Made by a program: the position numbers and the translations under genes
In this document: positions 1 through 64,000 of the stretch, piece after piece
How the letters are laid out: the number at the start of each line of letters is the position of its first letter
How positions within the stretch are numbered: the stretch's first letter is position 1
Notes under the pieces: generated by a model
The model's database searches: none
What the model was told of the DNA's origin: nothing
What the model saw: the letters and a program-made list of their open reading frames with translations, nothing else
Source of the DNA: Tubulanus polymorphus
Lineage: Eukaryota > Nemertea > Palaeonemertea > Tubulaniformes > Tubulanidae
Direction: 5' to 3'
Length of the DNA: 64,000 bases
Assembly (NCBI RefSeq): GCF_964204645.1
Contig: NC_134026.1
Coordinates: forward strand, 15,518,650-15,582,649

Positions 1-1818
1 CCTAGTTGCGGCGTCACCGGAACCCCAACAGTGTCATTCGTGCAAACGATTGGTATAGGGGATCTCCTAACTCGGGTCGAGATTGGTGATGCTCAGGATA
101 CCGATGATGACATAAGAGTAGGCAAGGAATTAGTCCGAAAGGGTTTGCAAAAGCCAAACACTGATTCCCTGCGTCAGTATGGTTCGAACGCGAGGATTCT
201 CTTGGGCGAATTTGAACGCTTGGCTATGGTAGAAAACCTGCTTGTTATGAAACCACTTCCTGGTGCCAGATTAGCCAAAAACCTGGTAGTTCTGCCAAAT
301 GTGGTTTTACCTAAGATCCTATCTCACCTCCATAATGGTATATCCGGTAGGCACACAGAACGTAAAGTCCGCCAACGGTTTTGGTGTTTTGGACTGGCGA
401 AGGCAGTCAATAGCTTTGTCAAGCAGTGTCGTAAATGTCAGCAATGCAAAAACCCTCCTAAACGACCTAAAGCGCCACTGGTACCAACACCAATCGGTAG
501 GAGAGGGCAAAGTCTGCATATCGACATTGTTGGCCCACTGCAACGAACAAAGCGTGGGAACGTTTATATCATTGTGGTGCAGGACGCTTTCACCAAGTGG
601 GTTGAGGCCTGGTCGGCTAGAAACCAGAAAGCACCAGCAGTTGCCAGGAAGGTCGTAAATGAGTGGATCACACGCTACGGATGCCCTGAAAGTATTCATT
701 CGGATCGTGGATCCAATTTTGAATCTCGACTCTTCAGTGAGATGTTGAGCCTGCTTGAGATTGAAAAGACCAGAACGACTGCCTATCACCCCATGGGAAA
801 CGGCCAGGTCGAGAACTTTAACAAGTCTATAAAATCAATGTTGACCACGATGGTGATTGACATGGGGAATGACTGGGACGAGAAACTTCAGTCCTGTTTG
901 ATGGCTTTTCGTTCCAGTGTGCAGGAATCGACTGGCGAAACGCCATTTTTCATGACATTCGGCAGTGAGATGACCTTACCACTAGACGTTTTAGTTAGCT
1001 CTCCTGAGGAAACTGTCCACCTGACCAAGTTTAGCCAGGACATGTGTAGAAACCTGACTGAAGCTCATCAGAGAGTCTGTGACCGCCTTGGAAAAGCCCA
1101 ACGACGTCAGGCAGCAAATTACGATAGATTTGCTCAGTGTGGGGGGTACAACGTGGGTGACCGAGTATGGAGGTATAGCCATGCCCTCAGGACTGATGAG
1201 GCAGCCAAGTTCCATAAGCGCTGGATGGGTCCTTACATAATTGTTGAGAAAATCTCTTAAGTCACTTACCGGGTACAGTTGGAGGGGGGTTTAGGAACCA
1301 AGGTTCGGACAGTGCATTTCAATGATCTGAAGCTCTGTCATGGACCCATAGTTGAGGTTTCCCCAAACAAGTTGCGGATGAAAAAACAAAGACGACTTAG
1401 AACCCACCAACCGCCAGTCCGTCCGACGAGCCCTGAACAGGCAGAGTCGGAGGATGAGGCATTTGTGAGGGTACGGCGCCGAAATCCAGAAGTGAATTTG
1501 GACAGCTCGGGGTCTGAGGAGGAGTTAACCCTGGATCGGGTGGGCACTGACAATGGGCCTGCTCCGCAAGCACCGGACAGTGACCAAGTCGAATCTCCAG
1601 CGATGCCTGCTGAGGTTTTCCAGGACAATCGCTGACAGCTTCGGCCTCGGAATGTTATAAGACCACCCGTAAGATACCGCGAGTTCGCCAGGTCATGTGG
1701 CGGTTCATTGAAAGCATACACCTGCTGTCAGCAGCGCTGGTCTAGGATAATGGACAACAAGGCAAAATGGCTAGAGAAAGGGAGATTATTGCGGGAGAGA
1801 GAGCACCTTCATGGTTAA
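1..1818 (+). pseudogene. Ty3/gypsy pol, integrase and C-terminal tail (5' end outside window)
   Basis: The frame is open from base 1, so reverse transcriptase and RNase H lie upstream of the window. Counting from the GTG at 31, the HHCC zinc-binding domain uses H101, H108, C133 and C136, and the catalytic core has D165, D225 and E261, a D,D-35-E spacing typical of integrases that insert retroelement DNA into chromosomes. The GPY/F module follows around 1225-1345. An in-frame TAA at 1258-1260 cuts this module, and a TGA at 1633-1635 cuts the charged tail, yet clear homologous sequence continues in the same frame to the TAA at 1816-1818. The copy is therefore dead, with two nonsense changes and no frameshift seen. 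The tail (residues after 1350) is rich in Ser, Glu and Pro with an Arg-Pro-rich end, as in many gypsy pol proteins. Confidence 0.93.
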
Positions 1819-1882
1819 ATCTCTTGGAACGCATAACTATAAAAATGTTTTGTCTCTACTTTCTTTTAGGAACAACTGAAAT

Positions 1883-2727
1883 ATGGATGCTCTTACACTG
1901 GACGGCTTTAACTCCGAGACTAAGCGTTTGAAGGGTCAGCTCATCAAAGACGTGAGGAAGCTGAATAAGCTGTACTCGCGGGCTCAGGAGCCCCTTTTTG
2001 AATTGAATGCGGGTGAGTTGGTGCAGTCATGTGTTGAACACCTTTACGACCCTAAAATGGTTGTGGTGGGTGCGGTGATTCAGGGAATTAAGGCAGCGGT
2101 CGCTTCGTCGAAAAGATCATCCATCCACCTCTCAGCTAGCCGGTTTAAGATTCTGAAAAGGACCTTGTCCAGGTTTGTTGAGCAGTACGGTGGAGTGGGC
2201 AGCGTCCTTGAACCGAAATTTTCGGTATTGGGCAGTGCGGCAAAGGTCGGAGAGCTGAGGAGTCTGATTTTACTCCTCAGTGACTCCATGTTCAAAGATT
2301 CCCGATCCACAAACGAATTGTTCATCATTGCTCACCCTGGGAAGCGTCTGGAGCAGCTGGAGGAATGGGTTAAAACCACGCGAGTCACCTGGTGCGGTCG
2401 TTGTTAACCACGGTATTAATAACGTCCGTAACTATGGCCAGACAACATAAGAGTATTTACTCGCTGTACAATGTTCTGGGCAAGAAATACCCAAACCTTC
2501 CTCTGTTCCACCTTTGGTTGCCCAAAGCTCCTGTTATGAGAGGAAAACGAGAGACGGTGGTCCCCATAGACCGAATCAACACGCACTGCAAGAAGGTGGG
2601 ATTTCTGACCATAGACCACCCTGACCTGGATGATGCGGACTTCAAGGGAATCCACTACCGTCGTTCAGCTATGGAGATTGTCACCCGGCATATCGTCACT
2701 GTAGTTCAGGGTCACTTGGGGATATGA
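1883..2727 (+). pseudogene. SGNH/GDSL-hydrolase-like ORF of the gypsy element, frameshifted
   Basis: This ORF sits between pol and the 3' LTR, the place of an env-like third gene. It begins at the ATG at 1883 with a basic helical N-terminus. Residues 133-135 read SDS inside a hydrophobic strand, like the nucleophile block of SGNH esterases; a second block ending NHGINN lies near 2405-2425, and a DADFKGIHY block near 2632-2655 resembles the Asp-x-x-His block. The three blocks are in three reading frames: one shift at about 2375-2400 and another at about 2430-2450, so the gene is broken. Known: SGNH domains occur in CR1-type LINEs and DIRS elements. Inferred: a captured esterase in a gypsy element. 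Sequence identity to any family was not tested, so the assignment is tentative. No transmembrane or signal segment typical of an envelope protein is visible. Confidence 0.5.
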
Positions 2728-3254
2728 TATGGTAGTAGGGTGGGCACCGTGCAGCAGTTAAATCACCATACTCTCCTTTCATTACCCATAACTGGTCGCC
2801 CAGCTGACATGTTTTACCTCGAATTTTGGTACTGCCGTTGTTTTCGATTTGTATTTTTAGCTTACCTTGTTGATACGGAATCAGACTCATGTTGGAACCG
2901 TCTGCAGGAGGCCCAACCGACCTGATGAACCTTCTGTGATTTCAGCGCGTAGGAACCTGCTGTTCACCGACCTAGGCAAGTGTGTTGATTATTGAGCGAG
3001 TACCTTCAAATGGTTTAATCGCCTCTAATCTTCCCCCAGTAGGACATAAGCGTAGTGTTGGTGTATCAGTTGGGTCGCGTTGGATAATTGGATTTATTGC
3101 GAATTGCAAACTGTAAATACACCGAAGGTGTGCGAATGTGTGTGTAACCCGTAGTTTATGACATTTTTGTAATGGACACTGAATATCGACATGATATATG
3201 AACTGTAAATACTGGACGTATGCGCGGTCGTAAGCTATGCTTACGACACTTTTA
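2728..3254 (+). other. Non-coding 3' region of the gypsy element
   Basis: No supportable coding sequence. This stretch links the SGNH-like ORF to the polypurine tract and is read as the 3' untranslated part of the retroelement. The short open frames in it show no recognisable motif. Confidence 0.6.
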
Positions 3255-3270
3255 AGGGGGGGGGGAGTGG
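3255..3270 (+). promoter_or_regulatory. Polypurine tract of the gypsy element
   Basis: A run of A and G including eleven consecutive G, ending in AGTGG, lies directly before the TG that opens the LTR. This is the expected position of the RNase H-resistant primer for plus-strand DNA synthesis. Confidence 0.85.
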
Positions 3271-3502
3271 TGTAACGGGTCTCGTACCCGTTAGTATGTA
3301 TATAGTTTTCCGTCGATAATTAGTGTAATGTATAGTGTAATAAATCACCGCTAGGTGCGGTCTCTTAGAAGTGGAACCATTGTCCGAGTAAGTTCGTTGT
3401 TCTTTTGTTCGGGATAAATTGCCCTTTTATAGCCTATATATCGTCGGAGCGTAAATCATCCTTGAAGGTTGTATTAGAGATTTAGGAGACAGGATCGTTA
3501 CA
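3271..3502 (+). repeat. 3' LTR of the gypsy element (232 bp)
   Basis: It starts with TGTAACG and ends with CGTTACA, a perfect 7-bp terminal inverted repeat of TG...CA type, immediately after the polypurine tract. An AATAAA signal at 3339-3344 could serve polyadenylation. The base after the LTR is the interrupted coding frame of an older transposase pseudogene, so TGATG at 3503-3507 is the candidate right copy of a 5-bp target duplication; the left copy is outside the window. Confidence 0.9.
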
Positions 3503-5933
3503 TGATGGGGGTTCATCTTTTGTTTTGGTGCCATACACCTCATTGAATGATTTATAATGGTCACCTGTAGACCCTGCTGCAGGAAAAGGCAGATAACTTA
3601 GACTAGCAAACTCATCTTGGGGAAGCCTTGGCAAACGACAGATGTTACAATCAAATTGCCCGCACTTTTTCAAGCAAAAACTATACCCATTTGACTGCAG
3701 TGTTTCATAATAGCGGTTATCTCTTCACTTTTTCTGACCGATGAAGATTTGTCGGGATCAAGTGCTTCATCAATATTTTTCACGACGCAGAAAAAAATCA
3801 TCAATTTCTGCTTGTGTGGCAGAAGTAATTGTCTGGAAACTCTCATCTTTCAGACTGAACGTACTGATAACAGAACCCATGAGTTCTTTAACTGGCTTTG
3901 TTGAAGCCAACAGAGCTTCCCGAGTACCAACATTTTTCTCTGCAGCCTCCCTAATATCTTTCATGGAGTTACAACCTTTGATAAGAATTTTCAACATTTT
4001 CTGATGCTTTGTCTCTCATCAAACCGATACACTGCAGCCCGACATTAATGATAGACATTATTCGTTCTACTGGATTCGCCCACGAATTATGTGGTGCTGT
4101 CCTTACAGCTACAAGCATGTCTAGATCCATTTGTAGGAATAAACATAGATAGTACAATTGTACAGTTATGTACTTTAGCCTGTGATCGGGTCCACCATCA
4201 GAATAGATGAATAAAATGGGACGTTACGACTCAGATAAAAGGATGCTATGAAGTTCTGTTGCATGCCGTATAGGGCTTGATGGCTCGAAGATTGAATCTT
4301 TCAGTGAAACATAAACTTTTCCTCTGTAAAAGGATCCAGTTATATGAGGTGGTACATCAACAAGCAGACAAACACTATGTATAAGCCCGAACTTTGTGAA
4401 ATCATGGTCTCCTACTTCAAAAGAAGAATTTGTTGAAACAATTACCTGGTGGCCCCTCTCACATGCAGCAACAGGGTATCCCGGCTCTCCAACTTTACAT
4501 TTGTGCTTGTCATCAATTGACACAAAGTAACTATTCTCTCTAAGTTTTATGGCCATCTCTCTCTCGTACTTAAATAATGCTGCACAATAATGCATGTCGA
4601 TATGAGAAGCCCTGACCTGCCTTTTTTGAATCATAAACTTTAATTCAAGTCTACCGGTATATTGCAATTCCGTCTTAGCATATGGATCTTTGGGCCATAA
4701 TTGTAACCTTAACCATTCCTGAGAAGGAATTGGTGTACCGGGGGGGGGGGGGGGGTATCTCCCCGAAACCTCTTTATGCAACTGTGGCACAGACAGGTTC
4801 ATATACTGCCTTCCGGCCAGAATTGAGAGCTCTAAGGTCAGAGACAATGTCAACGCAGCCATCAAGTAAAACTAGTCGCATCCGAGCATCAATTTCAGCC
4901 TCATGAGAGTTACAAGAGCCAGAGCTGTCACAGGTCAGTACTTTATACATGATCGAAATACCATGGGTTTCACCTTGATAACTGTACCGATAATTTTATG
5001 TGCGGATCTCTTCATTTCTCTGGTATGAAATTCAGGCATTGAGTTTGACAATTCAACAACAATTTGTGAGTTTTTGTTCACAACTTCAATATCATTATCA
5101 TCATTATTTGTTTTCCAGATGAAATGGAGAGAACCAAGATTGTTGCCAGAATTGTAAGAATACATACTAATGGAAATCTTAATCCATTCTTTTTCAAACT
5201 AACAATGATCTCATACCTCAATTTTTTGATCATCTGGCATGAACTGATTGATAAATACATGTTCATAGACTGATTTCTCAGAAAGAAGTTCATATAAAGT
5301 TCCCACTAGTTTGTTATGCATTGCAGTAAACGGAAGACCATAAGGTAATGTCATCAAATGGCCAGCATCACTTATGTTTCTTACTGGCTCCGAGGATCTA
5401 TGATTTTCTGTTACTTCTCTATTTTTTCTCCTTTAGATATGTTGCATATTTATGTAAACACAGTGCTAGCTCTTCCGTGAGTGTCTTGAGATCCTGCCAT
5501 TTGCTTAACTGAATCCATGGCTGTAAGAAAAAAGTACAGGTTTTCAACAGTAAAATTAAAGACGACTAGCCGTGACTCCGAATTCACTGAAACATAGTTA
5601 TATAGAGAAAATATATCATCAAACATTTCAAAATTCAATTTTTTTGCCAATTTTAGTGGCTAATACCTGTTGCAGCGTCTTGAAAAGCAACTGTGAAGAT
5701 GCCGAAAGCTCAATTCCATTAAGTGTCGGTCGTGTGTGTTTATGTCGCTCTGGACAGTTGTACCCATTTAGGCCAACCAACTTGTCTGGAATCTTACAAC
5801 CTCTAGAATATAGTTTATCCTGAAATCGCAATAAATATTTTTGTAAATTATATATGCTGTCAGTACTAAATTCATATTGTACACAAAAATGTTTTTCCCT
5901 GTTTTTGTTAGAGCCATGTTGTTCGTTTGCCAA
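3503..5933 (-). pseudogene. DDE-transposase-like pseudogene, unclassified family
   Basis: Read on the minus strand from about 5933 down to the gypsy LTR. The best part (4865-3770) carries a SIDDKHK block near 4520, an FEPSSPIRHATEL block near 4270, a SDGGPDHR block near 4185 and an HNSWANPVERIM block near 4080. The D, D and E in these blocks are spaced like a DDE/RNase H-fold transposase core. I recall the same block order in uncharacterised proteins of corals and molluscs, without a classified superfamily. Breaks: TAA just before the SDGGPDHR block (about 4221), frameshifts near 4000, 3770 and 3690, and a 16-base G run at 4740-4754 read as a proline string. The upstream part (4900-5933) is in several frames and is only tentatively the N-terminus. 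The 3' end is cut by the gypsy insertion. Confidence 0.65.
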
Positions 5934-6197
5934 ACCAGTAGGTTGTCCACCAAATTACTTGGTGAAACAGTTTGTTTTTATCATAAGATAACATGCATGA
6001 AAGCCGCAAGATAAATGTAGCCTACGTTCAGAAAATCAGATCCATTAATAGGCCTATCCGTGTGCCAATATGAAAGCATTTTTGACCTGTAACTCAGTGA
6101 CAGAGTATTGTTTCATATATCTTTCTGTTTTGGAAACTATTGTCATAACTTGAAATCTTTTGAGACATTAATACCTACCTGATGACCGTCTATCTTT
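5934..6197. other. Intergenic, nothing recognised
   Basis: AT-rich stretch between the transposase pseudogene and the left arm of the Penelope-like element. No motif or open frame worth calling. Confidence 0.5.
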
Positions 6198-6975
6198 ATG
6201 TAAAGGTGTTTGGGTCCGATGGACCGTTAGAGGCTGGGCAACACAGCCAGTTCCACGAGGATGTAGCAATATGTACACATTAGCATGTAGTTTAAATATC
6301 CACAGTAGAAATAAAACTGAATAAGTTGTATTTGGGTCCGTTAGACCGTTAGAGGCTGGGTGACGCAGCCAGGTCACGAGGGTGTAGCAATGTAACAATC
6401 ATATCATTCACAGTAAAAATAAAAACGAGCAATTCATATTGAGAATGTGAGGTACACATTGTGTTGTTTCTTTTTTATATAGTAAACAGGCGTCGGTGTA
6501 TGGGTGTATTATATTGCAAGTCATTGCAAATAGTACTGATAGCCTAATCAGATAGATGGCGTGTGTATCAACAACACATTCAAGGCCTCACAGTGGCGGG
6601 TAGTGGTGAGAACCGATATGGATGTTAGATTTGTGCAAAGGTGGGACGGGCTTTCCTCGTCTCGTGTGGAGAGTACTTTCCGTCCTGTCAAAACAGGGTC
6701 CGTTGGTGTTGCGAGGGTAATTGCACCGATCATCTGTCGGCGTATGTACGAGGAGGTTCTTAAAATCATCGATCTGATGTGATCTGAAGCGATTTTTTTG
6801 TGACCGCCGGGCGGTATTGATCCGACCAGGTATTCATTGGTTGTCGAATATTGATATAGCGTTACGTTGATAAAACAACACGTCGGGAGTAAATTGACTG
6901 CCCTTAGCATCAGTCCGAGCGGCTGTATATCGAGTCCTGAGAGTGTCTATACATGAGCGGAACGGAAACTGATTT
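6198..6975 (+). repeat. Left inverted arm of the Penelope-like element
   Basis: This ~780-bp arm is matched, in reverse complement and with few differences, by 10373-11184. Its outer part holds two tandem copies (6204-6290 and 6331-6400) of a unit starting GTTTGGGTCCG and containing GGACCGTTAGAGGCTG; each unit can fold into small hairpins (GGTCC/GGACC and GGCTG/CAGCC). A 120-codon open frame (6548-6910, minus) is intact here but broken in the other arm; it has no motif I recognise and is not called as a gene. Inverted pseudo-LTRs are known for Penelope-like elements. Confidence 0.8.
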
Positions 6976-7099
6976 AAACGGTTTTCACCTGATTTTGCAT
7001 AAATCTAGATTGAAGGGTTCGTATGAAGCACATAAAACCGACTATTATTACGGTATTGAGGTTGAGATGGTGGTGTGCCTTACACACATCTCGCGAGGA

Positions 7100-8814
7100 C
7101 TAGAATGTATTTGGTGATCAGTGAGATTGAATCAAATGAGCGCTTTTTTGTGCGCGTGTGTAAGAGATCCGTACGATATCGTTGGTCCGCTTTGTAGATT
7201 TGAGCGCGTATTTCGCGAGCACTATAGCCTCGGGCCCGGAGGTAACCCTGTAGTTTTTTGCATTGTGAGCGGTATTCGCTTTCGTCCGAGCAGATTTTCT
7301 TAAATCTGAGAGCCTGTGCGTATGCAACGTTGTTGCTGCAGTGAGGCGGGTGACACGATTTTTTGTGTAGGAGCGAGTGTGCGTCCGTGGGTTATGTGTA
7401 TACCCTTGTTGAGAGTTTACCTGAGTTCTCAAAATCTTTCCCTGTGTAGACTTCAACGTCTAGGAAGGGTACCTTCTCCCTTGATTGTGTCAGTTCGTAT
7501 TGGATGGTACGGTGTGATTGGTTCATATGTTCGAAAAATTCGAGTAGTTTATCTTCACCGTGGGTCCAGATTGAGAATATATCATCTATATATCTCCAAT
7601 ATAACATGGGTATAGTATTGTTCGGTGCCGAGCGGAGACATTTAGTCTCGAGATAATGCATAAATATGATCGCAAGACTCGGGCTGACTTTCGAACCCAT
7701 GGCGCAACCCTCTATTTGAAGCCGGTGTTCGTTTTTCCCGAAAGAGAATTCATTTCTCTTCAGTATTAGATTCAGGAATTGAACGAAGCGTCTTTTGTCT
7801 TGACGGCGAACTGCGTATTGTAGCGGGAAGTCATCTAGACTTCTTAGGATGCTACTGATGGCTTCTCCGTGAGGGATGTTGGTGTATAGACTTTTGACAT
7901 CCATTGTCACTAATATCGCATCTTTGTGGAGGGGAGGGAGGGAGTTGATTTTGTTGAGAAAGTCATTAGTATCTTGGATGTATGTTGATACTCGACTCGC
8001 GATCGGTCTCAGAAAATAGTCCAGATATTTGGATATCTTTTCCGTGGGGCCATTGTTGCCGCTTAGGATCGGTCTTCCCGGGTTGTTGGCCTTGTGAATC
8101 TTCGGTAGAAGGTAGAACTCGGGGATTTTGATATCAGATCCCGGTGTTAGATATAGCCACGTAACATGGTCTATTTCTTGGTTGTTTCTCATATCGTCTA
8201 TGATTCTTTTTATTTCACTTGTGACTAAAGTAGTGTCGGGTAGGACGATTGACCGGTAGCTGTTGGTGTCATTTAGCTGTCTCAGAGCTTTTTTTTGTAA
8301 GAGTCTTTGCTCATGATAGCTATGGCTCCCCCTTTGTCACAGGGTTTACAATGAGATCATTATTCCGATTTAGTTCGTTGATCGCTCTCATCTCGTTTTT
8401 CGATAAATTGGATTTGAATTTTTGTGTGAGATTGAGTTTTTTGAGCTCTGTACGCGTTAGTTCAATATAACGTTCGAGCCGGCGATCGCCTGATGTAAGC
8501 GGATTGAATTGGCTTTTCCCTTTGAAGGGGTGCAGTGAGTTTTTCTCACGGTTAAAAAATATATATTTCAACCTAAGGCGGCGGAAGAAGGCTTCGGCGG
8601 CCGTGAGAAGTTCGTCCTTCTGTGTCGGTGCATTATTGGGTACGAATTTCAGACCCTTGCTTAATGCATTAATGGTGGTTTTGCTAACCACGTTATCTGA
8701 TTGGTTGACCACAAATCTGTTGTGCTGGGAGGCAGTTGTAGCGGAGGGTTTACCTCGGCTGATGCGTGATCCAGTTGAGTGGTTTTTCCACTGGTTGTTT
8801 TTCCTCCTACCCAT
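7100..8814 (-). pseudogene. Penelope-like element reverse transcriptase, frameshifted
   Basis: Starts at the ATG at 8814 with a short basic N-terminus. The RT motifs are clear: YLLPKIHK near 8105, a GRPI block near 8060, DVKSLYTNIP near 7885, an EGCAMGSKVSPSLA block near 7700 and the catalytic YIDDIF near 7590. After RVYT the frame hits TAA at about 7390, but homologous sequence continues (a PTDARTLLH block and a KICSDE block) to about 7130. Further breaks: one frameshift near 8330 at a DKGG block and one near 8292 in an A-run. The GIY-YIG endonuclease that normally follows RT in this group was not found; the downstream sequence passes into the arm. The protein would copy its RNA at chromosome ends or nicks. 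Dead copy. Confidence 0.92.
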
Positions 8815-9340
8815 GAGGGAGAGTAAGACTGGAATGTGAGTGCGTGATACTGTGAGCAGAGTTCCGCGTGTGTCGTCTGGTTAGATACACTGCTGGATTA
8901 GCCGAGTAGATCGGTATTAAACAGCTGTAGAACAAAGGGTTTAGCTGTTAGTGGCTCTATGAGTGTAATCAATAGGTGGGTAATCGACCTAGTCGTGTGA
9001 TTAACACTGTTCTCTGTATGCGGGCGTGTTTTGTATACATATAATGTATAATGCACGATGGCGGCTCGTGTGTGTTCGTTGTGATGAAAAAATAAAAGAA
9101 AATAAAAAATGAAATCCCATTAAACTGTGAACACATATATATGAGCCTTGTTTTTAGACACGCGGACGGTTAACGTAGGAGTGTGGTTCAAGGGAACGAC
9201 TGTTCAGATAGAAATATATTTCTAAACACTTAAATAGGTTTGCGTCGGACTGAGATGGACTAAGTCTGTCTTGGATATAGGGGTAGTCCTGATAAGGACT
9301 GTTGAGAGAGTGTGTGTTGTTGTGAGAAAGAGAAAATGGA
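8815..9340. other. Upstream region of the Penelope-like RT, no gene seen
   Basis: GT-rich non-coding sequence between the RT start and a small minus-strand open frame. Probably 5' untranslated sequence of the element. Confidence 0.4.
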
Positions 9341-9682
9341 TTATTCTCTTCTCGGTCGCTTGCCCCGGTAGTTAGAGCGGCCGCCGGATTGGTGACGTCC
9401 CCTACTCGGGTGACGTTTCTTCGGTGCCGTCGTAGGGTCCTCTTCGTTTACCATTGGTGTCGGTTGAGCTGGAGCTGATTTCGGTGTGACGGCGCTAGCT
9501 TCTGCTTCTTTGAGCTGGGTTTCTGAGGCGCCTGGTAACTTTAAGATCTCAGCTGCGATCGCCTCCGAATAGAGGCGAATAGTGTTCGGGTCTTGTTGAG
9601 TTGGTCTCTGTAGACGGGTGCGGCGGTTCCGATGGCGGCGTCGCGGTAGCGTTGGTTGAGTCCAATGTAGAGCAGTTAGTGA
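9341..9682 (-). other. Short open frame with basic RG-rich C-terminus, upstream of the RT
   Basis: An open frame of 113 codons on the minus strand, bounded by TGA (9683-9685) and TAA (9341-9343). Only one in-frame ATG exists, at 9454, so it would have to be an exon, use another start, or be a relic. It is GC-richer than its surroundings and codes for an Arg-rich N-terminal stretch, an Ala/Glu middle, a Pro/Ala linker and a strongly basic end with GRSNYRGKRPRR near 9350-9385, reminiscent of RNA- or DNA-binding tails. It lies upstream of and in the same direction as the Penelope-like RT, where some elements have a first ORF. No family recognised. Confidence 0.3.
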
Positions 9683-10372
9683 TCAGTTAGTGAATAGCTA
9701 ACTATTTATACTCTCTGGGTGCTCCCGCAGGGCACCAATCGGAGAGTTTGTTGTTTCAAAGGCTAATTATCGCTGTTACGCGCTGATTGGCTAGAGTCAC
9801 TCGACGTCGTGTTGTACACATCCGGTGGTGTGTTGTGTGTATATACTGTGATTTGCTAACTGCGTGATCGTTCTTCTGTGTATTTATCAGGTTTTTTGCT
9901 CCTTCAGTGTATGAGGGGGTGATTCTGTGTATAAATTGTGTGGACCGTGGTGTTCACGGAAAGTTCTGTTACCCACACGGGATCGTTCGAGTTAGCGATC
10001 TACTGGTATTCCTCAAGTAAATCCGTGCCGTAGCAGGGACCAGTTAACCGTATGGTTGGTTGTAAATAGAACCGATATTGCTATTCTGCTACCGATGTGG
10101 GTGGCTGGACACACCGTCTATGTTGGCCATTTTCACGTTGAAACAACGGCTTCTACCTGGGGGTAGGAAAAAGAAGACATGTTAAGGTCTGTTAAGAAGA
10201 CATGTTAAGTTTGGGTCCGCTGGACCGTTAGAGGCTGTTACAACTTATTCAGTTTTATTTCTGCTGTGGATATTTAAACTACATAGTAATGTGTACATAT
10301 TGCTACACCCTCGTGGAACTGGCTGTGTTGCCCAGCCTCTAACGGTCCAGCGGACCCAAACACCTTAACATA
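9683..10372. other. Element-internal non-coding sequence with one extra hairpin repeat
   Basis: Holds an additional short inverted repeat (about 10208-10237 versus 10336-10363), both ends carrying the GGTCCGCTGGACC / TTAGAGGCTG unit found in the arms. It looks like a small insertion or partial duplication of the arm end. Nothing coding. Confidence 0.5.
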
Positions 10373-11184
10373 AAATCAGTTTCCGTTCCGCTCATGTATA
10401 GACACTCTCAGGACTCGATATACAGCCGCTCGGACTGATGCTAAGGGCAGTCAATTTACTCCTGACGTGTCGTTTTATCAACGTAACGCTATATCAATAT
10501 TCGACAACCAAGGAATACCTGGTCGAATCAATACCGCCCGGCGGTCACAAAAAAAATCGCTTCAGATCACATCGGATCGATGATTTTAAGAACCTCCTCA
10601 ATCCAAACAGATTGAAATATAGACGTAGTTGATACATACGCCGACAGATGATCGGTGCGATTACCCTCGCAACACCAACGGACCCTGTTTTGACAGGACG
10701 GAAAGTACTCTCCACACGAGACGAGGAAAGCCCGTCCCACCTTTGCACAAATCTAACATCCATATCGGTTCTCAGCACTACCCGCCACTGTGAGGCCTCG
10801 AATGTGTTGTTGATACACACGCCATCTATCTGATTAGGCTATCAGTACTATTTGAAATGACTTGCAATATAATACACTCATACACCGACGCCTGTTTACT
10901 ATATAAAAAAGAAACAACACAATGTGTACCTCACATTCTCAATATGAATTACTCGTTTTTATTTCTACTGTGAATGATAGCCTATAATTGTTACATTGCT
11001 ACACCCTCGTGAACTGGCTGCGTCACCCAGCCTCTAACGGTCTAACGGACCCAAATACAACTTATTCAGTTTTATTTCTACTGTGGATATTTAAACTACT
11101 AATGTGTACATATTGCTACACCCTCGTGGAACTGGCTGTGTTGCCCAGCCTCTAACGGTCCAGCGGACCCAAACACCTTAACAG
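10373..11184 (-). repeat. Right inverted arm of the Penelope-like element
   Basis: Reverse complement of 6198-6975. The inner edge is at TAAAATCAGTTTCCG, the outer edge at ACCCAAACACCTTAAC. Relative to the left arm it has a ~27-bp insertion near 10605-10635 and several substitutions, so the two arms have diverged since they were formed. No clear target duplication was found outside the arms. Confidence 0.8.
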
Positions 11185-11307
11185 ATCATACTGTTCTGGC
11201 CATACGGTTTTCTGTGCAGACATCATGATTAGTTAGTTCGAATGCCGTCGGCTGCCGACTGCTGGTGTTACTAGCTTCAGTTTTCTTACTGTCAACTACA
11301 TGATACC

Positions 11308-11652
11308 TCACATATTTTCCAAACTGGGTAGTGTCTTGCATGCACAGGCACTGAGGTAAGGTCTGAAATTTGCCATCGATTTGGCTTCCAACATATAGGC
11401 TTTAACGCTATGAATTCCTTCGCTGTTCTCGTCATTCAAAGTAGACAAAGATTCGTCTAAAATGCAGGAACTCAGTTCCCTTAGCGATACCGATTTTACA
11501 ATGTCTTTGCTTTCGAAAAGTATATAGTTGAAGGCTTCCTTCACGTTAAGTCCATTGTCTAAAGCAAGAACAGACCAATCTAACACAACTGCATCACCGT
11601 GTTTAATCGAAACGGAGCATACAATCATTTTTGCTACCTTTTCCCTTTTCAC
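11308..11652 (-). CDS. Hypothetical protein, 114 codons
   Basis: Uninterrupted frame with an ordinary amino-acid mix, no transmembrane segment and no motif I recognise. Its first ~15 codons fall inside the inverted repeat of the neighbouring fold-back element (the matching sequence is at about 13650-13690), so it may be a chance frame in transposon DNA or an exon partly overrun by the repeat. Low support. Confidence 0.25.
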   Translation of the reverse strand: MKREKVAKMIVCSVSIKHGDAVVLDWSVLALDNGLNVKEAFNYILFESKDIVKSVSLRELSSCILDESLSTLNDENSEGIHSVKAYMLEAKSMANFRPYLSACACKTLPSLENM

Positions 11653-11944
11653 GCTGTGTGTAACTCGACGACCTTGTCGGTGTTGTTGTCACCGTGAACA
11701 CTAAAATGTGGATAACGCGAAGGCGGGCATAACGCCCGCAGAAAAAAAGGAAAAAATGACTGTGCAACATCTCACAGCTATGCGGGCGAGCGGGTTTTAA
11801 TTTTTACTAAAAAAAAACACGATTGATGCTTTACCGATGCGGGCGAGCGCATTTTACTTTTTAATTTTTATTAGGTACTTTTTCAATGACGCGGGCGGCA
11901 TTTAACTTTCTTGAGAAACTAGGGTATTTCTTTGTGTGGCCTTA

Positions 11945-12190
11945 TACGCGCGCGCAAAAACAAACTTTCGTTTTTGCGCCCGCACAAAAACAACCTTTTA
12001 GCGCGCTAAAACGGATTATTTTGTTTTTTGCGCGTTAAACGTTTGTTTTTGTGCGCGCGCAATAACAAATATTCGTTTTTGCCCCCGCGCAAAAACAAAC
12101 TTTTAGCGCGCAAAAACGGATTATTTCGTTTTTGCGCGTTAAAGGTTTGTCTTTGCGCGGTCATATTTGTTTTTGCGCGTTTTCGTGGAG
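11945..12190. repeat. Tandem palindromic repeat, unit ~105 bp
   Basis: Two and a half copies of a unit built from GCGCGCAAAAACAAAC, its near complement GTTTGTTTTTGCGCGC, and ACGGATTATTT (at 12011 and 12118). Each copy is itself a fold-back of GCGC-AAAAAC motifs, giving alternating GC-rich and A/T-tract blocks unlike any other stretch in the window. Confidence 0.8.
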
Positions 12191-12930
12191 GACGGAAAAA
12201 AATATTTTACATGGCCCGAATCAACCGCCATACGGTATATAGTCAATCTGTCAAATATTTCAGTACCAATGCTACTAAGGCTGAGTTGTTGTCAATGGTA
12301 TTTCATTCAGTGTTATAAAACCTGTGATGAACTGATACATTTCTGTGTTGTATGCTATATGTTATATGACTTCATTGATGATTATATATCTCATTGTATC
12401 ATATATTATACAGCATAGCAATGATTTATTCTTCGTAGTCTTACTCAATCTTGATATTGGTGTATTGATGCATATGTATGTTTACAATATACTTAATTAG
12501 GCTGTTCAAGATTGAGAAACACTCATTAGTGAGTGACTTGTGACTTAACTAATGTATTTGTAATTACCCTTTATCTAGTTGATCTTCACAGTGCATGTAC
12601 TCTGTGGTCATGTTACCTAAGTTTTGTATGTACCGTTTGTAATGTTGGTATTACAGTTTACTATAAATATGTTGTGAACATCTATACATTTTGACAGATT
12701 AAGGATTATTTTTGACTAATGCTCAGAATGCTTGTAATTGGATATAAAATGGAGGTGTTCTTTCAAATATCAGCAAATAGATTATCCTGTGTGAAAAGTC
12801 TCGTTTGTAATTAAATGCGATGCATTGTAAAATAAAGCGATATGACACAATTCGGAATGTTGTTGTAAATTCTATCTGAATTCAATAGACCCATCCTTAC
12901 CTCATACATACGAGTTAGCCGCTGAAGTTA

Positions 12931-13200
12931 AAGGCTGGCTTATATATAGGCTGGCGGGATATGAGATCCTCCCAGTTGCTTCCCTTCTCAAAATCCTTAT
13001 CACGTGCCCATTTGAGCCGTTGCAGTTGCTAGTAATCGCAACCGACATAAGCAGGGAAGCAACTGGGAGGATCTCATATCCCGCCAGTCGGCCTCAGTTG
13101 CTGCGAATCGGAGCGCAGTCGACATAAGCTAGGCTGCGATCGCGGTTGCTCTCAGTTGCGTCGGTAGGCGTCGCGTTGCTTGTCGACATAAGCCAGCCTT
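12931..13200. mobile_element. MITE, 270 bp, with 13-bp TIRs and TA duplication
   Basis: Perfect 13-bp terminal inverted repeats, AAGGCTGGCTTAT at 12931-12943 and ATAAGCCAGCCTT at 13188-13200, flanked by TA on both sides (12929-12930 and 13201-13202). A long internal inverted repeat (about 12949-12982 versus 13043-13076) makes most of the left half fold back. A CGACATAAGC motif occurs three times in the right half. A TA duplication suits Tc1/mariner- or related transposases, but the source family was not identified. Confidence 0.85.
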
Positions 13201-13844
13201 TAGTGGATTTGATACGCCTTCAACAAATCTTCCTGATCCTTAGCTGCTATATACTATCTATAATCCAAAAACTTAGTACGGAGAGTATAACCAGGCAGCG
13301 GATACGGGGCACCAGAAAAATGCAACCAAATTTTGCAACGCTGGAAAATAAATACCACCGATAGAAATGCCACTGTTAGGCCACACAAAGAAAAACCCTA
13401 GTTTCTCAAGAAAGTCAAATGCCACCCACGTCATGAAAAAAAATCCATAATAAAAATTTAAAAGGCGAATGCGCTTGCCCGCATAGACAAAGCATCAACT
13501 GTCTTTTGTATGAAAATTGAAACCCGCTCGCCCGCATACTGCGTTTATATGCTCATCCTCGACATGCTCTTGGTAATCCACATTTACGGTGACAAAAAGA
13601 GCACACCAGGTGCGTTTCCTTTTACTTCATTTCGAGGAACCGTCGAAATAGCGAAAATGATTGTCTCAGTTTCGATTAAATGAATCGATATGGTTTGATT
13701 TTATAGGTTTTGGGGAGTGACTTAACTCTAAATGACGAAGTTTTTTATGGCATGGAAATATTGTCAAAATTAACAATTGAAGATCAAAATAAATTATACT
13801 CCGATTTGAAAATTAAAGATAAAAATGCTAGATCGTTGGACTGT

Positions 13845-14030
13845 TAAACTTAAATTGTTAAACAGTTTAACAATTTAAAATTTAAAAGCCTTACAATTTA
13901 GCATTTCAACAGTCTAACAATTTAACTTTTCAACGGTCTAACATTTTAACAGTCTAACAATTCAACATTTTAACGGCCTATCAATTTTACAGTTTAACAG
14001 TCTAATAATTAAACAGTCTAACAGCCTATT
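13845..14030. repeat. Degenerate ~20-bp tandem repeat
   Basis: About nine degenerate copies of a unit close to AACAGTCTAACAATTTAAC. Low complexity, non-coding. Confidence 0.75.
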
Positions 14031-14039
14031 ATTATACAT

Positions 14040-14670
14040 ATTTATATTTCTTAATTTGTATTATATAATTCATCATTTAGTTTATGAATATATCTATGAT
14101 TTTTTAAGCTTTTTACATTGTTATACTTCTTTATTGCTTACTTTCTTTCACTCATTTATAAAGTTAAAATTTATTTGATTAATTCATTAGTTGATCTGTT
14201 TCAATAATTTTGTATTATTATTTTTATGTCCATTTCCATTTAACTTCTTTAATTTCTTACTTAATATCATATTTTAATCAATCGGACCTTTACTAATATT
14301 CTCAATAAAAGTATAGGGCAGCTAAAATTAATCCTCCAGCAACTAAATTATGTTTTAAATCATTTTTCCCAGCTGGAATAAAACCATTCTCGTTCAATCA
14401 TTAAAGAAAAAAATTAAAAGTTTTTATCTTTTCTAGTTTTATTATCTTATGTTCAATTTCTTTTGTAACATCAACCAACTTTTTTATTTCAAATTGTTTC
14501 TTGCTGATTTTATTTTAATATTTATTGACGCTAGGAATACTTTTCTCTCTCCCATTTATAAAGAACAGAAAATATTCGTGGAGATGACTGATGTGACGAC
14601 CTCTCGACCTCTGATCTGAAAACGTCATTTTCCAATTACTCTGATCTTAATCTTAACTTTTTACACATTT
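14040..14670 (-). mobile_element. Decayed fragment of a Polinton right end
   Basis: From about 14430 to 14670 the sequence matches the right end of the Polinton at 63,050-63,280: the block TTCAATTTCTTTTGTAACAT, a TCTCCCATTTAT start-codon context, a CCTCTCGACCTCT block and an acacattt end. On the minus strand a start codon near 14555 opens a frame beginning MGERKVFLASIN, matching the first residues of the terminal Polinton gene before running into stops. 14040-14430 has the same AT-rich character and a hydrophobic minus-strand frame, probably another Polinton gene remnant. It is much more diverged than the copy at 45-63 kb. Confidence 0.7.
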
Positions 14671-15324
14671 TATCTTTAATATTCAAGGGAATGGAATTTT
14701 GAAGATGCTTAAATAAATCAATCGATCTTCGTTATATTTGTATCTACCAAGTGCCCATCAGCTTACGAAATGAGTCGGTTGAACACAAGTCGGCTGAATG
14801 TTACCTTTTCTGTTCCCAAAAAGGTCGACTGATTTTGGCTTTACCTTTCGCTCTACGATCCTTATCAGACACTTAGGTTCGTGGTGTAATGCATGCCTGA
14901 ATTCAGAGACCTTCATCGATTCCTCGCAAGGGTTTGATTCCATACCGCCAACACAAACCCGTCAATGGTCTATTATTGCCCAAGGTTTCTTTGGACAGGT
15001 TGCTGCTACTAGGCGGCCACCAGTGTATTGTATATTAAAGTAGCAATAATACGTTGATAAAATCCACTTCATTAACACCTGATTCATCCATGTTAATCAT
15101 ACATAGTAGTACAATGTACTTAGAGAATACTTATCAACACGATTTCTTTGTCCGTAGAACGGAACCCTTGTACTGAATGTTTCAAATCGCCAATAGTCAA
15201 TTGTCTCTCGCATTGATTGAAAACTTGTCATTCGACACCTAATTGTGGTAACAATAGTGGTATCATCGACTTAGTACACGCGTACTTAAATATTGTTATC
15301 ATTTGGATTTGGTATAGGTCCCTG
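14671..15324. other. Intergenic, nothing recognised
   Basis: Short open frames on both strands (around 14758-15043) have no recognisable domain. Treated as non-coding. Confidence 0.4.
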
Positions 15325-15915
15325 TTCCGTCCCGTTCCGGTAATTACAGTAAGCCTCCTTCACGAGACCGGCAATTCTACTGTTAGCCCGATACCACTGT
15401 TACCAGTGATACTGCCCGATCCTTCGGAAGACCGGTGATACTACTGGTACCCCGATATCACTGATACCAGTGATAATGCCCATCCCTTCAGGGGACCTGT
15501 GATACTACTGGTAACAGGTCATACTACTGTTACCCCGTAACCACTTACCAGCGATACTGGCCGATCCTTCTGGAGACCGGTGATACTACTGTTAGCCCGA
15601 TACCAGTTACCAGTGATACTGCCCGATCCTTCTGGAGACCTGTGATACTACTGTCAGCCCGATACCACTGTTACCAGCGATACTGCCTGATCCTTCTGGA
15701 GACCGGTGACATTACTATTACCCTGATACCAGTGATACTGCTCGATCCTTCGAGAGACCTGTGATACTACTATTAGCCCGATACCACTGTAACCAGTGAT
15801 ACTGCCCGATCCTTCTGGAGACCTGTGATACTACTGCTACCCCGATACCACTGTTATCAGTGATACTGCCCGATCCTTTTAGAGACCGTGATACTACTGT
15901 TACCTGATACCAATC
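15325..15915 (+). repeat. Minisatellite array, 64-bp unit, forward
   Basis: About nine copies of a 64-bp unit containing CTTCTGGAGACC, GTGATACTACTG, CCGATACCACTGTTACC and GTGATACTGCCCGATC. Copies differ by point changes and small indels. Within the unit GATACTACTG, GATACCACTG and GATACTGCC are related, so the unit probably grew from a shorter GTGATAC-type repeat. Confidence 0.9.
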
Positions 15916-16059
15916 GTCCATGCTTTGGTTGTTCGGTGGTTACCAGAACACCGTTTCAAGACGGCGGCTACGTAGAGGGCGCTTTAGGACAATACAGTGA
16001 GAAGAGAACAGCACGACCATAACAACACGGGCCGAAAGCATCCGTAGTAGCGCCTGGTA

Positions 16060-16450
16060 ACACTAACAGTGCTATCGGGGTAGCAGTAGTATTACCGGTC
16101 TCCTGAAGGGTCGGGCAATATTGCTGGTAACTGTGGTATCGGAGTATCAGTAGTATCACCGATCTCGCGATGGATCAGGCAGTATCACTGGTATCAGAAT
16201 TATCGGGGTGGCAGTAGTATCACCGGTATCAACCAGTAGCAGGTGGTCCCTGAAGGATCAGGCAGTATCACTGATATCAGAGATATCGGGGTAGTAGTAG
16301 TATCACCGGTCTCGGAAAGGACCAGGCAGTATCACTGGTAACAGTGGTATCGGGGTAACTAGTACGGTATCACAGGTCTCCATAAGATTCGGACAGTATC
16401 GCTGGTAACAGTGGTATCGGTGTATCAGTAGTATCACCAGTCTCTGGGGC
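16060..16450 (-). repeat. Minisatellite array, same 64-bp unit, inverted
   Basis: About six copies of the same unit as 15325-15915 but in reverse complement (GGTATCGGGGTA, CAGTAGTATCACC, GGTCTC). The two arrays face each other across a ~145-bp non-repeated spacer (15916-16059) that has no gene. Confidence 0.9.
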
Positions 16451-17780
16451 ATTGGATTTAGTTTCTCCTTCTAAGACCGGAAGAAAATACAACAGCTTAT
16501 TCCATCTAAACACTTGTTTACAATCCATTTCCAACTGAAAAATTGTAATTTATTAAATGAAAACAAATGAACACAAATAGTCTAACGCGAGGAATTTTAG
16601 TTACCTTAAAGAAAACGTGTAAGTACGAAACACACTGTTTTTACAAAAACACACCAATTACATTATCTACAGTTAATATATACCGTACTCACGCAGATAC
16701 TCACACAACAGTACACAGCAGAATACAGTTACCACCAGTTACGTGCTCACTCACCCGAACAAACAATTTACAACATGCAACGTTCCCTATCAAGTAAAGA
16801 TAAAGAACGTAAGGACATCATACGATATATATGCAAACGGCGATATCCAGTAAATTTTGATTTCGAGGCCTTACGTATAATATCCTAGCCTTCAATTAGT
16901 ATTCGTATCGCGCGAAGTAAGGATTGTCGATTTAGGTAAATCTCTTAATCGTATAAGAAATTTTAGCAATCAAGAGATGTTGATTTAGTATGATATTATA
17001 CCGTCCAATCAATGAATCGTTTCATCGTCATGCCTCGCCAATCCTCGAGGTCAAAATTTCATATTAAATACACGTCAAAAATGATTTTTACCCGTCAAAT
17101 GACGTAATTTGATTTCAAATCTGTTATGATTTATTACAATATAACATCATTATATCAAGGCATATACGAACTTAGGCTAACAAGACACTTGCCCTTTTAA
17201 TGTGAACCTGGTGTATCAAACCATCCACTCTAGAACAGTTTATCTTATGCTAGGTTCACACGCACACGATTTTTCGTCGAGGAATTGATCAACTCACAGT
17301 CGAGCACAACTATTTTGAAGTCATGTGTGTGAACGAAAAAGTTGCTCAATTTTCCTCGACAAAACTCTAGTCTCGACAAGTTGAGAGAAATATAACATGA
17401 TCTATTTCTCTCAACTCGAGGAGTCGATAGAAATCTAACCAATCAACATACAGTATGTTCGCGCGCATTTTGATAGTCTTCCTTCTGGTAAGAGAGAGCA
17501 ACTTATGTCTACGATTTCTAGAATGAAAGAATAAATCTCTCAATAATCTCATGTCTCTGAGATAGTTGATATATGAGACTCATGAATTCTCTTTTAGAAT
17601 TTCTGGAGTCAGGCGGTTCCAGGATCCCCTAACACCGGGCATGATATCCATGGATGCTAGATAACCGACTTCGTTTTATCTTGTTGATTTCTGCTTAAAT
17701 CATGATTTCTTGATCATCCTTTCCTGGGTAAATGCACTGCTGCATCTACACCCAGCTGGAGTTATGTGAACTATGCTGTG
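16451..17780. other. Non-coding, nothing recognised
   Basis: AT-rich, with short complementary stretches around 17260-17420 (CTCGTCGA-like). No open frame with support. Confidence 0.4.
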
Positions 17781-17832
17781 TGTGGGTGGGTGTGTGTGTG
17801 TGTTTGTGTGTGCGTGCGTGCGTGCGTGCGTG
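17781..17832 (+). repeat. (GT)n / (GTGC)n microsatellite
   Basis: Runs of GT followed by CGTG repeats. Confidence 0.9.
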
Positions 17833-17904
17833 ATGAAAAGATCTTGTAGTTCACTCGGCTGTAAATTTAAAGGAACTATTGGCCTGACATAATTAATTCT
17901 TTTA

Positions 17905-18265
17905 TTTTTTGCTGTTTGAAAAATCATAAAATTGAATGAAAATTCGATTTTTTATCAAATGTTATATTTTTTTACCGGCGGTGGTTTAATCCCGACTTGG
18001 GAATTGAATCATTTTTTATTAAATGTTATCTTTTTCGACCGGCGTCGATTTAATTTCGACTTTTTCACGAAATTAAATCATTCTTTGTTTTACTTTATCT
18101 TTTTTCGACTGGTGGCGATTTATTCCGACTTTTGTCACGGAATTAAATCATTTTTTATTTAATTTTATCTTTTTTCGACTGGTGGCGATTTAATTTCGAC
18201 TTTTTTTCACAAATTACTTTTTATTAAATGTTGTTTTTTCGACCGGTGTCGATTTAATTCCGACA
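17905..18265 (+). repeat. Left terminal tandem array, ~68-bp unit
   Basis: About five copies of a unit with GATTTAATTCCGACTTTT, ACGGAATTAAATCATTTTT and ATTTTATCTTTTTTCGACTGG. The same unit, reverse-complemented, forms an array at 22145-22520. The two arrays bracket a pair of broken genes and are read as the ends of one element. Confidence 0.85.
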
Positions 18266-18381
18266 AATTTCGTGATCGTTGTCGTAATAACGGAGGTCAC
18301 TTCGATTGAACGCACGTATATTCCGATACATGCATTGCATGCTGAATTGTCTTGGACTGCTTAATAAGGATCACACAGGAG

Positions 18382-19150
18382 ATGAAGGACCTCATTGTGG
18401 CTCTATTTCATCTTGGCTTGAAATATGCAGAAATTATCGAATATTTATGAACTTATGAATTAGGTGTTTTGCCAACTTTGCCAATGTTTTGGACGTCTGC
18501 CTATTTCTGCAGAAGAAACTTAACTTCTCAGGAGAACGTCATGGTTACCGTTGGTTTTCATGTTCAAGCAGTGATGGCTAAATTTGTTGTAAGTCAAGAT
18601 ATAATACGTCAAATACTTCAGGTGATCGACCGGGTTGGCATTGAAATACGAAGCTGGCGAAGATTAAGGCGCCGCCTTTACAGGGACAAAGGGCCGAATA
18701 TGACTTGGCACATAGACGGCTATGATAAGTTATAACCATATGGGATCTGTATACACGGATGTATTGATGGCTTTAGCCGTAAAATGATATGGCTCGAAGC
18801 ATATACTACAAACAACAATTCACACATTATCACCGGTTGCTACTGGCAATCAGTTGAGGAGTTGGGGCGAGCGCCCACTAGAGCTAGAGCCGATGATGGC
18901 ACGGAGAACTCGGTTGTTTGAGATATTCAACGGGCACTCCGAAGAAATCATGACGATGGTTTTCAGGTGACAATAGTTTTATGTACGGAAAAAGTACAGC
19001 AAACCAACGTATTGAGGCCTGGTGGGGTCAGCTGAAAAACCACGCTGCTGGATTTTTTATATAACTCTTCAAGAAAATACAAGATGAAGGTTATTTCACA
19101 GGTGATGACCTTGACAAGTCACTAATCCAGTTCTGTTTTCTTCATCTGAT
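18382..19150 (+). pseudogene. DDE integrase-core protein, broken
   Basis: From the ATG at 18382 the frame gives a helical N-terminus (DLIVALFHLGLKYAEIIEYL), a TGA-less stop at about 18445, then in the same frame an arginine-rich linker (RSWRRLRRRLYR) and MTWHIDGYDKL, the first catalytic Asp block. TAA at 18733-18735 interrupts, followed in frame by an IHGCIDGFSRK block near 18755-18785 and DDGTEN near 18892-18910 (second Asp). After a further stop and a frameshift, MYGKSTANQRIEAWWGQL lies near 18980-19035 with the Glu. This order of blocks is that of rve/DDE integrase-core proteins I recall from cnidarian and fish transposons. It would cut and join element ends. At least three breaks. Confidence 0.8.
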
Positions 19151-20045
19151 CCAGGTTAGTTACTTCTGATGTGAGTTAGTTTCGATCCCTTGTACAAAAG
19201 AAGTGTCTACTAATTTCGAAGTATCATTTTCATGACGAGCTTGATTGTGTTAAAATGGAACTTTCACCGTATTCGTAAATGCCGTACAGCCCAGCACATT
19301 CCCACCTGGCGATGATTAACCCACAATCAAGGAAATAAGTGAAATGGAATTTGATGTTTCAACCCAAATTCTATGAAATTAGCTAAATTACGAGTTTTTG
19401 AAAATTGCTCATGGCATTTGAAAATCCTCTTACAGTTTCCCTTCGATTGTGGGTTTATTTATCAACTGAATTAGACAGTTAATTGTGTATGAAAACCAAT
19501 TACCTAAAAAGATCCATTAATCGGCAGACTTAAAATCAAAATGTTATGACAAAAAATTATAAAGGGAATTCCATGCACGAAACTTTTATTATGAAAAACG
19601 AAACTGCTTTTATTATAGAATATTATGAATATTCTTTAAAATGATAATCTTACTGTCAAATCCAGACCAGGAAAACCTTTTTCTACTATTCTTAGCCGCA
19701 TGCATATATAGCCAAGTGTATACACTGTGTACAATTGCAATATAAAAGTATTATTCAGTAATTACAAAATTGTAATATTTCCATGCTTGTCAATATCACC
19801 AACCTTCGTACAATCAATTATAATTACCTGAATTCGTTAACGAGTTCTCTAGGGAAACTTCCTAGCTGGAGATTGGTAAGGGTAAATGAATGCGGTAGTT
19901 GAGGTATTTTGAAATCTTAATAAGGAAATAATTACATAGGAGATTACATAGAAATTTCATATCATTTGAAAAAAATTCTATAATGTACTTTTAGCCTTAT
20001 AAAAATACCTCATCGGCTATTTCGAAATAAATTTTCGAAATTTAT
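19151..20045. other. Element-internal non-coding stretch
   Basis: AT-rich spacer between the two convergent pseudogenes of the 17.9-22.5 kb element. No supported coding sequence. Confidence 0.45.
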
Positions 20046-21395
20046 CTACAGAATATCTACGCTCCAATATTCTTGACTACCAGATAAGATCACTCTTAAC
20101 ATTTGATTGAACTGAGCATAGTGATCTATTTCGGAAGGAAGTTTAAGGGTTTTTCCGTAAGTGTGTCCGATTGGCCGTCGGGAAGATTCACTCATAGGTG
20201 TAAATGATACAAGGATTTCGCCCACTGTTAGGAGGACCGACCCTGTACAAAATCTAAGCAACTTTGCTATTTCAGTTTCATCCACTTCTTTTTCTGACTG
20301 ACTTAATGCAGATACAACCAACGTCTTCAAAACTCCTTTCGGATTCGGTGTTAAATCTGTATAAATACGCTCAAGGGTAGCTAGATCTACGGGTGATTTA
20401 CTAGAAAATACAACCCTCATGCATTTTGCAGTATAGTTTGGTTTTTGGATTAGCTCTTTATATTATGTGCTAGTTCCTTGACGATATCACTGATATTTTC
20501 AGCATTGGGAGCCTTTCGACATTCATATGAATACAATACTTCTATAAGATCACCAAAATTAACAAATTCGAAATCTTGTAAGGCCTTCTTCAGAATATCT
20601 CTGCCCATCCTACTTAAGAACTTGAAAAAAATGATTCTTGAACGTCTGTTATATGAGTACCAAATACACACGATTCAATGAACGGTTTAGCCAACCTGAT
20701 GGGCCAGTAACCACAGTCATCGTGACCTTTTACCACAATCCGGGCAACTGCCATTCGGCCCTTTTCGTAAAAATCATGACGCAAAAATGGTACTTTAACT
20801 TCATGGCCAATGCAGTTTTCAATATAAAAACGTTCCCAGGAATGAGTGAAGACATCTCTGATTACACCTATACCGACACCGACTTCAGTTTTACCATTTT
20901 CGATGATTCGTTTCATCTGTATTGGTCGATGAAGAGTTTTATTATCATCAAAAGCTGATATCATATCTTTTATTATTTGGACATGACGAATTATTATCTC
21001 GGTGGGTTCAATACCGGGGTTCAATACCACTGGTGCCAGCTGTTGGTTCCATTTCTTTTGCATCCCGAGAACCCAACTCTCCTTAAGCATATTCAAAAGG
21101 CATTTTTTATTCTTTAGCGTCTTTTTATCATTTCTCAAACAACAATTGAAAATTGCTATACGATCTCCAAACGCCGGTACATGCGGTACATAATGCTTCA
21201 GCTGAGCATCGTTCAAGGTAGTGGGACGTTCCCATCTACAAAAAAATAAGACGGGTGCATTCATCTTTTAAATGAATTACAGTTTTTTCTGCTCCTCGAA
21301 TTATTCCCTACGAAACATACCTTTTCTTCCTCAAGATGCTTCACTGTCTTCTCATCAAGAAGTGAAGGAAGAAATAATTTGAAGTGTTCCTCCAT
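20046..21395 (-). pseudogene. HECT-like protein of the 17.9-22.5 kb element, broken
   Basis: A first exon probably starts at the ATG at 21395 (MEEHFKLFLPSLL...) and ends at a GTATGT donor near 21319; a T-rich tract ending TTTTTTGTAG near 21237 is a matching acceptor. The main frame (about 21240-20640) includes GVGIGVIRDVFTHSWERF and MAVARIVVKGHDDCGYWPI blocks; then frameshifts near 20640 and 20450 lead to the C-terminal part, with AKLLRFCTGS near 20245 and RRPIGHTYGKTLKLP near 20150. These last blocks resemble the C-lobe of HECT ubiquitin ligases, but the position of the catalytic Cys in the usual HTC is Tyr here. Known: HECT-like proteins of this kind are common beside integrase genes in aquatic animal transposons. 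The ubiquitin-ligase role is inferred and this copy is dead. Confidence 0.65.
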
Positions 21396-22144
21396 GACTG
21401 GAAATAACGACAACATACGTATATAGGTAATCATCAAAACATCGTGATAAGGTTTTCTAACTATTTCAGTGATGCCTCCAGCAGTCAGAGTGGGTCCTCA
21501 TTTTATCAAGATATGGTTAAATTTTAAAGGTTAAATTTTAGATCAGTATGTGGCTTTTCTTTCCATTTATTCTCACGGACGGCGGATGGGTGGGTGAAGC
21601 TAGCCACGTGAGCATGATACACCTTTTCGGTGCTGTAATATCGACTTTACCTCATTCAAAGTAGGCCACCTATTTTGCTGCACTATAGCACAAAAGTGTT
21701 TAGACCTCTTACCCTTGTTGACTCGTTTTGGGGGATCGAGGTGCTCTGATGGTCTCAGAATGACTATAGGTGGACATGCATTTTATCAAACGCCTAATTG
21801 CATAATCTGCAATCAGAGACCATGAAATCAGAAATAATGTGACTCTCATTTTTACGCGTTTACGTATATACAATGTATATATACCGGTAGGCCCTATGAA
21901 CCGAATCAAGTGTATTATGCAGCTCGTACGCGTTTTATTAATGGCCATGTGTAAATCTTATTAAGAGTGAGGATGGGGTGCTAAGTATTCTTTCCGGTCT
22001 CTCTTTCACTATAATGATTCAATGAGATTACGTACCCAAAAATGCTAAAGCTCTGTGCTTCTCAGTTATACGTCTGCTTACTACGACTGTATAAACGTAT
22101 ACGTCGGCTGACTGCAGCACCGTACCAAGTGAGAGCATTTCAGA
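21396..22144. other. Element-internal non-coding stretch
   Basis: No gene supported between the first exon of the HECT-like protein and the right tandem array. Confidence 0.4.
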
Positions 22145-22520
22145 AACGATTTAATTTCATGGAAAAAAGTTGGAATTAAATCACCACCGGTCGAAAAACA
22201 TAACATTCAATGAAAAAATGATTTAATTCCGTGAAAAAAGTCTGAATTAAATCACCACTAGTTGAAAAGAGATAAAATCAAATGAAAAAAGATCTAATTC
22301 CGCGGAAAAAGTCGGAATTAAATCGACGCCGGTCGAAAAAACATAACATTCTATAGACAATGATTTAATTCCGTGAAAAAAGTCTGAATTAAATCACCAC
22401 TAGTTGAAAAGAGATAAAATCAAATGAAAAAAGATCTAATTCCGCGGAAAAAGTCGGAATTAAATCGATGCCGGTCGAAAAAACGTAACATTTAATAAAA
22501 AATGATTTAATTCCTTTTTC
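22145..22520 (-). repeat. Right terminal tandem array, inverted copy of the 17.9 kb array
   Basis: About five units such as GATTTAATTCCGTGAAAAAA and GGAATTAAATCACCACCGG, the reverse complement of the left array. A ~130-bp higher-order unit (22225-22350 and 22355-22480) is repeated almost exactly, so part of the array has recently amplified. Confidence 0.85.
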
Positions 22521-25500
22521 AAACAGAAAATAAATAAATTGATTATGTCCCCAAGACGCTTCCGTAAATCTGGGAACAATTATCTTAAACAATTATATTT
22601 AAGCAAGGAGTATTTTTATCTGTGACAGTGGATTGTGTTTTTATGTTTCAATATCGTAATCAATGTTTTGCCGGGTCATTTGTAGCTAAGAAAACATATC
22701 TGTAGATTTTTCCTATGTCCATTAATGGATCTAAACTTAGTCTTTGTCACTTTTACCCGGATACAGTTTTGGTAGCTCAAGTAGGTTGTCTTGTTTAATC
22801 AGTATTTCTTATGTCCAGCGAACTGGCACTATTTTTGAATAAGTGATGAAATAGCTATATAAACAACTCTCAACTCACCTGCCCTCGCAATTAGTTTAGC
22901 TCTCATCAGGTAATTAGTGTCTTTATACGTCATTAAGATTTGGATGAACCAATCGCTAGAAGTTTTGGTCACTAATTTCTTGATGGGAGTGTCTTAATTA
23001 ACTTGGTTTTGGGCAGCACAGATTTGATCACGCTGTGCCTGCTTTCCATTTGATTGAGACGTTTAATAAACCAGTATCAATAGATTAATTCAATCGTTCG
23101 TATTTTCAATTCTGCGAAATTAGCAACGCGCAAAAAGTCCGTTGCTAAATTTACAAAATAAGATTTGATAATTGTAGTGCATTATTGTATTATTGTATCA
23201 AACATTTCAATGGTTGATTATGGTTCGTGAGGGAGAAGTCATTAGGATGGGCGGTTGATTTAGCCCGAGTACCCAATCAAATCATAGTTTTACATGAAAC
23301 AATGCGTTAGTAAAAATCAAAACATAGATTTTTTAATTTTGAAAAGTCGCTAAACCGATATTCAATACGTTCTAATCTGCGTTTTGCATTAATTACGATT
23401 GAGAAAAAAGTGAACAGTTCAACCAACAGATAAACAACTACAGTTAACAACATTTTCATCTCGTAACCATATCGGAGAGAATGTATACAGAAGTAGGAGG
23501 AAAGATAATCTTACTAGAAGCAGTCGGTGGACACAGAACAAAGCTTTTGATTTGAGTTTTTTTGTTGTACCAGCGACATTTACCTTAGGGTGTATTTAGC
23601 CTGGCATCTTTACCTAGAAGGATTTCTACCCGGGGGATTTGTATACGTTACCTAATTGACACATGTATAGGCCTAAACACGGCAAGTTGATCATGACCAT
23701 AAACGACCATATAGGTTTGCAAAGTTCTGTATAGAAATTAGAAACATCGCTCGTTGAATAAAATGTGCAATAAAATCATGATTATGGGTGTTACTTGTAA
23801 AATGGTCGATTTTGATGAACGTCCTTGAGGGTGGTTCTGTACAGGCCGTACCTTTGGTAATGAGGCACAGGAAAGGCTACTGAGGGAAGCAAGGATTCGG
23901 CGATAATCCCCAAGGATCGCTAGGCTAAGCGTTACTGGGTTACGTGCTTCAATTTCTACTTCAATTTCTACTTAAATCAACTTTTCCGATAATTAAATAC
24001 ATTTTCAGGGGAATCTGAACCACGGACTGAATGAGAAAGCAGATCTTACATATTCGATGACTCCGTTTAGTATTTCTTGGATTTGGCAGCTTAAAATTGC
24101 AGTTCAAATTTCACTGAAAATGAACTAATTTTCACACGAATAACCCAGTTAAGTGCTTTGTTGCCGGAATCCCATTGATTGGATTAAAAATTTGATACCT
24201 TGTTTCTCCACTCCGCTGAGCTTAAAAGTTGACCTGGCCGGCCACCTATCTTCCCTGTCCATAACTTAAAAAAATTCGTGATCAATTTACCATTACAGAC
24301 CCGACGGCTATAGAAATGAACTGAATACAAATCTTACGAGACGAATTTCACAAAAATGACTTGGCCGCTGCGGGGAAAAAAGGTATCATTTTTAAAGCCC
24401 TATAACTTTTTGCATCACTACTGTGAAAAATGGCTTTGCTATAGCCACAAAGTGAAAAGAATCAAAATGCAATATTTAATTGAGTCATGGAAAATAAGTT
24501 AATCCAGGAAATCTTTAACGTCCATCGCTGAAATGACGTTAATGAATTAAGTTAATCTCCTTTTTTTTCACGACGGAGAAATAGGATTCAATGCTGAACA
24601 GAATTTTATCCGATGTTTCATGGTAATATGAAGTTGTTCGTTTCACGAATATTTCACGAGGCTACACGGTAAAGAAATTTATGTAATTATAAAAATTTGA
24701 TTCACTAATCCCCCTTTCTTTCGGTTTTAAAATGTTTTACAAGATTTACCCAATAGGAACTTCATTGTAAAACCTTAAAACCATTGGACATTCGGGAAAA
24801 GTTCGCCGAGAATATAAATGATCAGCTTGCTTTTCAAATAATGGTCAAGAAGGTCACGTTTTTGCCATTTGACCTTGGGAGGTTTAAACTGCTCGAATCC
24901 CATTCGCAAAAAATCGGTCCTTTTTGTCGGTTATAGTGAACGCACATGGAGCGCGTTGTTTCCATCGTGCGCCGACCGCGATTTGTTCAGGAATATAATA
25001 TAAAATCTCAATTGAGATCACAGGCGGATATAGAGCCCTATATCCCACACTTACTACATAACTGCTCTTTGAATAAAGTTCACATTAACGTTAAGATAAT
25101 TTGCATTATTCACATACCAACAGCGTAGGATAAGGTAAACCAGCAGTTCATTGTACTTAAAAGGCACGTACTACGTATTTCTATAAATCGTGAATTCTAT
25201 AATTCACGATTACCATGACAACACGGAGTCAACCAGCAGTTCTTCGTATACATGTGCTTCCTAGTTAGGTTGATCGAAGTAGCATCCGTAAACATATTAA
25301 GATTACATAACATCATAGTATTTCCAAGCAGATATTCTGAATTATTATCCCCAAAATAGGTGGTTGCTGAGGAGACTATACACATAAAATAGAAATTACA
25401 GCCAGAGTCTAAGTATACTGATGGAACAATCAATTAAGCATTTCTAAGGTCAAATAAATGTTTCCCATCCCTTTCAAATCTTACCCGCATCGGAAAGTTA

Positions 25501-26106
25501 ACCAGCAAAATTGCCATAAAAAGGTACTCGCCGTCCCTTTTCAAGACTCTGTAACGTATAAGTCTTTTTCATGTTTACATCAAAGTGCAATTTTCGTAGT
25601 AAAATAACATAATCACATCATCTGATTTTGTAATATTCTTTAACGATCGATACGTTCATTTCGAACCTTATAACCCGCAAGTGAAGTGCTTATTTCAGCG
25701 CAGTGTGGAGGTTTCTTTTAAATATTTGAATCTCAAGGTCGTTGCGTCATTGTGTGGATTTCCCGTCTCAAACTGTTCATATCTGTTCAGTGATGTAAAG
25801 CGATAAGCCACCATTACGGCGGCCGACCATAGATGCGACCGAAGTAATAGCAAATAAAAATATAAGATACCTCCCACATCTCAGAAATTTCATTTCTACC
25901 TTCGAAAAACTCAGTAAGAATATATACCTCCTGCATTTATCATGGCTTACAAAAGAGGTGTGATTAGAAACAAGGTATCATTTGTTTCGGTCTCAGTAAA
26001 ATAAAGCTTAGGCCTACCAGAATTCGACGGTGTATTAGTTTTCTATGATAATTGGACGCAAAAGCTTGTCAGGACCGCATTGGTTATCATGCAAAAAGTA
26101 GGAGAA
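22521..26106. other. 3.6 kb non-coding stretch
   Basis: AT-rich with no supported gene, RNA or transposon signature on either strand. It may hold untranslated or regulatory DNA of the GPCR gene downstream of its stop (the gene points leftward), but nothing in the sequence proves it. Confidence 0.4.
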
Positions 26107-27378
26107 CTAGGTAGAAACTTTCAGATTATTGTGCTCACGGACACTTGGGCTATTTGTCCTTCCCGTAAAGACAGTTCGACAGCGATTGCTGAAGTTGAGG
26201 TATCCTCGTAGACGGTCTTTTGTTCTGTCGGACATTTTCCACGAGGCATAAAGCACCGGGTTTGTGCAAGTTGCTAGAAACCCTAGCCAAGAGAACGTTA
26301 TATATGTAATGTCCATAAAGTTCTCTTTTTCTTCAGTCTCCTCGCCAACAAATGGAACAACCAATGCCATGATGTGCAACGGGCACCAACAGAAACCAAA
26401 TACAGTCACCATAGATATCATATACTGTTGATTACGTTTCTCTTTATAGATATCCAGCTCATCTTCATTTTGGTTAGATACTTGGTCTTCAGTTGTACAC
26501 ATATCCTGTTTATGTGCGGATGCAATACTAGTGCTTTCAGGTTCGTTCTGAGTAATCGACGACCACGTTCCTTGGTGGTGATTATATGCGTCATCCCCAT
26601 TACTACATCGTTCCTCCTGCCTACCATTACTATTGGCAAACGTAGAAATCTGCGTTTTCAATTCAGCTGAAACCTTGATATGCAGAAAAGCAATAACCGC
26701 CAATGGCACTGCGTACATTGTTACAAATATGGCTCGAACAAATTCCGCGTAATTCTCTCCGATACGAATATAGCATATACCGAAGCCATCATATTCAGGA
26801 AGGAGGTCACCGATATTAATGAACCTGAAGTAAACAGCTATAGGTAGCACAAGACACACAGATATGCCCCATGCTGCTATGGTACACAACCCAGCAGGGA
26901 CGCGCGGTTTCATCGGGTACAATATCAACCTATACCGATCAACTGCTATAATCACGAATGTCAACATGGACACATGTATGGGAAAACTCTGTAGCATAGG
27001 TAAAAAGTAACAAAGAAAACTCCCAAGTATCCAATTTCTTAATAATATATTGGACAACGTAATTGGGAGCACTAATGTAGTTTTTATGATATCCGATATG
27101 GCCAGACTTCCGATAAAAAAGTGTGTTGGATCATAAAACAGTTGCCGGCGAACTATAATCCAAAACAAACACACATTACTTAGCGTTCCAAAGCACGCAA
27201 CGATTGCATAAAAGAAGACAAACACTGGGTAAAGAATGCTCAAATTTGTACGTATCTGATTCCACTCAGCGCTTATAGTATCATTCTCATCCATGTTATC
27301 GTGAATCCACTTGATAAGGACATTTATATCGGTGATTTCGCTAACAGATTTAGCTGCGGGGATCTCGGATTTAGCCAT
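26107..27378 (-). CDS. Rhodopsin-class (class A) GPCR, peptide-receptor-like
   Basis: Intact single-exon frame of 423 residues with seven hydrophobic segments. N-terminus carries N-glycosylation sequons at N32 and N45. Class A hallmarks: N68 in TM1, D96 in the LAISD motif of TM2, W116 before TM3, C123 at the top of TM3 with a partner Cys in the second extracellular loop, DRY at 147-149, CWCP in TM6 and NPVLY in TM7. A long polar third intracellular loop (about residues 240-320) precedes TM6, and a Ser/Arg-rich tail follows TM7. The TM3 block (QSFPIHVSMLTFVIIAVDRY) is most like NPY/prolactin-releasing-peptide/GPR83-type peptide receptors, but the ligand cannot be told from sequence alone. It acts at the plasma membrane through G proteins. 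The gene lacks introns in its coding part and sits between transposons, so it could be an old retrocopy or simply an intronless receptor. Confidence 0.93.
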   Translation of the reverse strand: MAKSEIPAAKSVSEITDINVLIKWIHDNMDENDTISAEWNQIRTNLSILYPVFVFFYAIVACFGTLSNVCLFWIIVRRQLFYDPTHFFIGSLAISDIIKTTLVLPITLSNILLRNWILGSFLCYFLPMLQSFPIHVSMLTFVIIAVDRYRLILYPMKPRVPAGLCTIAAWGISVCLVLPIAVYFRFINIGDLLPEYDGFGICYIRIGENYAEFVRAIFVTMYAVPLAVIAFLHIKVSAELKTQISTFANSNGRQEERCSNGDDAYNHHQGTWSSITQNEPESTSIASAHKQDMCTTEDQVSNQNEDELDIYKEKRNQQYMISMVTVFGFCWCPLHIMALVVPFVGEETEEKENFMDITYITFSWLGFLATCTNPVLYASWKMSDRTKDRLRGYLNFSNRCRTVFTGRTNSPSVREHNNLKVST

Positions 27379-28339
27379 CTCAATAGATATAATTGACCAG
27401 CAGTCTATAGTATTAAGAACGGCCAGTTAAACATTTTCAATGAGGCTGTTACACTATTGTCGCATGACCCATAGGCCTATCCATGATGTGCAATTGTGAA
27501 CACCCAGTCTATATTCAACAACGAAGCATCCACATATATCACTTTTATAAAACATCAGCATCATAACCGTACTCCTTATTTTCCACATTCGAATTGAAAT
27601 TTGTCAAATTTGCAGTACTGCTTAGCAGCTATCACACCTACTAGCAAATATCGCGAAACGCAGTACTACGCGTGTAATGGTGGTCGACTCCTGATCACCT
27701 ACATGGTGCAAACGAATCGATCCCTGACAACCATCACCTCGTACAGTTCCACGTAGAAAAGCTCGCTGATAAAGGTAGCGCCTGAAAGCCGGACCCGGAC
27801 TCAGACTCCGGACTCAAAGTCACACGGACATGGACGTAATATTTCGGTCTTGGTTAATAATTAAGGATTTGGTAGAATAACGTAGTATAGTATTGATGTA
27901 GTTCCAAGCTTATAAATTTTTGTCAATTAACACGCGGAAATGCATTTCATTGTGAAGACTACAATATAATAATTATCTAAAATGACTAACGCTAGGGTAG
28001 AGAAAAAAGAAATTATAAGTTAGCAATCGAATACTGATGGACCAAAATGTCAATTGTAACAATACACATATCGGGTGAATGTACTTAAGGAAAATCTACC
28101 GTTCGGGAACATGATAATTGGCCATAGTTAGTAAATTCGATGACGTCACTAATTTGACAGTATCCCATCATTTTCTATCATTGCCTTGAAATTGTTGTAC
28201 ACATTTTATCTTTATTTCATATATACCCTTAATGTTTAAATGTCTGTAGCTAATAATCCATTAGGCGCGTTCACACGACGAAATTTAGACCGGTCTAAAT
28301 TTGGTCCGGTCCTATTTAGACCAAGCGTTCACACGGGCA
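27379..28339. other. Region upstream of the GPCR, nothing recognised
   Basis: Expected to contain the GPCR promoter and 5' untranslated sequence. No TATA box or other site could be assigned with confidence. Confidence 0.4.
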
Positions 28340-28480
28340 AAAATACCGTTCCAAATTAGACCGGTCTAGTTTAGAGCGGTCTAATTTGGAACGGTATTTT
28401 CAGGTCCGGACCAAATTTTGGACCGGTCTAAATAAGTGTGTGTGGACAGAAACTGGTACCGGGTCCGGTCAAAATCTTAA
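28262..28480. repeat. GGTCTAAA/CCGGTC-rich repeat with perfect 24-bp palindrome
   Basis: Multiple copies of TAGACCGGTCTA-like palindromes. The core is a perfect inverted repeat, arms 28340-28363 and 28377-28400, around a 13-base loop. GTTCACACG occurs at 28268 and 28327. A related GGTCCGGTTTGGTCCGG block occurs at 29050-29070. Possibly the two ends of a small transposon (about 28262-29075), with no coding capacity. Confidence 0.7.
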
Positions 28481-29236
28481 TTCTGAATCTCTGCGGTATA
28501 GATTTCGCGACCTCTGCGGCAGAGTGTGAGTCCAGTTTCTTAAGTTTTAAATGCTTTTATTACCGTTTAATTATTCTTAAGAACTGTTTTTCCTCCCTCT
28601 ACTATGGAAATGTTTGGAGCGTCATTCGTATTCGTATATCCCGATCATCATTCATTTTACTGCCGTGCTTTGAACCGTGTTTAAACGACACGGAGTTTCA
28701 GCGTGATAGAATAAAATCGAATTGTCTAAACCAGGCCAGGATCTTAGCGACACATTGAAGTGGTTTCTGCCCCACATACCCAACCTTACTTTAAAAAAAT
28801 AATCGAACCTTTAGAAAGGAAGGGTATCCCAGTACAGGTATGCCAGTACATCCGAGCCGAATGCCCCACCGTGTTTGGTATCCATACTCCGAGCAAAAGA
28901 GGTCCAGGAAATTCCTTTTTTCATCATCATTCTGCCTCTCAGGACCAATGGATTTGATACAAATAACCGAAATTCGTTACCTATCCCATTTGCCGAAATT
29001 ATGGCAACATTTATGGGGACCTCTTCTTCACTCTAGCTACTATTTTTGGGGTCCGGTTTGGTCCGGCCCTACGCATCTTCGAGCTACTAACCTATTAATT
29101 GTGGTCTGATGCCAGTTGAAAATGTTAAACGGAGCCGAAGACGACCTCGTAGCAATTAAGGTAATGTTGAAACCATCCACAAAACGGAAGTGATATTGGA
29201 AAGATACAAAATGGCGGCTTTTTGAATCGCAGAAGG
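28481..29236. other. Non-coding, nothing recognised
   Basis: Short frames such as 28438-28758 have no recognisable domain. May be the interior of the element suggested at 28262. Confidence 0.35.
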
Positions 29237-29375
29237 GATAGGGTTTGGGTCCAGGGTTTAGGGTCTAGAGGGTCCAGAGGGTTATGGTTAGGGTCAAGAG
29301 GGTCCAGAGGGTTAGGGTAAGGGTGAGGTTTAGGATTAGAATTAAGGGTTAGGGGACCAAACCGAAGGTTTGGAG
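29237..29375 (+). repeat. Degenerate telomere-like repeat (TTAGGG-like)
   Basis: Repeated GGGTTTAGGG, GGTTAGGG, GGGTCCAGAGG motifs. It resembles degenerated TTAGGG telomere DNA mixed with a GGGTCCAGAG unit. A reverse-complement tract lies at 29531-29572. Confidence 0.7.
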
Positions 29376-29530
29376 ACTCCACTAGTTATCGACGGGCAGC
29401 GGGTTATCCCTGTAAAGAAAAGTATGAATTAATTGTTGTAGTGAGGCGTGTCGAGGTTGATGCCTCGGGGCGTGTTCGTGTCGTACCTGTTCGTGTTCGT
29501 GTTCGTTCGTGCCGTACCTCTATCTGTGAT

Positions 29531-29572
29531 CCTAACCCTCTGGACCCTCTAGACCCTAAACCCTGGACCCTA
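29531..29572 (-). repeat. Inverted telomere-like tract
   Basis: CCTAACCCTCTGGACCC... is the reverse complement of the 29237-29375 tract, facing it across ~155 bp that contains a GTTCGTG microsatellite-like stretch (29462-29512). Confidence 0.7.
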
Positions 29573-29975
29573 AAAGATCCAACGTTTATCTAACTATATT
29601 ACTTAACAGCTTTAAATATACATTATAGATTGTACAAGAGTACACAAAAGAAATCAGTTCTACATTTTATCAGAATCAAGCTTTAAAGCCACAGATTCGC
29701 ATCGCTTGGGTTTGAATTCTGGTCCCATTGCTTCGTATTTTATTGAAATCCCCTTGGTTACCTCGGAATATCGCTAGCTTTTAAAGATTGGTCCCAGGAA
29801 AACCAAGTAAAGCTACATCTGTACATCCGCTGTTGACTTATTTTTCTCTGGTTGAATCAAGTTATTACTGAAATAGCGTTCGAATAGCCATTTTATTTTT
29901 ATCTTTTAAAATTGTGTCGTTTAGTTATCCTGCTGCAAATATCACAGTTGAAGTTCACTGCCCTTACGAAAATGG

Positions 29976-30380
29976 TACACGTGTAATTGTAAATGAAAAT
30001 ACACGTGTATTTCAAGTACACGTGTAAAATTTGCCCAATTTTACACGTGTACTTTATCCCAATTACACGTGTACTTCATCCAAATTACACGTGTACTTCA
30101 TCCAAATTACACGTGTATTACACGTGTACTTCATCCAAATTACACGTGTACTTCATCCAAATTACACGTGTACTTCATCCAAATTACACGTGTATTACAC
30201 GTGTACTTCATCCAAATTACACGTGTACTTCATCCTAATTACACGTGTACTTCATCCAAATTACACGTGTATTACACGTGTACTTCATCCTTATTACACG
30301 TGTTTTTCATCTTGTATTACACGTGTACTTTTCACGTGTATTTCATCCAATATTACATGTGTCTTACACGCTAAATACAT
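29976..30380 (+). repeat. Left subterminal array of TACACGTGTA, 22-bp unit
   Basis: About twenty copies of ACACGTGTA, mostly as a 22-bp unit TTACACGTGTACTTCATCCA plus two bases, grouped into a longer higher-order repeat. TACACGTGTA is a perfect 10-bp palindrome and likely the transposase binding site. The open frames across it are a product of the repeat. Confidence 0.92.
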
Positions 30381-31006
30381 GTGTCTTCAATTGCCATTTT
30401 TTGTTGAATTCAAATCAAACCACCATGTGAGGAAATCTCCTTAATCCATGTGCTGTTTAGAATGAACATACTCAAGAGATTCACATTTTCCATACTAACT
30501 GATTTATTCATCTTCATAAATTTTATAAATCTTTGAGTTATGGCATGTCTTATGTTGGCCTCTTTCGCACCCTTCTCATTTCGACATTGTTCTGAAATGA
30601 TAACCATTTGAAAAAATTAAGCAAAAGTATACAATGATTTCTCTACCCGGATAAATAATTCAACTTCAGCTGCTTGGGATGATGATTGAATTCTGTAGCT
30701 TTTTCTAAGATTCTTCTGCATATAACAGTTAACAGTTTTTGCACTCTTCAATGACTTGGTTTTAAGCCATATGGTGAAATGCTTGACAATCTGGAAATTT
30801 CAATTTTCAACGCCACCTGATGAAAAACAAGGGGTCTAGGGACACCATGCCCATATGGTTTCGAATGCTAACCAATCAACATAATAAAATAGAAACAGGA
30901 CATTGAAACTCACCACTATCATAAAACATGTCACAAGCTACAATTTTATAATTGATCGATGTTATTAAGTATTCATAGGTACCAAAATAAATTAGACAAA
31001 TTGTAT
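30381..31006. other. CACTA-internal, nothing recognised
   Basis: No supported gene. Confidence 0.4.
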
Positions 31007-31170
31007 GGGATCATTCATTTATTACGTACGCATAAAATTTGAATTTTTCAAACCCCCTCCCCCTTTGTACGCAAAATCGGCCATTTTTTCATATACATTC
31101 AGCAATACAGTACGCAATTGCACTGACCCCTCCCCTTCCCCTAATGCGTACGTAATAAATGAATGACCCC
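31007..31170. mobile_element. MITE, 164 bp, nested in the CACTA element
   Basis: Terminal inverted repeats of about 27 bp carrying CATTCATTTATTACGTACGC, flanked by TAT on both sides (31004-31006, 31171-31173). The interior contains C-rich tracts on one strand. I recall this TIR type from other invertebrate genomes; its autonomous parent is not in the window. Confidence 0.8.
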
Positions 31171-33233
31171 TATATAATTCAATATTCAACTCCCCCTGGT
31201 GGTGAGAACAAAAACCTGGGTAACCCCAATTCCACATGAGATGAATACTACAACAGTGGTAACAATTATCAAATATCAAGACTATAAGTCAAAACCTGTT
31301 GATATTTTCCTTCAAAAACCTTTTTCTATCTATGAATAAGAACTGATGACACTAAGATGGCTGCCAAATGTGTCACGCTTGACTGATCGAAAAATCTGTC
31401 TCGTATGTTTTAGATTGTTAAGAATGTACACCCATTACAAATTTCAAAGAAAAATTGCAAACCATTAGGCAGCTACAAGACAAAAATGACCTTTTTGGGT
31501 ACAAAAAAGGTCACATGATGGCCATCTTGTGTCAAGATTGAAGCATCTTCAAAATTTCCCTTGAAAACTTCAAAAAATTGCATAAGTTATGATTTTGGGG
31601 AATGAAAATGGCCAATGCAGTTGGCCATCTTGATTCGGACCAGTTTTGGGCTGGAGACATGGCTAGGATAGATATATGTATAACTTAAATATCAAGAGTA
31701 TTAAAACTTCCCAAAATACTGGATTCCAACAACAGACGAACGAAGGGTGAATGCAATAGCCCGCTTGGACTAAAGTCTCAAATGGACTAAAGGTGGGGAC
31801 ACATTAGGCAATTTCGTCAAGCACTTATGTTGAACAATGAAATCGTCGGTAAAATCACCTAGTTTGTCAGGGTCTGCGCCGACTGAATCGCCCGAATCCA
31901 ACACGTCCTTCGACTGAATCACCCAACGCATCAGGACACGGTGATTGTTCGCCTCGGGCCATATTAAACGTTAAACCCTCCCCTTTTCTGACCAAGTGCC
32001 CTTTTGAATCACAGGAGAAAAATTCCACCCTATGATCAAAGTGCACAAACCCCATACAACCGTTTCACACCGGGAGACCTGTATTGACTAGGGCCCTTTT
32101 CATAAAAGCTGAACCCTCGTTCTTCCAGCTTGGATCCGCCCCTGTAAATCAACAACAAATGAACGCTAGCCATTATATATTGAATTCATGTACTTACGTA
32201 TTATTTAGCCGACCCGGTTTGGGTCCAACTTTTTTCCTCATGGAAGACTTTCATTGCGTCGCATCCAGTCCAATGCCTTGACAATTAGATCTTCTTTTAA
32301 ATGAGTGGACGACAGCATGCATGCACCCAACAGTATTAGGTTTTCCGACTAATCAGCGTATGGCAGCAGCTGTTGTATCATCCAATAGTGAGTAGGCATC
32401 CTAAAATGAGAAGAATTTACAATGCTCACGCTGTAATCTATACTAAAACCATTTCGACGCTCATATAATCTATTATGTAAATACCTGATTTTCATCACAC
32501 TGTCGTTGTTGAGAAATCAGTGGAGAATTGAAGACTCTCTCGCACTAACATCGTTTTCCAACAATCCCCTGGTGGACACATTTTTAAGCCAAAAAAATGG
32601 GAATTCCAATTTTATAGTGTCGGTCATTGGATCAATTCTTATTGGTGTAGACCCCATAAAGTTTGAAAAAAAATGGTCAAGAATTGATTGCACTAATGTC
32701 GTTTTTGTCCCCAATCGAAACTCCGACAGCGACCTAATTTCATGTCCAGCATACAAATTTAATGGCGATGATGGGCACACAACAAAATCAAAATGACCCT
32801 GCGGTTTTTAGATTGGATGAATAAACACCAAAGACACTCCATTTTTATCCCTCACGATTGGAATGATCACTCACAATTTTTAGGCCTACAAGTACAATAT
32901 TTACTTAGTCATGTTAGTTTTCATTAATGATATATTTTCTTCGTAACTGAAATATTTTTCCTTAGATCAATAATATAACTAACTTACAGTTTTTAAGTAG
33001 TTGTTTTAAAATGCTTAATTACCTTGCAGTTCTAAAATGGTATAACATCTCAATATCGTGATCTGGTATGGTGGCCATATTAAAAGCTTCGATGGCCTCG
33101 ATATTATTTTCACTGTAATAAAAAGCTATAAAGTTATATCTTATTAATGCAGTTACTTTTTTCAAATTTAAGGGCTACCCTAATTTTCAAATTTTAGGAT
33201 TTTTAGATTTGTATTTTTAAATTTCTCTAATAT
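31171..33233. other. CACTA-internal, nothing recognised
   Basis: Open frames at 31867-32055, 32084-32281 and 32506-32796 have no motif and no conserved look. Two related segments, TCGCACTAACATCGTTTT near 32540 and TTGCACTAATGTCGTTTT near 32690, are a partial internal duplication. Confidence 0.4.
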
Positions 33234-36094
33234 CTACCCTTCGAAGTATTCCATTATTGCTTGTCGTATCTGATTTTCTGGGATGACTAAAGTCGATTTC
33301 CCATGAAGATAATCCTGTATATTCCTCGCTCTATAATCTCTATAGGTGATGTTTGCTTGCATCTGTTGTTGATGTTGTATTTCCTGGTTAAGAATATATG
33401 CAAATACAAACATTAGGCCTAACATGCTAAGATTAGTGTGTTGACATCTAATCCATTACTTACATTAGGTAATAGTAATTGAAGCGGTAAAGGCAGATTT
33501 TCATTTCCCATATGTCTTGCGGAATTGTATAGAAGAATTGCCTAGAGAAATATATCATCCTTTACTGTCATTTACTGTAATCATTTTTCTGGCTTGAAAA
33601 TATTTACAAACATTTATCTGAACAAATACCCTGTGTTTTTTATGAGACTTTTCTCAACTTTCATATTTGCTGTATTGATTGATTTTAGACGATGAATTGT
33701 GGATTCCATTGGAAACATGTCTACGGCGTGGGCTGTTCCAAAACTTCTGATGGTATGAATAATGTGGTGATGTAGGTGAAAATGAGCTGTTAACAGAGAA
33801 GCAGGTAGACATTTTTCCATCTCTACTAAAGTTGAACTAAGTTCTACTGCAATTGTATCCCATTCCGCATTTGTATTTGATGCATATATCTCTGAAAAGT
33901 TAAGAACAAATCTTTTTTGTACAACAGTCGATTCACTGTACTCGTTTACCAGCAATTATTATTTATACCTACTTTCAATGATTTTACAGTATTTGAAGAT
34001 GGTCGACCTCTGCGAGTTACCCAGCATCCCTCTGAGACAATAAATAAATGGACCATTTTTAGCTGCCTGTGGAAGGAAAAAGGGAAATTGATAGATTGTT
34101 GAGCATTTCAAAAACCAATTCCTAAGTCAGCATGGTGTCCCTAGACCCCTAGTTAAAATCATGATCAAGCTAATCGTAGCAGACCTGGCAGTTATCAAAT
34201 TGTAACGAATACTTCTTCAAGCAAATTTAAACAGTTAACATCATTGTATGAAGGCATCTTTTACCTCGATGTAATCATACGATTTTGTTTGACTAGTTTC
34301 ATATTGAAATATCTGAACTGCCCTGCAATTCAATTTACGTAGCTAGATTAGAAACATAGTAAATTCAATAGGCTATTGTGTAGCTATACACAATAAAATC
34401 CCTGCTCAATGCTCAATAGCGATCTCATTTTTAGCATACCTTTTAGATAAGGGATCAAAGGCATCCATGTAAAATCAACGGTTTCCTCTGAACCGCATTT
34501 TTGACAATTTTGTCTGTCTCTATTTTCATACCAATACATCGTGCATCCGTTTACACAAACTTTCTCTTTGCGAAATTTACCAAATATTTGCCTCTCTATG
34601 GTTTCAAGCTGTTTCACTGTTGTTGGCGTAATGTTTGGTTGCGGTTAGATGTGATGAATAAAATACAGTAATTTATTCATTGCAGTTTTTGACATTTTCT
34701 GTCCTTTTGCGTAAAAAGAAGATACCATTCCGACAAACTGTATTAATTTTACATCGGAACCTTCGTAAATCATTTGTTCAAATCTTTCATGCTGTCCATA
34801 ATCCCCTTCATCATTATCACCATCTTCTACATCATCCCAATCATCACCGTCGTCTCCATCTCCACCATCATCTCCACCATCATCACCGTCATCTCCATCT
34901 CCACCATCATCACCGTCATCTCCACCATCATCACCGTCGTCTCCATCTCCACCATCATCTCCACCATCACCGTCCTCACCATCTCCACCATCATCTCCAT
35001 CATCACCGTCCTCTCCATCTCCGCCATCATCTCCATCATCACCGTCATCACTGGCATGATCACCATCTCCACCATCATCATTTACATTATCGTCATTGTA
35101 TCCGTCATAATTCTTGTTGTGTTGATCTTCGTGAATCTGTTCAAAAATGATAAGCTAAATGCTTCATAAATAATCAAAAATTCATATACATGTAGTCTTT
35201 ATATAGTTTTGATATGATTAAATACTACAGCATTTGTACCCCCCCCCCCTGCCACTAATGATATGACGCAATATCAGGGTTCTTTTGATTGAATTCATAA
35301 TATATTGAGTTTTGAGGTCATTGGTTTCAGTGGTATACGGAAAAAATGTCCCCAGAAAAAATGTCCCAGTCTATCATTACTAACTTGGTAAATGTAGTTA
35401 ATTTCACATCATAATAACACCAGAAAACAAACTTGGTATTATATTTTAATTAAAATTTTAACATTTAATAACAAATAATGGCTCTACTTTGCGATTAATT
35501 ATTTGTATTATAAATTTAGAATCTTACATTTGACTTATTATTTGAAGTAACTGTGCATTCACTTAATAACTTTTCATAATTTTCTCCATTAATGATATGT
35601 AATTAAGTAACTGCACATTCAATTCAATAGTAAAATCTCCTTAAATTTGAAACTAGGGAGCGTTGAATATTGAATTGTTAGATTGTTGAGCATTTTTAAC
35701 CACATCCCAAGTGGGTATGATGTCTCTGGTTTCCTAGACCTAACTCAGTTTCGTTTTACGTGCATTAAAATGTTAGATAAATGAACTATGTATTTACTTG
35801 AAGGTCTGCAATATTACATGTAGTTGAATTTTCAGAACTCTCATTGTACTCGCATGTCACGTCTAACTGTAATGTGCAATACATAATTTAAGTTATATCA
35901 TATCATAACTCCTAAAGTCCAGAGAACTACAGTCAGAAATGCTAAGAAAATGTTCTCGCATCAATACATACCTTTACATTCTTGATTCGTGCTTCATGGT
36001 CATCGAACATGTACTTTCGCTTATGTCTATACCGGGTGACACGATTGACATATTTTCCTTTGCACTTCTGGCACGGGCAATAAACCGTCGACAT
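33234..36094 (-). pseudogene. CACTA/EnSpm transposase, exons and fragments
   Basis: Read leftward. Exon 1 (36094-35972) encodes YCPCQKC...HKRKY, a Cys/His N-terminal block, and ends at a clean AAG/GTATGT donor. Next comes a frame (about 35130-34680) with an Asp/Gly-rich acidic linker, then ERFEQMIYEG. A fragment at 34617-34384 has VCVNGCTMYW...CQKCG followed by MPLIPYLK, the zinc-binding block that precedes the catalytic core in EnSpm transposases. A fragment at 33955-33614 has LPASLLTAHFHLHHHI and MFPMESTIHRLK, matching the DUF4218 part that follows the core. Only ~430 bp lie between these, too little for the DDE core, so the catalytic centre is deleted. A further helical fragment ends at 33234. 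Non-functional. Confidence 0.8.
34800..35085 (-). repeat. Coding minisatellite for an Asp/Gly linker
   Basis: Imperfect units such as CACCATCATCTCCATCACC on the plus strand. Read in the transposase frame (minus) they give runs of D and G. Other frames give His- or Met-rich nonsense frames that should not be annotated. Confidence 0.85.
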
Positions 36095-39000
36095 TGCTAA
36101 ATTGAAAAAGAAATTATGAATACTCTGTGTCCACTGATTTTGTTAATTTTTGGCGAACCGTAGGTTTGCCTATGCAAACGGTCTTGTGAAACAGTTTTCA
36201 TTGAAAATGAATAGAGTACCGGTGTGTCAACAAGGCATAAACATTGGCCATTGAATCAATAGTGTTGATTTTTGGTGTCATGGTTTAGCTTAATGAATTC
36301 TCGAGCCCACAAAAAATTCATTGTGATCGAGTTATTTTTAAGGGACTTATTCTTGAAAAACACGTAAAAACCCTGCTTTTTAGCACTAAGTAATGTCACG
36401 TTTTTACGTATGACAATTATATATAACGAGAGAAATCCCACAATAAGTAGTGCCAAAACGAGAAACTTGAATAGAAGAGTTATATATATTTGCGCAACGT
36501 TTCGGCTAAAGACTATTAGCCATCATCAGGCGTTCTCAGTACTCGTCTCAACAATCGCCTTTTTTTATGAACCGTGGTGCTCTACTCTATATTCAATTTT
36601 CAGGTTCGAATCCCTGCTGCAGAGGGAGGATGTGTTAGATGGCGAACACCGGGGGAGATGCATCTAACAGTAAAGTATACGCAGCCTCTCAGAATGGCAC
36701 TGGGGGCTGATGCATAGTTTACAAGGTTCAGTTACCTGAACTGAACGTTCGTCAGAAATAAAGAGTAAGACAAGTAAGAAACGATTGAGAGTTTCACGTG
36801 TACGTGTACATTCAATTTAGAACTTTATTTTTGACGTGGAAATATTAAACATCAATACATATCAATACATATAAGTTATTTTATTTACACAAACTCGAGA
36901 AATCGTAGAATATGGTCAGTAGTAGACCATTTTGGTCTAAATCCGGCTTGTGATTCACTAGTTATATTGTTTGTAGATTTGGGAATAAACACAGGTCGTG
37001 GTCACGGACGGACGTATTTTCGGCACGCTCCGGTACAGCGCGATTAACGATATCGATGTGAAGCAACGAGGTTAGTTAGAAACTTTTGTAAGACGATATA
37101 GTTTGTAGAGCCTCTGTTGGTGCTGCCATCTATAATTTAGTTTCGAAATTATTGTATCCGAAATTTCGCTTATCTTAACAAAAAGATATGTATACAGTAA
37201 TAAATCAGCGTCGGGAGTTTGTCGTCGTTATTTTGTTAATCGTTTGGAGGTTATGAAATTTGCTCTTCGTATCGCGCTTTTGTTTTATCGCATCCACCAC
37301 ACCTTCGACGCCGTTTTCACTCATGTGCACTCACGCACACCGATCAGTTTGGTCTGTAAATAAATCATTTAAAGAAAACATTACTCACGTTGCTCTTCGT
37401 GTCTGTTTCTATATTTCTTTTGTCTAAGAGGAGATATTTGTAGGACTTATGGTTGAAAATCGTGATTGGAAATGGAATTTGAACATTATTATATAACTAC
37501 GTGTACTGTTGCTACCATGGTGATAAAAACCGACGATTTCAATTCTGTCGGAAGTTCGTCGGAAAATCGTCGTTAATCCTATCCGTCGGTAATTAGTCTG
37601 TAAATAACCGCTAGATAACCGACGATATTAAACTGACAATTTACCGCTTAATTTCCGTCGATTTACCGACATTTAATCTACCAAATAACCGCTCATTTAC
37701 CGCAAGGGCCAATAGTGATTCCAATAAACATATTCTTTTAGTGACCTTGTGGTGGCCTGAAGCCCAACACAATAAACCTTTACTTTACTACATGTACATA
37801 ACAATAATCATACCTGAACAATCCACAACGTCCTTTAAACGCGGGATAATAAATGGCCTTCGATTTTTTCTGTTCCACTTCCATTCGAATCCACTCTACT
37901 AATTGTAATGAATCTAATCATTCAATGATCCACTATGTGTTTCACCTCAAACAAAGAAGCAGTGTCACTTTTGGTCCAGTTGTCAATGATCCCCTATTAT
38001 ACATTGTCATACATTAATGCGTTTTGAAATCATTATGAGAATAGAATACTGAATAGATCGTGAAAGCCTGTGAAAACGGCGTGAAAACGTGTTGCTTAAC
38101 AATGGCAATATGGCTGCCACCGCGCAGGGGTGCTTGGGAGTTTAATTGAAATAGATTATTTAATTATTAATAAGTTTTACATCTGCATTTTAGTTCTTTT
38201 AGAATTTAAGAATAATCGTGATTAGTGATATTTAATTAGTAAAAATAACTTATACTAAGTTATTATGAAGCTAAGGCAAAATCAATTAAGTAAGTTGAAA
38301 ATAACGATTCAGTGAAGAAATGACGATCATTTTAATATAAGCTGTATTATAAAAATAGACAAAAAGGTGCATGAATAAGGCCTGTTACTATTTAATTCAA
38401 CATTTAGATGAGATTAGATTTGTCTAGGTTTTTTCTGTTCATTGAAAACCATTTAATCGGAGCTCGTCAGTTCGTCAGTGAGGTTTTCATTTTAGTAGTG
38501 TTCCAAAATGGAAGACAAATAACATAAAGATGCACTTTTTAGTGGAAAAATTACCCGTAAATATCGATGTATACCTACCGAATTCGTCTTTTGCAAGCAT
38601 GGAGTTTGAAAAAGAAATTGCAAGTAGCAGGCCAGTTAAAATACGCGAGTAGGCCTACATGTTAAACATTTGGAGGTAAGATCATTTTAAATCTAAGCAA
38701 ATCAAATTGACTTTATTAGTTCTTATCAATTCAATGTTAAACAAGTATATTATTGGTTTGACAATAAAGTTGACAGGACTAACAAGAGACATGGAGAATT
38801 ATGCAATTGCATAGGCCAATTGTTTAGTTTAATGTTAATGTTGTTAGTTTTTACAAGAGGGCTCAGTTCTAATTGAGGGGATGGCCTCTGTATGTCTCAG
38901 TGGACGATCGCATTGTACCACATACTTTTTATGTGTACAACATACAAAACATGGTGTATACATATATAATGGATAATGTATGATAGACAATGCTATGTAT

Positions 39001-39205
39001 TTCGTATATAAGCCCTTACAGACAAAAAAGCCAGGTCCGATCTGGTACGTTATGCATGAGGTTTACTGTTCATCGCAACAATAGGCTACGAAATCGCTAG
39101 CTGGAAAGCAACCTACGTATAGGCCTACTGTAGCCTTAAGTTCTATATGCTTGGGAATAATTTATTCTCAAATTACTTCTTGTTTTGTAGATGGTAATAT
39201 GTTGC
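36095..39205. other. CACTA-internal non-coding with nested repeats
   Basis: Contains: a TTGGCGAACCGTAGGTTTGC hairpin motif at about 36150-36172 that recurs at 61.1 kb; a GGCTAAAGACTATTAGCC hairpin within an ACGTTTCGGCTAAAG...CATCATCAGG block at 36497-36530, a type often seen at Penelope-like element ends; a TTCGAATCC box near 36604; and repeated CCGACGAT/ACCGCT motifs at 37530-37700. No gene supported. Confidence 0.5.
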
Positions 39206-39905
39206 TAAATGATGGACATTTCGATTTTTCAAGAAGTCGATTTTGAGAATCTGGAAGATTTAAGAATTGAAAATGGCCACAATCCACCAATAATGCAGAC
39301 AATGGTTGTGACGACGTAAGTTAGTAATACAGTGCCTTATGACTAAAGTGAATGCAATCTTAATTGCCAATCTACTCATCCGATATGAACTTGACCAATC
39401 ACCACAATGTTTAATCTAGTTTGCAGCCACAGCTCATTGATGGAAATAGATGATCCTCTCCACACAAATGCTGAGGTGACCCTTCGTGGGGCTGTTACTA
39501 CTATTATGACGTTCTTCCTCGAAGCTGGATCCACATCAACTGTTTTGACTGGATTGTTGGATCGGTTGAATTTACTGTTACTGAAAAGCGGTTCTACGCA
39601 GTTCTAAATGCCTATTTTGAAAAGATTTTCTCTATGTGCGGAGGTGAACAAATATTACTGCGCTGTATATAAGACATTATTCAAAAAATTGCAGGTATGA
39701 TACAAATGTTCATTATGTGATATACAGTATGATAAGGCAACATTAGAGGAAAAAGGACATTTTTTGTGTACATGCCCATTAATGAACAACTGAAAAGACT
39801 CCTCGGCTAAGAAGAGCTAGCTAGCAAAATTAATGAATGGGCCTACAAGGAAAGCAGAACACTTGGAGCTGGTGACAGCAATATATTCAACATTTTTCAT
39901 AAATA
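39206..39905 (+). pseudogene. Plus-strand gene remnant inside the CACTA element
   Basis: A frame from about 39210 (MMDISIFQEVDFENLEDLRIENG) runs to a GTAAGT donor near 39316. A T/C-rich tract ending TTTGCAG at about 39425 is a good acceptor, followed by LMEIDDPLHTNAEVTLRGAVTTIMTFFLEAGSTS to a TAA at 39605-39607. Further on, in another frame, YMPINEQLKRLLG (39768-39810) and INEWAYKESRTLGAGDS (39830-39880) look like a decayed continuation. Intron signals and uneven codon use suggest a real second gene of the element, on the strand opposite the transposase, now broken. Family not recognised. Confidence 0.5.
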
Positions 39906-40329
39906 ACATTGTAATTCGGGGCTTGGGCAGTCCCCTAAGCCTCTAGTTATCTTGATAATAAATGAAATATCCAAAATTTTTTGTTCAGATCATGATTTTT
40001 GTGAAACAGTTTTTGGATTTATTCAGAGGGCAACAAAGACATGTGCTTCATTCATACAGGATCCAATCTAGTCAATACAGGACAAACAACATGACTTTTT
40101 TGACACGGCATCCTGGAAAAAACTACTAAATGAGGATCAAACAATTAAAAAGACAGGAGATTCCTTCAATTCTCCGAACATTACATGCAAAATCTTACTT
40201 TTTATGAAATCATGTGAAGCCAAATGATGTAATTACAAATTTTATTGCAGTTCACAAAAGTGACCAATTATGAGAAACAAGGTACATGTATAATTTAGCC
40301 TAGTACATGCATCCAGATTGCACATGTAT

Positions 40330-40570
40330 TTCAGAAGCCACACATGAATTTACACGTGTTTTTAAAATACACGTCCTAAGTTACACGTGTATTTCAAGAT
40401 ACACATCTTCAGTACACGTGTAATTCAAAATACATGTCCAAACTACACGTGTATTTTAGAAATACACGTGTTTTACACATGTACTTCAAAATACACGTCA
40501 AAAGTACACGTGTAATTTCATATTACACGTGTATTACACGTGTATTTAGCTAAATACACGTGTACCATTT
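40330..40570 (-). repeat. Right subterminal array of TACACGTGTA
   Basis: About twelve copies of ACACGTGTA-type motifs, less regular than the left array, joined to the right terminal inverted repeat. Confidence 0.88.
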
Positions 40571-40584
40571 TCATAAGGGTGGTG

Positions 40585-43489
<2,905 letters not shown>

Positions 43490-44325
43490 GGATTGAATGC
43501 GGGATATCGACAAATTCAAGTTCTTGAATTACTCGTTTGATGGCGCTAGTCTGAACCGGAAATTGGAACCTAAATCCGCCATGTTCTAGTTCATTTGCAA
43601 TAAAAATCTCTCGCTTCAAGTTTTTAGTTAGCGATATTTTACTTACTATGCAACGGCACGCATAATCCTTTGAGTATGATATCCTGATAATGTGTTGAAT
43701 TCGATAAAACCTCACTTCAAACGCTAAAGATTACTTGAAATGTCAAAAAACTACCAAAAATAACAAATTTAGCGATGACGCTCGAAGCAGATAATGGAAG
43801 TAATGACTGGTGCCGGGTGTAATCACTTTGTTGTTGAGTTCAAGACTCTTAAGGTAAATTTATTGCAGGCAACACTGATAAATATGAAATAATATTATGA
43901 AATAAAATTGACTTTACAAGGACTAAACTCGTAGATTTATAATAAAAATATGAAAAGTACCAGGACTGGAACCAACAATCTTAATTGGGCCGTCAAGTGC
44001 CGCCACCATGTGATACCTGGCAACCAGTCTTTACATCGTCAGCCGTTGCAAAATGTTTTTTAATAATTCTAGGGCATTTATAGTGATTTCTAGCCTTTGC
44101 AGTGAGGTTTTATCATATCCAACGTAGCGGTAGGATAACATATTTCAAGGATTATGCGTGACGATATATAGTAAGTAAAATATCGCTCATTGAAAACTTG
44201 AAGCGAGAGATTTTCATTGCAAATGAACTAGAGCATGGCGGATTTAGGTTCAAATTTCCGGTTCTGACTAGCGCCATCAAACGAGTAATTCAAGAACTTG
44301 AATTTGTCGATATCCCGTATTGCGA
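43490..44325. mobile_element. Fold-back element with ~235-bp inverted arms
   Basis: Arms 43490-43730 and 44095-44325 are inverted copies, for example GATATCGACAAATTCAAG at 43503 against CTTGAATTTGTCGATATC at 44298. The arms differ by point changes and a small indel. The ~365-bp centre is non-coding. The open frames in both arms (43485-43715, 44198-44392) encode the same short peptide read from mirrored DNA, with no known domain. Confidence 0.82.
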
Positions 44326-45323
44326 AGTATGTATGTCCTGTCAATTTCACGATACGATTGACCGGCCAAACTGGTTGGAAATAGATCAATAATAAAGTTA
44401 TCTATATATAGTTTTCAAGTTTTAATAGTTTTCTTGAGAAAAACTTTAAAGATTAGTTATCTATATTCCAGTTATCTAAATAAGTTGTTCTCAGCTATTT
44501 GCACATTGATAAAAATGTGATAACAATATTTAGATATAGTATGAATATTATAAATTAAATGTCTTTACGAAATGTTTGTCTTTGATATATTGTTCTTTTC
44601 CAGTACACATCCATGCAGTAGTTCAACACTTCTTCTTGACATGCTGTAGTTGCTCCTTTTTACATAATAATTTACATAATAATCCTTCTTGGAAAGTTTT
44701 AGCTGTAATGAGGAATGGATGACGGAAATATAAGTGATCGAAAAGTGTAAATTTGAAGGAATTTTCACATCGCGTAGTTCGTCTGACACCCATGTAGATG
44801 GCGCTGATGATGACACAATATGAGCTACATGCTGAATTCAAGCCAGCGCAAATTCCTAGTTTCATGCTGATATACATGACATATAAAGTTTTAGGTTTTA
44901 GTTATAGGTTTATCTTATATGACCGGCTTTACTGCATAGTATATATTACACTCATCAGATCCTGGTATTAGAGCCGTGGGAAACACTACCGGTACTGATC
45001 ATCTGAGTAGTCGTGTTTACCTTGCCGGCTACCGCGCTGTACTAGGCCGATTGGAGGTAAAAGTGTGTCATATCTTGATTATTTGTAAATGGTTACATTT
45101 CTGATGAAAATAATGATATAACCAATAGCAAGTAGTCAGTGCACGTTCAGAAAATTCGTGCACCTGTTATTCAGTAATCAGTAATCAGCAATCAGTAATA
45201 GGCCTATACGAATTTTAAAATCCTGCAAAACAGTTCAAAGAAGTTCACTGTTCACTGGTCCAATCAAAACAACATTGAGGTATATGTGAAGGATCGATGT
45301 CAAATGAAAATTAATAGACATTA
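44326..45323. other. Non-coding, nothing recognised
   Basis: No supported gene or repeat family. Confidence 0.4.
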
Positions 45324-45496
45324 GCAGCGGCGGTCCAGGATACCATGGAGGAGGTGCACAAATCCAAATAGGAGGGGGGGGGGGGGGTCTGAGGGTCCAA
45401 CCCCAGAAAATAGCAATTTGAATAGTGATTTTCAAACTTTCATGAACGATGCAGAACTGCCGCAAAAAAGCGCTGGTAATTGTAAACGACGACATA
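45324..45496. repeat. Left half of a small repeat split by the Polinton
   Basis: AGCAGCGGCGGTCCAGGATACC near 45324 is mirrored by CTCTGGATCCGCCGCTGATT at 63387-63406, just beyond the right Polinton end. The two may be the ends of a ~300-bp MITE into which the Polinton jumped. Includes a G-run of 15 at 45373-45387. Confidence 0.4.
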
Positions 45497-45592
45497 AGTA
45501 ATTAGAAATTGTGGCTTTCAGGCCAGAGGGCGAGAGGGCGAGACACCTCTCATCACCACAAGTAATTTTTTTTTCTTATAAATGGGAGAGAG
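45497..45592 (+). repeat. Left terminal inverted repeat of the Polinton
   Basis: About 95 bp, nearly identical to the reverse complement of 63176-63270, including GAGGGCGAGAGGGCGAGACA and CCTCTCATCACCACAA. It runs through TATAAATGGGAGA, so the repeat contains the promoter-like motif and the start codon of the gene reading inward. Confidence 0.95.
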
Positions 45593-48500
45593 TGAACAAC
45601 ATACAGAACAAATTGATGTTAATGAAAATCAATTTTATTGTACATATTGTAAAAAATACATTGATAAAACTCATAAAGCACGACATGAAAAAACCGTAAA
45701 TCATATAAAAAATGTTATAGATTTTGAAACTCCAGAAAATTCCAATGAAAGAAAAGAACGATTAGATGATATGAATGTGGATGAAATAAAATGTGAAGTT
45801 TGTCATGAATTTATAGTAAAAAGGAATTATAAAAGACATATCAAATCACAAAAACACCATCAAAATTTGAGTAATAATGTTTTAGGAATAGATTATTTCG
45901 GTGATAAACCTCAACAAGTAAAAAAACCAACTTCAAAAACTAAATCCATTTCAAATAAACCTTACATGGAAAATGTTAGAAATTATATCGATTCACTAGA
46001 AATAAAAGTTACAATTGAAATTTTAGAAACATTACATAGTTTAATTGGTCCTGCAGCCATTATATTTAGATTTTTTAAAGGTACAACAATAGAAGATTAT
46101 AGTAAGTTTAATGAAATAATGGGAAAAATACTAGATTTGATAACAGATGTTGAATATCCAAAAATTAGTATCTCTGGGAAAGTAAGTTTTTTAAAGTCAG
46201 AGGAGAAAATGGATTATAATATTCAAACACTCTCTGAAGAAATAATTTCAAAAACACAAATAAAAGAGAAGTTAGAAAAAATATTTAATGAATTTAAACG
46301 TCACATTGAAGAAAGATATTTTGAGGGTTCTGGTTTAACATTGAATGAAATTATATTTTTAGATTTAAATGATAATGTTACAAAAAGGAATAAAACATCA
46401 AAAAGTAAAACAATGTTTAAAACTGATCCAAACTTTACTACAGAAAAGGATATTAAAGCATCAAGTTATATCAAATTACCATTTACAACAAAAGCAGTAA
46501 TAAATGTTCAAAATGAAGATAATAAATGTTTTCCATGGTCAATTATTAGTTGCTTACATCCAACAGAAGAACATGTTTATAGAATAACAGATTACCGGAA
46601 ATATGAAACATTATATAAAATTGATCAATATCCAGTAACTATAAAAATGATAGTTAAGATAGAAAAAGTTAATAATTTTTTATAATAAATGTATTCGAAT
46701 TAATGTAATTACCAAAGACAAAAGGTGAAAATATTAAAGATTATACATTAGAAGCTTTATATTTAACAGAATATTATGATGATGAAAATGCTATAGATTT
46801 GTTATATTCAAAAAAGATGAAAATGAACATTATATGTGGTTAAAACAAATTGATTTATTCTTTAGAACAGAAAGTGATCATCATCGTAAAATTTATCTAT
46901 GTAGAAAATGTTTATCTAAATTTATGACTGAGAATACATTATTAAAACATAAAGAAGTATGTGACAATAAAGATTTTTGTAAATTAATAATGCCAACAAA
47001 AAAGATTGTAAGTTGAAATTTACTAATCATAAATTTAAAAATATTGTTCCATTTGTAATTTATGGAGATTTTGAATCGTTGATTAAAGAATTAACTGATC
47101 AAGATACAAAAGAAATATACAATAAAAAGCAATTTTTAAAATCAATGGATAAAGGAAATGAATTAAATGAAGACATAATTCAAGATCCACCAATTATAAA
47201 CACAATTTAAAAAGTTCATCAAAGAGCTGCTGCTTATGGAATTTTACATAAAGTCAAATTATCCTGAATTATATGAAAGTCAATATATTTCCTTTAGGTT
47301 AATGATTTTTGTAATGAAATAAATGAATTAGAAAGTGATTTTGCAAAATTATTGAACAAAAATAAAGGAATAGTTATGACAAAAGAAGATGAAATTCATT
47401 CTAATTATGCAACTCATTGTTGTTATTGTGAAAAACGTTTTTATTCATTTGATAAAAAAGAGATCATGATCATTTAAATTCAAAATACCGCGGAGCTGCT
47501 CATAAAGATTGTAATTTACAAGCTAAGAAAGTTAATTTCGTACCAATATTATTTCATAATTTATCAGGCTATGATACCCATCTATTTATAAAACAATTAT
47601 CGGGAAAATTGGGCGCAATTAATCAAGAAATAGAAGAATATAATGCTATGAATGGTGCAAATGTAAGGAAATATGATTTTAAACTATTAGCTAAGACATC
47701 TGAAAATTATTTTTCACTTCAATTTGGTTGCATTAGATTTTTAGATTCTTATAGATTTCTAGCAAGGTCATTAGATAATTTAGCAAACGTTTAGTTGATA
47801 ATGATTTTATAATAACTCAACATTATTATCCAAATGAACAATATTTTAAATTATTGAGATATAAAGGCGCAATTCCTTATTCATTTTATAAAACACATGA
47901 TGATTTTAATGTAACAGAATTATTAAAAGAACAATTTTATGATCAATTAAGAGGAGTATGTGAAAGATGAAGTGTTTAATAGAACATTAAATATTTGGGA
48001 TCACTTTAAGATAAAAAATCATGGTGAATTAGTAGATTTATATTTAAAATCAGATGTTGTGATATTGGCTGACATATTTGAAAAATTTAGAGAAGTTAAT
48101 TTGAAGTCCTGGTTTAACCTGACAATGTGGTTTAAAATATACAAATGTAGAATTAGATTTATTAAAAGAACCAGACATGGTTTTATTATTTGAAAAATCA
48201 ATAAGGGGGGGGGGGAATTAGTGGTGTTATGGGAGATAGACATTTTAAAGCAAATGATGAATATAAATTATTATATATTGACGCCAATAATTTATATGGT
48301 TAGGCAATGATGCAACCTCAACCATACAAAAATTTTATATTAACTGAAGTTGAAAATGATGATAAAACTGACTGGGAAAGCGCAATTACGAGTTTAAAAG
48401 ATGAAGCACCAATTGGTTATTTCTTTGTAGTTGATTTGGAATATCCTGATAACATAAAGTTTGAAACAAGAAATTTACCTTATTGCCCTGAACATTTAGC

Positions 48501-50567
48501 TGTAGATGATAGTTATCTAAGTGAATACCAGAAGAATATAAAACCGAAAGATCATGTTTTTACAGAAAAATTAATACTTACTCAAAATAATAAATACAAT
48601 TATATTGTTCATTATAGACTGTTAAAATTTTATCTAAAACAAGGATTGAAATTAAAGAAAGTACATAGATATATTGAATTTAATCAATCGAAGTGGTTAG
48701 AAAAATATATAGTTATTAATACTCAACAGAGAACCATATCAAAAACAGATTTTGAAAAAGATTTCTTCAAATTAATGAATAATAGTTTTTATGGTAAAAC
48801 ATGTGAAAATATTAGAAATAGAAATGATATTGAATTAGTAAATAATTCTGAAAGATTAAGACATTTACAATCAAGCCCTAGACATTTAGGAAATAAAAGA
48901 TTTGAAAATTATTTAACAGCAGTAAAATTAAAAAGAATGTCAATGAAATTTAATAAACCTATATTCATTGGTTCAACTGTTTTAGAAGTATCAAAATTAT
49001 TAATGTATGATTTTTATTATAATGTTTTACAACCACTTTTTGGGGAAAAACATATAGAAATCTTATATTTTGATTCTGTAACAGCTGACACCCCAATATT
49101 ATTAAAATGTAATGATAAAATATTGAACAAAATGAACGTTATATTTCATATGGTGAAACAGAATTAATACAAATAAATGGATTAATGGATGTTTGGACAA
49201 GAAATGGATGGAAAATATTAAAGAATATTATTAGGCATAAAACAAATAAGAAAATCCATAGAGTTAGAACTAAATTAGGGTTTGTATATGTTACAGAAGA
49301 TCATAGTTTAATTAAACGAAATGGTGATGAAATAAAACCAACTGATATAAAAATTGGGGATGAATTATTACATAAAAGATTTTTCCAAAGAATGAATCAT
49401 ATGTCATTTGATGAAATAATTGATAATATTTATAATATAGAACCCGAAACATTAGAAGAAAAAGAATATTTTATCGAAGGAATTTTTATGGGAAATGGTT
49501 CAGCAGGTGTGTATAATAGTGTTAGTGGAACTTAATATTGTTGGTATTTATGCGATCAAGATTTGAAATTATTAGAAAGAATTAAGAAATTCTGTGAAGA
49601 AGTTTACTCAAATAAAACATTTAGAATCATGGATGTTATGAAATCATCAGTAGTTTATAGAATACTCGTTAATAACCCTAAAGATTTTGCAATTAAATAT
49701 AAAGATGAATTCTATATTCATGCAACAGTTAAAAGTAATACTTCAACTAAAGAAAAGATAGTGCCAAATTATTTATTAAATGCAAAAGATGATTTAAGAA
49801 AATGGTTCTTCATTGGATTCAATGCTGCAGATGGTTCAAAAAGTTTCAAAAACCGCAAAACAATATCTTTAGCTCAAAAAGGAAAAGTTGCTATATCAGG
49901 ATTGAATATATTATGCAATTCATTAGGTTTTAATATGAATATTGGATTGATTAAATCTAAACCAAATTGTTTTAATTTAAGCCATGTAGAAAATGAGTTA
50001 ACTGAAGAAGTTAAAGATTTATTTGAAATATATAACCCATCAGATTATGTTTATGATTTATCAACTGAAGATGGAACATTTAACTGTGGATATTCATTAA
50101 TAGCGGTCAATACGGATGCCTACATACTAAAAATCAAGACAAATGACATAACAAAAGACTTAAAAACATTAAAACATCATTTTGATTTTAGCAATTATCC
50201 CAAAGATAATGAACTATTTAGCAATGATAATAAAAAGATTCCTGGTAAGTTTAAAGATGAATTAGGGGGTGATGAAATGATTGAATTTGTTGGGATAAGA
50301 AGTAAAATGTATAGTTATAGAACAAAAGATCATGAAGCTAAAAAGTTAAAAGGAATAACAAAACATGTGGTTGATAAACATATAGAATTTCAAGATTATA
50401 TAAAATGTTTATATAACTCATTTGTAATGAAACATAAAATGAATTGTTTAAGATCAGAAGATCACGAGATGTACATTAATGAAGTTGAAAAAACTAGTTT
50501 GAATCCATTCGATGATAAAAGATATATTTTGGGTGATGGAATAAAAACATTACCTTATGGTTATTAA
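45582..50567 (+). pseudogene. PolB: Protein-primed DNA polymerase B of the Polinton, split by an intein
   Basis: Replicates the element. Start ATG at 45582 inside the TIR. Two U1-type zinc fingers come first (C20/C23, C71/C74 with paired His), then the conserved KCFPWSIISCLHP block near 46545. Exonuclease motifs follow: YGDFES (47064-47081), LSGYDTHLF near 47565, and LKSDVVILADIF near 48050. Polymerase motifs: DANNLYG (48280-48300), KLMNNSFYG (near 48770) and the catalytic YxDTD, which is interrupted after its first Asp by the intein at 49075-50111. The C-terminal part ends with a DDKRYI block and TAA at 50567. Breaks: frameshifts near 46680, 46830, 47015, 47470, 47790, 47960 and 48110-48210 (a G-run at 48205-48215), a TAA near 47208 and a TAG at 48301-48303. 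It ends 4 bp into the convergent minus-strand gene. Confidence 0.95.
49075..50111 (+). other. Intein with LAGLIDADG homing endonuclease in PolB
   Basis: In-protein insertion of 1,037 nt (~346 codons). It starts with Ser in SVTADTPILL, the usual N-terminal splicing block, has TEDH at 49293-49304 (the TxxH block), and ends in DLSTEDGTFNCGYSLIAVN, with Asn last and Thr as the first residue after it. Splicing needs Ser, Asn and Thr in these places. The penultimate residue is Val, not the usual His. LAGLIDADG motifs are FIEGIFMGNGSAG (49470-49508) and WFFIGFNAADGSK (49803-49841). The insertion lies between the first Asp and the Thr of the YxDTD motif, the same point as the archaeal pol-c inteins. 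One frameshift near 49115-49125 and one TAA at 49533-49535 break it, so it can neither splice nor home now. Confidence 0.92.
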
Positions 50568-51877
50568 AACGTAAAATCAATATCATCATACTCGAAATCA
50601 CTACTGGTTTCTTCATTTTTATTTAATTGTTTAGGTTCTTGCATTTCATTTTTCTCATTTAAATAAAGTTCTATATTGTACCACATTTCATCTCGCTCTC
50701 TTTGTTTCTTTTTGTTTGTTAATTCATCAAATGGAATTATAATATCGATGTTTAAAAAATTTACAATCTTATTTCAAAAGAATTCATAATTAATTGAATC
50801 TATTATTCTATTATTTACATAATATCTTAATATTTTTTTGAATGTTTCTTTTATATTTTCCATATCTTCTTCTGTTAATTCAGGTTTTTTATAATAATCG
50901 TTAAATAATAGATGTAAATACATTTTCTTTCCTTGTGTGTTAAATGTTGATGGAATAATTGTTTTTATAATATCTTTCTTAGTTATTTCACCATTTTTAT
51001 TTTCTATCATTTTAATTTTTTCAAGCCATAGCGTATATTCTGGTGTATGATCTTCCATAGAAAATATCTTAAAAATTTCATCTAGATATTTTAATTTTGG
51101 TTCTATAAGAATATCTCTAGTTTTTTCATCACCCCATAAATTTTTTTGCCATCCACATTCATTACAAAATATCACAGGTCCTTCTTGTCTTAAGTGCCCA
51201 TAAATACATTGTGGGCATTTTTTTCTATCATTTCTTGGTAAAAGACCTTCATTAAGCTCTTGGTATTTTCTTACGTTTTCTTTATGTTTTATTGTTCTAT
51301 TATGTAGATTTGAATTACTTGTTGTAATAAACAATTTACAATATTTACAATAATATGTTTTTCTTACTAATTCATTATATTGTTTTTCCAACTTTTTAAG
51401 TGTTTCTTCATTATCTGGCAACGTTTTCTCATATTTTATTTTTTCTAATATTTTATTTTTTCTTTCATTGAATTCAGTTTCAAATTTATTAGAAATTTTA
51501 TCTATATGTGCTTTACGAAATTGATGATTCTCCCAATCTTCTATATTTTCAGGTCTATATTTTATTCGACAAGGCTCACAGAAATATTCTTTTATATTAT
51601 CCTTATTATAGAATAAGAAAGGTCTTTTCCAAATAATTTCAGATTCAACTTCAACAGAATTACTACTACTTTCGTTACTATCAACATTTACCGTTGTGTC
51701 ATTAATTTTACACTTCTCTGAATGTTTTTCAACATAATTTCTTGAGAATAATTTATTACAATTTGGGCAGTTTATTTTAAAGGGTTCATAATTTTTATCA
51801 TGTTTTTTCATATGTCGAGCCATATTACTTTTTCTTTGAAGTTCACCACAAATTTCACATGGTATCTTCTCATCCAT
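50564..51877 (-). pseudogene. Zinc-finger/zinc-ribbon protein, VLTF3-like candidate
   Basis: Starts at 51877. Order: C2H2-type fingers near residues 7-25 and 38-55 (CEIC, CPNC), further Cys/His pairs (CEPC with HQFRKAH; CKYC with HNRTIKH), then a zinc ribbon, CPQC...CNEC, near residues 220-245. After it comes a helical domain with YLHLLFNDYYKKPELT near residues 325-340 and INYEFF before a TGA at 50774-50776. The frame continues past this TGA with IVNFLNIDIIIPFDEL and DEMWYNIELYL to the TAA at 50564. Zinc ribbon plus this helical C-terminus is the architecture of the VLTF3-like late transcription factors of large cytoplasmic DNA viruses. That match is my reading of the pattern and was not tested. 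It converges on PolB with a 4-bp overlap and is divergent from the penton-like gene, 67 bp away. Confidence 0.6.
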
Positions 51878-51944
51878 TAATTTAGGAAAAAATTTATTAA
51901 AATTAATTTTTAGTGATGAGAGGAAATTTTTTGTGCTATAAATA

Positions 51945-52703
51945 ATGGGTGAATTAAAAGAATATATAATATTTGTTGATTCTAGAAGGCTTACAAATTA
52001 TAAATCACATAATTTATTGGTACAATTAGATAGAGAATTTAATAATTGTGTTGATTTAAAATTAGTAAATGTAAGTTTATGTAAATCATTTTACAATATA
52101 TCGAATAAAACTAATGAACATAGAGCCTTTTTAATTTTTAATAAAAATAAAAATGAATGGGCCTATATATATTTAAAACCGGGGTTATATAATTTAGATA
52201 CATTGGCACAAGAAATTAATAGAAAAGCCTGGCACAAGTCAGGTAATAATTCCGGGTTTAATATTAGATTTTTAAAAAGAGAGAGTTCTAACAAAATAAA
52301 GATAAGGTTGGCTGATATTGAAAAACATTAATTTATGGTAAAAAAACCTATAGCTAAACTGTTAGGAATTCCTCCAGATAAATCTTTTACAAATATTGAT
52401 GCAACACCAAACTTGATACCTTTTACACACTTTTATATTTATTGCAGTTTAATCGATCCTACAAAAACATTCGAAGCAACTAAAGATATAACTTGTAATT
52501 CTGGTTTATTAAACATTTTACCATTGAAGAATGTTAAAGAATTTGGAACGCAAATAAATTATAATTTAGCTGATTGTGATTTCAAACCATGCATTCCTAA
52601 ATTTAATAATTGTAGATTAGAAATTAGAAATCATAATGGATACTTAATTGATTTAAATAATTTCCCTGTTACTTATGAATTAATTATCAGATGTAGAGAG
52701 TAA
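51945..52703 (+). pseudogene. Penton-type minor capsid protein candidate
   Basis: One frame of 252 codons with a single TAA at 52329-52331. The N-terminal half (YIIFVDSRRLTNYKSHNLLVQL) and the C-terminal half (LIPFTHFYIYCSLID, then NCRLEIRNHNGYLIDL and FPVTYELIIR) are rich in beta-strand patterns. The layout and length fit the single-jelly-roll penton proteins that fill vertices of Polinton and virophage capsids. The start motif is TATAAATAATG. Assignment rests on position and strand pattern, not on a search. Confidence 0.55.
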
Positions 52704-52718
52704 TTTTTTGATATATAA

Positions 52719-53060
52719 ATGAATATAACAGTAGGGCCGAGTATATGTTTTGGGTTTGATTATAAACATGGTAAAAAAATTAGAATTAAACTAAATGATG
52801 TAATTACTGATATTAAAAGTAAATCATTTAATAATGTATCAATGATTAATAAAGAAAATTATATTATAGAAAAAGTAATTGATTTAATTAAAACACCTTT
52901 AGAATATTATGAATTAAATGAAGATGGAATTATCGATGATATTAAAAACATATTATCCAAAATATATGATAATCATAAAACTAATAATACTATAAATGTT
53001 GAAATAATCATAAATAAGATAACTGATTATTTTGAAGATAGTAATTTCTTTTCTAAATAA
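52719..53060 (+). CDS. Polinton hypothetical protein, 113 residues
   Basis: Intact frame starting at a TATATAAATG motif and ending directly before the next start (TAA then ATG). Mixed strand/helix pattern, Ile- and Asn-rich, no transmembrane segment, no motif recognised. Confidence 0.8.
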   Translation: MNITVGPSICFGFDYKHGKKIRIKLNDVITDIKSKSFNNVSMINKENYIIEKVIDLIKTPLEYYELNEDGIIDDIKNILSKIYDNHKTNNTINVEIIINKITDYFEDSNFFSK

Positions 53061-53282
53061 ATGGCGGATCAGAAGTGGAACATAACTGGATTATATAATG
53101 GAGCATTACTATCAGTTGGAACTGTTGGTTATTCAATGGTATTAAAAAAAGTATTTAAAATGGGAAGTTTTAATGTTGATAGATTTGATATAAATGATAT
53201 TTTAAAATTAACGCTAGCAGTTACTTTATCTAATGTAACTGTTGATTATTTGGAAAAACAAAACTATATTCCTCCTATATAA
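53061..53282 (+). CDS. Small Polinton membrane protein, 73 residues
   Basis: Intact. A glycine-rich hydrophobic segment (GALLSVGTVGYSMVL) and a second moderately hydrophobic one (LKLTLAVTLSNVTVDYL) suggest membrane or virion association. I recall the motif LYNGALLSVGTVGY from other animal Polintons. Starts one base after the stop of the previous gene, within AAATAAATG. Confidence 0.8.
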   Translation: MADQKWNITGLYNGALLSVGTVGYSMVLKKVFKMGSFNVDRFDINDILKLTLAVTLSNVTVDYLEKQNYIPPI

Positions 53283-53306
53283 ATACCTAATTTTTTTATT
53301 AAATAA

Positions 53307-53708
53307 ATGGCATCTGCAATTATAACTATTATAGGATCGGCAATTGTTAACGCTTTAGCATTTACTGGTGGTGGATATTTGTTTGAGCATATTGATAAAA
53401 ATAGTTCATTAGCAGAACAAAGAAGACATAACTTAGCGTCAGAAAAATATAATAAAGCTGCAGAAGAATATAGAGAAAAGAGACAAAATTACATGGATTA
53501 TATTAACAAAGAATTATATGATCAGAAGATTTCACATAGGGATTTTCAATCAGTTGATGATGCAATGAGTTTATATAACGCAGTAACAAATAAAGAAAAA
53601 TTACATCTATACAAACCTAAATTATCGGATTATTATACCCCAAGTAAAGAACAACAGAAATATGAAATAATGTGGATTTTAGGTGGAACAGTTATTGTTT
53701 ATTTGTAG
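53307..53708 (+). CDS. Conserved Polinton protein, 133 residues, N- and C-terminal hydrophobic segments
   Basis: Intact. Hydrophobic N-terminus (IITIIGSAIVNALAFTGGGYLF), a charged coiled-coil-like middle (residues 30-70) and a LSDYYTPSKEQQKYE block before a hydrophobic end. This layout is widely conserved among animal Polintons as I recall; its role is unknown, probably a virion or membrane component. Start motif AAATAAATG. Confidence 0.85.
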   Translation: MASAIITIIGSAIVNALAFTGGGYLFEHIDKNSSLAEQRRHNLASEKYNKAAEEYREKRQNYMDYINKELYDQKISHRDFQSVDDAMSLYNAVTNKEKLHLYKPKLSDYYTPSKEQQKYEIMWILGGTVIVYL

Positions 53709-53747
53709 CATATAAATTTACTAATTAGTAATTTTTTTGCTAAATAA

Positions 53748-54161
53748 ATGGATGATGAAGTTGATAATAATGATATTATTCCTCATGATATAAATAAAAC
53801 TAAATTAAAAACATATTTAGAAAAACAAACATTAGAATTTGAAATGACTTAAAGATTAAAAAAAAATATATATTATTTTATTATTAGTGGTTCAGTTACA
53901 ATTAGTTCTGTAATAACATTTCTAGCAATATTCAGTCCATTAACACCTTTAGCTATATCAATTGGTGTGCTAGGATTATCATCAAGTGTTTTAACTGGTA
54001 TAAGTTCAAAATTGAATATAAAAAGTAATAAACAAAAAATTAAAACTAATATAAAAGAAATTAATAAATTAAAAAATACACTAGATTATAAAATGAGTTT
54101 AAATGGTCATATAACAGTTGAAGAACAGGACAAATTATTAAAAGAATTAATGAATTATTAA
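53748..54161 (+). pseudogene. Polinton two-helix membrane protein, one stop
   Basis: From the ATG at 53748 (AAATAAATG motif) the frame is interrupted by TAA at 53850-53852 and then continues in the same frame to 54161. After the stop come two hydrophobic helices (YYFIISGSVTISSVITFLAI and LAISIGVLGLSSSVLTGIS), a basic helix and a conserved-looking ITVEEQDKLLKEL end. Probably a small membrane protein of the virion; function unknown. Confidence 0.75.
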
Positions 54162-54178
54162 TTTTTTTTATTATATAA

Positions 54179-55510
54179 ATGGTAGATAGTTTTCCAAAAG
54201 CTTTCCAATATAATAAATCGATTAAATATAATATTCCAGCAATAGATCTTAATAAAGATATTTCATATGGAAATGAAGTTTTCGATTCATTAATTAATTT
54301 AGATATTTATGTTACTGAAACTAATAATTTTAATGCAAAGATGGAAAATATATTTCATGTGTATACAATTAATTTTAAAAATCTAAATGAGGCAAAACAA
54401 TGGTTATTAAAATCTAATATGAAGTATTGGCAGAACCAATTAAATTTTGCTGTTTATTGCGCAACAACAGGGTGCGGTATAAGTTGGAATGATCATTTAA
54501 ATAAACCAAGTTTACCATTGCTATTATCACTTTTTAGATTTCATACATATTTTCAAATAAAATTAATGAATGAAATTAGAATGTCCTTTACCAGGTTCAA
54601 AATATTTTAAACAATTGGATAATAATATCAATTTTTCTAAGTCTTATAAAATATGTAATGAATTTGATATTAATTTGTCTATTAATGATTTTAGAGCAAA
54701 AATTGGAACAATGGGTGGATTAGGAATATTATATACTAAAGAATTTGGTAAAATAATAGCAAATTCAGATATAAGAATACTAAATTGGAATGAATTACCA
54801 AAATATTATAATAATATACAACAAAAAAATAATGGTTGGATTAATTTCATTTTAGATAATATTGAAGGTTTTACAAAATCAGGTATACAAAGAATAAATC
54901 AATCTATTAGAACTTATTTGATATGTGTTTTGGAAATGATAACACTTCATTTGATGCGCAGAAACAATTTAAAGTTTTATTTGAAGATTTCATACATATT
55001 GATAAAAATAGATCGATTCCAGAAAACATAGTTAGGTACCAAAATTATTTAGATAAATCACATATTAGATTAAATTATTGTATAGGCCCTAATCTATTAA
55101 TTATTTCTAATGATTTAGTATTAAAGATGGGAAATATAATTGGTTATAATAATTTAATTAAGACTGCAACAATAAATAATTCATTTGGATTGAATGATAT
55201 AAATAAAACGATTATTACTGCTCCAAAATTAATGGAAGGTGAAAACATTAAAAAACATTTTCAATCAACAGAAACTAAAACTAAGAATATTAAATAAAAT
55301 AATGATTCTAAAATAAAAGATTACAATACTACAGAAAATGGTGCCGTACGGCACCCACACGGTGATATAAAAACTGATATTATTCAACATGACATAATTA
55401 AAACTGATAATGATGATAAATCTCATGAAAATACTAAATTAGCTATTACTTGTATAGGAATTGTAATAGAAGGAATATTATATTTTAAATTTTATTTTTT
55501 TTATTATGTA
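54179..55510 (+). pseudogene. Conserved Polinton protein with C-terminal anchor, frameshifted
   Basis: Start at TATATAAATG. Blocks in order: CATTGCGISWNDHLNKPS (near 54457), CPLPGSKYF in another frame (from about 54580), TMGGLGILY (near 54708), GWINFILDNIEGFTKSGIQR (54835-54895) and SFDAQKQFKVLFEDF (near 54950) back in the first frame. A TAA stands at 55295-55297, and the same frame continues with a HENTKLAITCIGIVIEG membrane-like segment (55425-55475). I recall this block order from a conserved Polinton gene, likely structural, function unproven. Frameshifts near 54575 and 54915. Confidence 0.8.
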
Positions 55511-55511
55511 A

Positions 55512-56932
55512 ATGGAAGTAGAAGGTGGAGAAGATTATGAAATGGGAGAAATGGGAAATAATAATGATGGGTATATTGATGATGATTATAATGATGCTGA
55601 AACTAATATTGATAATGATAATGAAACAGCATATAATTCTAATTTAGCAGATAGTGGTTCTAAAGACCCATCAACAGATGAATTTGATAGAAGAACTAAA
55701 TCGAGAATAAATCCTGAAAATCCAGATTTAGTAAAACAAAATTTAGAATATAATGAATATATTTATAATTTTAAACCTATATTTGAAAGATCTGGGTATA
55801 ATATAAATGCCAGAGGCGCCAGACTTTTAGTAACAGAATTAAAATCTTTAGATGGTGAATATTATTATCATTTGAAAGATGATTATTATATTAATATCAC
55901 TTATAAGAATCAAAATAAAATATTAGCAGAATCAACTTTGAGTAATTTAGAATCATCTAGAATTAAAAGAATAAGTAATAGCAATGAAATATAAAATGTA
56001 ACACAAGAAGAAGTAAATCAAAATAAAAGAGTATTTAAACAAAGAATTGATAATTATTTGAAACAATCAATGATAATTTAGAAACAGAAACAACTTCTGA
56101 ACATATAACTTCCAAAACTAGTAAACTTAAATCAAATAAAGTTCCAATTGAAAAACTTTTACTAAATGGGTTACTTGACGCAACAGATCAAGAATTAGAT
56201 ATATTTTCTGATAAAGCAATTAGAGAAATTATTAGTATAAGACTTGCATCTGATAAAATTGCGCATGATAAAAGTATAAGAGATTTTAAAATTAGAAAAA
56301 GATAGAACTGATAAAATTAAGGAAATAGAACAATTGAAATTAGAAAGATAATAAAGTTATTGAAGAAATTGAATTTAAAAAAAGAAATGCATATTTAGAA
56401 AAAGAAAAAGATGATTTAGAATATAACATAGAATTTCAGAAAGAAGAAATTAAATTATTAAAAAAATCACATGATTATAATATTAATAGATTAAAAGTTA
56501 TTTTTAAAGATTTGTTGATAAAACCAAATTCTGAAATATCATTAAAAGATAGAATAAAATTATAATTTAAACTAGAAGGTATAACAATTCTTTCAATTCT
56601 AACAGCTGTAACTATGTTATTTACAATAATTGGTTTAGCTATTTCAATTTCATTAAAATCCACGCCTACACCCAATAAACTGGATAAACCACCAAATAAT
56701 AATTTATACAAGATAAAGTGAAAGATGGTTTAAAAAAATTAGCAAAATATTTATGGGAACTATCTAAAAAATCTGCCGCAGCTTCACCCGGAGTTATAGC
56801 GTCAATTGTTGGTTTTATATTGAAATCTGCAGGAAGTATTATTAACTTTGCTGCTGAACATATTATTTTATTTTTAATTACAATTGTTAGTGCTATTATT
56901 TTTGGGTTAGTGAATATGATAAAAAATAAATA
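55512..56932 (+). pseudogene. Polinton acidic coiled-coil protein with C-terminal membrane helices, broken
   Basis: Starts at 55512 (TATGTAAATG) with a strongly acidic, Asn/Asp/Glu-rich first 60 residues, then NARGARLLVTELKSLDGEYYY. A TAA at 55992-55994 is followed in frame by more coding sequence. Further pieces in other frames are a LNGLLDATDQELD helix (near 56165), a long charged coiled coil (56340-56520), and after 56560 hydrophobic helices (ITILSILTAVTMLFTIIGLA and, near 56770-56930, AAASPGVIASIVGFILKSAG then ILFLITIVSAIIFGLV). The order acidic head, coiled coil, Ala/Gly-rich amphipathic and membrane segments is typical of a conserved Polinton protein thought to be virion-associated. At least four breaks. 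Confidence 0.75.
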
Positions 56933-56953
56933 ATCAATTTTTTTATTAAATAA

Positions 56954-58201
56954 ATGAGTGGGAGTTATATAAATCCTTCTAAGAATTCTAGAATATCTAA
57001 TGCTATTAAAGCAGAGAGATCTCATCATATAATTACTCATAATCCTTCTAATATTAATCCTGATGAAACATTATATGTTAGAATCCCGAGATTAAATCAA
57101 AATACTTTTTATGTTCCAAATAGTATTTATTTATCAGCTGATATAAAAGTAACTTGTCATGATGATAATTATGTTGTAGATAATGTTGGAAGATATTTGA
57201 TTAAAACATTAACTATAAAGATTAGACCAGAAACAGTTTTCTCATTAGATGATTATAATTTATTTATGCATTATAAAGATGTATGGTTAACAAAAGAAAA
57301 TAGAAATAATATGATATTTCAAGGCATCCAATCAGAAAATCAAAATAAATTAAGATCTGAAGCTAATAATGCAGTAGTAACTAATGCTGTAGATAATTTA
57401 ATCAAAAAGATTTATGGAAGCAAATACCAAATTCCGTTAGACTTTGAATTGATAAATAATAATGCACCTTTGTATAAATACGCAATTCAAGAAGATATTA
57501 TATTCGAAATAACATTTGCTCCTGTTAATGAAATTGTATTATCAAGCGTAGTTAAAGATATGGGTTATAAATTATCGAATATATGTTTAGAATATGATAC
57601 AGTATCTGATGAAAATATTGCTAACACAATTCAAACTCAATACAATCAAGGATTTTCATTATTATATGATTACATTGATAAATTTAAAACTGTAACTATT
57701 AATGCAAATGAAGAAATAATTAACGAGAATATTAACTTCCCAAGGAGATCTACTAAAGGCGAATTAATATTCTTTACCATTGCAACATTTCTAATGGCGC
57801 AATAAATGTTGATGATTATTATAATCCTGAAATATCAAAAGTAGAAATAACAATTGAAGGTATAGCAAATAAAATATTTTGTCAGAGAATGAGAATGATA
57901 GATCAGTGGCCAGAAATTAGAAAACATTTTATGAATGAAAGAAATAAATCATCTGAAAATTGTAATATTAATCAAATTGATTATTATACCGGCAATAAAT
58001 ATGGATTATGGTTAGATTTTAGAACAACAGAGGATAATTCATTACGTGGTTCTGGGAAAAAGCTGCAGAATACTAAAGATGGGATACAATTATTCATGAA
58101 AAAGAAGAAAGGAATCAAAAAATTTCAAAATGCACATTTATATTATATCTGACGCGCAATTAAATATTATAAATTCTCAATTAGATAGTATTCAATATTA
58201 G
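56954..58201 (+). pseudogene. MCP: Double-jelly-roll major capsid protein of the Polinton, frameshifted
   Basis: Starts at AAATAAATG. The N-terminal part has HNPSNINPDETLYVRIPRL, then SIYLSADIKVT, and a MIFQGIQSENQNKLRSEA block near 57310-57360, followed by KYQIPLDFELIN; these match the conserved blocks of Polinton major capsid proteins. The second half (from about 57795) is in another frame and includes YGLWLDFRTTEDNSLRGSG near 57998-58055; the last 16 codons are in a third frame, ending with TAG at 58199-58201. Frameshifts near 57795 and 58145. The protein would form the icosahedral shell; this copy cannot. Confidence 0.88.
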
Positions 58202-58231
58202 AAATATTAAGTTAAAATTAACGATATATAA

Positions 58232-59294
58232 ATGGGTGTTAAAAAAACTCCTAATACTAAAGAACAATAATTAAGAAATTTATATTACAACCCTGGGAGT
58301 TCGGTTGCTTATTCTTCTACCAAAAATATATGGCGTCAAGTAAAACAAGATAAATTAGATAAGATAATCCCACAAAATTTAGTTAAATATAATGATATAA
58401 ATGATTTTATGTTAGAACAGCCAACATATACAACACATAAAAAAATTGTTAGAAAATATAAAACTCGTAAAACTATGGTAAGTTATGTAGATCAACAGTG
58501 GCAAGGAGATTTAATTGATATGAAAAATGTTAAGAAAGATAATGATGATTATTGGTGGATATTAAATATGATTGATATTTTTAGTCGTTATGTATGGAGC
58601 TTCCCACTTTATAGAAAAGATGATGTACAAACATCAAATGTTTTAAGAAAATTTCTTTCGGATGATAAACTAAAACCAGAAAAAATACAATTTGATGATG
58701 GAAAAGAGTTTGATAATTCACTTGTTCATGAACTCTTAGATAATCATAATATTAAATATTTTTCAACAAAATCGGATAAAAAAGCAGCAGTTGTTGAACG
58801 ATTTAATAGAACATTAAGAACAAGAATGTGGAAATATTTTACAGCAAATAATACTTTTAAATGGATTGATGTTTTACCAAAATTGATAGAAGGATATAAT
58901 AATTTTTATCATTCTTCTAATTTATATGGAGCATTTCTTGTAGATGATTTTGGTGAACCTAAATTTAAAGTTGGTCAAAATGTTAGAATTTCTAAGTATA
59001 AAAAGATATTTGACAAAGGATACGATCGATTTTACTAGGGAAATATATAAAAGGTTATAACAACAAAACCATATGTCTATAAATTAGAAGATTTAAATGG
59101 TGAAGATTATTGATGGGTATTTTTATGAAGAAGAATTGAGTTTAACTACTGAAAACCTAGAACAAGAATATAAAATTGAAAAAGTATTAAAAACAAAAAC
59201 TATTAAAAGAAAAAAATATTCTTTAGTAAAATGGGTTGGATGGCCAGATAAATTTAATGAATGGATATTATCAAGTAAAATTAAAAATATATAA
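58232..59294 (+). pseudogene. INT: Polinton integrase with C-terminal chromodomain, broken
   Basis: Start at TATATAAATG (58232); TAA at codon 13 (58268-58270), then in frame a SVAYSSTKNIWRQV block. Numbered from 58409, catalytic residues are D34 (WQGDLIDM), D96 (FDDGKEF) and E130 (VVERFNRT), with the usual DDE spacing. After the core, VGQNVRISKYKK is the SH3-like part. A TAG at 59036-59038, a further stop and a frameshift separate the last piece (59097-59294), which has YKIEKVLKTK and YSLVKWVGWPDKFNEWI, a chromodomain that would read histone marks. The chromodomain piece ends one base before the ATPase start. Sequence between the core and the SH3-like part looks shortened. Confidence 0.9.
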
Positions 59295-59549
59295 ATGAAT
59301 AAGGAATTATTTATATTTGAACCTCATAATGTGTTAATTTCTGGTGTAACAAATTGTGGAAAAACTTATTTTATATCAAATTTATTAGAAACTATTTATA
59401 AAAACTATTTTGATAATATAGTATTATTTTGTCCAACATATGAATTAAATCAAACTTATGATATAATATTACTAGAAATAATAAATTTATTATATTAGAT
59501 CCTAAAACAGTTAAAGAAAATTTAGATGATTGTATTAAAATAGCAATTG

Positions 59550-59627
<78 letters not shown>

Positions 59628-59976
59628 GTATAAAAGATCTAATACATTATTTATCATAGATTATTGTGTTAATCTACATGATTCAAAAGTTAGAGAAAGT
59701 GAGTTATGCTATTTAGCTTTTTCTGGGAGACATTTTGGGATAACAACATGGGTTTTAAATCAAAAATATAATTCAATTGTTAAAGATTTTAGAGAAATTA
59801 TTAGATTTTTAGTTTTATTCTACAATAAAGATAGGAAATCGATGAAAAATGCACTTGAGGAAAATGATATTATTCCGCATGATTTACATAATGAATATAT
59901 GGATAAATTGAAAAATAATAAAAGATCAAATTTACTATTTCGATTACAACACCCATTTAAATATGAATTCATTTAA
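59295..59976 (+). pseudogene. ATPase: Polinton FtsK/A32-type packaging ATPase, with a (TA)n insertion
   Basis: Starts at TATATAAATG, directly after the chromodomain stop. Walker A is SGVTNCGKT (residues 16-24). After FCPTYELN a frameshift near 59475 occurs, the next 25 codons are in another frame, and then a microsatellite of about 85 bp fills the middle. The second half (from about 59635) carries the Walker B strand TLFIIDYC, where the residue after the Asp is Tyr, then LAFSGRHFGITTWVLNQKYN and the sensor-like region. Known: this ATPase packages DNA into capsids in Polintons and relatives. Here it is broken by both shift and insertion. Confidence 0.88.
59546..59632. repeat. (TA)n/(TGTA)n microsatellite inside the ATPase gene
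   Basis: TA repeats interrupted by TGTA, ending in four ATGT/GTAT units. Located between conserved blocks of the ATPase, so it expanded after the gene was lost or caused its loss. Confidence 0.95.
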
Positions 59977-59979
59977 ACT

Positions 59980-60180
59980 CAACTAGCTTGTTAATCTAGT
60001 ATATTTTTAGTTACATTCTAGTTGAAATCTCGTTATTGGTAGTTGAAACAAAAATCAAATAAAATTCAACAAAAAATAAATAAAAATAACAATATTTCAA
60101 CTAGCTTGTTAATCTATTATGTGTTTAGTTACATTCTAGTTGAATTCTAGTTGAATTCTAGTTGCAACAACACAACTAAT
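59980..60180. repeat. Direct repeats between ATPase and next gene
   Basis: CAACTAGCTTGTTAATCTA occurs at 59980 and 60100, each followed by GTTACATTCTAGTTGAA; TTCTAGTTGAA repeats several more times. Non-coding spacer of the Polinton. Confidence 0.85.
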
Positions 60181-60195
60181 TTGTTTGTTATATAA

Positions 60196-60700
60196 ATGGG
60201 AGGTGAAAAGAAAATAAAATCTAAAAATAGTGATGTTCCAATTGAAAAAACTTTAGATGATTTAGGAATATTAGAAACAAAATTAACTCCAGATGATGGT
60301 TCTTTAAATGATATTACCACAAATAATAATTATGAATATTTTCTTTATTGCAAAAATCAATTAGAAATATTAATAGCATCTGGGAAATGTAAAAATTTTA
60401 TCGGTAAAAATTTAACTTATAATGAATTAGATACAATGAAATCAGATGAAATTGTTAGATTATTTAAGATTTAATTTTAGAACCGCGAGAACAGCTAGAA
60501 TTAATTATGTAAATATATGCTACCAATTCAAGATAAAAATAAATTATATTCCGATTTAAAAAATGATTATTTAGTTATGGCTGAATTAAATAAATGGATT
60601 GGATATTTATCATTTCAATTAGGCGGATTTATGACATTATTATCAACTGGAGTTATAACATTTTCAAATATTGGAAGTAAAAATTTTTCTATAATAAATG
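60196..60700 (+). pseudogene. Conserved Polinton protein of unknown role, broken in the middle
   Basis: Begins at TATATAAATG. The first piece (92 codons) has EYFLYCKNQLEILIASGKCKNFIGKNLTYNEL. The second piece, from about 60517, has KLYSDLKNDYLVMAELNKW and a Gly/Leu/Thr-rich hydrophobic end (FQLGGFMTLLSTGVITFSNI). Between them, 60475-60516 contains several stops, so an indel or small rearrangement lies there. I recall both blocks together in one animal Polinton protein. The end suggests membrane association. Confidence 0.7.
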
Positions 60701-61053
60701 AGCGAAGTGCGAGAGGTGAAGGAATTAGCTGTGAAGAAAAAACCGAGAACTCCGAACCAAGTTGAATGGTCTCGGCAATTAGGAATTAAATCACAAGAAT
60801 ATAAAAAAGCTGTAAAAGAAAAAATAAATAATGAAAACGTTAATAAAAATGGTGAAAATATTGTTATTTCTACTTCTTCTAATAATAGAATATTTAATAT
60901 CTATATTTTACAACTGGATTTGTAATTGTATTCATTTTGATTGGGTGTAGTTGGTATAAGAAATCAAATAAAATTTATGATATTAATAATTCTGAAACTA
61001 CTGCTATTAAAAATGAAAATACTTCTGAAATTCCAAAATTCACAATGAAATAA
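60698..61053 (+). pseudogene. Small Polinton protein with one membrane helix, frameshifted
   Basis: Start at AATAAATG (60698). Basic N-terminal part (VKKKPRTPNQVEWSRQLGIKSQEYKKA), then after a frameshift near 60905 a single membrane helix (GFVIVFILIGCSWYKK) and a polar tail ending at TAA 61051-61053. Function unknown. Confidence 0.65.
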
Positions 61054-62858
61054 AATGGATTAATATTTCAGAAAAAAAGCAAAAAAAAAAAATTTTTAGC
61101 GAACCTATGGTTCGCTTCTTATGCCAACGGTCTAGTTGGCCTTGTGCCAATATTGCTAGAAAGTGATGTTAATAAGCCACATTTTGAAACGGTGATAGAC
61201 CCGGTCGTATTTCTTGTTGCAGATGATTCAAATAGCCACTGTATTTTCGAATAAACACTCGCTATTGTGCGAATTTCGTTGCGATGTGATCGATCTACGC
61301 TGTAAAATTTTAGATAATTAGAAAATTTCCTTAGCTTTTATATAGTTTGACATGACCTGGAATAACCTAAGTCATGAATAATAATTAGCAGATGCGCATG
61401 CGCTTAACACTGCGTAGAATGACAGGTGGATCCTCGCTAAAATAGATCCATTTTGTAAAATATCAAGCTGTGTATTGTCGATTACTGTTAAGAAAACAAA
61501 TGGCGGAAAAGCACGTTACATTTTTATACTTTGGTCACTGATCGACACTAGAAATAAGAGTACCGTCGACGTCAAGATACTCGAAGAAACCGTAGCGTAT
61601 TAACTTCCACCAGTCGTCGGGTATGGTACATGTACGAGGGAGGGAGGTAAGTCTTCAGTTTCTCCTGATGAATTAACGAATCACAATGTATATCCAATAA
61701 AAAGACCTTCATTTTTTCATGACTGGACCTCGTTTGTAAAAAAAATGCCTGCTGAATCGGAATACAAACTTCTTTCAGCTATATCGTTTGCCCCTATAGG
61801 TTATTAGGAGAAAAAAAAAAAACTTCCACCCCTCCACTTTTTACTCAATGGATTTGCTGGCCTTGCGATTGCGCAATACCGATTAATGATGGCAGCACCA
61901 GCTTGCCAATTGAAAGCTCTCCACATTTTCGGCTGTCCCTGAAGCTATTTTAATAGCGAATGTGCGATTACTGAATTATTTCCGAAAAAAGTTATAACAA
62001 CATAATTAAAGACCTGATTTAGCGATATGAACGGTGGGTTTGAATTGCTTTGTCTTCTTATCTGTCGCTACAATGCGTGTTTGTGCATGAAAACAGTTTC
62101 TTCAATGATTTTGATAGAACATTGCACAGGCTTTTAAAACATTTCTTGAGGGTGGCCAGGCTGAAATTTCGAGATGATACGAACGAACTTAATATTCAGC
62201 GTAATTTAGCAACTCGCGATATTTGGTCATTAATTAGTTTGCTGGGGCAATGGAATACAGAAGCATCAGTAAAACATATATTGTCCTCTTGTTTAGGTAA
62301 TGATCTGGCGAGTAGCAGTCATTAAACTTATAACGAAAATTACGACGTTCACGGGAAACCATAACCTAGATACACGTACGACGGAACATCTGAACTATTC
62401 AAGATTCCAGTTATTGTAAAAAAATTAGCTTTTTATTTTGCAAAAAAATAAAACATTTTATTTTATATGAAGTGTTACCTCTCTATCTCACAGTTCTTTG
62501 TCAACTAAGTTTTGATTATTACCCCCCCCCCCCTCCGCCCCAATTTCAAATGCAAAGTTCAATGTTACCCAGGATTGACTGGTAAGATTAACAATGCCAG
62601 ACTTAATCTCTCGATGAGATCTTCCTGACCAATTACTTATTGGGACCAGGTCAGCAGCCACTTCTTTGAAAGCATATTTCGCCTTCTTCCTTTTACTTCT
62701 CAAATTATCATATCGGTGAGCTTCTGGGCCATTGGTCCTTTATTTTTGATTAATTGAATATCTCACTACTTTTGACTATCTACGCGGAGCAATTAAATTG
62801 TCCACATAAGTCATTTCGGATTCTAGATATACATTATTTTTATTATTTTATTTTTTAT
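61054..62858. other. 1.8-kb stretch without Polinton genes, probable insertion
   Basis: More GC-rich than the rest of the Polinton and free of its gene pattern. It opens with an A-run and two adjacent hairpins, AGCGAACCTATGGTTCGCT (61098-61116) and GCCAACGGTCTAGTTGGC (61123-61140), related to a motif at 36150. Open frames at 62050-62325 and 62488-62703 (the latter ending in a C-run) have no known domain. Ends near the stop of the last Polinton gene. No target duplication or inverted ends were found to prove a nested transposon. Confidence 0.5.
61098..61140. repeat. Paired hairpins shared with 36.15 kb
   Basis: Two short perfect palindromes with 3- and 6-base loops in tandem. The counterpart at about 36150-36190 (GGCGAACCGTAGGTTTGCC, then AACGGTCTTGTG) is partly degraded. 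Suggests a dispersed repeat end. Confidence 0.65.
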
Positions 62859-63185
62859 TTAATCAAAAATTTCTAAATCATGATGACCGTCTTCATTTTT
62901 TGCATGATAGATTATTTTAAATCCTTCTAAATCTTTTAATTCCTCTATACTCAATGAAACCCATTTATCAGGTAAAAATACTTTAAATTCTCGCGTTGTA
63001 CTAACACTACAGTAACTTAAATTCGCTGATACTTTCTCTCTATATTTAGTTTTTATCTTTTCGAATTTCAATATTTTATGTTCAATTTCTTTTGTAACAT
63101 CGACTAACTTTTTTATTTCAAATTGTTTTTTTGCTGGTTTTTTTCTGTTATTTATTGTTGCTAAGAATGCTTTTCTATCTCCCAT
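62859..63185 (-). CDS. Right-end Polinton protein, 108 residues
   Basis: Intact frame starting inside the right TIR (MGDRKAFLATINN), mirror to the PolB start in the left TIR (MGE...). Basic N-terminal half with a KKQFEIKKLVDVTKEIEHKILKFEKI helix, then a strand-rich C-terminal half (REFKVFLPDKWVSLSIEELKDL). A decayed relative is at about 14555. No family recognised; the conserved position at the element end suggests a role in replication or regulation. Confidence 0.85.
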   Translation of the reverse strand: MGDRKAFLATINNRKKPAKKQFEIKKLVDVTKEIEHKILKFEKIKTKYREKVSANLSYCSVSTTREFKVFLPDKWVSLSIEELKDLEGFKIIYHAKNEDGHHDLEIFD

Positions 63186-63270
63186 TTATTAGGGGAAAAA
63201 ATTATTTGTGGTGATGAGAGGTGTCTCGCCCTCTCGCCCTCTGGGCTGAAAGCCACAATTTCTAATTACT
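63176..63270 (-). repeat. Right terminal inverted repeat of the Polinton
   Basis: Reverse complement of the left TIR with about five differences (for example GCCCAGAGG for GGCCAGAGG). Ends ...CTAATTACT, followed by the GACATA duplication. Confidence 0.95.
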
Positions 63271-64000
63271 GACATAAGTTTACACATTTTCTGGGATTTT
63301 CACATGGTTGTCATCGTTCTCACGAAAAGGTCATTCCATGAAAAATTACCGAGGACTTTAGGGGGTGCACGTGCCCCCTGTGCACCCTCTGGATCCGCCG
63401 CTGATTAGATTGCCAAGTAGTGAGTGCCACCATTCAGTACCTAAGCAAATGTAATCGCTTGTTCATTTACGAGACTGAGATCAATGGTTCCCTGTCTTGA
63501 CTGTCCCAAATGATATGTTTTTTAAATGTGACTATATAAAAAATATCAGTCTATTATTTGAAGAAATATCCCTTCGTATGATTTGTAAACATTATTAAGA
63601 TAGGTTTGCTATACCTGTATTTTCGAATAAAGCTATTCATATCAAAGAATGCTACACAAAGAATGCTACGTATATGTGAGCGAAGATATGATACCATAAT
63701 CCAGTTCCTGAGACAGTATACTCATCCCTGGGGGAATGAACAATAACTCTTTCTCACACTCTGATAAGCCAATAGGCGATCTTCATAAAGTCACGGGTAA
63801 TGTGAAATAAAGAAAAAAAAACTATCGAATATTGGTACATGAATCAATTGAAGAAATTACGACGAGTAAGAGAAAAGGAACGTTTTTTAACGTTCGTTTT
63901 CTTTTCACTATTGCAATGGCTTTGCACCACAATAAAATGCCATCCGCAGAGTTTTGCTAAGCTGTTGTTAAGACAGCTGAGAGAAATTCAATTTCAACCA
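63271..64000. other. Flanking DNA right of the Polinton
   Basis: Starts with the right GACATA copy. 63387-63406 mirrors the sequence at 45324 left of the Polinton. Nothing coding seen to the window end. Confidence 0.5.

What the first reader, a model, noticed from the sequence alone, without database searches (positions are those of the whole stretch)
49075..50111. An intein with homing-endonuclease motifs inside the catalytic motif of an animal Polinton DNA polymerase
Seen: Ser-first splicing block SVTADTPILL, TEDH block, two LAGLIDADG motifs, Asn-last block and Thr as next residue; the flanks are exactly the two halves of the YxDTD active site. Known: archaeal and large-virus PolB inteins use this site. 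Inference: the intein moved between virus-like elements, since the site is conserved and homing needs only the same target. Inteins in animal nuclear DNA are rare; I cannot say whether this case is described. The Val before the final Asn is unusual.
Basis: partly seen in the sequence, partly recalled or inferred. Interest (0 to 1): 0.9.

Follow-up and report, generated by a model that had tools for sequence, protein, structure and literature searches.

The report
Mobile intein amplified in animal Polintons
A self-splicing protein insert sits inside the DNA polymerase of a virus-like element in an animal genome, where it is present in hundreds of copies and shows signs of having moved between related elements, a behaviour best known from microbes and giant viruses.

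Summary
Window 49075-50111 is an intein of the pol-c type (inserted D|T in polymerase motif C) in the protein-primed polymerase of a 17.8-kb Polinton (45497-63270; 96-nt terminal repeats, 6-bp target duplication). This copy is dead: 28-nt deletion, stop codon, altered first LAGLIDADG motif.

Its relatives are not all dead. The same genome (268 Mb, with Wnt genes) has at least 150 copies, 270 exact intein N-junctions and 586 exact empty sites. Eleven of 150 scored copies lie in 1686-1690-aa open frames; intein and flanks are under purifying selection. The predicted fold matches solved inteins, best PI-PkoII.

Intein and host gene have different histories. One polymerase subfamily is mostly filled, another empty (36 of 36 checked), yet two filled copies lie inside the empty subfamily, one with an intein far closer to the filled subfamily than its flanks are. 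Homing or gene conversion explains this. The Polinton inteins in the tree form one clade nested among inteins of PF00136 polymerases at the same site.

Splicing and cleavage are inferred. The pol-c intein is known; Polinton hosts at this site, the copy number and recent movement in an animal were not found in the papers searched.

The parts
45497..63270 (+). Polinton (Maverick) element, 17,774 bp, decayed
   Evidence: 96-nt terminal inverted repeats, 93% complementary, AGTAATTAG...CTAATTACT, and the 6-bp repeat GACATA on both sides
45497..45592 (+). left terminal inverted repeat
63175..63270 (-). right terminal inverted repeat
45491..45496 (.). target site duplication GACATA, left copy
63271..63276 (.). 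target site duplication GACATA, right copy
45582..48306 (+). N-terminal part of the protein-primed polymerase gene, broken by frameshifts and stops (its start is not settled)
   Evidence: piece 47501-47791 matches PF03175 at E 9.6e-6, 25.2 bits, just under the cut-off of 25.8
48307..49074 (+). N-extein next to the intein, ends in YFD
   Evidence: open frame; the 148 scored places in the genome are 92-100% identical to it
49075..50111 (+). intein, class 1, pol-c site, Ser1 to Asn; about 355 aa in intact relatives
49125..49160 (+). region of the 28-nt deletion and frame change in this copy
   Evidence: 1037 nt here against 1065 in intact copies; frame changes here
49293..49304 (+). block B, TEDH
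49479..49502 (+). first LAGLIDADG-type motif, GIFMGNG in this copy
   Evidence: GDG in intact copies
49533..49535 (+). in-frame stop TAA inside the endonuclease part
49809..49835 (+). second LAGLIDADG-type motif, FIGFNAADG
50049..50111 (+). C-terminal splicing block VYDLSTEDGTFNCGYSLIAVN
50112..50567 (+). C-extein, begins TDAYIL
50112..50120 (+). C-side half-site (3 codons), unusually variable among the genome's filled and empty copies
58409..59035 (+). retrovirus-type integrase
   Evidence: PF00665 40.5 bits, cut-off 32.6
59614..59973 (+). packaging ATPase, weak match
   Evidence: PF04665 18.1 bits, below cut-off 22.8; phrog_2666 terminase E 1.4e-4

Best explanation
The segment is a decayed copy of a mobile class-1 intein of the pol-c allele type: a Hint splicing domain holding a two-motif LAGLIDADG homing endonuclease, in motif C of a Polinton polymerase. 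In intact sister copies the polymerase would be made as a precursor of about 1688 aa; Ser1, the TEDH block, the terminal Asn and the Thr of the C-extein would excise the intein and rejoin YFD|TD (inferred). The endonuclease would cut intein-free alleles at the same site and repair would copy the intein in (inferred). Amplification to at least 150 copies came mostly by spread of the Polintons that carry it (inferred from the single large filled clade). Homing or gene conversion moved it between Polinton subfamilies, as trees and synonymous distances indicate. The family probably entered Polintons once, from the pool of pol-c inteins in PF00136 family-B polymerases, which I take to be mostly giant viruses (recalled, not shown).
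Against: No splicing or cleavage was shown. The His before the final Asn and the His of the preceding block, usual in class-1 inteins (recalled), are absent in this genome's copies that I read. Only two filled copies inside the B subfamily were seen among the 20 filled loci picked from the junction list (L077-L096), and both are broken; L087 is nearest to A in 3 of 26 flank bins. Gene conversion without the endonuclease could give the same pattern. Support for the exact places of L096, L087 and L070 within their subfamilies is weak to moderate; the split between the subfamilies has 100/100.
Confidence: 0.87

Rival explanations
1. The intein was inherited vertically with the Polintons; its likeness between subfamilies comes from ordinary ectopic gene conversion, and the endonuclease is a passenger.
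For: Intein parts are mosaic: 27 pairs of filled copies with at least 99% identical N-exteins have median intein identity 0.953 and C-extein identity 0.990. L033 and L034 have identical N-exteins (765 of 765) and an identical first 355 intein bases, but differ by up to 23 of 71 bases in the endonuclease part.
Against: Purifying selection on the endonuclease, 0.269. The foreign stretch in L096 is confined to the intein as far as the flanks can tell. The B subfamily is otherwise empty: 36 of 36 B places checked on C1-C3 are empty, 19 by the first pattern and 17 by the second, read by eye, one with an 8-base offset.
Confidence: 0.2
2. Inserts are never spliced: filled polymerases are dead and are replicated in trans by the intein-free subfamily.
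For: Missing penultimate His; many copies broken, 35 of 58 filled loci (56 places) have a stop within the first 350 residues.
Against: Exteins of filled copies with open inteins are constrained: N-extein 0.073 against 0.112 in empty B copies, C-extein 0.160 against 0.089, intervals overlapping. Full-length open frames occur. Relatives with Lys in that position are common.
Confidence: 0.07
3. The segment is a normal polymerase insertion or a spliceosomal intron, not an intein.
For: The window copy is interrupted by a frame change and a stop, as an intron could be.
Confidence: 0.01

Closest known systems
Mimivirus PolB intein (pol-c allele, YGD|TDS), Ogata 2005, PMC549080 (passages seen)
   Same: Same insertion point, Ser first, Asn last, Thr next, Thr and His of block B
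   Different: Host there is a eukaryotic-type PolB in a giant virus; here a protein-primed Polinton polymerase in animal chromosomes, in hundreds of copies with empty sites beside them
PI-PkoII, archaeal polymerase intein (PDB 2cw7)
   Same: Best sequence-profile and fold match; polymerase host at the same motif (recalled)
   Different: 22% identity over 310 aligned residues; larger (537 residues)
Homing endonuclease domains in polinton pPolBs, Krupovic 2024 preprint, PMC11071308 (passages, outline and part of the reference list seen)
   Same: States that polinton pPolBs contain diverse homing endonuclease domains and suggests intein invasions, citing Jeong 2023
   Different: The passage names no LAGLIDADG intein at motif C. 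Jeong 2023 is not held; I recall HNH and VSR insertions there
Eukaryotic inteins surveyed by Green 2018, PMC5784728 (abstract and passages seen)
   Same: Inteins in nuclear genomes; intragenomic transfer and exchange with dsDNA viruses proposed
   Different: 257 inteins in 231 eukaryotic species and 136 in 98 viruses; three in one genome is the largest example in the passages seen; animals appear there only with Hedgehog and Hint domains

Membership tests
class-1 intein | Cys or Ser as first residue | tested here: met
   Ser in the window and in 22 of 23 copies open through the intein; Ile in L043
class-1 intein | block B TxxH | tested here: met
   TEDH in window; invariant in the 7 sequences of A2
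class-1 intein | Asn last, Thr/Ser/Cys next | tested here: met
   window N|T; 47 of 49 A-filled copies read N|TD, the others D|TD and N|TN
class-1 intein | penultimate His (common, not universal; recalled) | tested here: not met
   Val, Lys, Phe, Ala or Leu in this genome; His in P0008, P0009, P0123
class-1 intein | Hint fold | tested here: met
class-1 intein | protein splicing | not testable with these tools
   only indirect, through selection
pol-c intein allele with LAGLIDADG endonuclease | insertion between D and T of YxDTD | tested here: met
   same site as in PMC549080
pol-c intein allele with LAGLIDADG endonuclease | two LAGLIDADG motifs with both acidic residues | tested here: met
   GDG and ADG in the 23 copies open through the intein; the window copy itself fails, GNG
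pol-c intein allele with LAGLIDADG endonuclease | groups with pol-c inteins in a tree | tested here: met
   nested among PF00136 inteins at the site; named archaeal or Mimivirus inteins were not in that tree
pol-c intein allele with LAGLIDADG endonuclease | cleavage of the empty site | not testable with these tools
   no assay
Polinton/Maverick | terminal inverted repeats and 6-bp target duplication | tested here: met
Polinton/Maverick | protein-primed family-B polymerase | tested here: met
   P0122, whose flanks match the window's exteins at 54% and 60% identity, has PF03175 at 62.3 bits; window piece 25.2 bits, just below the cut-off
Polinton/Maverick | retroviral-like integrase | tested here: met
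   PF00665 40.5 bits
Polinton/Maverick | packaging ATPase and capsid proteins | tested here: inconclusive
   ATPase match below cut-off; no capsid family hit

The most novel reading that the evidence does not exclude
A running contest between an intein endonuclease and its target is recorded in one animal genome. Synonymous recoding of the C-side half-site (ACA GAT TCT, ACC GAT TCT, ACT GAC AGT, ACC GAC AGT and others, in filled and empty genes alike) protects polymerase genes; endonuclease variants, exchanged as modules between copies, regain the recoded sites. This would be the stepwise accommodation of recognition that Ogata 2005 proposed to explain how pol-c inteins cross between distant hosts.
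Probability: 0.22. Interest if true: 0.87.

Novelty: new variant of a known kind. Interest (0 to 1): 0.78.

Why it matters
If true, it puts a homing intein, amplified to hundreds of copies with empty sites alongside, into animal chromosomes, and gives a natural population of endonuclease variants and target variants in one genome. That makes it possible to test directly how inteins cross between distant polymerases, and whether DNA viruses and virus-like elements are the reservoir of inteins.

Tried and rejected
Spliceosomal intron or ordinary polymerase insertion: rejected (open frame under selection, intein fold). Contamination: rejected, copies lie on all 12 largest contigs. Penultimate Val as an oddity: rejected. 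PHROGs gave weak integrase and terminase matches and little else. Neighbours on viral contigs gave no giant-virus hallmark in the ten ORFs scanned, so the label giant virus for the PF00136 hosts rests on recall. Arthropod cuticle family PF00379: 0 matches, but the controls rang nowhere, so this says little. Host species not identified.

Dropped after a check of my own patterns: I had concluded that the half-site varies in filled but not in empty copies, and that L096 carries 9 nt of A-type flank. The first empty-site pattern excluded the Ser codons AGT/AGC. A second pattern for these found 332 more empty sites (control 4), mostly ACT GAC AGT or ACC GAC AGT in the 100 listed. Both conclusions fall; the low value 0.036 for codons 1-3 in 23 empty B copies is a product of that pattern. 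Also weakened: the claim that endonuclease diversity sits in DNA-facing strands. The mask (1 of 200 rotations as high) was drawn after the variable residues had been seen and includes loop 264-273; predicted strands alone give 0.111 against 0.089, 67 of 200 rotations as high.

Co-variation of endonuclease modules with the half-site (47 copies): first module partial Mantel r 0.113, p 0.022; second and third modules and the intein end none (p 0.93-0.999). Site by site, the best sites for the third-codon contrasts AGT/GCC and GCC/GCG fall in the first module (residues 157 and 162, p 1.6e-4 of 110 sites and 2.3e-4 of 109), but for AGT against all GC codons residue 202 is best (p 8.4e-5 of 159, residue 157 sixth); for codons 1 and 2 nothing in that module is stronger than p 0.0071. 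Post hoc, relatedness not modelled.

Full report
Check of the observation. The intein begins with Ser after YFD and ends with Asn before TDAYIL. This copy is broken: the frame changes near 49125-49160, a TAA lies at 49533-49535, the first LAGLIDADG motif reads GNG, and the intein is 28 nt shorter than in intact relatives. The pieces alone score under Pfam cut-offs. An intact relative from the same genome, L018, passes PF14528 and scores E 8.7e-7 with PF14890, below its curated cut-off.

The element. The polymerase lies in a Polinton bounded by 96-nt inverted repeats at 45497-45592 and 63175-63270 and flanked on both sides by GACATA, a 6-bp duplication. An integrase passes its Pfam cut-off and a packaging ATPase is weakly seen. 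The two terminal repeats differ at 7% of positions, in line with an old insertion.

The host. The genome held for the window has 267.8 Mb in 77 contigs, 12 of them chromosome-sized. It has 39 matches to the Wnt family, all over the cut-off, in several gene-like clusters, and the window has a rhodopsin-type receptor gene. I take it to be an animal; the species was not identified.

Copies. A search with the second intein piece gave 485 candidates, of which 150 were scored; all 150 matched at E below 1e-102 with 82-100% identity, on the 12 large contigs and on C18 and C28. Eleven of the 150 lie in frames of 1686-1690 aa with no stop inside the match. An exact pattern for the N-junction occurs 270 times, reversed control 0. 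The empty site occurs 254 times with a TCN or GCN third codon, control 2, and 332 times with AGT or AGC, control 4; one of the 30 fetched loci of the first set, L047, is not this polymerase. Searches with the N-extein of the window (subfamily A) and of an empty copy (subfamily B) gave 148 scored matches each; roughly fifty of the B frames, counted by eye, are 1350-1359 aa, near the A length less the intein. On contigs C1-C3, 36 of 41 A places are filled, 1 is empty and 4 fit no pattern; of 36 B places none is filled, 19 are empty by the first pattern and the other 17 by the second, one with an 8-base offset (read by eye).

Selection. In 22 copies whose intein is open, pN/pS is 0.237 (bootstrap 0.182-0.312) for the intein, 0.183 for the Hint part, 0.269 for the endonuclease, 0.073 and 0.160 for the N- and C-exteins; 18 empty B copies, all found by the first pattern, have 0.112 and 0.089. 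Constraint on the exteins of filled copies suggests that filled genes have made working polymerase in the recent past, which needs splicing. Constraint on the endonuclease suggests that it has been of use to the intein.

Movement. In a tree of 76 N-exteins (51 filled, 25 empty) filled copies are not one clade: AU p 8.4e-10, four changes of state on the best tree, two forced by starred branches. L096 and L087 (filled) lie in B and L070 (empty) lies in A; the A/B split has support 100/100, the exact places inside less (quick tree of 83 rows, five changes). L096 has median synonymous differences of 0.575 (N) and 0.719 (C) to 22 A copies but 0.249 and 0.258 to 18 B copies, while its intein is 0.231 from A; for L096 against L020 the excess of N-extein over intein is 0.384 (0.275-0.495). 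L087 shows the same less strongly: intein 0.374, exteins 0.575 and 0.649 to A, 0.374 and 0.494 to B. In bins of 48 bases along the flanks, L096 is nearest to B in 23 of 26 and equal in 3; L087 in 20, with 3 nearest to A and 3 equal. The foreign stretch is thus the intein itself, as far as the flanks can tell. L096 has the half-site ACTGACAGT, which is common both in filled A copies and in empty sites, so no co-converted flank can be claimed.

Wider family. A region search with the L018 intein gave 312 hits, 120 listed. Nine of the listed I assign to Polinton-type polymerases: P0122 (65% identity over the whole intein, 1693 aa, on a 12,969-base metagenome contig), P0207, P0123-P0126 and P0130-P0132 (41-51%). 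Eight of the nine match the window's N-extein at 41-54% identity, E below 1e-52; P0125 does not but has PF03175. Most others are PF00136 polymerases, with nine topoisomerases and one record named green-alga polymerase delta. In a quick tree of 120 inteins, the 13 Polinton rows (8 from databases, 5 of this genome) form one clade with SH-aLRT 100, nested among PF00136 inteins at the same site. The simplest reading is one entry into Polintons and spread among them; the root is not inferred, so direction is an inference. Scans of viral contigs gave 8 and 58 loci with related inteins. Of 120 listed hits (of 299) to the second intein piece with C-extein, three carry the intein end at the site (P0001 at 75% identity, P0008, P0009; two further regex matches were false) and 44 match Yx[DG]TD uninterrupted. 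For the first intein piece the one hit, P0121, is an intein start after IIYGD.

Variation. Among 22 open copies, amino-acid diversity is highest at residues 157-164 (0.317) and 264-275 (0.365), just after the two LAGLIDADG helices (0.012 and 0.028). In LAGLIDADG enzymes these stretches lead into the DNA-binding hairpins (recalled), but predicted strands as such are not more variable than chance. In 49 A-filled copies the three codons after the intein have diversity 0.266 per base against 0.048 in codons 4-30, synonymous at the first codon and, but for one copy, the second, Ala or Ser at the third in 47 of 49. Empty sites are variable at the same codons: ACA or ACC GAT TCT in most of the first list and ACT or ACC GAC AGT in most of the second, each list being the first 100 places. 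Of 27 pairs of filled copies with at least 99% identical N-exteins, 19 differ in the 9-nt half-site; median identity is 0.953 in the intein and 0.990 in the C-extein. L033 and L034 share all 765 compared N-extein bases and the first 355 intein bases, yet differ by up to 23 of 71 bases in the endonuclease part. Association of endonuclease residues with the half-site is weak and mixed. This may record changing target recognition; recombination among many copies and mutagenic repair at the cut site are alternatives.

What is known. The pol-c intein at YGD|TDS with the same catalytic residues is described for Mimivirus, with the proposal that inteins spread by serial transfers with gradual accommodation of recognition and that DNA viruses are a reservoir (PMC549080, passages). 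A survey of eukaryotic inteins reports them in nuclear genomes of fungi, chloroplasts of algae and viruses (PMC5784728, abstract and passages). One preprint says that polinton pPolBs carry diverse homing endonuclease domains, suggesting intein invasions (PMC11071308, passages), citing Jeong 2023, which I could not read. Searches with intein, Polinton, Maverick, homing endonuclease, metazoa, animal genomes and PolB listed no paper that I could recognise, from listings and the passages read, as describing a LAGLIDADG intein at motif C of animal Polintons; most papers were seen as listings only.

Verdict. Shown: identity of the insert, its site, its decay here, copy numbers as lower bounds, empty sites, selection, incongruent histories, nested position in the tree. 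Inferred: splicing, cleavage, homing as the mechanism, giant viruses as the donor pool. Speculative: the contest between endonuclease and target.

Noticed in passing
window:50112-50120 and the same place in other copies: Three codons after the insertion point are far more variable than their neighbours in filled copies (0.266 against 0.048 per base), and empty sites fall into a few synonymous types at the same codons.
   Followed up: partly
L018:2269-3333 (intein residues 157-164 and 264-275): Endonuclease stretches just after the LAGLIDADG helices differ as swapped modules between otherwise near-identical copies.
   Followed up: partly
L070: A-subfamily polymerase with an empty site whose half-site is ACTGACGCC, the commonest one of filled copies: either a precise loss or a never-invaded allele.
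   Followed up: partly
L043: Copy with an open frame but Ile in place of Ser1 of the intein, expected to be unable to start splicing.
   Followed up: no
G000:C4:10056808 and 10057949: Two intein N-junctions about 1.1 kb apart on the same strand, perhaps a tandem duplication of part of a polymerase.
   Followed up: no
window:43496-44321: Inverted repeat, 265-nt arms 85% complementary with 296 nt between, just outside the Polinton.
   Followed up: no
window:31-1257 and 7395-8192: Retroelement integrase and reverse transcriptase remains in the same window.
   Followed up: no
window:50777-51877 (-): Protein of 367 aa with a U1-type zinc finger inside the Polinton on the opposite strand, PF06220 33.3 bits.
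   Followed up: no
P0223: A green-alga record named DNA polymerase delta (Chloropicon primus) carries an intein at the same site.
   Followed up: no
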